Origin: Sinorhizobium fredii USDA 257
Lineage (GTDB): Bacteria; Pseudomonadota; Alphaproteobacteria; Rhizobiales; Rhizobiaceae
Length of the DNA stretch: 64,000 nucleotides
Direction: 5' to 3'
Assembly: GCF_000265205.3 (NCBI RefSeq)
Contig: NC_018000.1
Location: forward strand, 3,968,001-4,032,000
The position numbers were made by a program, and so were the translations under genes. Shown here piece by piece: positions 1 to 64,000 of the stretch (position 1 is its first letter; the number at the start of each line of letters is the position of its first letter). The notes beneath the pieces are model-generated. The model ran no database searches, had not been told where the DNA came from, and worked only from the letters and a program-made list of their open reading frames with translations.

Positions 1-213
1 GACGACGTGCAGTGCGGTCACGGTGCAACGGTAATCGATATCGATCATACCCAGCTGTTCTACCTGCTCTCTCGCGGCATTCCGGAGAACAAGGCACGCG
101 CGATGCTCGTCAACGCCTTCGTTGCCGAGATCGTCGAGGAGTTGGAAGATGATGAGGCGCTGGTCGAGGCGCTCGAAGGCGTCATCTCGGCCTGGCTCGT
201 AAAACACGCCTGA
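1..213 (+). CDS. sufD: SufD C-terminal end (partial, cut by window edge)
   Basis: This is the last 70 codons of a gene whose start lies left of the window; the reading frame is open from base 1 to the TGA at 211-213. The residues CGHGATV near its start, followed by a helix rich in acidic residues and ending SAWLVKHA, match the C-terminal end of SufD, a scaffold subunit of the SufBCD iron-sulfur assembly complex in the cytoplasm. In SufD the conserved Cys and His of the C(G/S)HGATV motif lie at the SufB-SufD interface. sufS begins 12 bases after the stop, as expected for a suf operon. The call rests on the motif and the neighbour. Confidence 0.85.
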   Translation, partial: DDVQCGHGATVIDIDHTQLFYLLSRGIPENKARAMLVNAFVAEIVEELEDDEALVEALEGVISAWLVKHA

Positions 214-225
214 TTGGACAGGACC

Positions 226-1467
226 ATGGAACACACTGTGCCGGTGCCAGCCTATGACGTCGAGGCCGTAAGAAAGGATTTCCCGATCCTTTCCCGGACG
301 GTCTATGGCAAGCCGCTTGTTTATCTCGACAACGGCGCATCGGCGCAGAAGCCGCAGCTCGTCATCGACGCCGTTGCCCATGCCTATGCCAACGAATATG
401 CCAACGTCCATCGCGGCTTGCATTTCCTCTCGAATGCCGCGACGGATGCCTACGAGGGCGCCCGTGAAAAGGTGCGCCGCTTCCTGAATGCACCATCGGT
501 CGAAAACATCGTCTTCACCAAGTCCTCGACCGAGGCGATCAATACCGTTGCCTACGGCTACGGTATGCCGCATCTTGGCGAGGGCGACGAGATCGTCATC
601 TCCATCATGGAGCACCACTCCAACATCGTTCCCTGGCACTTCATCCGTGAACGTCAGGGCGCCAAGCTCGTCTGGGCACCGGTCGATGACGACGGCGCCT
701 TCCATGTCGAGGATTTCGTCAAGTGCCTGACCGAGCGGACGAAACTCATCGCAATCACCCATATGTCGAATGCGCTGGGCACGGTCGTTCCCGTCAAAGA
801 AATCTGCCGTATCGCCCGCGAGCGCGGCATTCCAGTGCTGGTCGATGGCAGCCAGGGCGCGGTGCACATGCCGGTCGATGTCCAGGACATCGACTGCGAC
901 TGGTACGTGATGACCGGCCACAAGCTCTACGGTCCGTCCGGCGTCGGCGTGCTTTACGGCAAGACGGAGCGGCTCAAGGAGATGCGGCCGTTCATGGGCG
1001 GCGGCGAGATGATCGAGGAAGTGACCGAGGACCGCGTCACCTATAATGATCCTCCGCACCGTTTCGAGGCCGGCACGCCGCCGATCGTCCAGGCGATCGG
1101 GCTCGGCTATGCGCTGGACTACATGGAAAAGGTCGGCCGCGAGGCGATCAGGGCGCACGAGGCGGACCTGACGGCCTATGCCCGGGAACGCCTGTCCACC
1201 GTGAATTCGCTCCGTGTCTTCGGCGATGCGCCTGGCAAGGGCAGCATCTTCGCCTTCGAGATCGCCGGCATTCATGCCCATGACGTTTCTATGGTGATCG
1301 ATCGTGCCGGCATCGCCGTCAGGGCGGGAACCCATTGTGCCCAGCCGCTCTTGAAACGCTTCGGCGTCACCTCCACATGCCGTGCGTCCTTCGGTCTCTA
1401 CAATACCCGGGCCGAGGTCGACGCTCTGGCGGACGCGCTCGAACACGCACGCAAGTTCTTTGCTTAA
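226..1467 (+). CDS. sufS: Cysteine desulfurase SufS
   Basis: A 413-residue PLP enzyme that takes sulfur from cysteine to give alanine and an enzyme persulfide for iron-sulfur cluster assembly in the cytoplasm. The PLP lysine lies in TGHKLYGP at about residue 233, and the sulfur-carrying cysteine in RAGTHCAQ at about residue 371; the group II family usually has RxGHHC, so a Thr replaces the first His here. Length and the N-terminal DFPILSR and YLDNGASAQKP motifs fit SufS. I chose the ATG at 226, preceded by GGACAGGA, over an in-frame TTG at 214. It lies 12 bases after sufD and 10 before the DUF59 gene, so it belongs to the suf operon. Confidence 0.93.
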   Translation: MEHTVPVPAYDVEAVRKDFPILSRTVYGKPLVYLDNGASAQKPQLVIDAVAHAYANEYANVHRGLHFLSNAATDAYEGAREKVRRFLNAPSVENIVFTKSSTEAINTVAYGYGMPHLGEGDEIVISIMEHHSNIVPWHFIRERQGAKLVWAPVDDDGAFHVEDFVKCLTERTKLIAITHMSNALGTVVPVKEICRIARERGIPVLVDGSQGAVHMPVDVQDIDCDWYVMTGHKLYGPSGVGVLYGKTERLKEMRPFMGGGEMIEEVTEDRVTYNDPPHRFEAGTPPIVQAIGLGYALDYMEKVGREAIRAHEADLTAYARERLSTVNSLRVFGDAPGKGSIFAFEIAGIHAHDVSMVIDRAGIAVRAGTHCAQPLLKRFGVTSTCRASFGLYNTRAEVDALADALEHARKFFA

Positions 1468-1477
1468 GGAGGCAATC

Positions 1478-1858
1478 ATGAGTCTCGAGGAAACCGGAGC
1501 GAAGGTCGATGTCCGCGAAGGCATCGTGCACTCGGCCATTCCGGCCGAGGAACTGGCTCGCCTTAGCGACGACGTCATCGCCGCGCTGAAGACGGTCTAT
1601 GACCCCGAGATTCCGGCCGACATCTTCGAACTCGGTCTTATCTACAAGATCGACATCGAAGACGACCGCATGGTGAAGATCGATATGACGCTCACCGCTC
1701 CGGGCTGCCCCGTTGCCGGCGAGATGCCGGGCTGGGTCGAAAACGCCGTTGGCGCAGTAGAGGGCGTTTCCGGTGTCGAGGTGACCATGACCTTCGATCC
1801 GCCATGGACGCCGGACCGCATGTCGGAAGAGGCGCAGGTGGCGCTCGGCTGGTATTGA
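1478..1858 (+). CDS. SufT-like DUF59 (MIP18 family) iron-sulfur protein
   Basis: A 126-residue protein with a DUF59/MIP18 domain. Seen in the sequence are YDPEIPADIFELGLIY in the first third, the APGCPVAGEMP loop with the conserved cysteine, and the C-terminal DPPWTPDRMSEEA. Proteins of this family (SufT, MIP18/CIA2, PaaD) take part in maturing iron-sulfur proteins, and members inside suf operons are usually called SufT. The ATG at 1478 follows a strong AAGGAGG Shine-Dalgarno site that overlaps the sufS stop, which indicates cotranscription and translational coupling. A second, shorter DUF59 protein lies at 46353-46646 in the denitrification region. Confidence 0.88.
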   Translation: MSLEETGAKVDVREGIVHSAIPAEELARLSDDVIAALKTVYDPEIPADIFELGLIYKIDIEDDRMVKIDMTLTAPGCPVAGEMPGWVENAVGAVEGVSGVEVTMTFDPPWTPDRMSEEAQVALGWY

Positions 1859-1955
1859 GCCGGCGCCCTATATTGATCCGTTAACATACGGGCACTACAT
1901 TTGATTCTGGAAAGCGCCGGGCCTTTAACCCGGTGATATGAAGGAGAGAAAGCCG

Positions 1956-2348
1956 ATGGGCTTTGCCGTAATGAGTCTGACCGATGCGGCCGCCGGCCGC
2001 GTGAGGTCGATCGTCGAGAACGCCGGCGGCGATGCCAAGGGCATTCGCCTGAGCATCAAGAAGGGCGGATGCGCCGGCATGGAATATGCCGTTGATCTCG
2101 TCAGCGAGGCGAATGCCAAGGACGATCTGATCGAACACGACGGTGCCAAGGTCTGGGTTGCACCTGAGGCCGTGCTTTATTTGCTCGGCACTCAGATGGA
2201 TTTCGAAGTAAGCGCCTTGCGCTCCGGCTTCACCTTCAAGAATCCGAACCAGACATCCGCCTGTGGTTGTGGCGAATCGGTCGAGTTGAAGCCCGCTGAT
2301 CTCGCGGCACTTGCCGCAGAGGGCAATCCGGTGGTGCGCGCGAACTGA
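1956..2348 (+). CDS. sufA: A-type iron-sulfur carrier SufA
   Basis: A 130-residue HesB/IscA-family carrier that receives Fe-S clusters from SufBCD and passes them to apo-enzymes. The three conserved cysteines are visible: Cys39 in GGCAGMEY, and Cys103 and Cys105 in SACGCGES. An upstream ATG exists at 1938, but the Shine-Dalgarno AAGGAG (1941-1946) sits inside that extension and is well placed for the ATG at 1956, so the shorter start is preferred. A gap of about 100 bases separates it from the DUF59 gene, so it may have its own promoter. A strong terminator follows at 2382-2407. Confidence 0.92.
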   Translation: MGFAVMSLTDAAAGRVRSIVENAGGDAKGIRLSIKKGGCAGMEYAVDLVSEANAKDDLIEHDGAKVWVAPEAVLYLLGTQMDFEVSALRSGFTFKNPNQTSACGCGESVELKPADLAALAAEGNPVVRAN

Positions 2349-2381
2349 CCGGTTACCTATTCAGTGAGAGGTAGACGCAAC

Positions 2382-2407
2382 AAAGGCCCGGTTATTGCCG
2401 GGCCTTT
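2382..2407. terminator. Bidirectional rho-independent terminator between sufA and gcvP
   Basis: A perfect 10-base stem (AAAGGCCCGG pairing with CCGGGCCTTT) with a 6-base loop. GCTTTT follows on the plus strand, and A residues on the other side provide T residues for the minus strand. It lies between two converging operons and can stop both. Confidence 0.85.
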
Positions 2408-2451
2408 GCTTTTGAACAGTGGGGCCGATCCATGACTCGGCCCCCCGTGGT

Positions 2452-5315
<2,864 letters not shown>

Positions 5316-5316
<1 letters not shown>

Positions 5317-5678
5317 CAGCCGACGAGCTCCTTGTAGGCTGCTTCGTCGAGAAGACCATCGGCGGAGCGCGGATCGGCAAGCTTCAACTTGAAGAACCAG
5401 GCGGCCCCGTGCGGATCGCTGTTGACGAGCGACGGGTCGTCGACAATCGCCTGATTGACCTCGATGATCTCTCCATCGAGCGGACAATAGACGTCGGAGG
5501 CGGCCTTCACCGATTCAACGGTGGCAGCCGTGTCGCCCTTGGAGAAGGTCACGCCGGATTCCGGCAGTTCCACGAAGACGAGATCGCCAAGCTGGCCGGC
5601 GGCGTGTTCGGTGATGCCGACGGTCGCAACGCCGCCCTCGACCTTCAGCCACTCGTGTTCTTCGGTAAATTTCAGCAT
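5316..5678 (-). CDS. gcvH: Glycine cleavage system H protein
   Basis: A 120-residue lipoyl carrier that shuttles the aminomethyl intermediate between GcvP, GcvT and the dihydrolipoyl dehydrogenase. The lipoylated lysine is Lys58 in [11 protein letters not shown], and the usual flanking glycines and the C-terminal helix are present. The start [12 protein letters not shown] is standard for the family, with GAGAG just upstream. It lies 16 bases after gcvT and overlaps gcvP by one base. Confidence 0.96.
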
Positions 5679-5694
5679 GCGCGCTCTCTCCTGA

Positions 5695-6834
5695 TCAGCG
5701 TTTGTAGGTTTGTTTGACGAAGGGCAGGGCGGAAACCGTGATGGGCAGATACTTGCCGCGCACCTCCGCAAAAAGCTTTGTGCCGTTCCTGGCATGGGCG
5801 GTTTCGACGTAACCCATGGCGACCGGGCAATCGACGCTCGGTCCGAAGCCGCCCGAGGTAACGGAGCCGACAAGCACCGTGCCGTCCGGATCGGTAAAAA
5901 GCTTGGCGCCGCCACGGACCGGAGCCCTTCCTTCGGGCTTCAGGCCGACGCGCCGCCGGTCGGTTCCGCCTGCAAGTTCTGCAAGGATGCGATCGGCGCC
6001 GGGAAAGCCGCCGGCGCGCTCGCCGCCGGCCCGGCGACTCTTCTGGATTGCCCATTCGAGCGCCGCCTCGATCGGCGTCGTGCCGGTGTCGATATCGTTG
6101 CCATAAAGACAGAGGCCGGCCTCTAGGCGAAGCGAATCGCGGGCGCCGAGACCGATTGCCAACACGTCCGGATGTTCGAGCAGGCGCTGCGTCACGTCGA
6201 CCGCCGACGCGGTCGGAATGGAAATTTCGAAACCGTCCTCGCCCGTATAACCGGAGCGGGAAATGATGCAGGCGACGTCGTGGAGATCAGCCTCCGCCAG
6301 GTCCATGAAGCGCATCGAGGCGACATCCGCCCAAAGCTCGCAAAGCACCGCCTCCGCACGGGGACCCTGAAGCGCGACGAGGGCGCGGTCATCGAGCAGC
6401 GTGACGTCGCAGGCATCGCCGAGCCCGTCTTTCAGATGCGCGTGGTCAGCGTCCTTGCAGGCGGCGTTGACGACGAGAAAGAGATGGTCGCCGCGATTGG
6501 CAATCATCAGGTCGTCGAGAATTCCGCCTTCCGGATTGGTGAAAAGCCCGTAGCGCTGGCGACCTTCGGCAAGGCCCAGCACATCCACCGGCACGAGCTT
6601 TTCGAGCGCCAGCGCCGCATCGGCGATCCGGCCGGACTTCGGGCGAATGGCGATCTGGCCCATGTGCGACACATCGAACAGGCCGGCGGCGGCACGGGTG
6701 TGCAGATGTTCCTTGAGCACGCCCTCGGGATATTGCACCGGCATCTCATAGCCGGCGAAAGGCACCATGCGCGCACCGAGCGACAGATGCAGGGCATGCA
6801 ATGGCGTATGCTTCAAGCGGGAGATAGGTTCCAA
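5695..6834 (-). CDS. gcvT: Glycine cleavage system T protein (aminomethyltransferase)
   Basis: A 379-residue folate-dependent aminomethyltransferase that releases ammonia and makes 5,10-methylene-tetrahydrofolate. The N-terminal [20 protein letters not shown] and the central [10 protein letters not shown] are typical of GcvT. The best start is a TTG at 6832-6834: TGGAGG lies six bases upstream and translation begins [11 protein letters not shown], where the family alignment begins. An in-frame ATG at 6856-6858 would add eight residues but has no clear ribosome site. It is the first gene of the operon, and its leader carries a tandem glycine riboswitch. Confidence 0.93.
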
Positions 6835-6904
6835 ATCCGGCCTCCAGGTCTGGCGCATGGCGCGCCGGCTCACACTACCGGCGTCAAACGCCGACAAATT
6901 CGAG

Positions 6905-7052
6905 CCCCCTCTGTCCGTTTGCCTGAGATTGTTATCCCTTCGGCGAGCGTAACCGCTTCTCTCCAGAGTCCTACCGGCACCTTGCTGGTCCTTTGGCCTG
7001 AGAGTTTCCGGGGCGGTTGCTCCTTCGGCACCGGATTGAACCGGTTTCTCCC
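6905..7052 (-). promoter_or_regulatory. Tandem glycine riboswitch upstream of gcvT
   Basis: Read on the minus strand, the gcvT leader contains two consecutive glycine aptamers. The first starts with GGGAGAAACCGG (from 7052), followed by CCGAAGGAGCAA and CTCTCAGGCCAAAGGACC. A short linker then leads to the second, with CTGGAGAGA (about 6966-6958), CCGAAGGGATAACAA and ATCTCAGGCAAACGGACAGAG ending near 6905. These are the conserved blocks of the glycine riboswitch. It sits about 70 bases upstream of the TTG start. Glycine binding is expected to turn gcvTHP on, as in other bacteria. Confidence 0.93.
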
Positions 7053-7224
7053 AACAAGATCGTCTCCAGATAACGGCGAAGTCCGGATGTTGGCAAGGGT
7101 GAATGTCGCGATGGAACATATTTTTGTCGTCCTGGCTTCATCGGCGCCGCCGGCCACCTGCGGCAAATCGGCCTTTGCATTTGCCGCAGGTTGTGGCTAA
7201 CGAAGAGACGACAAAGAGGCGACG

Positions 7225-7626
7225 ATGATCGGGCAACGGGACAGATGGCGAATTGCCGTGCGGCTGCTTGCCGCTATCGCGTTCGTTTTCCTGTCTTTCG
7301 CCCACAAGCCCGCACTCGCAACCGGCCAAAACGCGGCACTCGCAGCCGAATATCGTCTGCCGGACGGCTCTTTCGCGGAGATCTGCTTCGGCACAGAGGG
7401 TGTCGATCACAGGGGCAGCAAACCGGTTCCGAACGCTCCGATTTGCGAAGCCTGCCGGCTCGCGGCGTCGGTGCTTGTGCCCGAGCCGCCGCAGGCAAGC
7501 GTGCGGGCCTACAAAGGCAACTGGCTGGCGGAGCCACCTGTTGCCGAAATTCGGGTCGCACTGTCGCCCTTGCGCCTCCTGCCGCCCCCACGCGGACCCC
7601 CATCCTGTCGTAGCGCTCTCCCGTAG
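7225..7626 (+). CDS. Secreted DUF2946-family protein
   Basis: A 133-residue protein with a hydrophobic N-terminal stretch (LLAAIAFVFLSFAHKPALA) that looks like a signal peptide or anchor. A cysteine pair in CFGTEG and ICEACRLAASVLVPEPP is the layout of DUF2946 proteins, which often sit beside copper-handling genes. The C-terminus ends in a Pro/Arg-rich tail. The ATG at 7225 follows AAAGAGGCG. The downstream neighbour is a YcnI-PCuAC fusion, which supports a role in periplasmic copper handling; that role is inferred from context. Family assignment is from pattern only. Confidence 0.65.
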   Translation: MIGQRDRWRIAVRLLAAIAFVFLSFAHKPALATGQNAALAAEYRLPDGSFAEICFGTEGVDHRGSKPVPNAPICEACRLAASVLVPEPPQASVRAYKGNWLAEPPVAEIRVALSPLRLLPPPRGPPSCRSALP

Positions 7627-7704
7627 ACTCAAAGTTCATCACGCCGCTTGGCGGCATTGTCCACGAAGCCCGTGTTTTAGGGTGCGTGGTCCGGAGATTA
7701 CGAC

Positions 7705-8682
7705 ATGACCAAGACCAGATTTACCCTTCTTGCCGCCGGCCTGACGCTCGCTGCCGCGGGCATGGCCCATGCACACGCAAGCTTCGAAGTCGATAACACG
7801 CCGACCGAAGAGACCTTCAAGACGGTGCTGCAGGTGCCGCATGGCTGCGACGGCAAACCGACGACCGAGGTGCAGGTGAAGCTGCCGGAGGGTTTCGTCT
7901 TCGCCAAGCCGCAGCCGAAGCCCGGTTGGGAGCTCGAGATCATCAAGGGCGATTACCAGAAGACCTATGACAACCACGGAACGAAGGTTTCCTCCGGTCC
8001 CGTCGAAATCCGCTGGAAGGGCGGAATTCTGCCGGACGAATTCTACGATACCTTCGTCATCCGCGGCAAAGTCTCGGGCTTCGACAAGGAAACCGTGCTC
8101 GCCTTCCCGACAACGCAGCTTTGCGGCTCCGAGGCAAAGGTCGTCTGGGACCAGGTGCCGGCCGCGGGAGAGGACGCGCGCGCGCTCGAATATCCGGCAC
8201 CGACGATAACCGTGACGCTTGCCAGCGAGGAGCAGGCTCAGGGCGGGCATGGCGCGCATCCGGCCGGGTCCGGCCCGGTCGGAGTCGGCGATCTCGAAAT
8301 TTCGGGCGGTTCAGTCAAGGCGATGCTGCCGGGTGCCAAGGTCGGCGGCGGCGGCTTTGTCATCAAGAATACAGGAAGTATCGACGACCGGCTGATTGCT
8401 GTCGAAAGCCCGGCGGCCGGCCGCGTCGAACTACATGAAATGGCGATGGAAAACGACGTCATGAAGATGCGCAATCTCGGCGACGGCATCGCCATTCCGG
8501 CGGGTGAGACCGTAGACCTGAAGAGCGGCGGTTTGCACCTGATGTTCATGGAGCTGCAGAAGCCGTTCGCCGAGGGAGACACTGTGCCCGTCACGCTCAC
8601 GTTCGAGAAGGCCGGAAAGGTAGACTATGTGCTGCCGGTGGGGGCGGCCGGCGGCGAAGCGGCTGACCACAAGCACAAGTAA
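7705..8682 (+). CDS. YcnI (DUF1775) - PCuAC copper-binding fusion protein
   Basis: A 325-residue secreted protein. A signal peptide (about residues 1-24, ending GMAHAHA) is followed by a YcnI/DUF1775 domain starting HASFEVDNTP, where the mature N-terminal His is a copper ligand in known YcnI proteins. After a Gly/His-rich linker (QGGHGAHPAG) comes a PCuAC domain with the copper motif HEMAMENDVMKM...GLHLMFME. The C-terminus ends in a His/Lys tail. PCuAC proteins deliver Cu(I) to the CuA or CuB sites of haem-copper oxidases. GGAG precedes the ATG at 7705. The fused arrangement suggests one periplasmic protein that both binds and hands over copper. Confidence 0.9.
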   Translation: MTKTRFTLLAAGLTLAAAGMAHAHASFEVDNTPTEETFKTVLQVPHGCDGKPTTEVQVKLPEGFVFAKPQPKPGWELEIIKGDYQKTYDNHGTKVSSGPVEIRWKGGILPDEFYDTFVIRGKVSGFDKETVLAFPTTQLCGSEAKVVWDQVPAAGEDARALEYPAPTITVTLASEEQAQGGHGAHPAGSGPVGVGDLEISGGSVKAMLPGAKVGGGGFVIKNTGSIDDRLIAVESPAAGRVELHEMAMENDVMKMRNLGDGIAIPAGETVDLKSGGLHLMFMELQKPFAEGDTVPVTLTFEKAGKVDYVLPVGAAGGEAADHKHK

Positions 8683-8702
8683 CTCTTGCCGTTTGCGACT
8701 TC

Positions 8703-8729
8703 GGGAGCGGGTCTGCAGGACCCGCTCCC
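8703..8729. terminator. Strong hairpin between converging genes
   Basis: An 11-base perfect stem (GGGAGCGGGTC with GACCCGCTCCC) around a 5-base loop, placed 20 bases after the YcnI-PCuAC stop and just before the converging gene at 8734. No run of T follows on either strand, so termination activity is inferred from position and stem strength. Confidence 0.55.
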
Positions 8730-8733
8730 ACCA

Positions 8734-9162
8734 TCAAGACCCTTGGATGAGCTGGTCGAGCATGGCGGCGATTTCGTCCGCCTGCTCCTCCTCATCGGCA
8801 GCTGGTTCGTCCTGCTTGTCTTCACGGCGATCGCCGCTTTGCTCGTCCTGCATGAATTCCAGGTAGCGGCGCAAAGTCTCCGCCTCGCTCCCTTGCGGCG
8901 GACGCATTCCGGCACTGATCAGCATCAGCGCCAGCGAAAGGGCACTCTTGGTCTTGAGGATTGCCGGCGGAAGGACAGACTGCACCTGCGGCCGGGCAGA
9001 GAGCAGGGTGATGGCTTCATCGGCCGGACCGCCGTCGCGCGCCCGCGCGGAAGGCTTGACGGCGTCCGCCGCGTAAGCCGCCGTCGTCGCGGAAACGGTA
9101 ACGACCTGTGTCACGCAAAACACCCTGAAATACGATCCTCCTTCCTCTCTGGCAGATTTCAT
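8734..9162 (-). CDS. Hypothetical exported or acidic protein
   Basis: A 142-codon frame of unknown family. The N-terminal part contains VVTVSATTAAYAADAV, which could be the end of a signal peptide. The middle (ILKTKSALSLALMLISAGMRPP) is hydrophobic, and the C-terminal third is strongly acidic (ADEEEQADEIAAMLDQLIQ). The ATG at 9160-9162 lacks a ribosome site, while AAGGAGG lies about 25 bases inside, so a later GTG start near 9123 or further in is possible. The overlapping plus-strand frame looks like a shadow. I cannot assign a function. Confidence 0.5.
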   Translation of the reverse strand: MKSAREEGGSYFRVFCVTQVVTVSATTAAYAADAVKPSARARDGGPADEAITLLSARPQVQSVLPPAILKTKSALSLALMLISAGMRPPQGSEAETLRRYLEFMQDEQSGDRREDKQDEPAADEEEQADEIAAMLDQLIQGS

Positions 9163-9328
9163 TTGCGAGCCGGTGAAACCCGGCGCTCGGATTTTATTTG
9201 AATCCGAGCGGTTTCCGGGATCGGCGATCGGGCTTGGGCGTTATTTTTGCTGGTCTGTCGGCTCGCGGTTCTCAGGGTCGTCCTTGAGGCATGAACCCGC
9301 TTCACCGGACAGAGTGGAGGACCATCAG

Positions 9329-10273
9329 ATGCTGAAAATGACACTCACGATCTTTGCGACGGTTTTGAGCCTCGTATGCGCCCCGGCGACAAACGGCGCG
9401 GAACCGGCGGAAAAGGCGGCGGGACAGCAATCCATGCCGACGCCGAAGAAGACCGGCCATCTCGCCGTCAATGGCATAAACTACTACTATCAGGTCTATG
9501 GCGAGGGTGAGCCGGTGCTGCTTCTCCACGGCGGTCTCGGCATCATCGAGATGCTGGGGCCGAATCTCGCGAAATTGGCCGAGGGCCGTGAAGTGATCGG
9601 CGTCGATCTCCAGGGACATGGACGCACGCCTCTCGGCAATCGGCCGATCGACCTCGCAGCGATAGGCGCCGACATGGGCATCCTCGTCAGGCAGCTCGGC
9701 TACGAGCAGATCGACGTGCTCGGCTATTCGATGGGAGGTGGCGTCGGCCTGCACATGGCGGCGCAGGTACCGGAAACGGTGCGTCGCCTGGCGCTCGTCT
9801 CCACCCCGTTTGCGAAGAATGGCTTCTATCCCGAGATGATCGAGGCTCAGGCCAAGGTCGGATCCGGCATGGCGGAGATGATGAAGGAGACGCCGATGTA
9901 CAAGTCCTATGCCGCCGTCGCCCCCGATGTGACTGCGTTCCCGAAACTGCTGGATGCGATGGGCGATCTGATGCGGCGCGACTACGACGCGTCCGCTGCC
10001 GTCGCCAAGCTCACTATGCCGGTCATGCTCGTCTATGGTGACGGCGACATGATCCGCCTCGAGCATATCGTCGATTTCTACCACAGGCTCGGCGGCGGGC
10101 TGAAAGACGCCGGCTGGATGCGCGAGAACATGTCGAAGAACCGCCTGGCGATCCTTCCTGATCTGACGCACTACGACATCTTCGTCTCTCCGAAGCTTCT
10201 CGAAACTGTACTGCCCTTCCTCAATGGCGAGAGCGGCGCGAAAAGCTGGGCAGAGGCGGTGGATGGGAAGTAG
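9329..10273 (+). CDS. Secreted alpha/beta hydrolase
   Basis: A 314-residue alpha/beta-hydrolase-fold protein with a signal peptide (MLKMTLTIFATVLSLVCAPATNG). The oxyanion loop LLLHGGLG, the nucleophile elbow GYSMGGG (Ser near residue 140), a likely acid in MLVYGDGD and the C-terminal His in DLTHYDIF make a complete catalytic triad. The ATG at 9329 follows GTGGAGG by eight bases. Substrate unknown; similar proteins act on esters or lactones. The short intergenic gap to the left suggests its own promoter. Confidence 0.85.
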   Translation: MLKMTLTIFATVLSLVCAPATNGAEPAEKAAGQQSMPTPKKTGHLAVNGINYYYQVYGEGEPVLLLHGGLGIIEMLGPNLAKLAEGREVIGVDLQGHGRTPLGNRPIDLAAIGADMGILVRQLGYEQIDVLGYSMGGGVGLHMAAQVPETVRRLALVSTPFAKNGFYPEMIEAQAKVGSGMAEMMKETPMYKSYAAVAPDVTAFPKLLDAMGDLMRRDYDASAAVAKLTMPVMLVYGDGDMIRLEHIVDFYHRLGGGLKDAGWMRENMSKNRLAILPDLTHYDIFVSPKLLETVLPFLNGESGAKSWAEAVDGK

Positions 10274-10435
10274 GTCGAGGCGCGCGCGGGCATTCCTCGA
10301 CAAGAGAACCGTCCTCTTTCGGTGGTCTATGCCGCCGGTCGAGCGAGTTGTACAATCACAGCTCAATGAAGAGAACCAGCGCAGATGCTGCGCCAATGAA
10401 GGAGCATCGGGGAACTCGGTCAGGAAGGACGGCCC

Positions 10436-10573
10436 ATGCGTGCTCTGCTGCTGCTAGTAACGCTTTTTGCTCTCGCCGCGTGTTCTCAAACGGGAAGAAC
10501 CACCGTTCACAACCCCTATTCGCCCGGGTCGGGGGACTACTATCCGGGCATCGTGCCGCCGACGCAGTTCTAG
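10436..10573 (+). CDS. Very small lipoprotein, copy 1
   Basis: A 45-residue protein. MRALLLLVTLFALAAC is a lipoprotein signal with the lipobox LAAC, so the mature form is about 30 residues anchored at Cys16. It ends DYYPGIVPPTQF. AGGA lies upstream of the ATG at 10436. A second gene at 10738-10848 encodes the same plan (CSQT after the lipobox, YYxGIVPP near the end), which shows that both are real and related. I recognise no described family. Confidence 0.7.
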   Translation: MRALLLLVTLFALAACSQTGRTTVHNPYSPGSGDYYPGIVPPTQF

Positions 10574-10737
10574 AAGGCTATCCGGAGTCTGCCACAGGTA
10601 GCGTAAGCAGGCAGCTTACGCCGGCAAATTTCTGCCGGTCGCATCTACGGGATGAGAGCACCGAATAAGGGAATTGATCCTTCGAGATGGGCGGAATATC
10701 AATGGCCGTCAATCCTTTGGGAAAGGGGCCGAGATTC

Positions 10738-10848
10738 ATGCGCAGGATCCTATTGTTGCTCGCGCTCGCAACGCTCACGGCATGCTCGCAAACCGTCCAC
10801 GTCGGCGGTGAAGGCGAGTACTACCAGGGCATCGTTCCGCCGCGGTGA
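10738..10848 (+). CDS. Very small lipoprotein, copy 2
   Basis: A 36-residue protein. MRRILLLLALATLTAC is a lipoprotein signal with lipobox LTAC, and the mature peptide is about 20 residues ending EYYQGIVPPR. It shares CSQT and YYxGIVPP with the gene 165 bases upstream, so the two are paralogues. AAAGGGG lies upstream of the ATG. A hairpin follows at 10897-10930. Function unknown. Confidence 0.68.
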   Translation: MRRILLLLALATLTACSQTVHVGGEGEYYQGIVPPR

Positions 10849-10896
10849 TCGGGGGATCATCTTCGGGTTTGGCTCAATGGCGTGCGGAGAACACAT

Positions 10897-10930
10897 GAAG
10901 GGCGCTCGACCCTTTCGGGGAGCGCCCTTC
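10897..10930. terminator. Hairpin after the small lipoprotein pair
   Basis: A perfect 11-base stem (GAAGGGCGCTC with GAGCGCCCTTC) around a 12-base loop, 48 bases past the second lipoprotein stop. The following bases (AAACCC) have no T run, so it is only a probable terminator. Confidence 0.5.
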
Positions 10931-11061
10931 AAACCCGGAAGACGCGACGGCGCGCGACAAAACTGTCGGCAGGCGGTCCTCGATACGGGTGGTGAGCGAT
11001 AGATGGGGACGCTCAGCCGGATTTCAAGAGATCATACCGGCAAGCGTCTGATGCTAACTGG

Positions 11062-11495
11062 TCAGAAACGCTTCTTCAGGAAATAGCGTGGAATGGCGCC
11101 CGGTCCACCCTCGAGTTCGCCGAAGAGTTGGAAGCCGAGTTTTTCGTAGAAGGGCCGTGCCTGGAATTCAAACGTGTCCAGCCACATGCCGATATAGCCA
11201 CGCGACCGGGCGATCTTTTCCGCCTCCTGCATCAGCCGTCGCTCGCATAAAGCCCGCCGGTGGCGGCGCGCGTTTGCGGGTCGCGGATGATGACGGCAAA
11301 GCCCGCCTGGTCGACCATGCCTCTATAGGCATTGTTGTAGGCGTCGAGTGTCGCGATGATGGCGCGGATGTCGTCCGGGTTGGGGTTGTCGGGAACGATG
11401 TCGAGGAGGGGAGCGGACAGATTCAATCCCGACTGTCTGGAGGAGGGGTGACTGATCCGGCGATCACCAGACACCACGCGGGTGTCCGATGACAA
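11062..11495 (-). pseudogene. Broken GNAT-family N-acetyltransferase
   Basis: Two parts of one acetyltransferase lie in different frames. The N-terminal part starts at 11495 and reads to GFAVIIRDPQTRAATGGLYASDG then stop at 11232. The C-terminal part, in another frame, reads ERRLMQEAEKIARSRGYIG through WLDTFEFQARPFYEKLGF to the stop at 11062. The central segment of the fold, with the beta strand and the acetyl-CoA loop (R/Q-x-x-G-x-G/A), is missing between them, so there was an out-of-frame internal deletion near 11235. The product should be inactive. Confidence 0.8.
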
Positions 11496-11504
11496 GCTCA
11501 GCCG

Positions 11505-11666
11505 TTAGTAGGCCATACGCACGCCGCCGGGCGTTGCGGCGCTGAAATCGGGAACGGGGTTTGGCCCGTACCATTGCGCATAAGTCGTATTGCCGGCGCC
11601 GGTGCTTGCGCAACCCGAGAGGGACGCAAGTGCCAATGCAGCGGCGATCAGATATTTCAGTGGCAT
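11505..11666 (-). CDS. Small lipoprotein
   Basis: A 53-residue protein with a lipoprotein signal (MPLKYLIAAALALASLSGC), leaving a mature peptide of about 35 residues (CASTGAGNTTYAQWYGP to GVRMAY). TTGGAG lies five bases before the ATG at 11664-11666, so an in-frame upstream extension to 11702 is not needed. It ends 10 bases from the start of the broken acetyltransferase. It does not share the YYxGIVPP motif of the other two small lipoproteins. Function unknown. Confidence 0.62.
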   Translation of the reverse strand: MPLKYLIAAALALASLSGCASTGAGNTTYAQWYGPNPVPDFSAATPGGVRMAY

Positions 11667-11964
11667 GGAGGCTCCAATTCTGATTCGTCTAGCGAGGAAC
11701 AACTTGCGGTATCCGCAAATGACAGTCCATCGGTTTCACATCGGCCCACAGGTGCCAAGCTCCGCAAGGTTCAGATGGATTCCGAGCGCCGAAGCAGGCC
11801 GGCTGTAGCAGGAGGCCCTCGGGCGGGACCGGCACCGACATCAGCGGGCAGCGGCTTGCCTGGCGCGGTTCTGCAATGGGCTACCTCTCACGTAGCCGGA
11901 GGTCGCTGGCATGACGTGTCGACGACATTGCTTGGGTAGGAATGCTCCAAGCAGACTGATCCGA

Positions 11965-13338
11965 TCATGCTGTGAGATCATCGAGAAAATCCCGGCACCA
12001 GCGCGAAACGTCGTGTTTCAGCAAGTGATCCATCATCCTCTTCCATCGCTCCTTCCGCTCTTCGAGCGGCATGCTGAGCGCGCGCGCCATGGCGTTTGCG
12101 GTACCCTCTATGTCGTATGGGTTGACGAGCAGCGCTCCCTTTAGTTCGCGGGCAGCTCCCGCGAAACGCGAAAGCACAAGCACGCCCGGATCGTCCGGAT
12201 CCTGCGCGGCCACGTACTCCTTTGCGACCAGATTCATTCCGTCTCGAAGCGGGGTCACGAGGCCGACCTTGCCGAGCCGATAAAGCCCTGCAAGAATGTG
12301 GCGGCCAACGGAGCGGTTGATATAGCGTATGGGCACCCAATCGACGGCGCTGAGCGCGCCGTTCACCCTGCCGGCCTGTTCGGCGACAGTGCGTTGCATG
12401 GCTTCGTATTCCGGCACTTCGGAGCGGGACTTCGGCGTGATCTGCAGATAGGTGACACGCCCGCGCTGTGCCGGATTGGCAAGGATGAAGCGTTCAAACG
12501 CTTCGATGCGCTGCGTGATTCCCTTGGAATAATCGAGGCGATCGACGCCGATGATCAGGCTCCGGCGTTCGATGCTTTCACGCACTTTTTGGACCGTGTT
12601 GCTGGTCGATGCCTTCTTGGCGAATTCGGCAAAGGCCGCGGTCTCGATGCCGATTGGATAAGCGCCGCCCTTGAAGATGCGGCCATAGGCGCTGAAGCGG
12701 CCGCCGCCAAGTTCGTCGCCGATGCCTTCCCGCCGGAGACAGCCGGCGAAGTTCTCGAGGTCGTGGTCGGTCTGAAAGCCGACGACATCGTAGTGCGACA
12801 GACCACGCATGATTTCCTCATGAACCGGCATGGTGAAGAGCACATCCGCAGGCGGCCAGGGAATGTGAAGGAAGAAGCCGATGCGGTTCTTCAAGCCCAT
12901 TTGACGCAGTTCCGCGGCGAGAGGGATCAAGTGGTAGTCGTGCACCCAGATGACGTCATCGGGTTTGACAAGCGGCGCCAGCCGATGGGCGAAGAAGCGG
13001 TTGACGCGGAAATATCCGGCCATTTCCTTGCGCCCGTATTCGGCGAGATCAAGCCGATAGTGGCAGATCGGCCAGAGAACGCGGTTGGCGAAGCCGTGGT
13101 AGTATTCTTCTACATCGGTATCGGTCAGATCCGATAGCGCATAGGTGATATTGCCCTGCTGCAGTTGCGCAAGCGGCTGCGCCTCGTGCTCGCCACTCGA
13201 TTTTCCCGACCAGCCCATCCAAATGCCGCCATGCTCTTCGAGGGCGACTTTCAGCGCGACCGCTAGGCCACCGGCGGGCGCAATGCCGCCCTTGTCCGGA
13301 ACGGGTACGCGATTGGAAACAATGACGAGACGGCCCAT
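11965..13338 (-). CDS. otsA: Trehalose-6-phosphate synthase OtsA
   Basis: A 457-residue GT20 glycosyltransferase that joins UDP-glucose and glucose-6-phosphate to make trehalose-6-phosphate in the cytoplasm. MGRLVIVSNRVPVP at the start, the WVHDYHLIPLA segment, IGVDRLDYSKGI and LRDGMNLVAKEYVAAQ are the standard OtsA blocks. The ATG at 13336-13338 follows AAGGAA. otsB lies 46 bases upstream on the same strand, so the pair forms an otsBA operon. Trehalose made this way protects against osmotic and drying stress. Confidence 0.95.
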   Translation of the reverse strand: MGRLVIVSNRVPVPDKGGIAPAGGLAVALKVALEEHGGIWMGWSGKSSGEHEAQPLAQLQQGNITYALSDLTDTDVEEYYHGFANRVLWPICHYRLDLAEYGRKEMAGYFRVNRFFAHRLAPLVKPDDVIWVHDYHLIPLAAELRQMGLKNRIGFFLHIPWPPADVLFTMPVHEEIMRGLSHYDVVGFQTDHDLENFAGCLRREGIGDELGGGRFSAYGRIFKGGAYPIGIETAAFAEFAKKASTSNTVQKVRESIERRSLIIGVDRLDYSKGITQRIEAFERFILANPAQRGRVTYLQITPKSRSEVPEYEAMQRTVAEQAGRVNGALSAVDWVPIRYINRSVGRHILAGLYRLGKVGLVTPLRDGMNLVAKEYVAAQDPDDPGVLVLSRFAGAARELKGALLVNPYDIEGTANAMARALSMPLEERKERWKRMMDHLLKHDVSRWCRDFLDDLTA

Positions 13339-13384
13339 GCCGAATTCCTTTCGTGCAAGCAAATATGTCAGGTGCTCAAAATAT

Positions 13385-14182
13385 TCAGGAGACCAACGCG
13401 GCGATGATGCCCCGCAAGAGCTCTGCAGAGGGGATGGTGCCGAGCGCTTCGCTCGCCGGTAAACGCGATCCGATGCGGATCGAATGACCGCCGAGCCCAT
13501 TGACGGTGCGAAACATCGTTTCGTCGGTCACATCATCCCCGATCGCGATCGCGCGTCTGCCGGCAAACGGCGGCTGGGCGAGAAATGCCGCAACGGCGTC
13601 GCCCTTGTTGGCTCGGGCCGGACGGATTTCGATGACCATCTTGCCGTGCTGGATTGCCCAGTCTGGTCCTGCTCGATACAACGCCCGTTCCATCAGCGGT
13701 TCAAGATCGAGTCGTCTGTCCGGCGCAAGCCGGTAGTGGGCGGCGACCGCCGCTCCCTTGTCCTCGATCAGAACGCCCGGCCAGCTCGCAGTAGCGGCGA
13801 CAAGCTCGGCCTTCAGCCGCTCAAAATCCGCGGTCTCTGCGGCTTTGTGCACGCGGCCATCCGGGTCGCGGCGCTCGGCACCATGAAGCCCCGCAATGGG
13901 AAAATGGGCCGGCGAAAAAAGCTGGTCGGCATAAGCAAGGCCGCGACCGGTCACAAGTGCCAGGGCGCCGCCGAGCTTTCTCGACAGTGCATCGAGATTT
14001 TCAGGCAGCGACGGCGGAACGGCTACGGCGTCCGGCGTTTCAGCAAGGTCAAGCAACGTACCATCGATATCGAGGAACAGAGCCCAGCTTTCGGGATTGG
14101 TCGAGAGAGCGGTGAGAATGAAGTCTTTTCCTGAAACCGGATACGGTTTCGCGGCGTTGAGTAACTGTTTGCGGTATGACAT
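13385..14182 (-). CDS. otsB: Trehalose-6-phosphate phosphatase OtsB
   Basis: A 265-residue HAD-superfamily phosphatase that converts trehalose-6-phosphate to trehalose. The HAD motif I DIDGTLLD (nucleophile Asp, about residues 38-45), the VTGRG motif II region, the Lys of GKMVIEIRP and motif IV AIGDDVTDE are all present. The start at 14182 follows AGGACC. It precedes otsA by 46 bases. Confidence 0.93.
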   Translation of the reverse strand: MSYRKQLLNAAKPYPVSGKDFILTALSTNPESWALFLDIDGTLLDLAETPDAVAVPPSLPENLDALSRKLGGALALVTGRGLAYADQLFSPAHFPIAGLHGAERRDPDGRVHKAAETADFERLKAELVAATASWPGVLIEDKGAAVAAHYRLAPDRRLDLEPLMERALYRAGPDWAIQHGKMVIEIRPARANKGDAVAAFLAQPPFAGRRAIAIGDDVTDETMFRTVNGLGGHSIRIGSRLPASEALGTIPSAELLRGIIAALVS

Positions 14183-14381
14183 GAGGTCCTATCTATGTCG
14201 GACTCCGCCATCGGCAACCGTGGTTTTCCATTTGAAGCGATGTGCCGGGCTTGCAACGGTCCATATCGATAGCGCATCGCAAAGCAGGGGCGATGTCAAA
14301 GCGAGAGCCATGTGATCGGAACCGGTGCATTTCGCACCGGCTCCGTGCTATGAAGTCCACCGCCGTCCAACGAGGGGTCAT

Positions 14382-14546
14382 ATGAGCGACGACAACATCA
14401 TTAAGTTTGACCGACGGAAACCAAAGCAGAAGCCAAGGTCGGTCAATCAATGGCAGCGCAAGGCCCTTACCTGGCTCGCGGTAATCGCGGCATTGATCCT
14501 GGTGTGGGCGTATTACCAGTTCATCGCGCCGCCGAGCCTACCATGA
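14382..14546 (+). CDS. Small single-span membrane protein
   Basis: A 54-residue protein: a basic N-terminal part (IIKFDRRKPKQKPR), one membrane segment (ALTWLAVIAALILVWAYYQF) and a short proline-containing tail. CGAGGGG lies seven bases before the ATG at 14382. Small proteins with this plan occur in rhizobia without known function. It stands divergent from otsB across a gap of about 200 bases. Confidence 0.65.
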   Translation: MSDDNIIKFDRRKPKQKPRSVNQWQRKALTWLAVIAALILVWAYYQFIAPPSLP

Positions 14547-15000
14547 GAACGGGTGGAATTGCTTCTTCCGGCCAACGCGGATTGCTATCTCCAGGTGATT
14601 TATCCGGGCGAGCACTCCAGGCGCTCCCTCGTCATCAGTAAATAGCTGCGTTCCTCCGCAGCCCGCACACGAGCATTCAGGCGTACTCAGTTAAGCAATT
14701 CCGGGCACCACGGAGGTGCCCGGAAGAAAATCGCCTTGTTTCACCAGCAGTTGCTGCGTGGTGGTGATGGCTGCTGCTGTTTGTACGATGACACGAACTA
14801 TGTCGCATGTTAACCAAGATAAAGTAATGAAAACAATGACGCTCTTGACGTCAAGGACGTCGTGGAAATGAGGAACCAATGTCATTGGTTGAGCGCGTGA
14901 TGGGACGCAATAAGAGAACATCCGCCTGAGCGAGCGGCCGACCGTACGCACCCGGTGAAGACCGCGGCCGAACCCCGCCGAGGGCCGCCGCGCTAAGGTG
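14547..15000. other. Intergenic stretch with a hairpin and a palindrome
   Basis: No gene is recognised. A strong hairpin lies at 14699-14725 (TTCCGGGCACC pairing with GGTGCCCGGAA). An AT-rich patch around 14795-14845 contains the perfect palindrome CTTGACGTCAAG near 14844. The stretch leads into a decayed dehydrogenase and then the transposition module, so it may contain the left boundary of the mobile element, but I see no terminal repeat that proves this. Confidence 0.4.
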
Positions 15001-15359
15001 GTGGTGGTGTCAGGGATTTTCTCCGCCCAGGTTCTCGGTCCCTACGCGACGGGCAACCGCCTGGCTTGCCGAGGCCAAGACCCTCGCTTTCGCGCTTGGA
15101 CCGCGCGGCATCCACGTCAATACGGTCTCTTTCGGTGGCACGCTTACGCCGCACTATCTCGGCCTGCCTACAGGCGCGTGCCGATGCCGGTGGCATTTCC
15201 CCGGAAGAACTCATGGGGGATACCGAGAACGTACCGCTTCGCAAGTACGGAACCTCGGAGGAAGCGGCTCGAACGATCGAGATGCTCCTCTCGGATTTGT
15301 CAGACCACTTGACCGGTATCAATCTATCGCAGGATGGTGGCTTCACCAGAGCATACTGA
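15001..15359 (+). pseudogene. Decayed short-chain dehydrogenase/reductase fragment
   Basis: Remnants of the C-terminal half of an SDR in three frames. KVVVVSGIFSAQVLGPYAT lies in one frame, then WLAEAKTLAFALGPRGIHVN (the helix after the active site and the RGIHVN strand) in another, then GGISPEELMGDTENVPLRK to INLSQDGGFTRAY and the stop at 15357-15359 in a third. At least two frameshifts and loss of the N-terminal Rossmann half make it non-functional. It lies just outside the tniQ end of the transposition module. Confidence 0.75.
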
Positions 15360-15430
15360 TTTCCGATTCACACCTCGGGAGGCTCGGCACAAATCATGAG
15401 GAGCGAATATAGTGCTGCGGACTAGCGGTA

Positions 15431-17287
15431 CTACGACGACGAGGTCGCCGAAGGACCTGAACGTTCGCCTGGTATTGGCTCGTCCCTTATAACATCCAAT
15501 GCCGCAGCGATCTCGGATCGTAGGTAGAACTGCGGGTGCTTTTTGCCTTCGGGTATGGGCGCGAGAATGCCGGAGCGCTTAAGTGCAAGTCGCAACCTTC
15601 TCATGGTGACATTGTGCTCCCTAAGAGCACCCCGGAAGGTTATAAACCTGCTAAAGAAAGCTTCAGCGTCAGCGGGTCTCACATAGCGGGTAGACTGATT
15701 GTGTCCGTTTCTTCCAATGTAGGAGGCGAGACAACCTGACTCACAGAGGTCTGCTGCAGCGTCGCGGCCAATCTTCCAAATTTCACCCACCTCATCGAGT
15801 GACAGATCTTCAATTTCTGGCTTGATAATGAAAGCCTCCAACTCTGTCGGATCGACCAACACGGCCTCGAGGCCAACTTTGCCCCAGTCCCAAGCTACAT
15901 GCTTCAGCTTGTGAGCTTGAAGCAGCCTTATTATGTCGATCGCCCTGTAGCTGGAGAGCCTGGCTGCGGTATTTATAGGTTTCAGGTGCTCCGCTACCGG
16001 GTAAATTTCTGTCGGTCGGATGCTCTCGATGAAGGTTTCGAGAGCTCTTCGAGAAAATCTCTCGGACAACGTGACGCCATTGCCAGGCACGATGACCGGG
16101 ACGAACAGCCCCTCGCGCCTGTACTTCGCAAAATTTGGATAGGACAGACCGACTGCCGCCGCCGCTTGGTTGGCTAGTAGAGAGTCTGCTAGAATCTTTC
16201 CTACCTTGAAGGCGACCTCCTTGGGTATCGCTCCGGAGTTGGCTGATGAAGGCTCCAGCATTCCAAGGGCGACTGCCATCTTTCGCATGTGGCTGGGTCT
16301 TAGTCCGAATTGCTGACGTAGCTCCGTCTCGGAAAGACAGCGCGCTTTATCAGACGTGCCGAAGACGTTGGCTGACATGCTTAGCGGAAGGACCTCGAAC
16401 GCATATTCGTGGATGGCTCGCTTCACGGCGTCCCAGGCGGGATCTTTCTGATCGTAAAGGATTTTGTAGAAACGCCCGTAGAGTTTGCCGCCGCCGAAAT
16501 CGGATTTGAGCAGGGGCGCCCGCTCGTGGAACAAATCGAGTGCTTCATGGAGGCCGCTGACACCTCGAGAGAGATATCCGTAGCCGTTCTCGCCTGCGCG
16601 CCATAGGTGCTCATCATCGAGTGCGCTCTGATCCGCATTGATCCCGAAGAGTATTGCGGTGCCAAGTACTTCGCAAAGGTAACCGGCACGGTCTAGCGGC
16701 ATTTCATCGAGGAGAGGGCCGTGCTGCCGGACGCCGTTCAAGCGGTCGATCGAGAATCGTTCGAAGTCAGTGATACGTCGCGACCGGACAGCCCCATAAT
16801 CTTGATAGATATCGGCTGCCAAAAGGCTCTCAACGAAATCATGGCATCGATTTGCGTGCAGAGGGGACCGACCGAGATCATTGAGAGCGCAGTGATGATG
16901 CGGGCAGGTCCTCAAGAACTGCAAGGGCCAGGTTCGTCGCATGTATTGACGGGTGCCGGGCATTCGGTCCAGGGCTTGATCGTCCTCCTCAAAGCACTTG
17001 GGACATATCTTCAGGTGAGTTCGAATGTAAAAGCGTTCTAGAATAGCCTCGCCGCCGACAATCCAGCTCTTTCCGATCTTGCCGACAGCGGCGTCGTTCA
17101 ATCGTGCGATCGAGACGCCACCAATTTCAGCCAATTTTCGAATGGCGGCATCTGTACCTCCGATCACATCTTGGAAACGGATCCCCATGTCCAAGCAAAA
17201 ATCCGGAGCGGTTTTGACGTTGGCCGCAGCCAATCTCGAACAATAGCTGGTCAGAATCTCGTCATCGAATAGAGGGACGCGGAACAT
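15431..17287 (-). CDS. TniQ/TnsD-type target-selection protein
   Basis: A 618-residue TniQ-family protein. In Tn7-like elements TniQ/TnsD proteins choose the insertion site and recruit the TnsC ATPase. The N-terminal FDDEILTSYCSRLAAAN is the typical TniQ opening. A zinc-binding set is visible as CPKC (residues 95-98) and CPHHHC (128-133). The C-terminal 400 residues form a long extension, as in site-specific TnsD and unlike short CRISPR-linked TniQ. The ATG at 17285-17287 is seven bases past the tniB stop. An open frame extends further upstream into tniB, but MFRVPLFDDE is where family proteins begin. It is the last gene of the operon. Confidence 0.88.
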   Translation of the reverse strand: MFRVPLFDDEILTSYCSRLAAANVKTAPDFCLDMGIRFQDVIGGTDAAIRKLAEIGGVSIARLNDAAVGKIGKSWIVGGEAILERFYIRTHLKICPKCFEEDDQALDRMPGTRQYMRRTWPLQFLRTCPHHHCALNDLGRSPLHANRCHDFVESLLAADIYQDYGAVRSRRITDFERFSIDRLNGVRQHGPLLDEMPLDRAGYLCEVLGTAILFGINADQSALDDEHLWRAGENGYGYLSRGVSGLHEALDLFHERAPLLKSDFGGGKLYGRFYKILYDQKDPAWDAVKRAIHEYAFEVLPLSMSANVFGTSDKARCLSETELRQQFGLRPSHMRKMAVALGMLEPSSANSGAIPKEVAFKVGKILADSLLANQAAAAVGLSYPNFAKYRREGLFVPVIVPGNGVTLSERFSRRALETFIESIRPTEIYPVAEHLKPINTAARLSSYRAIDIIRLLQAHKLKHVAWDWGKVGLEAVLVDPTELEAFIIKPEIEDLSLDEVGEIWKIGRDAAADLCESGCLASYIGRNGHNQSTRYVRPADAEAFFSRFITFRGALREHNVTMRRLRLALKRSGILAPIPEGKKHPQFYLRSEIAAALDVIRDEPIPGERSGPSATSSS

Positions 17288-17294
17288 GGCGGGC

Positions 17295-18365
17295 CTAGCT
17301 ACTGGGGCGCTTCGAGACCGGGCCGAAGACACCATTCCGGTTGATGGGCCGAACGATCTTCCGCCAATCATCGGAAGCGATGACATTGTTGTCGGCATCG
17401 TAGTCACCGTTCACGAGACGACGATAGCCTTCTTCCCAGCTTTGTGCGGTTACATCTTCCTGATCGTTCTCCAGCGCGTCTTCGATCGCGTGGTAGATGA
17501 TTTTCATAATCATGCCGAATCGGAAGTGGGCACCGAACATGAGGCGCTCGATGAAGTCCGGCGGCACGTCGGCGGACATGCGAAGTCCTGCCCGCTTTTC
17601 TACAAGTTCCAAGATGATGCGCGCTACCAACTCGCCGTCATTCTCTAAGGACATTTCCAATAGGGGAAAGTCATCGACGCGCCGCAGCAACTGATCCTTC
17701 GGGTCGCGCAGCACGACTTCCTTGATTTCGGGAAGGCCGAGAAGGACGATGAAGATGGGCCACTTCGGATTTTGCAGGAGGTTCTTGATCGAGTCCGCCA
17801 CATGGGTAGGCCCCTTCATCTTAGGCGCGTCCAGAACATGCTGGAATTCGTCTATTATGACGACCCTCGTACCACGCCTCCGCAGGTAGTTGCGGACGTC
17901 CCTGACAATCTCGCTCTCGCCCTTCCTGCGGGTAACTGGATAGCCCATCGCATCCAGCATCTCCTCACCGAGATCTATCATAGATGCCTTCGACGGAGCC
18001 TTGACGTATAGGACAGGATAAAGGTGATTGCCGTAACCATCGGGTATCGGCTGGAAGGATATCTCCTCTTTTAAACGCTGCTCCAGGAGCGTGGACTTGC
18101 CAGTTCCAGATTCGCCGTGGATTGCCACTGCGAAGGTGTCCGGATCCATGCTGGAAACGGCTCGTTTCATCCGTTCGAAAGGCACATCAACATACTTGTC
18201 GTTCGGTGTGGCGAAGTATGCCGACTTCACCCTCTTCATAGTGGACATTATGCGAAGGCCTTTGGCATCCAAGCCCTTCGTCGCCGCTGCGGCAACGACT
18301 TGCGCGTTCGCGTCCTTGGAGCTCGAAAGCTCGGGCTTCTCGCTTATCGCGGGTCTCACGGTCAC
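17295..18365 (-). CDS. TniB/TnsC-type AAA+ transposition ATPase
   Basis: A 356-residue AAA+ ATPase with Walker A GESGTGKST (residues 84-92, Lys90) and Walker B RVVIIDEFQH (about 167-176). Proteins of this type assemble on target DNA and connect the TniQ target selector with the transposase. It overlaps the transposase stop by four bases (ATGA, 18362-18365) and is followed by tniQ seven bases later, so the genes are one operon. The first 40 residues are low-complexity Ala/Ser/Lys and may be a linker. Closest in plan to TniB of Tn5053/Tn552-like and TnsC of Tn7-like elements. Confidence 0.9.
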   Translation of the reverse strand: MTVRPAISEKPELSSSKDANAQVVAAAATKGLDAKGLRIMSTMKRVKSAYFATPNDKYVDVPFERMKRAVSSMDPDTFAVAIHGESGTGKSTLLEQRLKEEISFQPIPDGYGNHLYPVLYVKAPSKASMIDLGEEMLDAMGYPVTRRKGESEIVRDVRNYLRRRGTRVVIIDEFQHVLDAPKMKGPTHVADSIKNLLQNPKWPIFIVLLGLPEIKEVVLRDPKDQLLRRVDDFPLLEMSLENDGELVARIILELVEKRAGLRMSADVPPDFIERLMFGAHFRFGMIMKIIYHAIEDALENDQEDVTAQSWEEGYRRLVNGDYDADNNVIASDDWRKIVRPINRNGVFGPVSKRPSS

Positions 18366-20725
18366 TTCTCCTCGTCGCTCCAGTCGGACTTGAACGTGCG
18401 GAGTCTCCCGGCGGTGCGACCCTTCTCTTTGGCCTTTCTTGGCAATACCTCGTGCGTTCCTCGCAGAAGATCGGTGACAGTTGTCTGGCGCTGAGGCTCT
18501 TCCTTCTTTGGCCTTGCTTTTGTCTCCTTCGGCGTCGGTGGCGTGGCTAGGGGAGGTGCCACGCCGTCCTGCTCTCGCCGCCGCGCGAATTCGTTCGGAT
18601 CGAACTGCCCCACCGACGGACCGAGAGTGTTGCTGCCGCCGTTGTCCTCGTCGTCAGCTTCAATCAGCAGCTCCGCTGCGTCATCCGCCCCGGAGTTGCC
18701 GCTCTGTGGAAGATTGTCGATGAGGAACAGCTCTGGATCAGGATCGTAGTCCGGGATGGACCTGTTCCCGACAACGTATCCGTTGAAAACCTGTTTCTCG
18801 AAATTGTCGTAGTCTTCCTTGGTGACGACGTGCGAGGCGACGTTGTGCCTGTCCTCGGAGAACTTCGCGGTGTTCATCACCTGCGTCAGCGCCTGGGAGA
18901 TGGTTTTCAAGTCCTGGATATCGTGCTGGGAGTACGCCTCATCCAGAAGACGCTTCGTCGCGACCCATTCGATGGCGGAGACGCCGTCGAACCCCGGAAC
19001 CGCCGCCTTCACCCAGAAGAACCCGTCGTCAGCCACCGTGCGGAAGCCTAGGAGGCCGAGGTTGTATGGATTGACCCTGATGATGACTTCTTTGTTCTTA
19101 TAGTACGCAAACAGGGCCTGAACCTCGGCGCTGTAATAGGGGATGCCTAGGCAGACGATGCCGGACCTGGAAATTTTTCTCTTGCCGGCGTTCAATCCGA
19201 ATATGAGGCCTTCTCTTTCAGGATCATCGAGCGTTAGCACCGGATGATCCCTCGTCAATCTTCCCCAGGCGTCGATCGGCTTCTGACCGCCGAGCCCTTT
19301 GTGCTTCATTAGGTGGTAGGCATCGACGATGAGACGGACAAGGCATCGGCCGAGTTCCTCAAAGTCCATAGAGGCGTTCGTTGTTGAATCATAAGCACCA
19401 CGAGCGATCGGATTGGAAAACGTCTGGCCCGTAAAAAGACGCAGCCATCTCTTGTTCGTTTTGAAAAAGCGTTCGATCCTGCCTCGTAGCCTCGGAGTTC
19501 CGGTTGGGGGCATGAGGTGGCTGCCGCAGAGTGCGAGCACGGCGGCGTGGAATTCCGCATCGAGGTAAGCGCCACCGTGATCGGTGGCCACTTCTTCCGG
19601 GATCCCGAATTGAACCCAGTCGCTTTCCGTACCCGCCGCTTCGGCGAAATTGTCCTTTGGCATGACGGCCATATGCAACGTGGCGACGCCCGACCGTCCG
19701 TTTGGATCAGAGTCCAGAAGACGTAGCGCCAGGATCGATCTCGTACCGCAGTCGATGGCCATCGATGCCCAAAACCGGTCCTTCAAAAGGAAGATCTTCT
19801 CCTGGATCTCAGGACTTATGACATTCCAAAGTCGGGTGCCCTTTAGCAGCGCGATGATATCGAGCTTGTCCTCGTCCATCTCGATCCTCTCGAGAGGTCG
19901 GAACTTTCGATTTGCCGTCTTAGACAACTCGTGCTTGTCTCTCGTGACCTCCTCGCCGAACTGACCGAGATCGATAAGCATCCTCTTCTGTTCGGCCACC
20001 CGTCGATAGAATGTGCGGATATGTGGAAGAGGAACGGGATCGTCGCTCGCCTCATTCGTGGCTTCCAGAAGCTGCCAATGGAGGGCGATGTCGATACGCT
20101 TCGCGGTGGCGAGCTTCCGTGCTTCTGCGTCGAGAAGTTGGTTCGTCCGATCCGACAGTTTGCGCCGAGGTGGCGAGACGTCGCCGGGGTCGCCCCCATA
20201 CATGAGGGACAAAGGGCTTCTATATCCTTCCTCGAACCTGTTGACGAGACGCATGAAATGTCGAGGCGTGCAGAGGTGATGCGTCTCGATAACGACCTTT
20301 TTCCGCCCTCCGCGAGGGGCCGGAATGTGCTTCTCGTATTCCGCTGCGTAATCGTCATAGAAATCCAAAATGCTTTCGTCCGATCGGGAGCGACGCCCCG
20401 CTTTCTCCTCTTCAAGGAATCTCGTGATCATTCGAGCGCGATACATGATGTGCTCCGGGATAATGGCCGGATCGATCAACTTCTTCTTGCGCTTGATGGC
20501 TTCCTCTTCGGAGTAGTAGTTCCTCTTGATAACGATCGCGCGGCGGCGGATAAACCGCGCGATTTCTGCATATGTGTAGAACTCTTCGGGTCCGGCGGCT
20601 CCGATCTCAGTAAAGACGTAGCCTTTCCTGTTTTGGGAGGGCCTCACACGAAAAGCCCCGCCGTTCATCTCGACCCTGTCGACCACGGACAAGCGAGCGG
20701 CCGTGAAAGGTTTTGCGTCGTCCAT
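18362..20725 (-). CDS. TniA/TnsB-type DDE transposase
   Basis: A 787-residue Mu/Tn7-type transposase. The catalytic triad can be read as Asp284 (IEMDEDKLDI), Asp382 (ATDHGGAYL) and Glu418 (RGRIERFF), with 35 residues between the last two, the classical DD-35-E spacing. DNA-binding domains should occupy the first 250 residues, and the C-terminal 200 residues contain a Pro/Lys-rich tail that could contact the ATPase. The ATG at 20723-20725 overlaps the TnsA-like stop by one base. TnsB-type enzymes cut and join the 3' ends of the element. Confidence 0.92.
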   Translation of the reverse strand: MDDAKPFTAARLSVVDRVEMNGGAFRVRPSQNRKGYVFTEIGAAGPEEFYTYAEIARFIRRRAIVIKRNYYSEEEAIKRKKKLIDPAIIPEHIMYRARMITRFLEEEKAGRRSRSDESILDFYDDYAAEYEKHIPAPRGGRKKVVIETHHLCTPRHFMRLVNRFEEGYRSPLSLMYGGDPGDVSPPRRKLSDRTNQLLDAEARKLATAKRIDIALHWQLLEATNEASDDPVPLPHIRTFYRRVAEQKRMLIDLGQFGEEVTRDKHELSKTANRKFRPLERIEMDEDKLDIIALLKGTRLWNVISPEIQEKIFLLKDRFWASMAIDCGTRSILALRLLDSDPNGRSGVATLHMAVMPKDNFAEAAGTESDWVQFGIPEEVATDHGGAYLDAEFHAAVLALCGSHLMPPTGTPRLRGRIERFFKTNKRWLRLFTGQTFSNPIARGAYDSTTNASMDFEELGRCLVRLIVDAYHLMKHKGLGGQKPIDAWGRLTRDHPVLTLDDPEREGLIFGLNAGKRKISRSGIVCLGIPYYSAEVQALFAYYKNKEVIIRVNPYNLGLLGFRTVADDGFFWVKAAVPGFDGVSAIEWVATKRLLDEAYSQHDIQDLKTISQALTQVMNTAKFSEDRHNVASHVVTKEDYDNFEKQVFNGYVVGNRSIPDYDPDPELFLIDNLPQSGNSGADDAAELLIEADDEDNGGSNTLGPSVGQFDPNEFARRREQDGVAPPLATPPTPKETKARPKKEEPQRQTTVTDLLRGTHEVLPRKAKEKGRTAGRLRTFKSDWSDEEK

Positions 20726-21477
20726 TAATTTGCCCTCCGCGCGCGGACAAATGAAACGGGTTCAAAAGTCAGCGACTTGTCGCTGGTGACATGCTCGACC
20801 AAGCCATCCCCCATCAGATTCCAAAGTGCTATCCACCCGGCTCCCCCGAGGCCGAACTCGTCCAGAAGCTCGAAGGCGCGGACCGGCTTGGTCTTCGTCT
20901 TGAGCAGTTCCACGAGTCGCGCGCAGTCGGGGGAGTTCTTGAGGCGTCGCGCCGCCAAAATTTCACGAGCCCGGTAAATATCGGATTTCGTCACCACCTT
21001 CTCCGTGAGAATTTCGATGCGGTGCGCGTGATACTTGAGCGCATGGTTACAAATATCTTCAACCATAGCTTTCAGCGCGCCGCGCTTGACCTTCTCCGCA
21101 GGGCGAACGCAGTAGAGGACGACTTCGCCGTTGTCGTACTGCACACGCAGGTCCGCCCAGTGCTCGTGGATGACGCCGTCTTCGTCGGTCCATTCGATGG
21201 GACCGTACTGCGCTTCGACTGAGCGAACGCTTTTCATCGCCCAAAAGACGACCGCGCAGTCCCGCTCGAAGAGGCTCTCGAAGACCAGGTACTGGTTGGT
21301 GCCCGGTGCACACATCAGGATGCGGCAGGAGGAACGCGACTTCAGCGCAACCTTTCGGCCGGCCGGGGCGGGCACCACATCGTAGTAGACCGTGAAGCCG
21401 AGTAGCTCTTCGATCGATTCCTTATATTTGCGCGCCTCGGTCGCTAGTCGACGCAATGCCGCCGCGATAACCCGCAT
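20725..21477 (-). CDS. TnsA-like endonuclease subunit (start uncertain)
   Basis: A protein of about 250 residues directly before the transposase, in the position of TnsA, which cuts the 5' ends so that the element moves by cut and paste. Visible are YLVFESLFERDCAVVFWAM with the glutamate helix and HEHWADLRVQ with the aspartate, then VVLYCVRPAEK where TnsA proteins normally show a V-x-V-K-P strand. Here Arg stands where the catalytic Lys is expected. The only ATG in frame with the conserved core, at 21475-21477, has no ribosome site. A better start (21580) is in the other frame; see the overlapping entry. The C-terminal 80 residues resemble a winged-helix TnsA C-domain. Confidence 0.7.
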   Translation of the reverse strand: MRVIAAALRRLATEARKYKESIEELLGFTVYYDVVPAPAGRKVALKSRSSCRILMCAPGTNQYLVFESLFERDCAVVFWAMKSVRSVEAQYGPIEWTDEDGVIHEHWADLRVQYDNGEVVLYCVRPAEKVKRGALKAMVEDICNHALKYHAHRIEILTEKVVTKSDIYRAREILAARRLKNSPDCARLVELLKTKTKPVRAFELLDEFGLGGAGWIALWNLMGDGLVEHVTSDKSLTFEPVSFVRARRAN

Positions 21478-21580
21478 CGGGCGTCGCGACGTATGTCTTG
21501 CGCTCGTAAGGGCGCGCCCAGGGATAATATCCCTGGCGAGCAAAATAGAGGGCTTCAAGCTGATTGAGCACCTGGATCAT
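21422..21580 (-). CDS. Short frame overlapping tnsA start (upstream gene or frameshifted TnsA N-terminus)
   Basis: A 52-codon frame beginning MIQVLNQLEALYFARQGYYP with AAAGGA seven bases before the ATG at 21578-21580, the best ribosome site in this interval. It overlaps the TnsA-like frame by 56 bases and ends TAA at 21422. Its sequence RPYERKTYVATPDAGYR runs straight into the region where the other frame becomes ALRRLATEARKYKESIEELLG. This is what one expects if a single base was lost near 21430-21470, or if translation shifts frame there. A separate short coupled peptide is the alternative. Confidence 0.5.
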   Translation of the reverse strand: MIQVLNQLEALYFARQGYYPWARPYERKTYVATPDAGYRGGIASTSDRGAQI

Positions 21581-21600
21581 AGGCCTATCCTTTCGTAATC

Positions 21601-21981
21601 TCAGATGGCTTCGGGAACGGCGGACTGGAAACGCATCGCCGAGGCGGCGAACGATGTCGGACGACGCCCGTTGCGCGTCATCCAAACGGCTTCGCGCGGC
21701 AGGTCGGCGATACGATTGCGGAAGGTGCTGTACGAGGGACGACGCATGGGGCTGCGCTCGGGCATCATGCGGGCGTCCTCATCGATCAACACCAGTAGTT
21801 CGTGCCAAAGCTCGCGGACTGTCGGGCGGCGACGGTCGACGTATGCCAACGCGACCACGCACTGCAGCACCGTTTCCTGGTAGGTGAAGGTGCGGCTGCG
21901 CTGGCGCGTGAACCAGTTGCGGAGCTCGGAATTCTCCATGAGGCGGCTCTCGAAAACACATGCGTATGCATTCTGCGACAT
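21601..21981 (-). CDS. Small leading gene of the transposition operon, unknown
   Basis: A 126-residue protein whose ATG (21979-21981) is preceded by a strong AAGGAG. It lies 20 bases upstream of the next start in the same direction, so it is the first gene of the operon. The part RPTVRELWHELLVLIDEDARMM is helical, and RPSYSTFRNRIADLP resembles the small helix-turn-helix motif found in the N-terminal domains of Mu-type transposases. I therefore suspect DNA binding, perhaps a regulator or an extra end-binding subunit, but no family can be named. Confidence 0.6.
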   Translation of the reverse strand: MSQNAYACVFESRLMENSELRNWFTRQRSRTFTYQETVLQCVVALAYVDRRRPTVRELWHELLVLIDEDARMMPERSPMRRPSYSTFRNRIADLPREAVWMTRNGRRPTSFAASAMRFQSAVPEAI

Positions 21982-23091
21982 GGCGCAGTACTCCTTTTTC
22001 GGTTCTTTAAGAATCTCTTCGGGCTTAGAGCGCGAGCGCGCCTCGTTGATCGCAGTCTCCTGCGGGAAAGAGAGCGCGGCGGATCCGTACTTTGAGATCC
22101 GTCAACTCCTGCTTGTCGACAAAGTTTTTCATTTCAGTCTCGTCCATCTGGCAGGTTCGGCGCGTAGACGCACGACTACTCGGCGGCGAACCTGAGTTCA
22201 CGCGATTTCGTAAGCGTTCCGCAGCCGAGCGAACCGGACGGAAGAGAGACTTCCGACGTGGTTAGCGCGCTGGCTGGAACGCTTGGAAGCGTTGTTGGAG
22301 ATGGATGGGGTGGAGACCCTGGTTAGTCATGTCTGCTTCCTCAAATTCCCGGTTGCTTGGAAAACTTATCGAGGAGTGCCGGGGCGTCCGTTTCGGCCGC
22401 GGCATAGATACCACGGCGCCTTAGGACGCTTGCCGGCAACCTTGTTGCCCAATTGCTGGTATCATCGTCATGACTATCCGTCTCAGTTCGAGGCCGCCCA
22501 TTATGGTGCGGTGGCGGCATAAAGCGCAGATCTCATTATTTTAATCAAGATGAAAAATCACCTAGGAAAGATATTTTTTGGACATGTGAGAAGAGAAGTC
22601 GCGGAGGGCGGCTGTCTAGGTCCAATTTATAGTTATCGCATAGTAATTTTTTGCGTACGTCGAATCCTTGTTGTCAACAATTAGTAACCGCCATCCCCGT
22701 ACGAGTCCTGAGTTGTTTCAAAACGAGAGAAGTCGATGGCGGTCCGACCGTGCAGCCGACGAAGCTGGCGTCAATGGCGTTCAAGCAACGCTGCTCACAG
22801 GCGAGGATCAGTGCTCATCACATGTCGTGGCGAAGAACCTCCGGGTACGATCTGAAGACACAGCCCTTTCGCGTTACCTTCGCCTCAACCACCTCAAGGG
22901 GAACAAGGCACAAAGTGGCTCGTTTGAATGAAGCTAACGAGCCACCGAGACGCTAAAGCCGATAGCTTGCCCCAAATGCGCCTGCGTCGACAGCGGCGTT
23001 CCTGTCATCAATCGCAGTGGGAGGCGCTCATCGGCGCACATCAAGTGCTGCGCAGCAGGTGCGGCGCGCCAATGTTCGCGATGCTCGGACT
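21982..23091. other. Gene-poor stretch on the right side of the transposition module
   Basis: About 1.1 kb without a convincing gene. An imperfect inverted repeat lies at 22211-22225 (AAGCGTTCCGCAGCC) and 22273-22285 (GGCTGGAACGCTT). TGTCGACAA at 22114-22122 and TTGTTGTCAACAA at 22668-22680 are related palindromes. The segment 22530-22670 is clearly AT-rich (TCATTATTTTAATCAAGATGAAAAA). The element's right end should be in here because the operon starts at 21981 and transposon genes usually begin close to an end, but I could not match any of these sequences to a partner on the left side. Short open frames here show no recognisable protein. Confidence 0.45.
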
Positions 23092-24093
23092 ATGAGGTCT
23101 CAAAATGAACTCCCAAGAAGACGAAGCAAAGGCGGTGGAACGGGCGATCCGGGGAGAGGAAGGACCGCCAGCACCCCAGGCGACTTCCCGGCGCTCGGCC
23201 TGCGCGACGTCTTCTGGCGGGTGGTTTCACAGGTCAGCGAAGATCGGGTGACGCTCGTGGCAGCCGGCGTCACGTTCTATATCCTTCTCGCCCTATTTCC
23301 AGCACTGACATCGCTGGTGTCGATCTACGGGCTCGTTTCGGATCCGACTGCCATCGGCGAGCAGATCGCCTATCTGGCGGCCGTTTTGCCTGCCCAGTCG
23401 CTGCAGTTGGTCACCGACCAGTTGCAGGCCATCACGTCGCAGAAGCCCTCCAGTCTGAGCATCGGCTTCATCGCCGGGCTGGTCGTCGCGCTCTGGAGTG
23501 CCCGTGCCGGGATCGCAGCACTCTTCGATGCCATGAATATCGCCTACGACGAAGTCGAAGAGCGCGGCTTCATCCGGCTGACTATGCTTAGTCTTGCCTT
23601 TACGGCGGCTGGTCTCCTCGTCACGGCTGTCCTGATCGCTGCGATCGCGGTCTTGCCGGCAGTCCTCGCCTTTCTCTCGCTTGACCGGTGGCTGGAGAGC
23701 CTCGCAAGGATTCTGCGCTGGCCGGTGCTGCTGCTGTTGATCGGCGCGGCAATAGCCCTGCTTTACCGATACGGACCCGACCGCGATCCGCCGAAGTTGA
23801 GGTGGCTCACCTGGGGCGCGGCGCTCAGCACGCTCTGCTGGCTCCCGGCCTCGCTCTTGTTCTCGTTCTACATCGACAACTTCGCAGACTATAACGCCAC
23901 CTACGGCGCCATGGGTGCGCTGATCGGCTTCATGCTCTGGATCTGGCTGTCGACTATCATCATCATCGTCGGCGCAGAGCTCAACGCCGAACTGGAGCAC
24001 CAGACGGCGCGGGATACCACCATGGGTCCTTCCAAGAAAATGGGCGACCGCGATGCTTACGTGGCCGATACAATAGGCGAGAAAAGCGATTGA
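23092..24093 (+). CDS. YihY/UPF0761 family inner-membrane protein (N-terminus altered)
   Basis: A 333-residue protein with the YihY/BrkB fold: VTLVAAGVTFYILLALFPAL, six membrane segments and the ending LWIWLSTIIIIVGAELNAELE. Function of the family is unknown. In this frame the first ATG is at 23092, giving the odd start MRSQNELPRRRSKGGG. In the next frame an ATG at 23105 reads MNSQEDEAKAVERAIRGEEG, which is how rhizobial relatives usually begin, and that frame joins this one if one base is added near 23155-23165. So a one-base deletion or sequencing error has displaced the N-terminus; the membrane core is intact. Confidence 0.75.
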   Translation: MRSQNELPRRRSKGGGTGDPGRGRTASTPGDFPALGLRDVFWRVVSQVSEDRVTLVAAGVTFYILLALFPALTSLVSIYGLVSDPTAIGEQIAYLAAVLPAQSLQLVTDQLQAITSQKPSSLSIGFIAGLVVALWSARAGIAALFDAMNIAYDEVEERGFIRLTMLSLAFTAAGLLVTAVLIAAIAVLPAVLAFLSLDRWLESLARILRWPVLLLLIGAAIALLYRYGPDRDPPKLRWLTWGAALSTLCWLPASLLFSFYIDNFADYNATYGAMGALIGFMLWIWLSTIIIIVGAELNAELEHQTARDTTMGPSKKMGDRDAYVADTIGEKSD

Positions 24094-24447
24094 GTTCCGG
24101 TCCTGCGCTGTCAAGAACGGGGCCTTGCCCGCTCGGGATGTCCTGTCTCGCCAGACATTGGGGTTACGCTGGTGGTGCATTGTTATATTCTCGAGCTCCA
24201 TCCGGCCGTGGCGGGCCATGCAACGAGATGACCTGATGGACGTGTCGCACAATCAATGCGTATAGTGCGGTCCGACGCAGTCGCGCCGAGCCGGGAGACC
24301 GGCGCGAGCTTTTTTCCGCGGGAGGACGTCGAGCGCGATGAACACGCGGTCCTGCTGCCGCATCGCGCTCCCGCTTATGCGAACCGATCACGTTCATGAC
24401 CTTGACGCGATTTGGTCCAGGGTGATCGTGATCCTGGGAGGAAGCGG
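24094..24447. other. Intergenic stretch with a terminator-like hairpin
   Basis: No gene is seen. At 24281-24315 TCGCGCCG pairs with CGGCGCGA around a GC-rich loop and is followed by GCTTTTTT, a good rho-independent terminator for plus-strand transcription. It is almost 190 bases after the YihY stop, which leaves room for a short transcript ending there. AGGATCGTG and GGGAGG motifs near the right end belong to the leader of the next gene. Confidence 0.5.
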
Positions 24448-25401
24448 ATGCCTTCAATCAAGGATCACTCGGAGCAGGTCTACCGTGTCGCGAATCAGTC
24501 GTCGGCCGCGGTGAGTTCGCCGGTCGCCGCGTCTTGGCGCCGCTGCATGACTCGTCACGGCCTAGCGCCAGAGGAAGCAAGGCTGCCGTGGCGCCTCCCC
24601 GAAGCCGAATTGCTGCAAGCGCGCGAGCGATCCGGCGTTTTGATCTCAGAGGCCGGTGGCGAACTCGACCGGTTGTTCGCCATTGTTGGAAAGGCCGGCT
24701 GCTGCCTGCTGCTTACCGATGAGAAGGGCATCGCGCTCGAACGCCGAGGCGCGGCCGGCGACGATGCGGACTTTCGTGACATCGGCCTGTGGTCGGGCAC
24801 TGTGTGGAGCGAGGCGAGCGTCGGAACCAACGGCATCGGTACGGCGATCGCAGACGAACGTCCGGTAGTCATCCAACGCGACCAACACTTTCTCAGTCGC
24901 AATATCGGCTTGAGCTGCGCCACTGCGCCGGTCCGCGACGAAGCCGGGCGCCTCGCGGCGGCGCTGGACGTGTCCACCTGCCGCGGCGATGCCTCGGAGG
25001 CAATCGTGTCGATCCTTGCTCAGGCCGTGCGCGATGCAGCGGCTCGTATCGAGGCGAACCTCTTCCGCCGCGCCTTTGCCGGTGCTCGCATTGTGCTGGT
25101 GCCCGTCGACCGTGCCGGCCCCGCGCTTCTCGCAGTCGACCGCGACGACCTCGTCCTCGGAGCGACGCGGGCGGCGCGCGTGTCGCTTGGCCTCGACGAC
25201 AGACGCATAGCCGCCGGAGTTCCTGCCTCCGACCTGCTGCAGGAGGACCTGCGCGAGGGCGGAGAGTTGCCGGATGCCGAAAGAGCGGCCCTGCGCCGCG
25301 TGCTGTCGCGCAACAACGGTAACGTCTCGATGGCCGCCGACATCCTCGGGATCAGCCGCGCTACGCTCTACCGGAAGATGAAGCGGGTTTCACTGACTTG
25401 A
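24448..25401 (+). CDS. AcoR-like GAF/Fis transcriptional regulator without AAA+ domain
   Basis: A 317-residue regulator. A GAF-type sensor spans about residues 60-190 (SEASVGTNGIGTAIADERPVV and HFLSRNIGLSCATAPV are typical of AcoR-like sensors). A Fis-type helix-turn-helix ends the protein (LSRNNGNVSMAADILGISRATLYRKMKR). The sigma-54 interaction domain that full AcoR proteins carry between these parts is absent, as in several rhizobial relatives that sit near alcohol or aldehyde dehydrogenase genes. GGGAGG lies seven bases before the ATG at 24448. An NAD-independent view of its target is not possible here, but the zinc alcohol dehydrogenase at 28257 is a candidate. Confidence 0.82.
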   Translation: MPSIKDHSEQVYRVANQSSAAVSSPVAASWRRCMTRHGLAPEEARLPWRLPEAELLQARERSGVLISEAGGELDRLFAIVGKAGCCLLLTDEKGIALERRGAAGDDADFRDIGLWSGTVWSEASVGTNGIGTAIADERPVVIQRDQHFLSRNIGLSCATAPVRDEAGRLAAALDVSTCRGDASEAIVSILAQAVRDAAARIEANLFRRAFAGARIVLVPVDRAGPALLAVDRDDLVLGATRAARVSLGLDDRRIAAGVPASDLLQEDLREGGELPDAERAALRRVLSRNNGNVSMAADILGISRATLYRKMKRVSLT

Positions 25402-25533
25402 ATCCGCCGCACTGTTGGGAATGCCCCCGCACCCTAACTTTCTCTTTGCGTTCGGAGAGGGAGTAAGACGCTACGGTTCTTCTCTTCGTCCGATCGCCGC
25501 GACCTACCAATGTGCGGCTCTAGGACCGGGGAT

Positions 25534-26100
25534 CTAGCTGATTGGGACGATCATCTGCCGCCAGTCGTCTGGGCCCGGCTCTCCGAGTTCCGGAATGTGC
25601 CAACCGTGAGATGGTTCGACATGCCAGATTCCATCGAGAGGGCTATAGAGGCCGGGGAGGGGAAAGTGCCGGTGGATCCTGAGGAAGTCGCCGACGTCGC
25701 ATGAGGCGATTGGAATGCCATGCACTATCGCCACAGCAGCTATTTCTGGGTCGCATCCGAACCTCATCTTCGACGAATTGTCCGGACTTCGCCAGAACCC
25801 GGCGAGCTCGGGCACCATGGACATTCTTGCCAGCAGCTTTTTCACGCCAGCATCGACCGCCGGCGTGTGGACGTCGGTCTTGAGGAGATCGTCGACCCAG
25901 TCCGAAAAGCGTCGGCCGCGTTCCTGGTCAAGGATACCCGCATTGATCGCGCCCCGTTCGAGTTCGAAGATTACAGGAGGGGCGACCGCAACGGCGCCCG
26001 GAGGTATCTGGAACAGGAATGCCAGCACGTCCTCGTGCGGCACAGATCGCCGCGCTTCGCTCAGGACACTGGTGTCCAGTAAGATGAAGTTCGCCTGCAT
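25534..26100 (-). CDS. PIN-domain (VapC-like) probable toxin
   Basis: A 188-residue protein whose first 140 residues form a PIN domain, a Mg-dependent RNase fold. The acidic residues are in LLDTSVLSE (Asp9), FELERG, and CDPEIAAVAIVHGIPIASCDVGDF. The last 45 residues (GIWHVEPSHGWHIPELGEPG) extend beyond the usual VapC length. AAGGGGAG precedes the ATG at 26098-26100. The probable antitoxin is divergent at 26218 rather than upstream in the same operon, which is not the usual vapBC order. Confidence 0.75.
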   Translation of the reverse strand: MQANFILLDTSVLSEARRSVPHEDVLAFLFQIPPGAVAVAPPVIFELERGAINAGILDQERGRRFSDWVDDLLKTDVHTPAVDAGVKKLLARMSMVPELAGFWRSPDNSSKMRFGCDPEIAAVAIVHGIPIASCDVGDFLRIHRHFPLPGLYSPLDGIWHVEPSHGWHIPELGEPGPDDWRQMIVPIS

Positions 26101-26217
26101 GCTGCGAACTCCCCTTGGTCCGCATCCAACGAATCGATATGGATTCGACGCCAGTTATGGTTAATTTGGCGTTACGGCGGTTCATAGGATTCGCAGTTTC
26201 GATCGCGAGGATTCAAG

Positions 26218-26409
26218 ATGGCTCAAGACAACAAGTGGGACCTGTCCGATGCCGGGACAGACCTCAATGAAGTCTTCGAGGCCGCAAAGGAGGACGGCCC
26301 CCAGCTCGTTTTTGATGGAGAAGGAGTCTTTACTGTTTCATATTCGGCGCGAGGCAAGAAGGGCAGCGCTAAGGAGTTTCTGACGAGCGGCGGGCCGGAC
26401 GACACCTAG
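26218..26409 (+). CDS. Phd/YefM-like probable antitoxin
   Basis: A 63-residue protein with the N-terminal Phd pattern: NKWDLSDAGTDLNEVFEAAKEDGPQLVF corresponds to the W-x-L-x-D-A ... A-x-x-x-GPQ-x-V dimerisation and DNA-binding part. A short C-terminal segment, SAKEFLTSGGP, resembles the toxin-binding tail of VapB/Phd partners. GAGGATTCAAG precedes the ATG. It is divergent from the PIN-domain gene with 117 bases between, where an autoregulated operator would be expected. Pairing with the toxin is inferred from position. Confidence 0.65.
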   Translation: MAQDNKWDLSDAGTDLNEVFEAAKEDGPQLVFDGEGVFTVSYSARGKKGSAKEFLTSGGPDDT

Positions 26410-27328
26410 GTAAGCGGCGGTATAAGTTTGGATCGTCGCGACGTGTCAGCGAAACCCAAATGGGAGGTCAGGTACTGATCATGTCCGGACCACTCGGCCA
26501 TCCACAGTTTAGATCTGCGGCTGGTTCGGGTTTTGATTTTGCTGAAAAACTCCATGGTCGCCACCAAAATATGCGAGCGAGGCGCGCGGTCACGCATTAT
26601 CCGTTTCACCACGCTATTCGCCACATCCAGTGGCAGTCCAATGACCGCAAGGTGATTGTGGGCACGTATTTCGGACGAGACCTGATGGAAGGCGACATTC
26701 GACGGGTCGCCGCGGCGACCGAGGCCTTCACCGGGGTGGACATCGCAAAGATCGCGCGAGAGGCTCGGAGGAAGGCGCGGTCGGCCGGCATCGCAATTGA
26801 TGCGGAGATGGTGCTTGCCGCACTCCCCCCTGTCGTGAAGATTGAAGGTCAACTCTGATGTGAGCTGTGCTCTGCATAGAACGCTCGCTGCCGAATTGGA
26901 TGCTTGGCTATGAGAAGGCTTTGATGCAGGTTGCTGGGGAGGTTGAAAGGGCGCGCCCATGGCAGTCAGGCTCGAAGATGAATTCCGCCGAACGGAGAAC
27001 TGTTCCTGCGACTCATCCGAGCTGGGCTTTCGCTACTAGAATCGGTCGCAACCGCAGAGCGTCTCGCTGATATGGAGATCATCGACACGGACTAGGGATC
27101 GCGGCAGGAAGTATCCTGGCGCTTCGTAGAACTGGACGGGCGGGTGGTCACCTCACTGAGCAGCCGACATGCTGCCTGCGAGCCGATACCCAGTTGTGCA
27201 ATCCATCGCTTTGGGAGCAGCTAGCCTCGCATACTTTCTGCGAGTGCAGGGTGCTCAGTGCAGTTGGAGTGCTTGCCACAGCGGGCCCGGTTTGCTTTCC
27301 TTCGTGCGTTTCAACTTGGGCAAAACCA
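26410..27328. other. Degenerate accessory stretch
   Basis: About 900 bases with broken coding pieces. Apart from the AAA remnant listed separately, I see only short frames, for example FLRLIRAGLSLLESVATAER near 27005-27060 in one frame, that look like parts of former proteins. No insertion-sequence ends were recognised. The stretch separates the toxin-antitoxin-like pair from the DUF1275 gene. Confidence 0.4.
26643..26858 (+). pseudogene. C-terminal remnant of an AAA+ ATPase
   Basis: The frame reading DRKVIVGTYFGRDLMEGDIRR, then AFTGVDIAKIAREARRKARSAG and EMVLAALPPVVKIEGQL to the stop at 26858 matches the lid (C-terminal helical) part of FtsH/Cdc48-like AAA+ ATPases, where the G-x-x-G-A/V-D-I-A-x-x-x-x-x-A-R motif is standard. 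No Walker A or B motif is found upstream in any frame, and the preceding sequence is unrelated. So only the end of the gene survives. Confidence 0.55.
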
Positions 27329-28006
27329 ATGACGGTGCAGCGGCGGCGGCAGATCATAAAGCGCCAGCGGAGTTCTGTTGGTCTGGCGCTTATCGCCGCA
27401 ATATCGTTCCTGGCGGGCATGACCGACGCCATAGGACTCATGTCCATCGGAGACTTCGTGTCCTTCATGAGCGGCAACACGACCCGCGCATCCGTCGCCC
27501 TCGTCCAAGGCGATGTCGCTCGAGGGTTGCTTCTCATCGGAGGGCTGGTCAGCTTCGTACTCGGGAACGCCGCGGGAGTGATTGTATCGATCCGGTTTAG
27601 ACCGCAAGCCGCCTTGTTGTTTGTATCGGTTCTGCTCGCATGCGCTGCGTTGTCTGCCAATCAAACAGAGCTCCGTTTCCTTTTGCTCATCTTCGCCATG
27701 GGAGCCGTCAACGCCTCAGTCGAACAGATCGAAGGTCTGCCGGTTGGCCTGACGTACGTCACGGGAGCACTCTCGCGCTTCGGCCGAGGACTCGGACGTT
27801 GGGCGATGGGCGTCCGCAACACGTACTGGATCATTCAGATCGTGCCGTGGCTCGGCATGTTCGCAGGAGCCATCATAGGGGCGGTCCTGGTGCGAGAAGC
27901 AGGGGATCTCGCCTTATGGGTGCCGTCGCTTGCCGCCTTATTGCTTACTGCCGCAGCGTTTCAAATACCCCGCCGCTGGCAAAGCAGGTTCATCCAAAAT
28001 CGCTAG
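27329..28006 (+). CDS. DUF1275 (YoaK-like) membrane protein
   Basis: A 225-residue membrane protein with about six spans. The family motif GMTDAIGLMSIGDFVSFMSGNTTRAS follows the first helix, and MGAVNASVEQIEGLPVGLTYVTGALSRFGRGL contains the second conserved block of DUF1275. The function of this family is unknown; transport has been suggested. The ATG at 27329 has only a weak GGG upstream, and an open frame reaches 45 codons further left, but family proteins start near MTVQRRRQ. Reads as a stand-alone gene. Confidence 0.8.
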   Translation: MTVQRRRQIIKRQRSSVGLALIAAISFLAGMTDAIGLMSIGDFVSFMSGNTTRASVALVQGDVARGLLLIGGLVSFVLGNAAGVIVSIRFRPQAALLFVSVLLACAALSANQTELRFLLLIFAMGAVNASVEQIEGLPVGLTYVTGALSRFGRGLGRWAMGVRNTYWIIQIVPWLGMFAGAIIGAVLVREAGDLALWVPSLAALLLTAAAFQIPRRWQSRFIQNR

Positions 28007-28256
28007 TGCGAATGTGCCCATCTGGCACCAGCATCAAATCAGGTTTGGCAGCCCGGTTTGGGCCGTCACGGTTTGCGGGCGCGCGACTGTCTCAACTCTG
28101 AGACAACCTCCTCCTCGAAACACCCTCCCTTGATTCCCGTCAAGGAACGGCGGCTTGTTCTCCCGCTAAGCTCCCGATCGTCAGCGCTCGCTCGGAGGAG
28201 GTGCGCGATGCCGGCCGCGCCGGCGCCAACACCATCCAGTATTGGAGGAGATTTAT

Positions 28257-29279
28257 ATGTCCATGAAAGCCGCTGTGGTCCGCGAGTTCGGTAAGCCGCT
28301 TGTCATCGAGGAAGTCCCGATACCGCAGCCAGGGCCTGGCCAGGTCCTCATCAAATACGAGGCGACGGGCGTGTGCCACACCGATCTGCATGCCGCCAAG
28401 GGCGATTGGCCAGTCAAGCCAAATCCACCGTTCATTCCCGGCCATGAAGGGGTGGGCTACGTCGCCAAGCTCGGCGCGGGCGTCAAACGGCTGAAAGAGG
28501 GGGATCGGGTCGGCGTGCCATGGCTGCACACCGCCTGCGGCTGCTGCACGCCCTGCCGCACCGGCTGGGAGACGCTTTGCGGCAGCCAGCAGAATACCGG
28601 CTATTCCCTTGACGGCACCTTTGCCCAGTATGGGCTCGCTGACCCGGATTTCGTCGGGCGGCTGCCTGGCAAGCTGGAGTTCGGTCCGGCAGCACCGGTG
28701 CTCTGCGCCGGCGTCACGGTCTACAAGGGCTTGAAGGAGACGGAGGCGAGACCCGGTGAATGGGTCCTCGTCTCCGGCATCGGCGGGCTCGGCCACATGG
28801 CCGTGCAATATGCCAAGGCCATGGGCATGCATGTCGCCGCGGCCGACATCTTCCCTGACAAGATTGAGCTTGCCGAGAAGCTCGGCGCCGACCTCGTCAT
28901 CGATGCCAGGGCGCCCGATGCCGTCGAGGAGGTGCAGAAGCGGACGGGCGGCGTCCACGGAGCGCTGGTCACGGCTGTCTCACCAAAGGCGATGGAGCAG
29001 GCTTACAGGATGCTGCGCTCCAAGGGTACCATGGCGCTCGTCGGTCTGCCGCCGAGCCAGATCTGCCTGCCGGTGTTCGATACGGTTCTGAAGCGCATCA
29101 CGGTTCGCGGCTCTATTGTCGGGACACGCCAGGATCTGGAGGAAGCGTTGGAATTTGCCGGCGAGGGCAAGGTCGCGGCCCACTTCTCCTGGGACAAGAT
29201 CGAGAACATCAACGCCATCTTCGAGCGCATGGAAGAAGGCAAGATTGACGGCCGTATCGTTCTCGACCTGAACGGTTGA
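28257..29279 (+). CDS. adhA: Zinc-dependent alcohol dehydrogenase
   Basis: A 340-residue medium-chain alcohol dehydrogenase of the AdhP/AdhA type. Catalytic zinc ligands are in GVCHTDLHAAKGDW and PGHEGVGYV, and the structural zinc cysteines in CGCCTPCRTGWETLC. The NAD-binding loop is GIGGLGHMAVQYAK. The reaction is reversible oxidation of primary alcohols such as ethanol to aldehydes with NAD+. GGAGGAG is seven bases before the ATG at 28257; a second ATG six bases later is less well placed. A hairpin at 29315-29345 follows. An adhA-type gene flanks the same denitrification genes in S. meliloti, as far as I recall. Confidence 0.93.
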   Translation: MSMKAAVVREFGKPLVIEEVPIPQPGPGQVLIKYEATGVCHTDLHAAKGDWPVKPNPPFIPGHEGVGYVAKLGAGVKRLKEGDRVGVPWLHTACGCCTPCRTGWETLCGSQQNTGYSLDGTFAQYGLADPDFVGRLPGKLEFGPAAPVLCAGVTVYKGLKETEARPGEWVLVSGIGGLGHMAVQYAKAMGMHVAAADIFPDKIELAEKLGADLVIDARAPDAVEEVQKRTGGVHGALVTAVSPKAMEQAYRMLRSKGTMALVGLPPSQICLPVFDTVLKRITVRGSIVGTRQDLEEALEFAGEGKVAAHFSWDKIENINAIFERMEEGKIDGRIVLDLNG

Positions 29280-29314
29280 GCCTTCGAGTACATATGCAGT
29301 TTTGACAAATAAAT

Positions 29315-29345
29315 CCGCCCGCTGACCCATCCGGTCGGCGGGCGG
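29315..29345. terminator. Hairpin after the alcohol dehydrogenase gene
   Basis: CCGCCCGCTGAC pairs with GTCGGCGGGCGG (one G-U pair) around a 7-base loop, 35 bases after the stop. It is strong enough to stop transcription, but no T run follows. Confidence 0.5.
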
Positions 29346-29608
29346 CTAGCCGCCCGCGCCGCCTCACGCAAAAGAGCCAACGAATCCTTGGTCGACTTGT
29401 CAGCGCTGTGAGCACCGCGCATGGATACCACTGAAGGCCAGCGGCAGCTTATGTTGTAGTTCATTCCGATGCGCGAGTGCTTGGCCGGGCGCGCAATGCG
29501 TTACTCACCGAACGCGCAACAAGTTTCTGAAGAGCCGCCCGCCAATCATGCTTGCGCTCCCGGCGCTCGGGGTCTCTCGGCCGAGCCAGGTTTTATTCCA
29601 ACCAGCCT

Positions 29609-29791
29609 TCAGGGCCGTATGCGGAGAGGGAGGCTTGTGTCACGAAAAACCCGGCGATCTATAAGTCCAGCGTGCCTTCGATCCTCCTGGAGCACTTCGA
29701 AAAGAGAACTCATTTCCCCAAGAGCGATGGTTTGAGACATGGCGATGTCTAGCGCCGCATCTCGCCATGGGGTTCGTTTCAAGGCGTCCAT
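29609..29791 (-). CDS. Possible small soluble protein, unknown
   Basis: A 60-residue frame (MDALKRTPWRDAALDIAMSQ to DTSLPLRIRP) that begins 33 bases after the stop of the gene at 29825, in the same direction, with AAGGGA upstream of its ATG. Composition is that of a normal helical protein and the spacing fits an operon, so I list it as a possible last gene of the ubiTUV operon. No family recognised. From 29280 to 29608 I see only the hairpin listed separately. Confidence 0.4.
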   Translation of the reverse strand: MDALKRTPWRDAALDIAMSQTIALGEMSSLFEVLQEDRRHAGLIDRRVFRDTSLPLRIRP

Positions 29792-29824
29792 CAGTGCATT
29801 CCCTTTGATGTTGCTGCTCAGGCT

Positions 29825-30271
29825 TCACTCATCGATGTCGGACGCGGCGCAATTGGCGCTTCCGGCATCCTCCTGCACCAGCTCGTTTGCAAACTGAAGC
29901 TGACGCGATTGCCTCAACAGACTCGAACCCAGCTCTGCGGCTGCGGCGATATCGCCGAAGAGCAGGCCGGCTTCATCGATCATGCCGTCGTCCAGCGGCG
30001 ACGGCTCTTTCGGGTCGAAATCACCAAGCAGCACGAGCAGCGCCTCAATCCTTCGCCGCTGCTCATCGGCAGCGGCCAGCAGACGCTGGACGATCCGGTC
30101 GCGTTCAAGCCTTTCCAGGTCGCGCAGCGCCCCGTCCACCCGGTCGCGGCATTCGCAATCGATGGCGCTACTTAGAACCGCGCCACGCATGCGCCCGACT
30201 GCGCGGCTAATTTCCTCATTTGCTTGTGCGAAAGTCGATGCGATTGCCGATGAGGAGTCGTTCGCTCTCAT
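29825..30271 (-). CDS. Hypothetical helical protein in the ubiTUV operon
   Basis: A 148-residue, mostly helical soluble protein without recognised family. The central part (CRDRVDGALRDLERLERDRIVQRL) is likely coiled coil, followed by an acidic loop DFDPKEPSPLDDG. Its start overlaps the ubiV stop by four bases (ATGA, 30268-30271), so it is cotranscribed with ubiT-ubiU-ubiV and should be made under the same low-oxygen conditions. Two cysteines (CEC) near residue 40 could bind a metal, but this is a guess. Confidence 0.7.
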   Translation of the reverse strand: MRANDSSSAIASTFAQANEEISRAVGRMRGAVLSSAIDCECRDRVDGALRDLERLERDRIVQRLLAAADEQRRRIEALLVLLGDFDPKEPSPLDDGMIDEAGLLFGDIAAAAELGSSLLRQSRQLQFANELVQEDAGSANCAASDIDE

Positions 30272-31203
30272 GCGTTTGCTCCGTGTGCAATGTTGCGTGC
30301 GCGGGCGATCCAGGCGGCGCCTTCCTGTCCGTGATGAAACCCATTGGAGAACGGCGCGGCGGGATAGATCTGCCGCAGCAGGGCGAGACCGTCTTCAGCA
30401 TCCACACGGCCCTGCAGGACCTCGTCATAGAGGCGGGCGATCGCCACCATGTCGCAATCCTGCGGCGACAGCCGGAAGCGGCTCACCCCGGAACCGACGA
30501 GGCCCGACAGCTCGGCAAGAAGGGCCTGACAGGTGAAGGAAACCGTCTGCACGCCGTTGAGTGCCAGAAAGGATTGTCTGTCGAGCGTTCTCACGGGCAG
30601 CCCGTCAGGATCGTCCTTGCAGACGAACTGGCAGTTGTCCTTGATGTGCCCCTTGGCGCGGGCATGGGCGCAGCGAGCCGAAATTGCGAGCGGCATGCGC
30701 CCGAAGGCCAACACTTCGAAGTCGACGCCAGGCGTGCGCAAAACGATCTCGTCGATCGAGCTTGCTGGCAGTTCGGGCGGCAAACATATGCTGTTTGCAC
30801 CCCGCCTCGCGAGCACTCGGGCCGTCGCCGCGTTGTAGACATTGACGAGTGGTCCGATCCAGTGCGGCTCGCCTTCAAGCAAGGCCAGAGCGGAAAGGTC
30901 GTTCGCCTCGACGGGGTAGGGGCTGTCGGCGACCAGGCTGCGAACGTACTGGCTCTCGCGCTCGAGCGTCACGAGGGCGAGGGTGGAAAAGACGATGCGT
31001 TTTCCCGCCGCCACCAGTCGCTCGATCACCGGCGGGAAATAGGGGTCGGTGAAGTGTAGCCGCTTCGAGCAGACCGTTTCTCCGATGACGACGTGGGTCA
31101 CCGGGGCCTCGTCGGCCATGCGAAAATAGAAGTCCCGCCATTTCTCGCCCTCCCAGAGGTAGAGAACGGGACCGAGCGTGAGCGTGGGCTTGCCGGCGTT
31201 CAT
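30268..31203 (-). CDS. ubiV: UbiV, O2-independent ubiquinone hydroxylation protein (U32 family)
   Basis: A 311-residue U32 peptidase-family protein. Together with UbiU it forms a [4Fe-4S]-containing complex that hydroxylates the ubiquinone ring without oxygen. Cluster cysteines are visible in ETVCSKRLHF and in CAHARAKGHIKDNCQFVC. I start at the ATG of MNAGKPTLTLGPVLYLW (31201-31203), with GGAGG ten bases upstream; an in-frame start at 31236 overlaps ubiU and is less likely. It follows ubiU by seven bases. Confidence 0.88.
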   Translation of the reverse strand: MNAGKPTLTLGPVLYLWEGEKWRDFYFRMADEAPVTHVVIGETVCSKRLHFTDPYFPPVIERLVAAGKRIVFSTLALVTLERESQYVRSLVADSPYPVEANDLSALALLEGEPHWIGPLVNVYNAATARVLARRGANSICLPPELPASSIDEIVLRTPGVDFEVLAFGRMPLAISARCAHARAKGHIKDNCQFVCKDDPDGLPVRTLDRQSFLALNGVQTVSFTCQALLAELSGLVGSGVSRFRLSPQDCDMVAIARLYDEVLQGRVDAEDGLALLRQIYPAAPFSNGFHHGQEGAAWIARARNIAHGANA

Positions 31204-31210
31204 GGACAAT

Positions 31211-32188
31211 CTACCTCCAGCGCTTCTCATACGCACCGGACGTCGTCCGCTGCCCCTCGCTCAACAGCCGGAGGCGGGCAAGCAGCGCCCGGCGCTCTTC
31301 CGGCCTGGCATCGAGCGCCTTGCGCAGCGTCGAGACCACCTCGGCGACATAGGCCTTGCCGCGCTGCCGGCCTTCGATCTTGAGCGCGCTGACGCCCGCC
31401 TCCCGCAGGGCGTCGATCTGGTCCATCACGTCGAGCGAGACGGGATCCTCGAAGGCGTAGCCGCTTGCGTCGGCGATATCGAAGCGGCCCTTGCAGAGCG
31501 TCGGATAGCCGGCCGCCTCGTCGCGGGGAAAGCGGTTGATCGTATAAGCGCCGAGCTCCGAGACCAGGTCGCTGCCGTCCTGGCGGTAGCGCACGTGGCT
31601 TGCCGGCGAGCAGACGCCGTTCATGTTCGGCGACTTGCCGGTGGCGTAGGATGACAGCGAGCAGCGTCCCTCCGCCATGACGCAGAGGCCGCCGAAGACG
31701 AAGACCTCGATCTCGCAGCGGACCTGGCGGGCGAGGCGGGCGATGTCGGAGATCGTCAGCGTGCGCGGCAGCACGACGCGCTTTGCGCCGAAGGCCTCCA
31801 CCAGGAAATTCACCGCGTCCGGATTGGATGCGGATGCCTGCACCGAAACGTGGAGCCGCTGCTCGGGATAGGTCTCGGCGACGTGGGCCATAAGGCCGAA
31901 GTCGGCAAGGATGAGCGCGTCCGCTCCAAGACGGACGGCATCCGCGGCGGCCTGATACCACAGGCTCTCATGTCCGGCACGCATGAAGGTGTTGAGCGCG
32001 ACGAAGGTCTGCGCGCCTTTCCGCCGGGCATAGGCGATCGTCTCGCCGAGCTCCTCGCGCGAGAAGTTGAGGCCGGGGAAATTGCGCGCGTTAGTCTCGT
32101 CGCGGAAGCCGCAATAGACGGCGTCGGCACCGGCATCGACGGCCTCGCGGAAGGCGGCCGGCGTGCCGGCCGGGCAGATCAGTTCCAT
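31211..32188 (-). CDS. ubiU: UbiU, O2-independent ubiquinone hydroxylation protein (U32 family)
   Basis: A 325-residue U32-family protein starting MELICPAGTPAAFREAVDAG, which is the usual opening of UbiU. The cluster-binding cysteines are in FGGLCVMAEGRCSLSSY, NGVCSPASH and TLCKGRF. With UbiV it replaces the oxygen-dependent hydroxylases UbiH/UbiF/UbiI when oxygen is absent. The gene overlaps the end of ubiT by ten bases and ends seven bases before ubiV, so the three are one operon. Context in a denitrification cluster fits the need for ubiquinone as electron donor to NapC. Confidence 0.92.
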   Translation of the reverse strand: MELICPAGTPAAFREAVDAGADAVYCGFRDETNARNFPGLNFSREELGETIAYARRKGAQTFVALNTFMRAGHESLWYQAAADAVRLGADALILADFGLMAHVAETYPEQRLHVSVQASASNPDAVNFLVEAFGAKRVVLPRTLTISDIARLARQVRCEIEVFVFGGLCVMAEGRCSLSSYATGKSPNMNGVCSPASHVRYRQDGSDLVSELGAYTINRFPRDEAAGYPTLCKGRFDIADASGYAFEDPVSLDVMDQIDALREAGVSALKIEGRQRGKAYVAEVVSTLRKALDARPEERRALLARLRLLSEGQRTTSGAYEKRWR

Positions 32189-32685
32189 GCGGCATTCTCC
32201 CCGGCAAGGGCGCGGCGGCGGATTGCTTCCGCAGTGCGGCTGACGAGCGGCGCGAGCGGCCCGGCGGTAGCCCCGAGGTCGCGCGGCAGGTCGATCTCGC
32301 AGCCGTCGAGCGCATTGCGGAGCGCCAGAATCGCCTCCATGTCTCCGACGACGGTGAGCGCCCGCGAGAAGAACAGGGCGTCCGCGTCGCAACGGCCCTC
32401 GAGAAGCGCCAGGAGCAGGAACAGGGGGCCCTCCACGACAGCATCTGCGGCACAATCGGCCGGCTTGCGCATTACCGACACCGCCGCGCGTGACGGTTCA
32501 ACCAGGAAGACGAGCGGCAGGTCGACCGGGCGGAAGGCATAGCGCTTCGCCTTGTGCTCTCCGAGGCGATCGAAGAGAGCCGGATGCCGCTTGAGCAGGC
32601 TTTTTAACATGAGCTTCACCGCCCCCTCGATCAGAGGGATCGGCACGACGGCAAGCGGTGCGGCCAGCGGACGCGGGAATTCCAT
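32179..32685 (-). CDS. ubiT: UbiT, SCP2-domain accessory of anaerobic ubiquinone synthesis
   Basis: A 168-residue protein with an SCP2 sterol-carrier domain (VKLMLKSLLKRHPALFDRL, then FSRALTVVGDMEAILALRNALD). UbiT is the lipid-binding accessory factor for O2-independent ubiquinone synthesis and is nearly always encoded beside ubiU and ubiV, as here. AAAGAG precedes the ATG at 32683-32685. It is the first gene of the operon, with an FNR/NnrR-type box about 80 bases upstream at 32758-32771. Confidence 0.88.
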   Translation of the reverse strand: MEFPRPLAAPLAVVPIPLIEGAVKLMLKSLLKRHPALFDRLGEHKAKRYAFRPVDLPLVFLVEPSRAAVSVMRKPADCAADAVVEGPLFLLLALLEGRCDADALFFSRALTVVGDMEAILALRNALDGCEIDLPRDLGATAGPLAPLVSRTAEAIRRRALAGENAAWN

Positions 32686-32757
32686 CTCTTTCGCCTTTTG
32701 CAAATGACGACTCGGCGGCTTCGGTGGGGACCCTAGCGGCAAGCTCCGCGGAGCAAT

Positions 32758-32771
32758 TTGCGCTGGAGCAA
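32758..32771. promoter_or_regulatory. FNR/NnrR-type box between ubiT and ubiD
   Basis: TTGCGCTGGAGCAA, a TTGC-N6-GCAA palindrome, in the divergent promoter region. Its centre lies about 80 bases before the ubiT start and about 41 before the ubiD start, so it most likely activates ubiTUV. The TTG-N8-CAA pattern fits both FNR/FixK and NnrR; which protein uses it cannot be told from sequence. Confidence 0.6.
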
Positions 32772-32805
32772 AGACAGGAGGGTTTTCGCAGGCGAGACAC
32801 CGCGC

Positions 32806-34314
32806 ATGTATCGCAGGGATCAAGCCACCCGCCGCTTTTCAGGCCTCCAGGACTTCGCCGCCATGCTCGAGCGGCGCGGCCGCTTGCGCCGCATCTCGCG
32901 TCCCGTTTCGCTCGTGCATGAGGTTACCGAGATCCACCGGCGCGTCCTCCACGCGGGCGGGCCAGCGCTGCTGTTCGAGAAGCCGGTCGACGCCTCCGGC
33001 CGCGTATGCGACATTCCGCTGCTCGCCAATCTCTTCGGCACGCAAGAGAGGATAGAGTGGGGTTTCGGGCTTCCCGCTGGCGGTCTTCCGGTCCTGGCGG
33101 AAATGCTGGCGGAGCTGCGCGAACCGAGATCGCCGCAATCGCTGTCGGATGCCTGGGGCAAGCTGCCGCTACTGAAGGCAGCACTCGCGATGCGGCCGCG
33201 AAGCGTCGCGCGGCCGCCGGTGCAGGAGTCGGTCTGGCGGGGCGCAGAGGCCGACCTTTCGAGGCTGCCGATCCAATGGTGCTGGCCGGGCGAGCCGGCT
33301 CCTCTCGTGACATGGCCGCTCGTGATCACCCGTGCGCCGGACGATCCGAGCGATATCAATGTTGGCATCTATCGCATGCAGGTGCTCGGGCCAAACCGGC
33401 TCATTCTGCGCTGGCTGGCGCATCGCGGCGGCGCTCGGCACCATCGGATGTGGCAGCAGCGCGGCGAAGACATGCCGGTGGCGGTCGCGATCGGCGCCGA
33501 TCCGGCAACGATCCTCGCCGCGGTGATGCCGTTGCCGGAAGGCATGAGCGAGCTTGCCTTTGCCGGACTGTTGAAGGCGGAGCGGCCGCAGGTCGCGCCG
33601 GCGATCACCGTGCCGCTGACGGTCCCGGCCACGGCCGAGATCGTTCTCGAGGGCGCCGTTTCGCCTGACGAGACCGCCGAGGAGGGGCCCTATGGCGATC
33701 ACACGGGGTACTACAACTCCGTCGAACGTTTTCCGGTGATGACGCTCTCGGCGATCACCATGCGACGCAAGCCCTACTATCTCTCAACCTTCACCGGCCG
33801 CCCGCCCGACGAGCCGTCGAAGCTAGGGGAGGCGATGATGGAGCTTTTCCTGCCGCTCGTGAAGCGGCAATTCCCGGAGATCATCGATCTCTACCTGCCG
33901 CCGGAGGCCTGCTCGTATCGTGCGATGGTCGTCTCTATCGACAAGCGTTACCCCGGTCAGGCGAAACGAATCATGATGGGGCTTTGGTCGATGCTGCCGC
34001 AGTTCAGCTACACCAAGCTGATCATCGCCGTTGACCCGGACATCGACGTCAGGAACTGGGACGATGTCATCTGGGCGCTATCGACCCGGTTCGACGCCAG
34101 CCGGGACGTGACCATCCTCAACGACACGCCAATTGACTACCTGGATTTCGCGTCTCCAAAGCCAGGGCTTGGCGGCAAGCTCGGGCTCGACGCAACGCGA
34201 AAACTCGAGCCGGAGACGACCCGCGAATGGGGACGCGTGCTTGCGATGCCGGCGGAAGTTATCGGGAAGGTCGATCAACTTTGGGCGGAACTTGGCCTAG
34301 GAGCAACGCCATGA
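32806..34314 (+). CDS. ubiD: UbiD-family decarboxylase
   Basis: A 502-residue prenylated-FMN decarboxylase. The family signatures INVGIYRMQV, the catalytic EEGPYGDHTGYYN loop, and a C-terminal half with DIDVRNWDDVIWALSTRFD are present. In ubiquinone synthesis UbiD removes the carboxyl group of the polyprenyl-hydroxybenzoate ring, using the cofactor made by UbiX. The following ubiX gene overlaps it by four bases. In this context a role in anaerobic ubiquinone supply is likely, but UbiD relatives act on many aromatic acids, so the substrate is inferred. The start at 32806 gives MYRRDQATRRFSGL. Confidence 0.88.
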   Translation: MYRRDQATRRFSGLQDFAAMLERRGRLRRISRPVSLVHEVTEIHRRVLHAGGPALLFEKPVDASGRVCDIPLLANLFGTQERIEWGFGLPAGGLPVLAEMLAELREPRSPQSLSDAWGKLPLLKAALAMRPRSVARPPVQESVWRGAEADLSRLPIQWCWPGEPAPLVTWPLVITRAPDDPSDINVGIYRMQVLGPNRLILRWLAHRGGARHHRMWQQRGEDMPVAVAIGADPATILAAVMPLPEGMSELAFAGLLKAERPQVAPAITVPLTVPATAEIVLEGAVSPDETAEEGPYGDHTGYYNSVERFPVMTLSAITMRRKPYYLSTFTGRPPDEPSKLGEAMMELFLPLVKRQFPEIIDLYLPPEACSYRAMVVSIDKRYPGQAKRIMMGLWSMLPQFSYTKLIIAVDPDIDVRNWDDVIWALSTRFDASRDVTILNDTPIDYLDFASPKPGLGGKLGLDATRKLEPETTREWGRVLAMPAEVIGKVDQLWAELGLGATP

Positions 34315-34928
34315 GCAAGGAACGGGTCGTGGTCGGCGTCTCGGGGGCATCGGGTGCGGCGCTGGCGCTCAGGGTCGTCGAGCGACTCGCGGAGATCCCT
34401 TCGGTCGAGACGCATCTCATCGTCTCGGATGCCGGAAAGCGAACGCTGCTCCACGAGGTCGGCCCGCATGCGCTGCATCAATTGCTCACGATCGCTGATC
34501 GCAGTTACCAGGCTGGCGACATTGGTGCGGCAACGGCAAGCGGCTCCTTCAGGACTGCTGGCATGATCGTCGTTCCCTGTTCGATGCGGACTCTGGCAGC
34601 GATCGCAGCCGGTCTCGCGGACAATCTCATCGTGCGAGCGGCGGATGTGCATCTCAAGGAGCGACGAAGGCTCGTGCTGATGGCGCGCGAGACGCCGCTG
34701 CATCTCGGTCATCTGCGCAACATGGCAACTGTCACCGAAATGGGTGCGGTCGTCATGCCGCCGGTGCCGGCCTTCTATCACCGGCCGCAAAGCGTCGAAG
34801 AGATCATCGACCATCTTGCAGCGCGCGCGATCGATCTTGTCGGTCTGCCGATCGCGCCACTCGCAACCGAATGGGACCCACAGTCGCACCGTCAGTACGC
34901 TGCGGCGAGAAAAAGCGGGTCCGCGTAG
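34311..34928 (+). CDS. ubiX: UbiX flavin prenyltransferase
   Basis: A 205-residue flavin prenyltransferase that makes prenylated FMN for UbiD. GVSGASGAALALRVVERL binds the flavin phosphate, and PCSMRTLAAIAAGLADNL with RARETPLHLGHLRNM-type residues (ARETPLHLGHLRNM seen) complete the family pattern. Its ATG overlaps the ubiD stop (ATGA), indicating coupled translation. The pair sits back to back with ubiTUV. Confidence 0.93.
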   Translation: MSKERVVVGVSGASGAALALRVVERLAEIPSVETHLIVSDAGKRTLLHEVGPHALHQLLTIADRSYQAGDIGAATASGSFRTAGMIVVPCSMRTLAAIAAGLADNLIVRAADVHLKERRRLVLMARETPLHLGHLRNMATVTEMGAVVMPPVPAFYHRPQSVEEIIDHLAARAIDLVGLPIAPLATEWDPQSHRQYAAARKSGSA

Positions 34929-34967
34929 AAGAGGCGGCGCGGCCGACGGCGGCAAGAGGCACGTCGC

Positions 34968-35312
34968 CTACTTCCGCAGTTCGGGTCGAGAGACAATGAA
35001 GACGCCGACGGCGAGGACGATCGCCGCTACGACAGCCGCAACCATCGGCGACGGTCCGGACCGAAACAAGAAGTATGCGAAGCCCGTAGCCATGAGCGAT
35101 ATCGCACATATCTTCGGCCCCCGCGATATCGCACCCGCCTCTCGCCAGTCACGCAGCGGCTGCCCGAACACGGGATGATCGAACAGCCATTTTTCGAGAT
35201 TTGGAGAAGAGCGCGTTGTCGTCGGCAGAAGTGGAAGGAATATGCCGACCGAGCCTAGTCCGACCATCGCCCAGCCGAGCCCAAGAAGAACAACGCGCAT
35301 GGAAAGGTTCAA
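34968..35312 (-). CDS. YbaN-like DUF454 membrane protein with internal deletion
   Basis: A 114-residue protein of the YbaN/DUF454 family (LGLGWAMVGLGSVGIFLPLLPTT, then RSSPNLEKWLFDHPVFGQPLRDW). In family members about eleven hydrophobic residues (of the type PFLLLAAFAFA) lie between LLPTT and the RSSP segment. Here they are missing, LLPTTT running directly into RSSP, so an in-frame deletion has removed most of one membrane span. A TTG at 35310-35312 with AAGGAG is the likely start; the ATG at 35300 is an alternative. Possibly non-functional. Family function unknown. Confidence 0.7.
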   Translation of the reverse strand: MNLSMRVVLLGLGWAMVGLGSVGIFLPLLPTTTRSSPNLEKWLFDHPVFGQPLRDWREAGAISRGPKICAISLMATGFAYFLFRSGPSPMVAAVVAAIVLAVGVFIVSRPELRK

Positions 35313-35481
35313 TTGTCTTCTCCTTGCCAGAGCATGAATCTGCGGGGAAACTTCTGGCGATCCTGTGCTCGTCGCTGCCTAGATTGACGAGACGGCCCAA
35401 TCAGCACTTCGGGCCTGGTGCATTGGCAATTCTATTATTGAGCCGCCGGCCAATGCCATGCGCTCCGAGGCATGCCAACTG

Positions 35482-36165
35482 CTATGCCGCCGCCAGAAGG
35501 AGGGGGTCGGCAAAAAACAGGGCGGCATGGCCTCCGGCAAGAAGCCAGAGGGTCAAGGCTGCCGTCGCCACGGCGGCGATGGCGATCGGCGTGTCACCCG
35601 ACAAAGGGGTACGTCCGGTGAAGAGTGCGGCAAACGGCAAAATGGAGGTCTTCGCAGACTGGCGCTGCCATTGATCTCCAAGCCGGCGACGGGCGCGCTT
35701 CTCCATCATGGGTATGGTGCCGAGCGCAAAAAGTGCAAATCCGCCGAAGAGAATCAATGAGCGCAAATCGCCGTTGGCGACGAGATGGCTGAGAGCCCAG
35801 ATGGCGAAGCCCCAGAGAACGGGATGGCGGGTGATCGAGACGATCGCGCCTGGCCTCGGCCCCTGACGGATGGAGACCGACAGCGGATTTACACTGAAGA
35901 GACCCGCGAGCACGAGAAACACGCCGACCGGGGCGGCAAGCAACGTCACCCAGGCCTGCCAGGCAGCGGGTTCCCACAGCGGAAGGTAATCGACGTTCAG
36001 TGCCGCGTAGAACACCCAGCCGAGCACGAGAATCGAGACGAACGAATACAGCGAGAAATAGGCCGTCCGGCCGAGGAGGGAAATCAGCCGCTCGCGGATG
36101 GCGGGGATTGCCGGAATCGAATGCAGGGCGAGAAACACGAACAGCGCCAGCAGAAATTCAACCAT
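35482..36165 (-). CDS. nnrU: NnrU family membrane protein
   Basis: A 227-residue polytopic membrane protein. GAIVSITRHPVLWGFAIWALSHLVANGD is the characteristic NnrU block, and six hydrophobic segments are visible. NnrU is found with nitrite and NO reductase genes and is needed for denitrification in Rhodobacter; it resembles isoprenylcysteine methyltransferase-like membrane proteins. Its molecular role is unknown. It lies 11 bases downstream of the hypothetical gene at 36177, in one minus-strand group beginning at 36730. Confidence 0.92.
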   Translation of the reverse strand: MVEFLLALFVFLALHSIPAIPAIRERLISLLGRTAYFSLYSFVSILVLGWVFYAALNVDYLPLWEPAAWQAWVTLLAAPVGVFLVLAGLFSVNPLSVSIRQGPRPGAIVSITRHPVLWGFAIWALSHLVANGDLRSLILFGGFALFALGTIPMMEKRARRRLGDQWQRQSAKTSILPFAALFTGRTPLSGDTPIAIAAVATAALTLWLLAGGHAALFFADPLLLAAA

Positions 36166-36176
36166 CGGGACTTGCC

Positions 36177-36563
36177 TCAGTTCGGCCGCTTCGACCGCTT
36201 CATTGCTTCTATCATCGCCTGCTCCGCCGCAACATGCCGACGGAGGCCTTCGAGGAAGGTCCGCAGCATCGAGTCGATCGCCTGCCAGGAGAACGCACCC
36301 CTGCCCGTGGCCACCGACCGCAGCGCGTCGGCGACATCCAGTGGGGACTTTGGAGTTGCCGCCCAGGGGTTGGCTTCAGTCCGACGCGGCACCTCGGTCG
36401 CTTGACCGAGCTTCAGCGAGGACATCCTTTCCGCCGTAGCTATGCAGAGCTCCCGGTCCACGCGCCCCGCAATCGAGTCGGCAATCGACTCGATTGCATC
36501 GCACAGCGCGAGCAGTTCGCCATATCGATCTTGAAAGCGATGGGGTGGAGAAGGCACGGTCAA
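36177..36563 (-). CDS. Hypothetical protein between nor and nnrU genes
   Basis: A 128-residue soluble helical protein (CDAIESIADSIAGRVDRELC to LRRHVAAEQAMIEAMKRSK). The last helix with spaced His and Glu recalls hemerythrin-like metal sites, but the full set of ligands is not seen. It lies 11 bases after the two-span gene at 36575 and 11 bases before nnrU, so these three share an operon. No family recognised. Confidence 0.7.
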   Translation of the reverse strand: MTVPSPPHRFQDRYGELLALCDAIESIADSIAGRVDRELCIATAERMSSLKLGQATEVPRRTEANPWAATPKSPLDVADALRSVATGRGAFSWQAIDSMLRTFLEGLRRHVAAEQAMIEAMKRSKRPN

Positions 36564-36574
36564 TTGGATCCCCC

Positions 36575-36730
36575 TCAGCGCTCGATGAAGAGGACCGCAG
36601 CGCAGGCGACCGACGCCAGGACGGCGGCGACCGTGCCGGTCCGCTGCAGGACGCCCATGCGGTAGAGCACGAGTGCGAAGATGATGATGATCGGTGTGGC
36701 GACCGAGAGGCCGATCTGCGCGTCAGACAT
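36575..36730 (-). CDS. Small two-span membrane protein of the nor region
   Basis: A 51-residue protein with two membrane segments (VATPIIIIFALVLYRMGVL and TVAAVLASVACAAVLFI). GGAG lies six bases before the ATG at 36728-36730. It is the first gene of the minus-strand group with nnrU and is divergent from norE, with an NnrR-type box between them. Its position recalls small proteins such as NnrT of other denitrifiers, but I cannot confirm the identity. Confidence 0.72.
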   Translation of the reverse strand: MSDAQIGLSVATPIIIIFALVLYRMGVLQRTGTVAAVLASVACAAVLFIER

Positions 36731-36778
36731 GGTGATCTCCGTTTTCGACGGAACATAGCCGGTCGGCTGGACCGGTCT

Positions 36779-36792
36779 TTGATCGGGCGCAA
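36779..36792. promoter_or_regulatory. NnrR/FNR-type box between the small membrane gene and norE
   Basis: TTGATCGGGCGCAA fits TTG-N8-CAA. Its centre is about 63 bases before the norE start and about 55 before the divergent start at 36730, so it could serve both. Confidence 0.55.
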
Positions 36793-36848
36793 AGAAACGG
36801 CGGCCCCTTTCTCCTATCCGCTTTCCACGACTTGTGCGGAGATGCGGC

Positions 36849-37400
36849 ATGGAAAACGCGATGACGGCCGGCGCGGCCGGCGAAGAGGAAGCCGATACGT
36901 TCATCCTCTGGGTGCTGATCTGGAGCGAACTTGCCGCCTTCGGGATCCTCATCGGCGCCTTCCTGGTCGCCTCGATGATCGCGCCGGAGGACTTCGCCGT
37001 CGCGCGGCTGCACCTGAAACCGGGAATTGCCGCTCTCAACACGCTCGTCCTGCTGACGAGCGGCTGGCAGGCAGCGGTTGCGGCAGGAAAGGGCGCGTCC
37101 GTTGCCAGGCGGCGCCGGGCATTGGTGCTAGCGGCGCTTCTCGGCTTCGCCTTCGTTGCCATCAAGTTTTACGAGTACAGCACGGAAATCCGCTTTGCCG
37201 GGGAAGCAGCGTTTCATTCCTTCTTCGAGCTATACTTCATCCTGACCGGCTTTCACCTCGTCCACGTCGGCTTCGTCGCCATCGTGCTGCTCATCGTCGC
37301 CTGGAGGCCACGTCCGGCCAATGTCGGGCTCGTCACCACCCTCTGGCATGTGATCGATCTCGTCTGGATCGTCATGTTTCCGATCCTCTATCTGGTTTGA
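36849..37400 (+). CDS. norE: NorE, cytochrome oxidase subunit III-like NO reductase accessory
   Basis: A 183-residue protein with five membrane spans related to cytochrome c oxidase subunit III (LNTLVLLTSGWQAAVA, then FHSFFELYFILTGFHLVHVGF and LWHVIDLVWIVMFPILYLV). NorE supports assembly or stability of the NorCB nitric oxide reductase. CGGAG lies eight bases before the ATG at 36849; an in-frame GTG at 36834 would add five residues. norF begins six bases after its stop. Confidence 0.9.
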   Translation: MENAMTAGAAGEEEADTFILWVLIWSELAAFGILIGAFLVASMIAPEDFAVARLHLKPGIAALNTLVLLTSGWQAAVAAGKGASVARRRRALVLAALLGFAFVAIKFYEYSTEIRFAGEAAFHSFFELYFILTGFHLVHVGFVAIVLLIVAWRPRPANVGLVTTLWHVIDLVWIVMFPILYLV

Positions 37401-37405
37401 GCACC

Positions 37406-37696
37406 ATGACTGACCGCAGCCCTCGACAGTTGAAGAAAACCTGGATGATCCTCGTCTTGATGATTGTCGCCGGCCTGCCGCTCTCGCTCCAGGTTCAGGA
37501 CCCCGCGGCTCCGCTGGTCCTCACGCTCGCCTTGCTGACGCTCGCGGTATTGAAAGCCCGTCTCGTCGTGCTGGACTTTCTGGGCTTGCGTTCGGGACCA
37601 CGGGTCTTGCGGGTCGGTCTTATCGTCTGGCCGCTCTTCTTTGCGCTTGCGGCTGCGGCAAAAGCGCTCATCGCGGCCGTTTCGCCCATCGGTTGA
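37406..37696 (+). CDS. norF: NorF, small membrane protein of NO reductase
   Basis: A 96-residue protein with three hydrophobic segments (TWMILVLMIVAGLPLSL, LVLTLALLTLAVLKARLVVLDF, LIVWPLFFALAAAAKALIA). It resembles the cytochrome oxidase subunit IV-like proteins named NorF, which follow norE. The role in NorCB maturation is known from genetics only. The ATG is at 37406, six bases after norE. Confidence 0.85.
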   Translation: MTDRSPRQLKKTWMILVLMIVAGLPLSLQVQDPAAPLVLTLALLTLAVLKARLVVLDFLGLRSGPRVLRVGLIVWPLFFALAAAAKALIAAVSPIG

Positions 37697-37715
37697 AGGG
37701 CTCTTCGCCACTTGT

Positions 37716-37729
37716 TTGCCGAAACGCAA
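37716..37729. promoter_or_regulatory. NnrR-type box upstream of norC
   Basis: TTGCCGAAACGCAA, a TTGC-N6-GCAA palindrome, 20 bases after norF and about 136 bases before the norC start. It would give norCBQD its own NO-responsive promoter in addition to read-through from norEF. Confidence 0.65.
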
Positions 37730-37858
37730 AGAACGCCCCCGCGCAAACCTTAGAAGAGATCGCGTTTACCGGTGGGCGGGGGACTCCGCGGCCGACCGGC
37801 GGGAATTGCTCAGGCCGGCCCGCACATTGCGGCCTCCGGAAATCGAAAGGACCATGGG

Positions 37859-38311
37859 ATGGCAGAACGCCTTACCAAGACAGGGGCACGCAACGTCTTC
37901 TACGGCGGCTCCATCTTCTTCTTCGCGATCTTTGTCGGCCTCACGGCCCACAGCCACTACTACATGAAGACTGAATCCACCGACGAGACGACGCTGACGG
38001 ACTCCGTCGCGCGCGGCAAGCACGTCTGGGAGAAGAACTCCTGCATCAACTGCCACACCCTGCTCGGCGAGGGCGCCTATTTCGCGCCTGAGCTTGGCAA
38101 CGTGTGGAAGCGGTGGGGCGGCGCGTCCGACCCGGAAGGCGCGCGCGAGACGCTCAAATCCTGGATGGCGGCACAGCCCTCCGGCGCCGAGGGGCGGCGT
38201 CAGATGCCGCAATTCAATCTCACCGAGCAGGAACTGAACGACCTTGCCGACTTCCTCGAATGGACGAGTCGCATCAAGACGCAGAACTGGCCCCCGAACG
38301 AGGCAGGCTGA
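37859..38311 (+). CDS. norC: Nitric oxide reductase subunit C (cytochrome c)
   Basis: A 150-residue membrane-anchored c-type cytochrome. One N-terminal span (VFYGGSIFFFAIFVGLTAHS) is followed by the haem motif CINCH at about residue 62 and the Met ligand in GRRQMPQFNLTE. NorC takes electrons from pseudoazurin or cytochrome c and passes them to NorB. GAAAGG precedes the ATG at 37859. norB follows after 24 bases. Confidence 0.97.
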   Translation: MAERLTKTGARNVFYGGSIFFFAIFVGLTAHSHYYMKTESTDETTLTDSVARGKHVWEKNSCINCHTLLGEGAYFAPELGNVWKRWGGASDPEGARETLKSWMAAQPSGAEGRRQMPQFNLTEQELNDLADFLEWTSRIKTQNWPPNEAG

Positions 38312-38335
38312 GACGGCGGGACAAGGAGAAAAGAC

Positions 38336-39682
38336 ATGAAATATGAAACCCAAAAGGTCGCGATGCTGTATTTCTACGGCGCGCTCGGCCTGTTCCTCGC
38401 CCAGATCCTCTTCGGCGTTCTCGCCGGCACGATCTATGTGCTGCCCAATACGCTCTCCGAACTGCTGCCGTTCAACATCGTCCGCATGGTGCACACCAAC
38501 GCGCTGATCGTCTGGCTGCTGATGGGCTTCATGGGCGCCACCTACTACCTGCTCCCGGAAGAGGCGGAGACGGAGCTCTATAGCCCGAAGATTGCCATCG
38601 CCCAGTTCTGGATCTTCCTGGTCGCTGCGGCGATTGCCGTTGTCGGCTACCTCCTCCATATCCACGAGGGTCGCGAATTTCTCGAACAGCCGTTCGCGAT
38701 CAAGGTCGGCATCGTCGTCGTCGCGCTGATGTTCCTGTTCAACATCACGCTTACCGTCTTGAAGGGTCGCAAGACCACGGTGACCAACATCCTGATTTTC
38801 GGGCTCTGGGGCGTGGCGATCTTCTTTCTCTTCGCCTTCTACAATCCAATCAATCTCGCGCTCGACAAGATGTACTGGTGGTACGTCGTCCACCTCTGGG
38901 TCGAAGGCGTCTGGGAGCTGATCATGGCGTCGGTGCTCGCCTTCCTGATGATCAAGCTCAACGGCATCGACCGCGAGGTCGTGGAGAAGTGGCTCTATGT
39001 CATCGTCGGCCTGGCGCTCTTCTCAGGCATCCTCGGCACCGGCCACCACTACTACTGGATCGGCGCGCCAGGCTACTGGCAGTGGATCGGCTCGCTGTTC
39101 TCCACGCTCGAGGTCGCACCCTTCTTCACCATGGTGGTCTTCACATTCGTGATGACCTGGAAGGCCGGTCGCAAGCATCCGAACAAGGCCGCGCTCCTCT
39201 GGTCGATCGGCTGCTCGGTGATGGCCTTCTTCGGCGCCGGCGTCTGGGGCTTCCTGCACACGCTGTCGTCGGTCAACTACTACACCCACGGCACGCAGGT
39301 CACAGCCGCCCACGGACACCTCGCATTCTTCGGGGCCTATGTGATGCTCAACCTCGCCGTCATGGCCTATGCGATACCGGAGATACGCGGCCGGGCACCC
39401 TATAACCAGTGGTTGTCGATCGCCAGCTTCTGGGCCATGTGCAGCGCCATGTCCGTCATGACCTTCGCGCTCACCTTCGCCGGCGTCGTCCAGGTTCACC
39501 TGCAGCGGGTCCTCGGCGAGAGCTTCATGGCCGTGCAGGAGCAACTCGCTCTCTTCTACTGGATCCGCCTCGGATCGGGTGTCGTCGTACTCATCTCTGC
39601 GCTGATGTTCTTCTGGGCAGTCCTTGTCCCCGGCAGGAGCCTTAGCCCAGCCCTTAATCAGGCCATCCAACCGGCAGAATGA
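38336..39682 (+). CDS. norB: Nitric oxide reductase subunit B
   Basis: A 448-residue haem-iron oxidase-superfamily protein with 12 membrane spans that reduces two NO to N2O at the inner membrane. Haem and FeB histidines are in MVHTNALIVWLLMG, GTGHHYYWIGAP and AAHGHLAFFGAYVM. The glutamates WVEGVWELI, specific to NO reductases, are present. Length and order fit cNOR, the form paired with NorC. CAAGGAG precedes the ATG at 38336. Confidence 0.98.
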   Translation: MKYETQKVAMLYFYGALGLFLAQILFGVLAGTIYVLPNTLSELLPFNIVRMVHTNALIVWLLMGFMGATYYLLPEEAETELYSPKIAIAQFWIFLVAAAIAVVGYLLHIHEGREFLEQPFAIKVGIVVVALMFLFNITLTVLKGRKTTVTNILIFGLWGVAIFFLFAFYNPINLALDKMYWWYVVHLWVEGVWELIMASVLAFLMIKLNGIDREVVEKWLYVIVGLALFSGILGTGHHYYWIGAPGYWQWIGSLFSTLEVAPFFTMVVFTFVMTWKAGRKHPNKAALLWSIGCSVMAFFGAGVWGFLHTLSSVNYYTHGTQVTAAHGHLAFFGAYVMLNLAVMAYAIPEIRGRAPYNQWLSIASFWAMCSAMSVMTFALTFAGVVQVHLQRVLGESFMAVQEQLALFYWIRLGSGVVVLISALMFFWAVLVPGRSLSPALNQAIQPAE

Positions 39683-39744
39683 TGCGAAGCGGCCGGTCCA
39701 CGTGGCCGGCCGCCTTGCCGGAAATTCGAACTCGGAGATATCTG

Positions 39745-40557
39745 ATGAACATCGCCCTCAAAGCCCCGCCAATTCCGGATTGCACCATTCCGGCCTATTC
39801 CCCTTCAGGCCAGGAATGCGCGCTCTTCGAAAGCGCCTGGACCCGTCAGCTCCCGCTTCTGCTGAAGGGCCCGACCGGCTGTGGCAAGACGCGCTTCGTC
39901 GCCCATATGGCCGCGAAACTCGGCCTGCCGCTTGCGACCGTGTCGTGCCACGACGATCTTGCCGCCCCCGACCTGACCGGCCGCTATCTCCTCAAAGGCG
40001 GCGACACCGTATGGGTCGACGGACCCTTGACCAAGGCGGTGCGCGAAGGCGGCATCTGCTACCTCGACGAGATCGTCGAGGCGCGCAAGGACGTCGCCGT
40101 CGTGCTTCATCCGCTCACCGACGACCGGCGCATCCTGCCGCTGGAGCGGACCGGCGAGGTGCTCGAGGCGCCGCCCGGCTTCATGCTGGTCGTGTCCTAC
40201 AATCCCGGCTACCAGAACCTCCTCAAAACCCTGAAGCCGAGCACGCGCCAGCGCTTCGTCGCCATCGAGTTCGACTTCCTGCCGCGGGACCGCGAGATTG
40301 CCGTCGTCTCCGAGGAGAGCGGCCTCGACGAGAACCGGGTCGCGCCGCTTGTAGATCTTGCGCATCGTCTGCGGAGCCTCAAGGGGCATGATCTCGAAGA
40401 GGGCGTCTCAACACGCCTGCTCGTATATTGCGCCAGCCTCATCGATAGCGGGCTTACAGTGCGCGACGCCGTTCTCGCGACGATGATCGAGCCGCTTACA
40501 GACGAGCCGGTCGTAAAGGCGGCGCTGATCGAGATTGCAGACGCGGTGATCCGCTGA
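39745..40557 (+). CDS. norQ: NorQ AAA+ ATPase (MoxR family)
   Basis: A 270-residue MoxR-type AAA+ ATPase that, with NorD, inserts the non-haem iron of NorB. Walker A is GPTGCGKTR (about residues 44-52), Walker B is GICYLDEIVEARKD, and sensor region VVSYNPGYQNLL is present. CGGAG precedes the ATG at 39745. It lies between norB and norD, the standard norCBQD order. Confidence 0.95.
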   Translation: MNIALKAPPIPDCTIPAYSPSGQECALFESAWTRQLPLLLKGPTGCGKTRFVAHMAAKLGLPLATVSCHDDLAAPDLTGRYLLKGGDTVWVDGPLTKAVREGGICYLDEIVEARKDVAVVLHPLTDDRRILPLERTGEVLEAPPGFMLVVSYNPGYQNLLKTLKPSTRQRFVAIEFDFLPRDREIAVVSEESGLDENRVAPLVDLAHRLRSLKGHDLEEGVSTRLLVYCASLIDSGLTVRDAVLATMIEPLTDEPVVKAALIEIADAVIR

Positions 40558-40568
40558 GGATAAAGATA

Positions 40569-42461
40569 ATGCTGGACTTCCTCGAATTCGAAGAAACGGT
40601 CGGCCGCGCGTGGCATCGCTTCATCGGCAACACACGCACCTGGCCGCGCTTTCCGGACGAGGCTGTCCGGCTCGAAGAGGTCCAGCCCGTCCTTGCCGTT
40701 TACTTCCGCGGTCTCGGTGGCGAGCAGGCGGTTCAGATCGCGCCCGCACGCGGCCGCACCTCCGCGCACCGGCTGCGCTTGCGCCAGCGCATGGGCCTAG
40801 GTGAGGAAAAGCTCGTGCAGCCGGCGCGTGACCATGCGACGCTGATGCTGCCGGCGGAAATCGATCTCTTTCCCCTGAGGCGCCTCAACCGCGATCTCTA
40901 TTTCTGGCTGGCGGCGGTCATGGCCGTCATGCCGCTGTCGCCCGTTAGCGCCACCGACCCGCTATCACTCGATCTGGCACTCCTTGCACGTGCCGATGAG
41001 ACGGTACAGTCGGTGCTGGCCGCCTATCCCGCAGTGAACCCCCGCTACCGCCGCCTGTGCAAGGCCGTGCTCAACGTTCGGCAGCGACGCTCGCTTCCCT
41101 CCGTCGAGCAGCACGTCGAAAAGCGAATCCTGTACATGCTGAGAAACGGCGCGGGGCTGAGCGACGACGTCCTGCCAAATGTCTTTCCGCAGAAGGCGCC
41201 GCCCGGCTATCTCCCCATGCTTCCGGTCCCGCTGTGGCCTGACGTGCTGCTCCGCCAGGAGACGGAGGGCCGCCGCGAGGACGAGCCCGCCCGCGGCGGT
41301 GGCAGAACGGAAGGAGCCGAGACGACGCGCCACGTCGCAACGCGGGAAGCGCAGCGGCAATCGGAGCGCAGTCCCTTCATCCTCAACCGCTTCGAGAAGA
41401 TCCTTGCAATGGCCGAACTGGTCAATGTCGACCGCCCGGCCGACGACAGCAACGATCATGATGCCCAGGCGGCCGAGGAGCTCGACGACATGACTCTCGG
41501 CGAGCGCCAGGGACGGCCGGCCGCGCGCTTCCGTTTCGACCTTGATCTGCCGCCCGAAGCGCTCGACCGGACGCCGCTGACGGCCGAACTCACCTATCCC
41601 GAATGGGACTATCGCAGCGGCAGCTACCTGAAGGATCATTGCCGGGTGCTTGCAGCGCCCGCATCCGCAGAAGGCGCCGCGGGCGAAGCGGACCCGGCGA
41701 CGAAGAGCCTGATCCGCCGTGTCCGCCGCCAGTTCGAGGTGCTGCGGCCGCGCCATGAGATGCTGAGGGCACAGATCGATGGTGCCGATCTCGATCTCGA
41801 TGCGGTCGTGCGCGCTCGCACCGACCTTAAAGCCGGGGGGCAGGGCAGCGACCGCATCCATATGATGAGCCGTCCGCAGGCGCACGACCTTGCGGTAACG
41901 ATCCTTGTCGACGTGTCGCTTTCGACGGACGCCTGGTTCGACGATCTCAGGGTTCTTGACGTCGAGAAGCAGGCGCTCCTGGTTCTGGCGCACGGGCTCT
42001 CGGCCTGTGGCGACAGCCACGAGATACTTACCTTCACCTCGCGGCGGCGCGACTGGGTGAGGATAGAGACGGTGAAGGCCTTCGACGAGGCGATGAGCAC
42101 GACGGTCGAGGCGCGCATCGCGGCGCTGAAACCCGGTTACTACACGCGCATCGGCACGGCGATCCGTCACGCCGCAGCAGGTCTTGTCGAACGGCCGAAC
42201 CGCCGCAAGCTGCTCATCGTGCTGACGGACGGCAAGCCGAACGACGTTGATCACTACGAGGGACGTTTCGCGCTCGAAGACAGCCGGCGCGCCGTCGGCG
42301 AAGCGCGCCGCTCGGGCGTCAACGTGTTCGGGGTGACGGTCGATCGCGAGGCGAAATCCTATGTGCCGGTGATTTTCGGCCAGAACGGCTATGCCGTCGT
42401 CAGCAATATCGGCAGGCTGCCTGCAGCCCTGCCGGCAATCTATCGCGGCCTTGTAAGATAG
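40569..42461 (+). CDS. norD: NorD von Willebrand A-domain protein
   Basis: A 630-residue protein with a C-terminal VWA domain (about residues 435-620). The metal-ion site motif is VDVSLSTDAW, followed by GTAIRHAA and LTDGKPNDVDHY. NorD works with NorQ as a MoxR/VWA chaperone pair for iron insertion into NorB. The ATG at 40569 is 11 bases after norQ. A terminator follows at 42484-42515. Confidence 0.96.
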   Translation: MLDFLEFEETVGRAWHRFIGNTRTWPRFPDEAVRLEEVQPVLAVYFRGLGGEQAVQIAPARGRTSAHRLRLRQRMGLGEEKLVQPARDHATLMLPAEIDLFPLRRLNRDLYFWLAAVMAVMPLSPVSATDPLSLDLALLARADETVQSVLAAYPAVNPRYRRLCKAVLNVRQRRSLPSVEQHVEKRILYMLRNGAGLSDDVLPNVFPQKAPPGYLPMLPVPLWPDVLLRQETEGRREDEPARGGGRTEGAETTRHVATREAQRQSERSPFILNRFEKILAMAELVNVDRPADDSNDHDAQAAEELDDMTLGERQGRPAARFRFDLDLPPEALDRTPLTAELTYPEWDYRSGSYLKDHCRVLAAPASAEGAAGEADPATKSLIRRVRRQFEVLRPRHEMLRAQIDGADLDLDAVVRARTDLKAGGQGSDRIHMMSRPQAHDLAVTILVDVSLSTDAWFDDLRVLDVEKQALLVLAHGLSACGDSHEILTFTSRRRDWVRIETVKAFDEAMSTTVEARIAALKPGYYTRIGTAIRHAAAGLVERPNRRKLLIVLTDGKPNDVDHYEGRFALEDSRRAVGEARRSGVNVFGVTVDREAKSYVPVIFGQNGYAVVSNIGRLPAALPAIYRGLVR

Positions 42462-42483
42462 ACGGGGGCAGGTCGCGAGACGG

Positions 42484-42515
42484 AAGGCCCGGCATGCGCG
42501 TACATGCCGGGCCTT
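42484..42515. terminator. Bidirectional terminator between norD and hemN
   Basis: A 13-base perfect stem (AAGGCCCGGCATG with CATGCCGGGCCTT) and 6-base loop, followed by TCTGTTT. It separates the converging norCBQD and hemN units. Confidence 0.85.
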
Positions 42516-42542
42516 TCTGTTTCTCAGCTTTGAGGCGAGGCT

Positions 42543-43895
42543 TCACGCCGCCTTGCTATGCGTCCGCCCCGATTGGTCGATATAGGCATCGAAGGCGGCA
42601 GCGGCGGCACGGATGAGGAAGCGTCCTCCCTCGCGCAGCCGTATGACGCCGTCCGCAATATCAAGGATGCCGTCGCTTTCCAGCATTGCGAGCTTGGCAT
42701 TGCCGCGGAGCAGCATCTCCGGATCGAAGCCGTGCGCCGTGGCAAGTGCGGGAACATCGACGCCGAAGTCGCACATCAGCCGCTCGATGATCGCTGCCCG
42801 CAGCCGATCCTCCTGGGTCAGGCGGTAGCCTTTCACCGTGGCAAGACGGCCGTCGGCGATCGTTTGCGCATAGAGGCCGGGCGGCACTTCGTTCTGCACA
42901 TAGCCCTCGGTCGTGCGCCCGATCGCCGAGGCGCCGAAGCCGATGAGGGTCTCGCAGGCATCGGTGGTGTAGCCCTGGAAGTTGCGGTGCAGTTGCCCGC
43001 TTACCTGCGCGATCGCCAAGCCGTCATCCGGGCGGGCGAAATGGTCCAGGCCGATGCGGCGGTAGCCGGCGGCAATAAGGGTTGCCGCAATGGCTTCAGC
43101 CTGGGCGACGCGGCCCCCCGCATCGGCAAGCGCCTTCTCGTCGATCAGTTTCTGATGCTTTTTGAACGACGGGATGTGCGCGTAACCGAAGACGGCGAAG
43201 CGCTCGGGCGCCATCCGGATAGCCGCCTCGGCGGTGGCGATGCAGGATTCGACCGTTTGGTGCGGCAGGCCGTAGATGAGATCGAAATTAATGCTGTCGA
43301 CCCCGGCCTTGCGTAAAGCGGTGACCGCCTCCATCGTCTGTTCCTCGCTCTGGATCCGGTTGATAGCCTTCTGGACGACGGGATCGAAGCTCTGGACGCC
43401 GAGGCTCGCCCGGCGGACACCCGCCTCTCCGAGCGCCGTCGCCATCTCCTGTTCCAGCGTTCTCGGATCGATTTCCACCGCGATTTCGGCGGTACTGGCG
43501 AAAGCGAACCGCTCGCGCAGAAGCGCAGTCAGCGCCAGCATTTCCTCGGGCCGCATGATCGTCGGCGTCCCCCCGCCGAAATGCACGTGGTCGACGTTGA
43601 GCGGCGCCTTCGTCCTTGCGGAAACGAGGCCTATTTCCTCGCGCAACATGTCGAGATAGTCGAGGATCGGCTGGTCGCGTTGGGTGATCGTCGTATGACA
43701 GCCGCAGTACCAGCACATGGATCGACAGAAGGGGATGTGCAGGTAGAGCGACGCCGGCTTCTCCGGTGCGATGGCGGCGATACAATCGGCATAGGTGCTG
43801 GCGTCGATGGCCGGCGAAAAGCGGGGCGCGGTCGGGTAGCTCGTGTAGCGGGGCAGGCGTGCCTCGCCATATTTTGCGACAAGAGCCGGTTGCAT
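42543..43895 (-). CDS. hemN: Oxygen-independent coproporphyrinogen III dehydrogenase HemN
   Basis: A 450-residue radical SAM enzyme that converts coproporphyrinogen III to protoporphyrinogen IX without oxygen, needed for the many haems of Nor, Nap and oxidases. The cluster motif is CRSMCWYCGC at about residues 57-66. The N-terminal PRYTSYPTAP and the C-terminal HemN domain are complete. AGGACT precedes the ATG at 43893-43895. A FixK/FNR-type box lies about 76 bases upstream. Confidence 0.95.
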   Translation of the reverse strand: MQPALVAKYGEARLPRYTSYPTAPRFSPAIDASTYADCIAAIAPEKPASLYLHIPFCRSMCWYCGCHTTITQRDQPILDYLDMLREEIGLVSARTKAPLNVDHVHFGGGTPTIMRPEEMLALTALLRERFAFASTAEIAVEIDPRTLEQEMATALGEAGVRRASLGVQSFDPVVQKAINRIQSEEQTMEAVTALRKAGVDSINFDLIYGLPHQTVESCIATAEAAIRMAPERFAVFGYAHIPSFKKHQKLIDEKALADAGGRVAQAEAIAATLIAAGYRRIGLDHFARPDDGLAIAQVSGQLHRNFQGYTTDACETLIGFGASAIGRTTEGYVQNEVPPGLYAQTIADGRLATVKGYRLTQEDRLRAAIIERLMCDFGVDVPALATAHGFDPEMLLRGNAKLAMLESDGILDIADGVIRLREGGRFLIRAAAAAFDAYIDQSGRTHSKAA

Positions 43896-43964
43896 AGCAG
43901 AGTCCTTCTAGTGCGTGTGGAACTGGATCGAGCCCCATCCTATGGGCGCACCGGGTTCTTCTCT

Positions 43965-43978
43965 TTGAGCAATGTCAA
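43965..43978. promoter_or_regulatory. FNR/FixK-type box upstream of hemN
   Basis: TTGAGCAATGTCAA has the TTGA-N6-TCAA arms of the FNR/FixK consensus, about 76 bases before the hemN start, a usual place for activation under low oxygen. Confidence 0.65.
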
Positions 43979-44010
43979 GGAATGGGACAGAGGCCGTTTC
44001 TTGCAATTGT

Positions 44011-44024
44011 TTGCTCGCCGTCAA
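44011..44024. promoter_or_regulatory. Second FNR/NnrR-type box, facing the DUF2249 operon
   Basis: TTGCTCGCCGTCAA fits TTG-N8-CAA, about 112 bases before the start at 44130. It lies in the same divergent region as the hemN box. Confidence 0.5.
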
Positions 44025-44129
44025 AGTATGACTGAGCTCTTGGGGATAGGGTCGGCCAAGTTCCGATCCGGTTCCAGCCGCCGCCGCATCGGAATGCACG
44101 AGGGGCGGTCAACAGAGAACTCCACGACA

Positions 44130-44411
44130 ATGACGGAAACACAGCCGAAACCATCCATCGACGTCCGCACCGTCCCGCCGCGCGAGCGTCACCCCCGGAT
44201 CTTTGGCATGCTCGGAACGCTGCCTGCCGGCGGCTCTATGCTGATCACCAGCGACCACGATCCGCGCCCGCTCCACTACCAATTGGAAACGAATTTCCCA
44301 GGCGAGTTCGGTTGGGACTATCTGGAAGAGGGACCCGAAGTCTGGAGAGTCGAGATCGCCCGTCTTGAGAGCGGTTCCGGCTGCGAATGCTCCTGCGGGT
44401 CGGATCATTGA
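44130..44411 (+). CDS. DUF2249 domain protein
   Basis: A 93-residue protein with one DUF2249 domain (IDVRTVPPRERHPRIFGMLGTLPAGGSMLITSDHDPRPLHYQL pattern in pieces; the stretch DHDPRPLHYQLE is typical). It ends in a cysteine cluster CECSCGSDH that could bind a metal. DUF2249 proteins are common next to hemerythrins and NO-related genes; their biochemical role is not established. I use the ATG at 44130; an in-frame ATG at 44094 would add 12 residues. It begins a four-gene block running to 46646. Confidence 0.82.
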   Translation: MTETQPKPSIDVRTVPPRERHPRIFGMLGTLPAGGSMLITSDHDPRPLHYQLETNFPGEFGWDYLEEGPEVWRVEIARLESGSGCECSCGSDH

Positions 44412-44455
44412 TCCGACTCCGGCGAAGGTGCCCGGTAGCGAGCATGGTGATTTAA

Positions 44456-45814
44456 ATGCCAGGAGCCACGCTTTCCCCGTGGACGATGTCCTATTTCGCC
44501 GCCGCCTGCCTCTTTCTGGTGGTCGGACTGGGCGCGATGGTAGCCGGCTATGGTTATCCGTTCGCCGCCGTCGAGGCCCCGGCCACCTTGGCGCTGGTGC
44601 ACGTTGTCGCCATCGGCTGGCTGGGCCTGCTGATGACGGGGGCGCTGCTACAGTTCGTGCCGGTGCTGGTTGCGGCGCCGCTTCGCGGGGGGCGGCTCGC
44701 ACTCCCGGCTCTGGTTCTCCTTATTCCCGGACTTCTTCTGCTCGTCGGCGGCTTTGCCGCACTTGGCGGGGCTGAAGGAGTGTCGCCAGCCATGTTGCCC
44801 TCCGGCGCGCTGCTACTGGCGATGGGCTTTGGTCTCGTCATCATCATGCTCGCGGCGACGCTCTTTACGGTGCGTCCGCTGCCGCTTCCCGCGCGCTTCG
44901 TCGCTGTGGGTCTCGGCGCGCTGATCGCCGCGGTCCTTGTCGGCGGCGCCTTCACGCTCGTCCTATCCGGCACGGTCACGAATCCCGCGGCGATCGCGCT
45001 TCTCCTCGAGGGAGTGCCGCTGCACGCGACGCTTGGCCTCGCGGGCTGGCTGACCTTCACCGCGATCGGCGTCAGCTACCGGCTGCTGCCGATGTTCATG
45101 CTTGCGCCGGATGACACGCGGGCCACCAGCAGGGTCGTCTGGTGGACGGGCGCCGCAGCGCTGGCGATCGTCGCGGCCAGCGTCGTCTCTATTGCAGCGG
45201 ACAGCGGGGCGATGAAGTGGGCCCTGAGCGTCGCGGCATTGCTCGCGGTCTTCGCCGCCGTTCTCTATTCAGCCGACGTCTTGCGCCTGTTTCGCGAGCG
45301 CCGCCGCAAGATCGTGGAACTCAACATCCGTGCGAGCTATGCGGCCTTCGCTGCGCTTTTTGCCTCCGTCGTGATGTTCGCCCTGCCAGCGACGAGAGCG
45401 GCGGCCGGTGAAGGCGCCGCGGCTCTCGTCTACCTCTTCGTCTTTGGCTGGTTGACCGGTCTTTGTCTCGCGCAGCTCTACAAGATCGTACCGTTCCTCA
45501 CATGGCTCGAGTGCTATGGCCCCGTTCTCGGCCGGGCCGCAGTTCCACGTGTGCAGGATTTGGTTGAGGAAAAGATCGCAAGACTTTGGTTTTTCGTCTA
45601 TTACTGTGCCGTTGTTTCGGCGACGCTTTCGCTCTTTGCCGAAAATCCGGCGGCGTTCCGCATCGCCATCCTGGCGCAACTCTGCGCGACGGTCGGCCTG
45701 ATGGTGGAACTCGTCCGCGCCCGTATGCTTTCCTCCGTCGCAGCGCCCATGCGCCTTCCCGCGGGCGCGCCGAGGCCGCATCTCTTTCTGCCGATCTCTC
45801 GACCACAGGAGTAA
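44456..45814 (+). CDS. Polytopic membrane protein of the denitrification block
   Basis: A 452-residue protein with about 12 membrane spans. LVHVVAIGWLGLLMTGALLQFVPVL near the N-terminus and LHATLGLAGWLTFTAIGVSYRLLPMFML in the middle, each with one intramembrane His, and GWLTGLCLAQLYKIVPFLTWLE near the end, resemble haem-copper-oxidase-like and NnrS-like membrane proteins. The two His residues may bind haem or copper. It is not NnrS itself, which is at 53014-54225. It lies 44 bases after the first DUF2249 gene and three bases before the next. Function unknown. Confidence 0.82.
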   Translation: MPGATLSPWTMSYFAAACLFLVVGLGAMVAGYGYPFAAVEAPATLALVHVVAIGWLGLLMTGALLQFVPVLVAAPLRGGRLALPALVLLIPGLLLLVGGFAALGGAEGVSPAMLPSGALLLAMGFGLVIIMLAATLFTVRPLPLPARFVAVGLGALIAAVLVGGAFTLVLSGTVTNPAAIALLLEGVPLHATLGLAGWLTFTAIGVSYRLLPMFMLAPDDTRATSRVVWWTGAAALAIVAASVVSIAADSGAMKWALSVAALLAVFAAVLYSADVLRLFRERRRKIVELNIRASYAAFAALFASVVMFALPATRAAAGEGAAALVYLFVFGWLTGLCLAQLYKIVPFLTWLECYGPVLGRAAVPRVQDLVEEKIARLWFFVYYCAVVSATLSLFAENPAAFRIAILAQLCATVGLMVELVRARMLSSVAAPMRLPAGAPRPHLFLPISRPQE

Positions 45815-45817
45815 TCG

Positions 45818-46348
45818 ATGACTATCGAGACCCAGAACCCAGCACCAAGAGAACTCGACGTCCGACCTATATTGAGGAGCGGCGGCGAGCCGTTCCAGGC
45901 GATCATGGAGGCGGTGAACGGGCTGAGACCGGGCCAAGCCTTCCGGCTGCTTGCTCCCTTTCGTCCGCAGCCGCTGTTCAAAGTGATGGAAGGCCGCGGC
46001 TTCAGCCACGAGGCACAGGAGACGGAGGGCGGCGACTGGGAGGTCCTGTTCACGCCGAAGGCGGCGAGTGACCCCGTAGAGGTCTCCGCCGACGCCGACA
46101 ATCCGGACACCTGGCCGGACCCGGTCGAGCACCTTGACCTCACCGAGCTCGATCCCCCGGAACCCATGGTCCGCATCCTTGCGACTGCCGAGCGGCTGCA
46201 GCCGGGCGAGGTGCTGTTCGCCCTTCTTTCCCGCGAACCGATCTTCCTCTTCCCGGAGCTTTCCAAACGAGGGCACCAGTGGGCGGGCAATTTCGACGAA
46301 ACACGAACCACCTTCCGCATCTTCGTCCGCGTCGGAGATGGGGGCTGA
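45818..46348 (+). CDS. Protein with two DUF2249 domains
   Basis: A 176-residue protein containing two DUF2249 repeats. The first has RELDVRPILRSGGEPFQAIM and GQAFRLLAPFRPQPLFKVME, and the second has EHLDLTELDPPEPMVRIL and GEVLFALLSREPIFLFPEL. The start is three bases after the membrane protein stop, so translation is coupled. Two-domain forms like this accompany DUF59 proteins in denitrification regions. No reaction is known. Confidence 0.83.
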   Translation: MTIETQNPAPRELDVRPILRSGGEPFQAIMEAVNGLRPGQAFRLLAPFRPQPLFKVMEGRGFSHEAQETEGGDWEVLFTPKAASDPVEVSADADNPDTWPDPVEHLDLTELDPPEPMVRILATAERLQPGEVLFALLSREPIFLFPELSKRGHQWAGNFDETRTTFRIFVRVGDGG

Positions 46349-46352
46349 AGCC

Positions 46353-46646
46353 ATGAGCGAACCGACGAACGCGACCATCTGCGATGCGATCCGCGACGCA
46401 CTGCGCATGATCATCGATCCCGAGCTTGGCCGCAACATAGTCGATCTTGGTCTTATCTACGACGTATCGGTCGAGGAAGGCGGGATCGCCCATGTGACGA
46501 TGACGACGACCACGAAGGGCTGTCCGGCCAGCGAATATCTGAAGGAGGCAGTGCGCAACTGCGTCTGGTATGTGCCGGGTGTTGAGTATGCCGAAGTGCG
46601 GCTGACCTACGAGCCGCCCTGGACGCCGGATATGATGGCCGGCTGA
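46353..46646 (+). CDS. DUF59 (MIP18/PaaD-like) metal-sulfur cluster protein
   Basis: A 97-residue DUF59 protein: IIDPELGRNIVDLGLIYDVSV, the cysteine in TTKGCPASEYLKEAV and the C-terminal YEPPWTPDMM. It is a second copy of the fold seen in the SufT-like protein at 1478-1858, but shorter. It follows the double DUF2249 gene by four bases. An attractive inference is that it assembles or repairs iron-sulfur proteins during NO exposure; this is not shown by sequence. Confidence 0.88.
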   Translation: MSEPTNATICDAIRDALRMIIDPELGRNIVDLGLIYDVSVEEGGIAHVTMTTTTKGCPASEYLKEAVRNCVWYVPGVEYAEVRLTYEPPWTPDMMAG

Positions 46647-46955
46647 TACTAGGGTCAGGACCTATTAACCGACAGAAGCGTCGGATGACTGCTCTGAGCC
46701 CAAAGCGGCGATCCGCTAGATGATTCGGAAATTGCCGCAACGGGTGGAAACAAGAAGTCCAACGCACAGGCTCGGAACAGCCCCTTTTGCTGGAGGAACC
46801 GGCCGTCGCAGGATTGCTCGAACTCAAGCCGCCCTTCATGTACATCTCCAGCGCCGGTTCCCATATCCGCGGTTCCCATATCCGCTACTATGCCCTACCG
46901 AGCGGATTGGCGAGAATCGCATTGGCCCTTCAAGGAAGCTCTCGGAGTGACAAGC
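46647..46955. other. Intergenic stretch with a 15-base tandem repeat and possible IS remnant
   Basis: No gene is recognised. GGTTCCCATATCCGC occurs twice in a row at 46856-46870 and 46871-46885. The segment beginning TAGGGTCAGGACCTATTAACCG near 46651 looks like the end of an insertion sequence, but I find no transposase frame beside it. The repeat lies about 70 bases before the P450 start and could be part of its promoter or leader. Confidence 0.4.
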
Positions 46956-48176
46956 ATGATCGAGCCGCATGATTTCGATGTCCTGTCGCCGGAGTTCCAC
47001 GCGAATCCCTTCCCCACGCTCGACCGCATGCGAGCGGAGGGCGCTGTTGTCCGCATGAAGTTGCCTATCGTCGGCCGCACATGGTTCGCGGTCACACATG
47101 ACACCTGTGCGGCGCTGTTGAAGGATCACGAGAGCTTCGCGCGCGACCCTGCCAATGCGGGGAGCAGGACACAGGCGCGAATTCTGAAGTTGCTACCGAG
47201 GACAATCGGCCTTCTGGCATTGAACATGATCGGCTACGACGACCCGGAGCACCGCCGTCTGCGCGGTCTGGTTGACCAGGCGTTCCAGCGCCGATCGATT
47301 GAGGCCATGAAGCCGATGATCACGCAAATCGCCGATCGGCTCCTCGATCGATTGGATGGAAAGAGGGAGGTCGATCTCATGTCCGAGTTCTGCCGGGATC
47401 TGCCGCTTTCGGTGATCTGCGCGGTGCTCGGCCTGCCGGAGCAGGATCACGATCGCTTCAAGAGATGGCTCGGCGGTCTGAAGGACACTGCCAATATTGG
47501 CGCGATCATCCGCGCCGTTCCCGGCGTTGTCCGTGTGGTGCGTTATCTTCGCCGCGTCTCGCGAGCGGGATGCCGAGCGTTGCCTGACGGTCTGGTCGCC
47601 GCGTTGCGCGATGCCGAAACGGATGGGCAGACGCTCAGCGAGGACGAACTTGTCTCGATGATCTTCCTGCTCTTCGGAGCTGGGCAGGAAACCACCACGC
47701 ATCTGATTTCCGGCGGGCTTTTCGCGCTGCTGTCGCACGAGGATGAACTGCTTCGGCTGCAGAATGATCCAAGCCTGATGCCCACCTGTGTCGAGGAGTG
47801 CCTGCGCTACGTATCGCCGGTGCAGATGACCAAGCCGCGCTTCGCGAGGCGCGACATGAGGTGGCAGGGACAGCAATTTCGCCGCGGTGACATGATCGCC
47901 GCTTTCCTGGCGGCAGCCAACTGCGATCCTGCCAAGTTCGAGCACCCGCACCGTTTCGACATCACGCGCCACCCGAATCCGCATCTCTCCTTCGGTACTG
48001 GAGTGCATTTCTGCCTCGGGTTTCAACTCGCGCGGGCAGAGGCGGCAATCGCGTTCGAACGCATCCTTACGCGCTTTCCAGAAATGAGCCTGAACAGCGA
48101 CCTATCAAACATCAAGTGGCGCAAGCGCCTTGGGATTCGCGCCCTGGCACAACTGCCCGTGAAGCTCGCGGCGTGA
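46956..48176 (+). CDS. Cytochrome P450
   Basis: A 406-residue soluble bacterial P450. The I-helix motif FGAGQETTTH, the E-x-x-R of EECLRYVSPVQMTKPRF, and the haem-binding FGTGVHFCLGFQLAR with the proximal cysteine are all present. GGAG lies about ten bases before the ATG at 46956; a GTG nine bases upstream is an alternative. No ferredoxin or reductase partner is next to it. A P450 beside denitrification genes is odd because oxygen-dependent hydroxylation would not work there; peroxide use or NO chemistry are possibilities only. Substrate unknown. Confidence 0.93.
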   Translation: MIEPHDFDVLSPEFHANPFPTLDRMRAEGAVVRMKLPIVGRTWFAVTHDTCAALLKDHESFARDPANAGSRTQARILKLLPRTIGLLALNMIGYDDPEHRRLRGLVDQAFQRRSIEAMKPMITQIADRLLDRLDGKREVDLMSEFCRDLPLSVICAVLGLPEQDHDRFKRWLGGLKDTANIGAIIRAVPGVVRVVRYLRRVSRAGCRALPDGLVAALRDAETDGQTLSEDELVSMIFLLFGAGQETTTHLISGGLFALLSHEDELLRLQNDPSLMPTCVEECLRYVSPVQMTKPRFARRDMRWQGQQFRRGDMIAAFLAAANCDPAKFEHPHRFDITRHPNPHLSFGTGVHFCLGFQLARAEAAIAFERILTRFPEMSLNSDLSNIKWRKRLGIRALAQLPVKLAA

Positions 48177-48585
48177 AGCTGAATGTCGGCTGGTGCGCCA
48201 ATCTTCGGTGCGGTAGTGGCGCAATGACCGGACGTGCGGCCGAGATATGGGGGACGTCTCTGCCTGCCTTCCGCACCACTCAGGACGTTCGCGTCAAGAC
48301 CCGGAAATGCCGGACAGGGTCGCACTTTGCCGTCTGCAAGGAGCCTGCCCAACGACTGTGTGTGGCGAGGCCGGCCTAATTTCCGTCGTGTGAAAGCTGT
48401 CATGGTCGCTTAGGGTGTCATTTTCGCCCCTCCCGCAAACGACCCCCTGCTTGTACTCCTTCATGGTGTCCCGGCAGGTGATCGGTTTCAGGCTACGTCC
48501 TCGGACCGCTCCGTCGTGCAGAAAGCAGGCTAAACTGCCCCAGGCAGGCCGCAAAGACCGAATTCCTTCTCATACACCCGCCAAT
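48177..48585. other. Intergenic stretch without recognised gene
   Basis: About 400 bases between the P450 and the converging nhaA. A short minus-strand frame (MKEYKQGVVCGRGENDTLS from about 48464) has the look of a mobile-element fragment, but I cannot name it. No hairpin with a T run was found. Confidence 0.35.
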
Positions 48586-49761
48586 TTAGAATGGGCCTGT
48601 CGAGAAGACCCTCAGTATGGCGTATCCGCCTGCTCCGGCTATCAGGGAACCGGCCAGGATTCCCAGTTTGGCTTGGTCTTGCAACTCAGGATCATTGAAC
48701 GCCAGCTGAGCAATGAACAGACTCATCGTGAAACCGAATCCGCAGAGGAGCGAGATACCGGCAACTTGAAGCCAGGTCGCGCCCTCCGGCAAGTCGGCGC
48801 TCTTCGAATAAACCAACAGGAGGACAGTACCGAACACACCGACTAATTTCCCGACAGAAAGACCTGCGGCTACGCCGAGAGTGATAGGCTCGATAAGGGC
48901 AGCAGGAGTAACACCAGCTAATGAAACGCCGGCGTTGGCGAAGCCAAAGATTGGCACGATGAGGAAGGCGACGGGCGTCCTCAAATAGTGCTCGAGCCGG
49001 TGGAGCGGCGATACCGACGGTAACGCTTTCGATGCGTTGAGCGGCAGCTCTGCCGGAATAGTGAGCGAGACGAGCACGCCGGCAAGCGTCGCATGAACGC
49101 CCGACCGCAGCAAAAACGCCCAAAGTGCCAGACCCAGAAGCGCATAGAGAGCAAGATTGCTCATCCTCCAGCGGTTCATGACAGCAAGAAACATGAAGAG
49201 CAAAGCTGCAACCGCGAGATCCGGTATCGAAAGGCTGCTGCCAAAGAAGAGCGCGATGACAACGATAGCTCCTACATCATCGATGATCGCCAGCGCGGCG
49301 AGGAAAATCTTCAAGGAAGATGGAACACGGCGTCCGAGCAGCGAAAGCACCCCGAGTGCGAAGGCTACATCCGTCGCCGATGGTATGGCCCAGCCGCGCA
49401 AGGCCTCTGCATCATGGCGATTGAACAAGGCGTAAAGCACCGCCGGCACCAACATCCCACCTGCCGCTGCAGCGCCGGGCAGGATGCAGCCTCTCCAGCT
49501 CGAGAGCTCCCCATGGACCCACTCTCGTTTGATCTCGAGTCCAATCTGAAGAAAGAAAAGCGCCATCAACCCGTCGTTGATCCATTGCTGCACGCTGAAA
49601 GGTCCGACACTCGTGCGGAGCCCAGCAAAGTATGAGGCGGAAAAACGCGAGTTCGCCAGCGTGATCGCGAGCAACGCTGCCACCATCAGCAGCAAACCTG
49701 CGGAGAATTCCATGTTGAAAAATCGACGGAGGGGGCCGGTGATGCGACCGTTTACAGACAT
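48586..49761 (-). CDS. nhaA: Na+/H+ antiporter NhaA
   Basis: A 391-residue antiporter with about 12 spans that expels Na+ in exchange for protons at the inner membrane. WAIPSATDVAFALGVLSLLG and the double aspartate in ALAIIDDVGAIVVIALFF are the functional core, and GFGFTMSLFIAQLAF near the end is the usual C-terminal block. The start MSVNGRITGPLRRFFNMEFS fits the family. It stands alone, pointing away from the genes to its right. Confidence 0.94.
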   Translation of the reverse strand: MSVNGRITGPLRRFFNMEFSAGLLLMVAALLAITLANSRFSASYFAGLRTSVGPFSVQQWINDGLMALFFLQIGLEIKREWVHGELSSWRGCILPGAAAAGGMLVPAVLYALFNRHDAEALRGWAIPSATDVAFALGVLSLLGRRVPSSLKIFLAALAIIDDVGAIVVIALFFGSSLSIPDLAVAALLFMFLAVMNRWRMSNLALYALLGLALWAFLLRSGVHATLAGVLVSLTIPAELPLNASKALPSVSPLHRLEHYLRTPVAFLIVPIFGFANAGVSLAGVTPAALIEPITLGVAAGLSVGKLVGVFGTVLLLVYSKSADLPEGATWLQVAGISLLCGFGFTMSLFIAQLAFNDPELQDQAKLGILAGSLIAGAGGYAILRVFSTGPF

Positions 49762-49947
49762 TGCGGCGCCTTGTTCCTCACGCTCGCCCTAAAAGACAAT
49801 CCAGCGGAACCGAGCATGACCACCGGTTTCGCAAATAGACGCGTCACGCGATATTTCCAGTGCTTAAAGCAGCAGTCATCCCGAGCAACACCTTTCCGTG
49901 TCGCGGATTCGGCATAAGAGCCGCCCTCGCGGCTCTCCCGCAGTACC

Positions 49948-50046
49948 TCATCCCAGCCATCCGAGATACAGGGCGGCAGACAGGCCGAGCTGGAGAACAG
50001 CCAATGTGATCACCAGAACTATGAAACCGCGCTTCAGGAGGGTCAT
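49948..50046 (-). CDS. Possible 32-residue membrane peptide
   Basis: MTLLKRGFIVLVITLAVLQL, continuing to AALYLGWLG, forms a single membrane span with a basic N-terminus, ending in TGA at 49948-49950. GGAG is eleven bases before the ATG, further than usual. Small single-span peptides of this kind include oxidase subunits and regulators, but no family is recognised and no partner gene is adjacent. Otherwise 49762-50416 holds no gene that I can see. Confidence 0.4.
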   Translation of the reverse strand: MTLLKRGFIVLVITLAVLQLGLSAALYLGWLG

Positions 50047-50416
50047 TCGATATCCGTCTCCAAGGGTCCGCCAACACCGATTGCACCTTGCGGGGGGCTC
50101 GCGAAATCTCACGGTCAGTGAACGCACGTTAAACTGTATGTCGCCAACTGCCGTGACCTTCGGCTGACAGGCAGAGCGAAACAGCTCATCCCCGCGCCGT
50201 TGTCAAATCCCGCGTAGTCGCCCAGTCGGAGTTCGGAGTTGGCCACTTTGCTGGAGTGGTGCGAGAAGCGATGTGCGGCCGCTCTGCGCGAAATGTGAAG
50301 GCCGTTTAGATCATTTAGACGGGCCGGCACGGACGGTCTCGAGGAAGGTCCGGACGCTGGAACATCGGCGCTTCCTTGTGGTTCGGCCGTCATCACATCA
50401 AATTCAGGAGAGCGTC

Positions 50417-50856
50417 ATGAGTGCTTCCGGTGTCGCCGTCTTCGACAAGACGCTTCAGATCACGAATGGCTGGCTCGATGAAATCATCGAACATCAGGGG
50501 CCGGATCGTCAGCGCGCATGGCATATTCTGAGTGCTGTTCTTTACACCCTGCGCGATCGCTTTTCCGCCGACCTGTCGGCTCATCTTTCCGCGCAACTGC
50601 CGCTGCTCGTGCGGGGACCTATTACGATCAATACGAGCCCTCCAGACAGCCGGTACAGTCGCGGACCCTGGACGAGTTCCTTGGCCGGGTGAAAGAGGAA
50701 CTCACGTTCACCCGCCCGGTCGATGCCAAGGAGGCCGTGCAAACGGTATTTCACGTGCTGTCGCACCACCTTGATTCCGGCGAAATCCGCAAGATCCGCG
50801 AAAGTCTGTCCCAGGATGTGCGGGCACTCTGGCCAGACCCGACCCAGCGTCAATAG
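50417..50856 (+). pseudogene. Frameshifted DUF2267 protein gene
   Basis: The frame starting at 50417 reads MSASGVAVFDKTLQITNGWL to AHLSAQLPLLVRG, then continues as unrelated sequence to a stop at 50692. In the next frame YYDQYEPSRQPVQSRTLDEF through DALEAVQ-like text (PVDAKEAVQTVFHVLSHHLD) to ALWPDPTQRQ ends at 50856. Together they give one complete DUF2267 protein of about 145 residues; the switch is in GCGGGGACC near 50615, where one base is missing. AGGAG precedes the ATG, so initiation is normal. A one-base loss or sequencing error explains it. Confidence 0.82.
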
Positions 50857-50952
50857 TCCGGCCAAGGGTGGGGAAGGTCATGCACCTGCCTTGCGTCGAG
50901 AAAGTTGCTGGGGCGAGATCTTTGGGATGGTACACCTCGACGGAGGAATCCA

Positions 50953-51288
50953 ATGTCATTGTTCGAGATCCTGGCTGACCAGGAAACCACCGATAAGCTC
51001 GGCGCCGCCATGATCATATTGACCCGTGACGAAGGTGGTGGCCATCCCCGCAAAGGCATCATACTCACGCACGAGCTCGTCGAGGATGCATTCGGTGGCG
51101 ACCGCGACCGAGCCGCTGGGGTTATCAGGTCGGGAGTAATCGTTCATGAGGCTATGCGCAGGATCGACAGTCCGGACAGGCTGATCTACCAGACGCTCGA
51201 TGCAGCGACCGCTGTCGTCCGCTGGCACTTGGCCACCTTCAGCCGCGATGATCTGGGACTCTTCGAAGGACCGGTGCGTTCCAGATGA
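50953..51288 (+). CDS. Hypothetical soluble protein
   Basis: A 111-residue protein (MSLFEILADQETTDKLGAAM to LGLFEGPVRSR). CGGAGG lies before the ATG at 50953. The sequence has the composition of a folded alpha/beta protein, with a conserved-looking HELVEDAFGGDRDRA and RIDSPDRLIYQTLDAA. I recognise no family. It lies about 100 bases after the broken DUF2267 gene in the same direction. Confidence 0.6.
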   Translation: MSLFEILADQETTDKLGAAMIILTRDEGGGHPRKGIILTHELVEDAFGGDRDRAAGVIRSGVIVHEAMRRIDSPDRLIYQTLDAATAVVRWHLATFSRDDLGLFEGPVRSR

Positions 51289-51453
51289 GACTGCCAGGGA
51301 TCACAGAGCCAGCTCCCGTCATGCGTGGATGCCCGGCAAATCGGCCGTGTTTCATCCGGCACCTGTAGCTCGCTTTTGAGCTGTGGTCGGTGACCACCTT
51401 CGACTGTCACCGTGGTGCCCGGTACCGTCTGCCAGAAAGTGCCTGATCGAAAC

Positions 51454-51915
51454 TCAAGCGATATGGGATCTCGGCGGTCCAACGATCAGCAGCGCATTCA
51501 ATAGCATGGCGAACAGACCGGGCCGAGATTCCAGTATCTCGCGGACACATCGGGCAGCCGCCTCTGCGCGCACCGTCGCACCGGAATGGCAGCTGCATAC
51601 AAGCTGGTGCAACTCCCAATCGGTTAATTCGAAGAAACGCTTCGCCTCGCCATAGGTATCGTCTTGAAGGCCCTCCGCACGAAGCACAGCGTCCCCAAAT
51701 GCGACCGTGATGGGCGAGCCTGCGCTTCTCATCGCGTCACGCGCCCATGCCGGCTGATACTCGGTCTCCGAAAGTGTGCTCAGACGGTTATCAGGTGTAT
51801 TGTCCAAAAGCTCTGCCCAGCGCGCAAGGCGTTCAGCTCGCGTCATCTCCCGGCGCTGCAGGTCTGCGTGAACGCCGGCTACTGCTTGCAGTCGCTCGCG
51901 TGGTTCGTATTTCAT
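51454..51915 (-). CDS. Hypothetical protein
   Basis: A 153-residue protein without recognised family. The N-terminal half is charged and helical (LQRREMTRAERLARWAELL), and the middle has FFELTDWELHQLVCSCHSGA with a C-x-C pair. GAGAGG is five bases before the ATG at 51913-51915. It ends in a short hydrophobic helix (LFAMLLNALLIVG). It faces the gene at 50953. Confidence 0.6.
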   Translation of the reverse strand: MKYEPRERLQAVAGVHADLQRREMTRAERLARWAELLDNTPDNRLSTLSETEYQPAWARDAMRSAGSPITVAFGDAVLRAEGLQDDTYGEAKRFFELTDWELHQLVCSCHSGATVRAEAAARCVREILESRPGLFAMLLNALLIVGPPRSHIA

Positions 51916-52191
51916 CGTTGCCTCTCATATTAGAGTATTCTTTGAGAGGTATGGCGCTTAGAGATATCGACAAGGGGTTGGGAGAAGCTTCAACACCCTG
52001 CGCGGAGAACGCGGACCGACGCTCGACGATCTTCATGGCAATCCCACCGAAGGTCCGGTATTGCCGGGATTCCCTTGCATCGCCGCGAGCATCCGTTCCA
52101 CGGCCCACGGCTACTAGAAGCACCAAGCCAGCGGATTGGCCATCCCAGTCCGAGATCGCAGTCGCGGTTTTCTGTCAGAACCCAGTGGTAG

Positions 52192-52512
52192 TCAGGTGTC
52201 CCTGATCTGGTCGACTGCGGTCGCCAGCAGTTCGTCCATGACTACGCGAATCTGTTGATCGGACTGGGCGACGCCAGCCGCGTCGAAATCGGCCCGCACC
52301 TTTCGGAACACATCGTTGTCCCCTGCTTCTTCGAAGTCCGCGCTGACCACCTCCTTCGCATAGGCGTCGGCGTCCGCGCCGGCTTTACCGAGCTTTTCAG
52401 CGGCCCACAGGCCAAGCAGCTTGTTACGCCGCGCCATCGCCTTGAACTTCAACTCCTCGTCCATCGCGAACTTCTTTTCGAAGCCTTCCTGACGGTCCCT
52501 TATGCTGCTCAT
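52192..52512 (-). CDS. DUF1476 protein (F1-ATPase zeta-subunit-like inhibitor)
   Basis: A 106-residue, mostly helical protein of DUF1476 (RDRQEGFEKKFAMDEELKFK, then ARRNKLLGLWAAEKLG, then GDNDVFRKVRADF). In Paracoccus this family is the zeta subunit that blocks ATP hydrolysis by the F1FO-ATPase of alphaproteobacteria. AAGG lies eight bases before the ATG at 52510-52512. A copy in an accessory denitrification region would be additional to the usual chromosomal gene; that copy is outside this window, so the point is inferred. Confidence 0.85.
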   Translation of the reverse strand: MSSIRDRQEGFEKKFAMDEELKFKAMARRNKLLGLWAAEKLGKAGADADAYAKEVVSADFEEAGDNDVFRKVRADFDAAGVAQSDQQIRVVMDELLATAVDQIRDT

Positions 52513-53013
52513 CGCTTGGCCTTCGTTTCAGGTTGTTGGGTTTCGACCTTCATCCGACATCCAGAAGATGACCGGCTAGTCCGATCCGAGGGTGGCGCGA
52601 ATGGACGTCGTTGGCAAGACCAGACCATTCGCGCAGATGATCGGCGAGAACTACAAACGCAAGCTGGAACGGTGCGGTTCTTGTTCTGACCCCGGAAAGG
52701 TGGCTGATGGCGGGAAATCCGGACCTTCCGACGGGCCGTCGGGAACCTCCACTTCGGGGTGGAGAGCAGGCTTCTCGGCCTTCAGTATCAAAGTCCACTT
52801 CTGGGGCGCGCAGCAGACTTCGGCAGACCAGCATTCCATTTGACGTGACATCGTGAGAGGAAGAGCTCCACGTTCGCTTGGACCTGACCCTTCTCATCAG
52901 CAATCAAGGGTCTGTGGTGAACGCGGTGGAATGCTCGAAAAAGAGTGCCCGCTGTCTAGGCAGGCGAGTTCCTGTTGCTTTTTGCTCCACGGCTGTTGTG
53001 GAATCCGAACGCT
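52513..53013. other. Intergenic stretch without recognised gene
   Basis: About 500 bases between the DUF1476 gene and the end of nnrS. Short frames on both strands show no recognisable family, and no strong hairpin was found. It may be remnant sequence. Confidence 0.35.
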
Positions 53014-54225
53014 CTAGCGCAACGCGCGGCGCTTGCGCACCAGAATCGGCCCATATTCGAAGCAGAACAGCGCAAAGGCCAGGATCCATGCGCTTCCGGA
53101 GACGGCATAGAGTCTCGTTGCGATGGCGGGAAGTATCTCCGCGAGCGGGCGCAGCAGCGCCGAAACCACGACCGCGGCATAGGAGGCGGCCGTCAATCGC
53201 GATGCGGTCAGCGGGTGGCCCGTGTGCCCGCGGCTGGCGCGGGTCATAACCGCAAGCATCATCGCGGCGATGGCGCCCACCGTAAGCACATGCATGACAG
53301 AACGTTCTTCGACGAGGCCGAGCGCGCCGAAGCCGATTGCGGCGAAGCCCAAGGGAACGAAGGCATAGGCCACGTGCAGAATGACGAGCAGCATTTCCGG
53401 CCAGGTGGCCCAGCCGCGCCAGCGGCCGAGCCGGACGGTGTGCAGCAGGGCGGCGGCAAGGGCTGCCACCGCCGTGATCGGATGATCCGGAACAAGCGTC
53501 CATGCGCCCAGCGCTGCGATGCCTGCGAGGATGGCGACCGTGTCGAAGTGGTTGTAGGAAACCGGAAAGTCGGTGCGGCCGGCACGATTCAGCCAGTTGC
53601 GGGTGAAGCTCGGCAGGATTCGCCCGCCGACGATGGTGATAAGGACCACATAGGCAGAGATGGCGAGACGCATCGCAACGGGCGCATGGTCTCCGGTGAT
53701 CACCGCCACATGGAAGCAGGCATTGGCAAGAGACAGTGCCAAGAGCCCGCCCAGCACCTTCAGATCCTTCCACTTGCGGCCGGCGATCACCTCGCGGGCG
53801 CAGATCAAGAGCAGCGCCGGAAGGAAGAGGCAGTCCACCGCCGCGGCGGCCGGAACGCCGATCACATCAGGCGAAAGCAGGGCCATGCGCCCCGCCAGCC
53901 ACAGCGCGAACAGTGCGGCGAGCGGCCAGCCGGAGACCGGCAGGCGACCCGTCCAGTTCGGCACCGCCGTCAGCAGGAAGCCGGCAAGGACCGCCGGGGC
54001 GAACCCGAACAGCATCTCGTGCGCATGCCAGGCGTGAGCGCCGTAGCTGCCGGCGATTTCGAGATGGCCGGCGAGGGCCGCGATCCAGAGGGTCATGGCG
54101 GCTACCGCCCAGATAGCGGCGCCTAGGAAAAACGGCCGGAAACCATATGAGAAGAGCACCGGCCCCGTGCGTGCGAGGCCCCGCGGCACGTAGCCGGGAC
54201 GCTCGGCCACCTTTGATCCATTCAT
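53014..54225 (-). CDS. nnrS: NnrS haem-copper membrane protein
   Basis: A 403-residue protein with about 12 spans. GPVLFSYGFRPFFLGAAIW at the start, HAWHAHEMLFGFAPAVLAGFLLTAVPNWTG with the conserved histidines, and TRASRGHTGHPL near the end are the NnrS signatures. NnrS contains haem and copper and lessens NO-induced loss of iron from cellular pools in other bacteria. CAGGAG lies seven bases before the ATG at 54223-54225. It is divergent from nirK, with two NnrR-type boxes between. Confidence 0.95.
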   Translation of the reverse strand: MNGSKVAERPGYVPRGLARTGPVLFSYGFRPFFLGAAIWAVAAMTLWIAALAGHLEIAGSYGAHAWHAHEMLFGFAPAVLAGFLLTAVPNWTGRLPVSGWPLAALFALWLAGRMALLSPDVIGVPAAAAVDCLFLPALLLICAREVIAGRKWKDLKVLGGLLALSLANACFHVAVITGDHAPVAMRLAISAYVVLITIVGGRILPSFTRNWLNRAGRTDFPVSYNHFDTVAILAGIAALGAWTLVPDHPITAVAALAAALLHTVRLGRWRGWATWPEMLLVILHVAYAFVPLGFAAIGFGALGLVEERSVMHVLTVGAIAAMMLAVMTRASRGHTGHPLTASRLTAASYAAVVVSALLRPLAEILPAIATRLYAVSGSAWILAFALFCFEYGPILVRKRRALR

Positions 54226-54282
54226 GATTAAACTCCTGATGTCTGGGTCGCACCTGACTACCGGAGTTGCGCAAGGTGTTCT

Positions 54283-54296
54283 TTGACAATTGGCAA
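54283..54296. promoter_or_regulatory. NnrR/FNR-type box upstream of nnrS
   Basis: TTGACAATTGGCAA fits TTG-N8-CAA, about 64 bases before the nnrS start on the minus strand. Confidence 0.6.
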
Positions 54297-54385
54297 AGAC
54301 ACGGCAGTTGGGTTTCCGGCAGCGACGACCATGCGGAGCTGTCGCCTCCGCTAGTCAAAATGTCGCAGCAGGGCAATTTGACTGT

Positions 54386-54399
54386 TTGCTCCACCTCAA
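54386..54399. promoter_or_regulatory. NnrR-type box upstream of nirK
   Basis: TTGCTCCACCTCAA fits TTG-N8-CAA, about 82 bases before the nirK start, the same distance as the box before azu. Confidence 0.6.
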
Positions 54400-54474
54400 A
54401 GAGCCAGCCCCCGACCACCCTAGGATGAGAACGACCGAGCGATTTTCGCTCCGTCTTCATAAAGGAGAGGTTCC

Positions 54475-55605
54475 ATGTCCGAGCAATTCCAGATGACACG
54501 CCGCAGCATGTTGGCGGGCGCCGCGATCGCGGGTGCCCTGACGCCGCTGGTCGGCGCTGTATCCGCGCATGCGGAAGAGGCGGTCGCCAAGGTCGCTCTC
54601 GTCGACGTCGCATCGCTGCCGCGGGTGAAGGTCGATCTCGTCAAGCCGCCCTTCGTCCACGCCCATACTCAGAAGGCCGAAGGCGGCCCGAAGGTCGTCG
54701 AGTTCACGCTGACGATCGAGGAGAAGAAGATCGTTATCGACGAACAGGGCACGGAAGTTCAGGCGATGACCTTCAACGGCTCGGTTCCCGGTCCGCTAAT
54801 GGTCGTGCACCAGGACGACTATGTAGAGCTGACGCTGATCAATCCCGAGACCAACCAGTTGCAGCACAATATCGACTTCCATTCGGCAACCGGCGCGCTG
54901 GGGGGCGGGGCGCTGACGGTCGTCAATCCGGGCGAGACCACGGTGTTACGCTTCAAGGCGACCAAGGCAGGCGTCTTCGTCTACCACTGCGCACCTCCCG
55001 GCATGGTTCCGTGGCACGTCACTTCGGGGATGAACGGCGCGATCATGGTTCTGCCGCGCGAAGGACTGTCCGACGGCAAAGGCAAGTCGATTACCTATGA
55101 CAAGGTCTACTATGTCGGCGAGCAGGACTTCTATGTACCGCGCGACGAAGACGGCAAGTTCAAGAAGTATGAAAGCGCCGGGGACGCCTATGCCGATACG
55201 CTCGAAGTGATGCGCACGCTGACCCCGTCCCATATCGTCTTCAACGGTGCGGTGGGAGCGCTCACCGGCGACAATGCGCTAAAGGCGGCGGTCGGCGAGA
55301 AGGTGCTGATCGTCCATTCGCAGGCCAACCGCGACACCCGCCCACATCTGATCGGCGGCCACGGCGACTATGTCTGGGCGACCGGCAAGTTCCGCAATCC
55401 TCCGGACGTCGATCAGGAGACCTGGTTCATACCCGGCGGCACGGCGGGCGCTGCCTTCTACACTTTCGAGCAGCCCGGCATCTACGCCTACGTGAACCAT
55501 AACCTAATCGAGGCGTTCGAGCTCGGCGCCGCCGCCCATTTTGCCGTCACCGGCGATTGGAACGACGACCTGATGACTTCGGTTCGTGCTCCTTCGGGCA
55601 CCTGA
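54475..55605 (+). CDS. nirK: Copper-containing nitrite reductase NirK
   Basis: A 376-residue two-domain cupredoxin enzyme that reduces nitrite to NO in the periplasm. The Tat signal has [14 protein letters not shown] (residues 8-21). Type 1 copper ligands include the His before the [15 protein letters not shown] segment and [17 protein letters not shown]. Type 2 copper His residues are in HNIDFH and the second domain GGHGDYVW and [18 protein letters not shown] precedes the ATG at 54475. nirV follows after about 100 bases. Confidence 0.98.
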
Positions 55606-55709
55606 CAGATGCCGGTCGCTCCGATGGCCCACGTCGGAGCGACCGTGGAAATCGCCGCCTGACCCCTCGGCGAGACCGGCATGGAAGGGATCGTCGCAAG
55701 GAGGCCGCC

Positions 55710-56624
55710 ATGGCCGCACTTTCCAAAATCAGAGAAGGCGCTCCCATCTCGCTTGCAATACCCTCCGCGCTCTTTCTGATTCTCGCGGGACTCCTTGCAA
55801 TTGAGACGCGGCTGCTGGGGAGCGCTCCGTCTGGCAGCGCCCTCAATGAGCCGCCCGTCGTGACCGTCGCCTCGCACGATTTCCGGTATCGGGTCGCCGG
55901 TGAGTTCTTCAAGAATGACTACGCCGTCGACGGGCCGGTGGAGACTGTGCGCATAAGCGCGCCGCTCACGATCATGAAATATCAGGTGACGGCAGCCGAT
56001 TACGCGCGCTGCGTGGCGGAAGATGCCTGTCCGGCCGCCGAACCCGAGCACGTGCCCAACGATCCCGAAGACATGCCGGCAACGGGCGTGAGCTTCGACG
56101 ATGCGCAGGCCTATGCGGCCTGGCTCAGCCGGCGAACCGGCGCAGTCTGGGTCCTCCCGACGGACGAGCAGCTTGCCTTTGCGGCGGGCAGCCGTTTTCC
56201 CGACGACGCGCTCGGCGTCGAAGACGACGGCTCCAATCCGGCCTTACGATGGCTCGCCGACTACTACCGCGAGACGGCGCGCAAGGCGTCCCGCGAGCCG
56301 GAGCCGCAGCGGCTCGGACATTTCGGCGAGAGCGAGACGGGCCTCTCCGACTTCGCCGGCAATGTCTGGGAATGGACGACGACCTGCATCCGGCGCGTCA
56401 CGCTCGACCGCGCGGGAAAGGTTGCCAGCGATGCCTCATCCTGCGGCATCTACATCGCCACCGGCAAGCATCGGGCCGCGCTCAGCTCCTTTGTGCGCAA
56501 CCCTAAGGGGGGCGGCTGCGCCGTCGGCGCGCCGCCTGACAATGTCGGCTTCCGCCTGGTGAAGGATACGCGGTGGTATGCGCCCTTGCTGCAGACGCTG
56601 CGCGAGAGGGGTCTCGACGTCTGA
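55710..56624 (+). CDS. nirV: NirV, FGE-sulfatase-domain protein
   Basis: A 304-residue protein with one N-terminal span (ISLAIPSALFLILAGLLAI) and a formylglycine-generating-enzyme-like domain (TIMKYQVTAADYARCVAEDA, then ATGVSFDDAQAYAAWLSRRTG, then SETGLSDFAGNVWEWT, ending GAPPDNVGFRLVK). NirV is found directly after nirK in rhizobia and other denitrifiers; its exact role is not known. AAGGAGG precedes the ATG at 55710. Confidence 0.94.
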   Translation: MAALSKIREGAPISLAIPSALFLILAGLLAIETRLLGSAPSGSALNEPPVVTVASHDFRYRVAGEFFKNDYAVDGPVETVRISAPLTIMKYQVTAADYARCVAEDACPAAEPEHVPNDPEDMPATGVSFDDAQAYAAWLSRRTGAVWVLPTDEQLAFAAGSRFPDDALGVEDDGSNPALRWLADYYRETARKASREPEPQRLGHFGESETGLSDFAGNVWEWTTTCIRRVTLDRAGKVASDASSCGIYIATGKHRAALSSFVRNPKGGGCAVGAPPDNVGFRLVKDTRWYAPLLQTLRERGLDV

Positions 56625-57300
56625 AGTGCGCCGCCTCGTCGTGATCCGGCACGGAGAATCCTCTTACGAGGATCCACGTGGTTAAAGGGCAGGTTCCGGA
56701 GGCCGAACACAGCGCACGAGAGAGCCGCCGCTCCTGTGCGAACGGATCCACCCCGGCGCCTCCGCTGAGCCGCAGCTCGAGATAGAACGAGTCCTTGGGT
56801 TCTTGCGGAGCCGGGCAAAGGGGTTGCCCCTCTCCATGCGACTGTCGCCCTGTCCAGGGGCGAACATAGCGCGGCGCGCCAATCCTTCCTCTCGGGCTGA
56901 GAGCCGAATCAGGAGCGAAGAATTCGGACACGAGGGTCAGCGGTCGCAAATCCAACCGTGTCGAATGTCGCCATCAATCCAGGCCGCCTCCATCAGGTAC
57001 CCGGTCAGGTAGAAGTCGCCGGCAACAATGCTTCGGTGCGGGCGATGCAATGCCCGAGGTGAAGCAGGCGCTCAGTGCGGCTCGTCAATAGGCTTGTCCG
57101 GTGCGCCAATGCGACGCGCCTTGCTCACCGAGCGCGGTCGGAAGATGGGGATCAGCCTCCAAGTGCTTCTTCAACCACTCCGACGAATCCGCCTTTTGTC
57201 GCCACCGCGAAACCTCTGCTTTTTTCCCTGTTTCCGCCATGTTAGTAAAATCGCAGCCGCAATTGTTCCGATTCAAGGACTCCTGCAGTAGGAAAATGGA
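56625..57300. other. Gene-free stretch between nirV and nnrR
   Basis: Almost 700 bases without a convincing gene. Short frames on both strands (for example near 56700-56880) are rich in Arg/Pro/Ser, as in non-coding high-GC sequence. An inverted repeat CCTCTTACGAGG lies near 56660. The last 50 bases before nnrR contain a possible NnrR box at 57263. Confidence 0.4.
57263..57276. promoter_or_regulatory. Possible NnrR-type box close to the nnrR start
   Basis: TTGTTCCGATTCAA fits TTG-N8-CAA but lies only about 31 bases before the nnrR start, so if real it would overlap the promoter and could act as a repressor or autoregulatory site. The arms are weak and this could be chance. Confidence 0.3.
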
Positions 57301-57996
57301 ATGAAGATCGACCGGAGTGTCGTGAGGTCGCTTGCCCTGTTCGACAGGATGAGCGACGCAGATCTGGACAGGCTGCTCGCCCATGCGACGGCAAGACGCG
57401 TCCCGCCAGGCGACGCGGTGTTCGAGCAGGGTCAGACAGCCACTAGCTTTTTCCTGCTCCTGCATGGGCGGCTGAAGGTGACCCAAGTCACCGAGGACGG
57501 TCAGCAGATCATAGTGCGCGTCGTCCATCCGGGCGACCTCTTCGGATTTGCAAAGGCGCTGCAGCGTTCGGATTATCCAGGTACTGCGACCGCCGCCACT
57601 GAAAGCCTCGCTCTTTCCTGGCCGACGGACCTTTGGCCGCAATTCGTCGAGCAGAATCCGCTCCTTGCCGTCAGCACCATGCAGACGATCGGCCAGCGCC
57701 TCGAAGAGGCGCACACGCGGATCCGCGAGATGTCGACACAGGAGGTGGAGAGGCGCGTCGCCCATGCGGTGCTGCGCCTTTCGCGACAGGCTGGCAAGCA
57801 GGAAAAAGGCGGCATCCGAATCGACTTTCCGATTTCCCGCCAAGACATCGCTGAAATGACGGGAACCACACTGCATACGGTGTCGCGCATTCTCAGCGCC
57901 TGGGAGCAGAAGGGGCTGGTCGAGGGTGGGCGTCAGAAGCTCATCATCCGCGACCTGCCAGGCCTGGCGGCGCTCGCCGAAGGTGGACGGGACTAG
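57301..57996 (+). CDS. nnrR: NnrR, Crp/FNR-family NO-responsive activator
   Basis: A 231-residue Crp/FNR regulator. The cyclic-nucleotide-like sensor fold spans about residues 15-130 (GQTATSFFLLLHGRLKVTQV) and the helix-turn-helix is SRQDIAEMTGTTLHTVSRILSAWE. It has no FNR-type N-terminal cysteine cluster, as expected for NnrR, which activates nirK and nor genes when NO is present. It sits between nirV and pseudoazurin, and TTG-N8-CAA sites lie before most denitrification units here. Confidence 0.92.
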   Translation: MKIDRSVVRSLALFDRMSDADLDRLLAHATARRVPPGDAVFEQGQTATSFFLLLHGRLKVTQVTEDGQQIIVRVVHPGDLFGFAKALQRSDYPGTATAATESLALSWPTDLWPQFVEQNPLLAVSTMQTIGQRLEEAHTRIREMSTQEVERRVAHAVLRLSRQAGKQEKGGIRIDFPISRQDIAEMTGTTLHTVSRILSAWEQKGLVEGGRQKLIIRDLPGLAALAEGGRD

Positions 57997-58016
57997 CTGG
58001 ATTTTCCCGTGACTGT

Positions 58017-58030
58017 TTGACAAGCATCAA
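58017..58030. promoter_or_regulatory. FNR/NnrR-type box upstream of pseudoazurin
   Basis: TTGACAAGCATCAA, arms TTGA and TCAA, about 82 bases before the azu GTG start. Confidence 0.68.
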
Positions 58031-58046
58031 AGAGCAGTTGCTCTTT
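58029..58046 (+). terminator. Small hairpin between nnrR and azu
   Basis: AAAGAGCA pairs with TGCTCTTT around a 2-base loop, followed by CTGTTTTA. It may end nnrR transcription or lie in the azu leader; it overlaps the edge of the FNR-type box by two bases. Confidence 0.4.
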
Positions 58047-58105
58047 CTGTTTTATCTCCTTGCCGTAAGGACCAAACAGGGTTCTGAAACCAAGGAGAAA
58101 TTCTA

Positions 58106-58549
58106 GTGCGCATAATTGCAAAGGGCATGGCAGTCGCCGCAGTTCTTGCCGCCTTCACAGGCACGGCATTCGCCGCCGATTTCGAGGTCCGCATGCTGAA
58201 CAAGGGCGCCGAGGGCGCAATGATCTTCGAACCGGCATTCGTCAAGGTCAATCCGGGCGACAGCGTCACGTTCGTTCCAACTGACAAGGGACATAACGTC
58301 GAGACGATCAAGGACATGATTCCCGACGGGGCCACGGCCTTCAAGAGCAAGATGAACGAGACCTATAAAGTGACTTTCGACGTACCGGGAGTCTACGGCG
58401 TCAAGTGCACGCCGCATGTCGGCATGGGCATGGTCGCGGCCGTCGTCGTCGGTGATGCGCCTGCCAATGTCGAGAAGGTGAAGGCAGTGAAGTTGCCCAA
58501 AAAGGCGCGGGAGCGCCTAGACGCCGCTCTCGCCGGGGCCCTCCAATAG
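58106..58549 (+). CDS. azu: Pseudoazurin (periplasmic electron donor)
   Basis: A 147-residue blue copper protein with signal peptide (to about TAFAADFEV). Copper ligands are His in DKGHNVETI and Cys, His, Met in [11 protein letters not shown]. It carries electrons from the cytochrome bc1 side to NirK and possibly NorC. The start is a GTG at 58106 with AAGGAG eight bases upstream; translation then reads [19 protein letters not shown]. An FNR/NnrR-type box lies upstream. Confidence 0.94.
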
Positions 58550-58687
58550 AATCGGCAGCACTTCAAATGAAATATCGGGCCCGGTGCAGTACAACCCTGT
58601 CTGCGCCGGGTCCGCTTAATGTAGCTGCCATCGATAGTTTAGTCGTATCGAAATATACTGGAACCTTCACCGTTTCCCGCCAAGTAG

Positions 58688-58701
58688 TTGACAAAAATCA
58701 A
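58688..58701. promoter_or_regulatory. FNR/FixK-type box upstream of the nap operon
   Basis: TTGACAAAAATCAA is a close match to the FNR/FixK consensus (TTGAC-N4-ATCAA type), about 122 bases before the napE start. It is the best match of all boxes in the window and indicates low-oxygen control of napEFDABC. Confidence 0.75.
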
Positions 58702-58816
58702 TTTCTCCGAGTGTTCGAAACTGAGAATCGACGAATTATCTCGGCTCTCCCTTTATTTTTTTGCTCGAGCCACTAGACTTCCTTGAGGCCCATGCGTTTG
58801 GAGAGGAGACGCTTGA

Positions 58817-59002
58817 ATGCCCGATGCCGACCAGCCAACGGCGAGCCTTCCACGCACGCGGCGACGAAACGAAGTCGTCACCTTTCTCGTGTTGGCGTTC
58901 GGCATCTGGCCGATCGTGGCCGTGGGCGTGGTCGGTGCCTACGGATTTCTCGTCTGGATGTTCCAGCTCATCTTCGGGCCACCTGGTCCGCCAGCGCATT
59001 GA
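58817..59002 (+). CDS. napE: NapE, small membrane protein of periplasmic nitrate reductase
   Basis: A 61-residue single-span protein (RRNEVVTFLVLAFGIWPIVAV... is the conserved NapE segment). GAGAGGAG lies eight bases before the ATG at 58817. It is the first gene of napEFDABC. Its role is unknown. Confidence 0.9.
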   Translation: MPDADQPTASLPRTRRRNEVVTFLVLAFGIWPIVAVGVVGAYGFLVWMFQLIFGPPGPPAH

Positions 59003-59009
59003 GGGCGAC

Positions 59010-59510
59010 ATGGGTGAGGGGATAGGCATATCGAGGCGGAATTTTCTGCGCGGTCGCTACGAGGGGCGGGGCAAGCGCATCTGTCCTCCCGGAGCCACGT
59101 CCGCGAGCCTTGAAGCCTGTACCGGCTGCGGGAGATGCGTCGACGCCTGTCCGACGCACATCATCCGGCTGATCGCGGATCGCCCCGCGCTCGATTTCTC
59201 CGTCGCGGAGTGCACCTTCTGCGGCCAATGCGCGGAACTCTGTCCCGAGCCGGTCTTCACCGGCCAGCCACAACAATTTCCACATGTCGCGATGATCGGC
59301 GAGAGCTGTCTTGCCAGGAACCGCACCGATTGCCAGGCCTGTCGCGATGTTTGTCCGACGGAGGCGATCCGCTTCCGTCCGCGTGCCGGCGGACCGTTCT
59401 TGCCCGAGCTCAGCGAAGAGGCCTGCACCGGCTGCGGCGCCTGTCTTCCCGTCTGTCCGGTGGCGGCCATAAGCATCCGAGAGGTCGAGTGGGAGCGTGC
59501 CCATGTCTGA
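59010..59510 (+). CDS. napF: NapF ferredoxin-type protein
   Basis: A 166-residue cytoplasmic protein with several [4Fe-4S] motifs: CTGCGRCVDACP, CTFCGQCAELCPEP, CRDVCP after TDCQA, and CTGCGACLPVCP. NapF helps load or keep the cluster of NapA before export. The N-terminal SRRNFLRGRY resembles a remnant twin-arginine motif, as in other NapF proteins. It starts eight bases after napE. Confidence 0.94.
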   Translation: MGEGIGISRRNFLRGRYEGRGKRICPPGATSASLEACTGCGRCVDACPTHIIRLIADRPALDFSVAECTFCGQCAELCPEPVFTGQPQQFPHVAMIGESCLARNRTDCQACRDVCPTEAIRFRPRAGGPFLPELSEEACTGCGACLPVCPVAAISIREVEWERAHV

Positions 59511-59790
59511 TCCGAGCGCGTCCTATCACATCTCCAGCGCCGTCATCGTGACGATGCCGCATATGCGGGAGCGTGTCGTCGCCTGTCTCGCCGAGATGCC
59601 GAACGTCGAGGTTTACGCCCATGAGGCGGGAAAGATCGTCGTCGTGATCGAGGGCACGAGCACCGGGATGCTCGGCGAAAGCCTTTCGCGCATCGCATTG
59701 CTCGAGGGCGTGGTGGCAGCCAACATGGTTTTTGAGCATGTCGAAACTCAAGGAGAGATCGGCCATGACCGGCGAACTGACGCGGCGTGA
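59503..59790 (+). CDS. napD: NapD, Tat-signal chaperone for NapA
   Basis: A 95-residue protein ([20 protein letters not shown], then GKIVVVIEG) that binds the twin-arginine signal of NapA and delays export until the cofactor is in. The ATG at 59503 lies inside the end of napF with GGGAG upstream, and its end overlaps the start of napA by 26 bases, so napF-napD-napA are tightly coupled. Confidence 0.94.
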
Positions 59791-62269
59791 AATGTTGAAG
59801 GCGCATGCGGCCGGCATCGCCGCAGCCACTGCGGGCATTGCGCTTCCGGCCGCGGCGCAGCCGGTGCCGGGGGGTGTCGAGGCGCTGCAGATAAAGTGGG
59901 CGAAGGCTCCTTGCCGCTTCTGCGGCACCGGCTGCGGCGTCATGGTCGGCGTTAAGGAGGGACAGGTCGTCGCAACCCATGGCGACATGCAGGCCGAGGT
60001 CAACCGTGGCCTCAACTGCATCAAGGGCTATTTCCTTTCCAAGATCATGTACGGCGCCGACCGTCTCAAGACGCCCTTGATGCGCAAGCGCAACGGTGTC
60101 TTTGCCAAGGACGGCGAGTTCGAGCCGGTGAGCTGGGACGAAGCCTTCGACGTCATGGCAGAGCAGGCGAAGAAGGTGCTGAAGGAGAAGGGCCCGACCG
60201 CCGTCGGCATGTTCGGCTCCGGGCAATGGACGATCTTCGAGGGCTATGCGGCCACCAAGCTGATGCGCGCCGGCTTTCGCTCCAACAATCTCGATCCCAA
60301 TGCCCGCCACTGCATGGCTTCGGCCGCTTACGCCTTCATGCGGACCTTCGGCATGGACGAGCCGATGGGGTGCTACGACGATTTCGAACATGCCGACGCC
60401 TTCGTGCTCTGGGGCTCGAATATGGCCGAGATGCACCCGATCCTGTGGACGCGTCTCGCCGACCGAAGGCTTGGACATGAGCATGTCAAGGTGGCGGTGC
60501 TCTCGACCTTCACCCATCGCAGCATGGATCTCGCCGACATTCCGATCGTCTTCAAGCCCGGCACCGATCTGGCGATCCTCAACTACATCGCCAATCACAT
60601 CATCCAGACGGGCCGGGTCAACGAGGAGTTCGTCAAGAAGCATACGACCTTCATGGTTGGCGCGACCGACATCGGCTACGGCCTGAGGCCCGACGATCCA
60701 CTTGAGCTCAAGGCGACCAACGCCAAGGATGCGGCCAAGATGACGCCGAGCGACTTCGAGAGCTTCAAGACTTTCGTTTCGGAATACACGCTCGACAAGA
60801 CCGTCGAACTGACGGGGGTCGAGGCCGGGTTCCTCGAACAATTGGCCGATCTCTATGCCGATCCCAGCCGCAAGGTGATGTCGCTCTGGACCATGGGCTT
60901 CAACCAGCATGTGCGCGGCGTCTGGGTCAACCACATGGTCTACAACCTCCATTTGTTGACCGGGAAGATCTCCGAGCCCGGCAACAGCCCATTTTCGCTG
61001 ACCGGCCAGCCTTCGGCCTGCGGTACGGCACGCGAGGTCGGCACCTTCGCCCACCGGCTGCCGGCCGACATGACCGTCACCAATCCGGAGCACCGCAAGC
61101 ACGCCGAGGAGATCTGGCGCATTCCCCACGGTCTCATTCCGGAGAAGCCCGGCTATCACGCCGTCGAACAGGACCGGATGCTGAAGGACGGCAAGCTCAA
61201 TTTCTATTGGGTGCAGGTCAACAACAACGTCCAGGCGGCTCCCAATACGGAGAACGAAACCTACCAGGGTTACCGCAATCCGGACAATTTCATCGTCGTC
61301 TCGGACGTCTATCCGACGATCACCGCAATGAGCGCCGACCTCATCCTTCCGGCCGCCATGTGGGTGGAGAAGGAGGGCGCCTATGGCAATGCCGAGCGCC
61401 GTACGCATGTCTGGCACCAACTCGTCGATGCGCCCGGCGAGGCGCGTTCCGATCTCTGGCAGATGGTGGAATTCTCGAAGCGCTTCACCACCGACGAGGC
61501 CTGGCCGGCCGATATCCTCGATGCCAATCCCGGCTATCGCGGCAAGACCCTTTACGAGGTGCTCTTCAAGAACGGCAATGTCGACCGCTTCCCGGCAAGC
61601 GAAATCAACAAGGAATACGCCAACCGGGAGGCCGAGGCCTTCGGCTTCTACATCCAGAAAGGCCTGTTCGAGGAGTATGCCTCCTTCGGGCGCGGACACG
61701 GCCATGACCTGGCGCCCTATGAGCGTTACCACGAGGAACGGGGGCTCCGCTGGCCTGTCGTCGACGGCAAGGAGACGCTGTGGCGCTACCGGGAAGGCTA
61801 TGATCCCTATGTGAAGCCGGGGGAGGGCGTGAAGTTTTATGGCCGCCCGGATGGCAAGGCAGTGATCCTCGCCGTTCCCTACGAGCCGCCGGCGGAATCT
61901 CCCGACGACGAATACAATGTCTGGCTGGTGACGGGCCGCGTCCTCGAGCATTGGCACTCGGGCTCGATGACGATGCGGGTGCCGGAACTCTACAAGGCGT
62001 TCCCCGGTGCCGTCTGCTTCATGAATGCCGGTGACGCCCGCGATCGCGGCATCAACCAGGGCGCCGAGGTGCGGATCGTTTCCCGTCGCGGCGAGATTCG
62101 CGCCCGCGTCGAGACGCGCGGCCGCAACCGAATGCCGCCGGGCGTCATCTTCGTACCCTGGTTCGACGCCAGCAGGCTGATCAACAAGGTGACACTCGAC
62201 GCAACCGATCCCATCTCCAAACAGACGGATTTCAAAAAATGCGCGGTCAAAATCGTCTCTGTCGCATGA
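59765..62269 (+). CDS. napA: Periplasmic nitrate reductase catalytic subunit NapA
   Basis: An 834-residue molybdopterin enzyme that reduces nitrate to nitrite in the periplasm. The Tat signal is [19 protein letters not shown] (residues 6-24). The [4Fe-4S] cluster cysteines are Cys50, Cys53, Cys57 and Cys85 (CRFCGTGCG and NCIKGYF). The molybdenum ligand is Cys183 in [16 protein letters not shown] lies upstream of the ATG at 59765. The napB start overlaps its stop (ATGA). Confidence 0.98.
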
Positions 62270-62745
62270 TGAGAAGCCCCGGATCGTGGCTCGGAGGGCT
62301 GTTGGCGATCCTCTTCGTCGCAACGGGGGCGATCGCCCAGATGGTGCCGGGCGAGAGGGTGCCGGAGCTCTCCGGACCGCCGCAGGAGATGGGCGAGGTG
62401 GAGGCGGAGCCAATCCCCAAGTGGGTCGTCGACGACGCCCGGAAGGAGCGGGCCTATCCCGACCAGCCGCCGGTCATCCCCCATTCGATCGAAGGGTACC
62501 AGCTTTCGGTCAACACCAACCGGTGCCTCTCCTGCCACAAGCGCGAACTGACCCAGGAGTCCGGCGCGCCGATGATCAGCGTGACCCATTACATGACGCG
62601 GGAAGGCCAGATGCTCGCGGACGTTTCGCCGCGGCGCTATTTCTGCACGGCGTGCCATGTCCCCCAGGCCGACGTGCGTCCGCTTGTCGAAAACACCTTC
62701 AAAGACATGAGCGAGATGGGCGTCAAGCAGGCAGGGAGCGAGTAG
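62266..62745 (+). CDS. napB: NapB dihaem cytochrome c subunit
   Basis: A 159-residue periplasmic cytochrome with a signal peptide ([18 protein letters not shown]) and two haem motifs, CLSCH at about residue 88 and CTACH at about 128. It passes electrons from NapC to NapA. The ATG at 62266 overlaps the napA stop; a second ATG follows directly. napC starts three bases after its stop. Confidence 0.96.
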
Positions 62746-62748
62746 GCC

Positions 62749-63450
62749 ATGGCTCGGATAAAGCGCGTCCTGCTCTGGGTGTGGAAGCTTCTGACAACGC
62801 CGGCCGCAACCCTCAGCCTCGCATTCCTGACGCTCGGCGGCTTCGTCGGCGGCGTGATCTTCTGGGGCGCCTTCAACACCGCTTTGGAGCTCACCAACAC
62901 GGAGGAGTTTTGCGTCTCCTGTCATGAGATGCGGACCAACGTCTATGAGGAGCTTACGCGCACGGTTCATTTCGCCAACCGCTCGGGCGTCCGGGCGTCC
63001 TGTCCCGACTGTCACGTGCCGCATGAATGGACGGACAAGATCGCTCGCAAGATGCAGGCTTCGAAGGAAGTCTGGGGCAAGATCTTCGGTACCATCAACA
63101 CGCGCGAGAAATTCCTCGACCACCGGCTGGAGCTCGCCAAGCACGAATGGGCTCGGCTCAAGGCCAATGACAGCCTTGAATGCCGCAACTGTCACTCGTC
63201 GGCGGCGATGGACCTCTCGAAGCAGACACAACGCGCCGCCGAGATCCATACCCGCTACCTGCTGCCCGGAAAGGCCACCTGCATCGATTGCCACAAGGGC
63301 ATCGCCCACGAACTGCCGAACATGCAGGGCGTCGAGCCCGGCTGGAAGTTGCCGCCTGAACTCGAAGGAGAGAAGCTGCCTTCTGCTTCCGCGATCGATG
63401 AGCTGAAGCGGGTCATGGACAAGGCTCACAGCGCGGCGCTCGCGAATTGA
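62749..63450 (+). CDS. napC: NapC membrane tetrahaem cytochrome c
   Basis: A 233-residue NapC/NirT-family quinol dehydrogenase. One N-terminal span ([22 protein letters not shown]) anchors four haems: CVSCH, CPDCH, CRNCH and CIDCH. It oxidises ubiquinol and reduces NapB. It ends the nap operon. The converging Usp gene begins its stop 65 bases further on. Confidence 0.97.
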
Positions 63451-63514
63451 GACCACCGAACGCCCGAGGCTTGCGGCGGGGCTTCTGAAGCCTCCCGGTA
63501 ACCGGAACAGACGG

Positions 63515-64000
63515 TTATCGGACCATCAAGACCGGCATGGCTGGTGCGTCGATCATCGCCTTGGTTACTCCGCCGAATACCCTCTCGCGGATGCGCGAGT
63601 GCCCATAGGCGCCGATCACGATCAGGTCGGCCGAAGTGTCGCGTGCGTGCTTGGCGAGTACCTCTTCGACTGCGCGGCCGGCACTCGGAAGCCGGTCGAC
63701 TGTCACTTTGACGCCGTGGCGTGCAAGATACGCGGCGACATCGGCGCCCGGTTCTTCGCCGTTCTTGGTCCTTGGATCGACGAGCACCAGGTTCACGCCC
63801 TCGGCGTTTCTCATCATGTCCAGCGCCTCGCGGGCGGCCCTTGCGGACTCGATGGTCGAGTTCCACGCCAGGAGGATGTTCTTCGGCTGCAAGGTGGCTG
63901 ACCCAAGATCCGAAGCGAGCAGGACCGGCCGTGCCGAATAGAAGAGAGCACCTTCTATAACTCCCCGCCGGAGGAGCTCATCTACCCCTAGACTTGTGCC
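63515..64000 (-). CDS. Universal stress protein, partial (start beyond window)
   Basis: The minus-strand frame is open from the stop at 63515 to the last base of the window, so at least 161 residues are present and the start lies to the right. After a piece like GALFYSARPVLLASD, which fits the end of a first Usp domain, a second Usp domain begins PKNILLAWNSTIESARAARE and contains the nucleotide-binding GAYGHSRIRERVFGG and the last strand MPVLMVR. Two-domain Usp proteins of this type are often induced under low oxygen by FNR/FixK regulators. A supposed start at 63892 is only an internal TTG. Confidence 0.88.
   Translation of the reverse strand, partial: GTSLGVDELLRRGVIEGALFYSARPVLLASDLGSATLQPKNILLAWNSTIESARAAREALDMMRNAEGVNLVLVDPRTKNGEEPGADVAAYLARHGVKVTVDRLPSAGRAVEEVLAKHARDTSADLIVIGAYGHSRIRERVFGGVTKAMIDAPAMPVLMVR

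Follow-up and report, generated by a model that had tools for sequence, protein, structure and literature searches.

Tn7 carries its transposition genes in the order TnsA, B, C, selector, while Tn5053/Tn402 elements have no TnsA and use the resolvase TniR and res-site targeting. The Tn7 selector bears a CCCH zinc motif, and the transposon inserts in a single orientation ~20 bp past the glmS stop codon, generating a 5-bp duplication (described in part of PMC2918618). Other Tn7-like elements with protein-chosen sites are Tn6230 (yhiN), Tn6022 (comM), Tn7017 (parE), and those with the tRNA-gene TnsD of types I-B2 and I-D (portion of PMC11406308 covered). As far as the literature searched goes, including the portions covered of PMC10293859, PMC8649781, and PMC11406308, with supplements, subscription papers, and preprints outside its scope, nrdJ, the gene for the B12-dependent ribonucleotide reductase, is unreported as a transposon landing site.

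Judging from sequence comparison, a five-gene operon in the window (the whole 64-kb stretch of DNA analyzed; Table 1) is, with a probability of about 0.9, the transposition gene set of a Tn7-like transposon, 173,831 bp long, that sits 17 bp past the stop codon of nrdJ. The element runs from window position 14782 to position 188612, counted onward beyond the window, and is far larger than the five-gene module (15431..21981) described in the initial annotation. The left-end sequence TGTACGATGACACGAACTATGTC has a single match in the genome at ≤3 mismatches. The right end lies 168 kb from tnsB, outside the window, and is followed by the second CTGTT copy at continued position 188613-188617 (C1:4156613-4156617). 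In the 193 kb scanned, the end motif (≤3 mismatches) is confined to the two termini, a further right-end repeat, and one place at chance level; the right-end repeat is spaced at a 20-bp step. Terminal repeats, the absence of which the initial annotation had taken as an argument against an element, are thus present. A right end inside the window was also considered, but neither the left-end sequence nor a 29-bp consensus, used as queries, gave anything above chance.

Table 1. Positions of the transposon features within the window.
Feature	Position	Strand	Evidence or remark
5-bp target-site duplication CTGTT, left copy	14777..14781	.	identical copy after right end
Left transposon end (TGTACGATGACACGAACTATGTCGCATGTTAACCA...)	14782..14835	+	conserved in L022, L024, partly L023
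TniQ/TnsD-type target selector	15431..17287	-	618 aa from Met common to relatives
TnsC/TniB-like AAA+ ATPase	17295..18365	-	TniB Pfam 4.1e-20; VchTnsC match 3.9e-21
TnsB-like DD35E transposase	18362..20725	-	family profile matches PseTnsAB, Tn6677 TnsB, other solved TnsB
TnsA-like protein	20725..21558	-	weak NCBIfam profile; operon position; D136 invariant
Small protein resembling TnsB residues 189-263	21601..21981	-	hhalign probability 90.6
Stretch 74% identical to same place in R. aethiopicum element (L024 7786-8211)	22109..22534	-	
BrkB-family membrane protein and GAF/Fis-type regulator, between PIN gene and operon	23017..25401	+	
PIN-domain protein	25534..26100	-	kept upstream of operon in L022, L023, L024, more distant L030
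63-aa protein divergent from PIN gene	26218..26409	+	conserved in L022, L023, L024
FtsH-like AAA+/M41 gene remnant	26619..26855	+	whole gene in L022 and L023
Largely pSymA-colinear cargo (S. meliloti), with genes for denitrification and microaerobic respiration	27177..64000	+	interrupted 46.6-52.9 kb

The insertion leaves the element directly behind the 3' end of nrdJ. In four relatives, three of other genera and one of the same genus (its TnsB only 39% identical), the element, in the same orientation, ends 19-21 bp past the stop of nrdJ, with only the right end seen in G276, where nrdJ and the element are on separate contigs. Site and orientation are alike in all five element-bearing genomes examined, the distance from the first base of the stop codon being 20-24 nt, and the duplications are distinct. 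Identical 5-bp duplications flank the element in 4/4 genomes with both ends, one of which had its terminus set by the duplication itself, and the three duplications checkable in relatives are all perfect. A GNAT gene lies close to the end on the operon side in three loci but was rejected as a target; it is simply the neighbor of nrdJ in the genus. In a single case (G279), a 33-bp copy of the nrdJ target end lies inside the element, and a related element appears to have landed at this internal copy; it is an indirect sign that the selector may bind the 3' end of the target gene. A scan of three loci revealed no partner for this second-type end.

Unoccupied nrdJ sites, which the initial annotation had proposed to look for, were found in ten genomes of the genus that lack the element there; in these, nrdJ lies ≤6.1 kb from its usual neighbor; 1.3-6.1 kb of other DNA separates the two in four of the ten. 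The joined flanks of the genome under study (G000) align no better than shuffled sequence with any of eight relatives, so that its unoccupied state is deduced from gene order and the duplication. In addition, otsAB sits between the usual neighbor and the left end in this genome, indicating that the locus underwent other rearrangements. The family is carried by two of 33 same-genus genomes (counting TnsB matches of at least 39%), and an order-level sample of 397 genomes gave two occupied nrdJ sites, both in genomes already in the comparison. In a plasmid collection searched by protein (4124 records), all identities were below 60%.

All five open reading frames of the module are present on the minus strand, in the order small gene, TnsA-like, TnsB, TnsC, and TniQ, and the overlapping arrangement noted in the initial annotation was reproduced (intergenic gaps of 42, -1, -4, and -113 bp). 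The order TnsA-B-C-TniQ recurs in L022, L023, and L024, and the arrangement is therefore not due to chance. The catalytic triad of TnsB (D284, D382, and E418, with 35 residues between the second D and E) is invariant in 16 aligned sequences, so that the DD-35-E motif recognized initially holds, while the matches of TnsB to Mu-transpos_C (0.0018) and IS481 (5.8e-9) are both below the profile cut-offs. The small gene, which gave no profile match, is present in L022 and in two copies in L024, and was not found in L023. Upstream of the operon, the BrkB-family and GAF/Fis-type genes have no match in L022-L024. The 63-aa protein, which by resemblance we take to be possibly a Phd-like antitoxin, gave no PADLOC match. 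The FtsH-like remnant was missed by tblastn and recovered by blastp and by Smith-Waterman comparison, scoring 99, 138, and 157 against three copies (maxima of 500 shuffles, 66, 68, and 55, respectively). No tRNA was found in the window, and no Rfam match at gathering scores in 8-32 kb.

The TnsA-like gene is weakly assigned, from its operon position and a weak profile match (NCBIfam TnsA_like_Actin, 2.1e-5, 24 bits vs. a cut-off of 110). No meaningful match, but only a chance one, was obtained against the PDB by profile, and the structure model is poor (pLDDT 45.8). The active TnsA nuclease of heteromeric Tn7 has catalytic E, D, and Lys; here, Arg152 occupies the expected place of the catalytic Lys, as picked by eye from the known TnsA motif, in 15/15 aligned sequences (two pairs of them >96% identical), in which D136 is invariant.

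TniQ matches its Pfam profile at 2e-21; its open frame extends over 15431-17407 (658 aa), and it has 618 aa when started at the Met shared with relatives. Its zinc ligands, already read as intact, form a CCCH motif (C135, C138, C168, and H171) invariant across 13 TniQ. The structure model predicts three winged-helix-like units in the C-terminal part (residues 408-466, 473-527, and 533-588), with matches of middling Z, values for which the tool warns that they may mean a common arrangement only. With this motif and these predicted units, TniQ is TnsD-like. There is no second TniQ inside the element, the other two TniQ matches of the genome lying elsewhere. We infer that TniQ would bind the 3' end of the nrdJ coding sequence through its winged-helix-like units, the bound stretch probably being the strongly conserved part coding for the C-terminal Cys motif MVRNGTCEKCDTCGATSGCS. 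TniQ on the target would recruit TnsC, which would admit the TnsA/TnsB transposase, and the transposase would join the ends at a set distance past the stop, within non-coding DNA. Because the ends are joined in non-coding DNA, the host nrdJ would stay whole.

Judging from the TnsB triad, the TnsC AAA+ ATPase, the zinc-motif TniQ/TnsD, and the paired repeated ends with a 5-bp duplication, the element belongs to the Tn7-like (TniQ-dependent) transposons. The same site, fixed offset, and one orientation in independent insertions place it in the TnsD-type fixed-site subgroup, as had been proposed from the operon. It resembles Tn7 in the gene order, the selector motif, the insertion ~20 bp after the stop of a conserved gene, the 5-bp duplication, and the single orientation; unlike Tn7, it has an extra small gene and Arg for Lys in TnsA, no TnsE was noticed, and the target is nrdJ, not glmS, which sets it apart from Tn7 sensu stricto. 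Against the familiar Tn7 layout, the operon is also at the target-distal end, with most of the cargo between the target-side end and tnsA. It shares the TniQ/TnsD-type choice of a fixed chromosomal site with Tn6230, Tn6022, Tn7017, and the I-B2/I-D elements, but nrdJ is not among their sites in the portion of PMC11406308 covered. The closest solved relatives by sequence are PseTnsAB, Tn6677 TnsB, and VchTnsC (3.9e-21); unlike I-F3 CRISPR-associated transposons, however, the element has a long TniQ with its own winged-helix-like units and, as in the initial annotation, no CRISPR-like array (exact 16-mers three times at 45-90 bp) in 193 kb. The same genome has another Tn7-like element (L004, C1:5030759); this one and L008 (G032) also have a TnsA-B-C set, with TniQ in L004, but their TnsB are 27-29% identical to that of this operon and their TnsA keeps Lys. 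The TnsA-like gene and the nrdJ site distinguish the element from Tn5053/Tn402.

The element has defence-type genes at the nrdJ end, the operon at the far end, and a pSymA-type segment in the middle. The denitrification block, initially described as a neighbor of the element, lies inside it. The pSymA-colinear span is 142 kb, of which 91 kb aligned; it extends beyond the window as far as continued position 169382 and includes a whole FtsH-like gene pair. Both outer parts (14782-27177 and 169382-188612) are transposon-type, non-plasmid DNA, and the nrdJ-proximal genes match defence families in the four islands tested. The target, ends, and cargo left open initially are thus the nrdJ 3' end, 14782/188612, and pSymA-type denitrification DNA with defence-type genes.

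How the 174-kb unit arose can be read in several ways. We give even odds to an ordinary 30-50 kb nrdJ element into which homologous or IS-driven recombination later brought megaplasmid DNA, with the whole unit never having moved. The elements of G340, G279, and G018 are ~36-49 kb, and the neighborhood is rearranged, with otsAB and a broken GNAT gene. The strain's plasmid-like contig C14 (211 kb) carries pieces of this region in a different order: in the 49 kb examined, pSymA 619-642, 590-594, and 711-722 kb follow one another, the stretch 594-711 being absent between its neighbors. This order is no proof that the segment left the strain's own plasmid, because 49/211 kb were covered and paralogous copies exist. 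Against absorption, the inner joints are without any known IS or recombination scar.

A more tentative possibility, which we consider rather unlikely, is that the family lost cut-and-paste transposition with the Lys-to-Arg change in TnsA and inserts by copying. A pSymA-type plasmid would then have been fused to the chromosome at nrdJ, its DNA between two transposon copies, and later deletions would have taken the inner end of each, leaving the right end with its cargo, the plasmid segment, and the operon with the left end inside an intact outer duplication. This agrees with the transposon-type DNA around the colinear span, the few places of the end motif, the perfect duplication, and Arg in all 15 TnsA. 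However, catalysis may still be possible with Arg, and the plasmid DNA could have entered an older element through ordinary recombination, an IS, or several insertions; the relatives' elements are small, no scars of the two deletions were identified, and the FtsH-like gene pair within the span is left unexplained.

An assembly error at the inner joints, with the pSymA-like DNA belonging to a plasmid, is improbable: the genome is in 20 contigs and contig C1, at 6.48 Mb, is big for a single replicon in this group, but both outer ends and the matching duplication are on that single contig. A view of the operon as an immobile, stranded relic, near nrdJ by shared chromosomal ancestry, fits the rarity of the family but is very hard to maintain, because the duplications differ between genomes, as do the insertion offsets across four genera, and there are unoccupied sites in the genus, open frames, and invariant TnsB catalytic residues.

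The nrdJ end codes for a strongly conserved Cys motif; a conserved coding end, that of glmS, also serves Tn7. Because the attachment site, ends, likely recognition sequence, and unoccupied sites are now defined, targeting is directly testable. A boundary survey scanned 125 kb either side of tnsB (section 6 in the portion of PMC8649781 covered); since the right end here is 168 kb from tnsB, giant elements may be undercounted. Megaplasmid-type denitrification genes are here flanked by transposon ends, on a chromosome-like contig, and, if the family does insert by copying, a Tn7-like transposon would be a direct route for symbiosis-megaplasmid blocks such as denitrification into a chromosomal safe site.

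A transposon end lies directly past the stop codon of nrdJ in USDA 257, Ensifer adhaerens L18, Rhizobium aethiopicum SEMIA 4074, Agrobacterium rubi TR3, and G018, a same-genus genome carrying a related element; the insertion offset is 20-24 nt, counted from the first stop-codon base. In the first three of these and in G018, nrdJ always stands at the element side opposite the left end; in USDA 257 the distance is 168 kb to tnsB and 174 kb to the left end, and in the others 29-40 kb to tnsB. In A. rubi TR3 nrdJ is on a contig other than that of the element. The left end is a short conserved block past tniQ, TGTACGATGACACGAACTATGTCGCATGTTAACCA, found by DNA comparison of the window with three loci, those of E. 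adhaerens L18 (L022), A. rubi TR3 (L023), and R. aethiopicum SEMIA 4074 (L024), and it occurs once in the USDA 257 genome at up to three mismatches. Its spacing from tniQ is 0.65 kb in the window and up to about 4 kb in the A. rubi locus, whose contig stops within the block.

The initial annotation named a 5-bp duplication at a clean empty site as support for mobility; CTGTT matches at both ends of the USDA 257 element, which is 173,831 bp long (G+C 61%). Its right end is 167,887 bp away from where tnsB starts, farther than the 125 kb to each side of tnsB covered by the boundary survey in PMC8649781. Left and right duplications are likewise alike in E. adhaerens (CTAAC), G018 (ATAAT), and R. 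aethiopicum (ACTGA), the comparison covering these four genomes and the A. rubi left end lying past its contig edge; the R. aethiopicum duplication is not independent, because the aberrant left terminus of that element (TATGCC) was placed by the duplication. The elements measure about 41.5 kb in E. adhaerens, 48.8 kb in R. aethiopicum, and 36.2 kb in G018. The right ends in loci L043, L046, L048, and L050 have, by eye, hairpins of differing sequences within about 70-180 bp; these are perhaps nrdJ terminators supplied by the element.

The usual chromosomal neighbour of the region, a GNAT gene with a lipoprotein gene, was located through its GNAT at 1e-40 in 12 of 33 same-genus genomes, including G018. 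Gene order was compared in 10 of the other 11, and in all 10 nrdJ turns its 3' end towards this neighbour at a distance of 94 bp to 6.1 kb, 1.3-6.1 kb of other DNA separating the two in four. The empty site that the initial annotation proposed to look for is seen in these genomes as gene order, nrdJ standing close to the neighbour. The joined flanks of USDA 257 gave nothing significant against eight relatives; the DNA past nrdJ varies greatly among genomes. Joining the G018 flanks restores the native nrdJ terminator of two comparison genomes (G004 and G023), and gives no alignment above shuffles against two others (G021 and G010). Similarity ends on either side of otsA-otsB in the six same-genus otsB regions compared (L025-L029, L031), and the pair therefore appears to have been brought here in the USDA 257 lineage.

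A pattern of the nrdJ end followed by 8-28 nt and TGTRNNNYGMCA was found in four of the 394 genomes of the family sample, the very ones that have a close TnsB, and a looser nrdJ-end pattern in 2 of 397 order-sample genomes, both already known; these counts show association and no unbiased rate, because the patterns were written from known cases. Among 13 sequences scanned there was one extra nrdJ-end-like stretch, within the R. aethiopicum element: 33 bp, 27/33 identical to the R. aethiopicum nrdJ end (score 36 vs a maximum of 27 in 1000 shuffles). A second-type transposon end, TGTGGCGCGCCATTGG, like that of G018, starts 73 nt from the start of this copy, the corresponding distance at the true nrdJ site being 75 nt; no partner of this end was found in the three loci scanned. 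We read the copy as a putative carried copy of the site on which a related element landed. No nrdJ-end copy accompanies the second-type right-end repeats of E. adhaerens and A. rubi. Of three proposals made here, the one we hold most firmly is that TniQ itself probably recognises nrdJ.

Assignment of the element to the Tn7-like transposons is well supported. The five minus-strand ORFs described in the initial annotation were re-derived in the same order with the same overlaps, and its intact DDE triad agrees with catalytic residues invariant across 16 TnsB relatives, whose profile matches solved TnsB proteins (best 1.4e-46); TnsC matches VchTnsC at 3.9e-21. In Pfam and NCBIfam, TniQ (2e-21) and TniB/AAA for the tnsC gene (4.1e-20) were matched, TnsB showed a Mu-type transposase C-terminus (0.0018) and an IS481-type core (5.8e-9), each below its own cut-off, the TnsA-like gene gave a weak TnsA-like match (2.1e-5, 24 bits vs a cut-off of 110), and the small gene had no family match.

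Among 7998 scored candidates, 28 TnsB proteins reach E 0.001, the query counted, from sources named Rhizobium, Agrobacterium, Ensifer, Sinorhizobium, and Microvirga; one group is 53-74% identical, a second 36-38%, and four proteins 27-32%. Some match at 0.001 occurs in 12 of the 33 same-genus genomes, the two main groups being represented there only by USDA 257 and G018 (39%). In the family sample, matches reach 1e-60 in 12 of 394 genomes, and in four of these, USDA 257 counted, the identity is 66% or more.

Aspartate D136 is invariant in 15/15 aligned TnsA sequences (two pairs being >96% identical), and all 15 carry Arg152 at what we take, from by-eye matching to the Tn7 TnsA motif, to be the catalytic lysine position. 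G018 has ACRP there, and two distant elements retain Lys. The arginine may change the transposition mechanism, a proposal we make less firmly than that of TniQ reading nrdJ. The small-gene profile, of four sequences only, aligns to TnsB residues 189-263, directly ahead of the catalytic domain (hhalign probability 90.6; E 1.3e-6 for a single comparison); a piece of transposase encoded separately in this way would, at a guess, fit a protein that regulates TnsB or competes with it. L022, L023, L024, and a further locus (L030) share a PIN-domain gene located upstream of the operon, and the first three also a small divergent gene. L022 and L023 carry an intact FtsH-like AAA+/M41 gene, accompanied by a partner of about 204 aa; in G018 this gene is fragmented, and it is present in R. 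aethiopicum (L049). PADLOC matches of the L022 protein are chiefly AAA-type (IetA 6.6e-27, TRIP13).

A long stretch of the USDA 257 cargo is for the most part colinear with Sinorhizobium meliloti 1021 pSymA, running a single way from 708.9 down to 590.4 kb; the main blocks are 74-90% identical, and the aligned total with every match included, some of them paralogous, is 91,457 bases. Alignment with the annotated plasmid of Sinorhizobium sp. CCBAU 05631 places nor, nirK, nap, nnr, cbb3 oxidase (ccoNOQP), ccoG/fixH/P-type ATPase/ccoS, and copC/D in the aligned parts, with fixLJ within the out-of-order block; one P-loop motif scan for nos, nif, and nod genes was without success. The megaplasmid-type block possibly arrived through a fused intermediate, the least secure of the three proposals. 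PADLOC, run on 10 chosen proteins each from USDA 257, G018, E. adhaerens (its first ORF left out), and A. rubi, with all of R. aethiopicum left out, matched a caspase and DEAD helicase to defence families near nrdJ in USDA 257, a CBASS-like CD-NTase with E1-E2 in G018 and E. adhaerens, GajAB slightly farther from nrdJ in G018, and CD-NTase with HerA in A. rubi.

Positions of features in the window, its continuation, the USDA 257 genome, and comparison loci
Feature	Position	Remark
GNAT and lipoprotein genes	window about 11.06-11.78 kb
GNAT gene	window 11061-11419	frameshifted; whole in relatives, e.g., L030 3793-4368
otsA-otsB	window 11930-14237	between neighbour and left end
Left-end block	window 14782 (start)
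Short-chain dehydrogenase-like fragments	window 14990-15360	left end to tniQ; by eye
Whole element	C1:3982782-4156612
FtsH-like AAA+/M41 remnant	window 26.6-26.9 kb
FtsH-like AAA+/M41 whole copy	continued 125.3-127.7 kb	39-40% identical
pSymA-colinear stretch	continued 27177-169382	gaps 46.6-52.9 and 100.2-129.5 kb
pSymA block out of order	83.0-86.4 kb	3.3 kb
Plasmid-like contig (L068-L070)	C14:103000-152000	pSymA 619-642, then 590-594, then 711-722 kb; sharing as much as 95% identity with segments of own element
Second, distant TnsA-B-C-TniQ Tn7-like set	L004, C1:5024000-5043000	TnsB 29%
Short TniQ-family gene (322-aa frame) with TnsB-like 304-aa frame	L005, C3:20000-38691	304-aa frame: 28% matches in G006, G010, G020
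Extra nrdJ-end stretch and the second-type end after it, R. aethiopicum	L048 5560-5650
Two genes (499 and 355 aa) separating tniQ from left end, R. aethiopicum	L024 15408-17934	neither matches Pfam; second without PADLOC match
Second-type repeat (GCGCCACTAGGTTTGTCA-like), E. adhaerens	L046 5209	about 65 bp inward of first-type right end
Second-type repeat (GCGCCACTAGGTTTGTCA-like), A. rubi	L050 15116	about 65 bp inward of first-type right end

Tn7-like sites on record in the accessible part of PMC11406308 are glmS, yhiN, comM, parE, and tRNA genes, chosen by protein, and guaC, yciA, ffs, and rsmJ, chosen by guide. The words 'nrd' and 'ribonucleotide' are absent from the main text of PMC10293859, and 'ribonucleotide' from the accessible parts of PMC8649781 and PMC11406308; no paper in the literature searched pairs a Tn7-like element with nrdJ. 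As far as the literature could be searched, the nrdJ site and the bounded 174-kb element are new.
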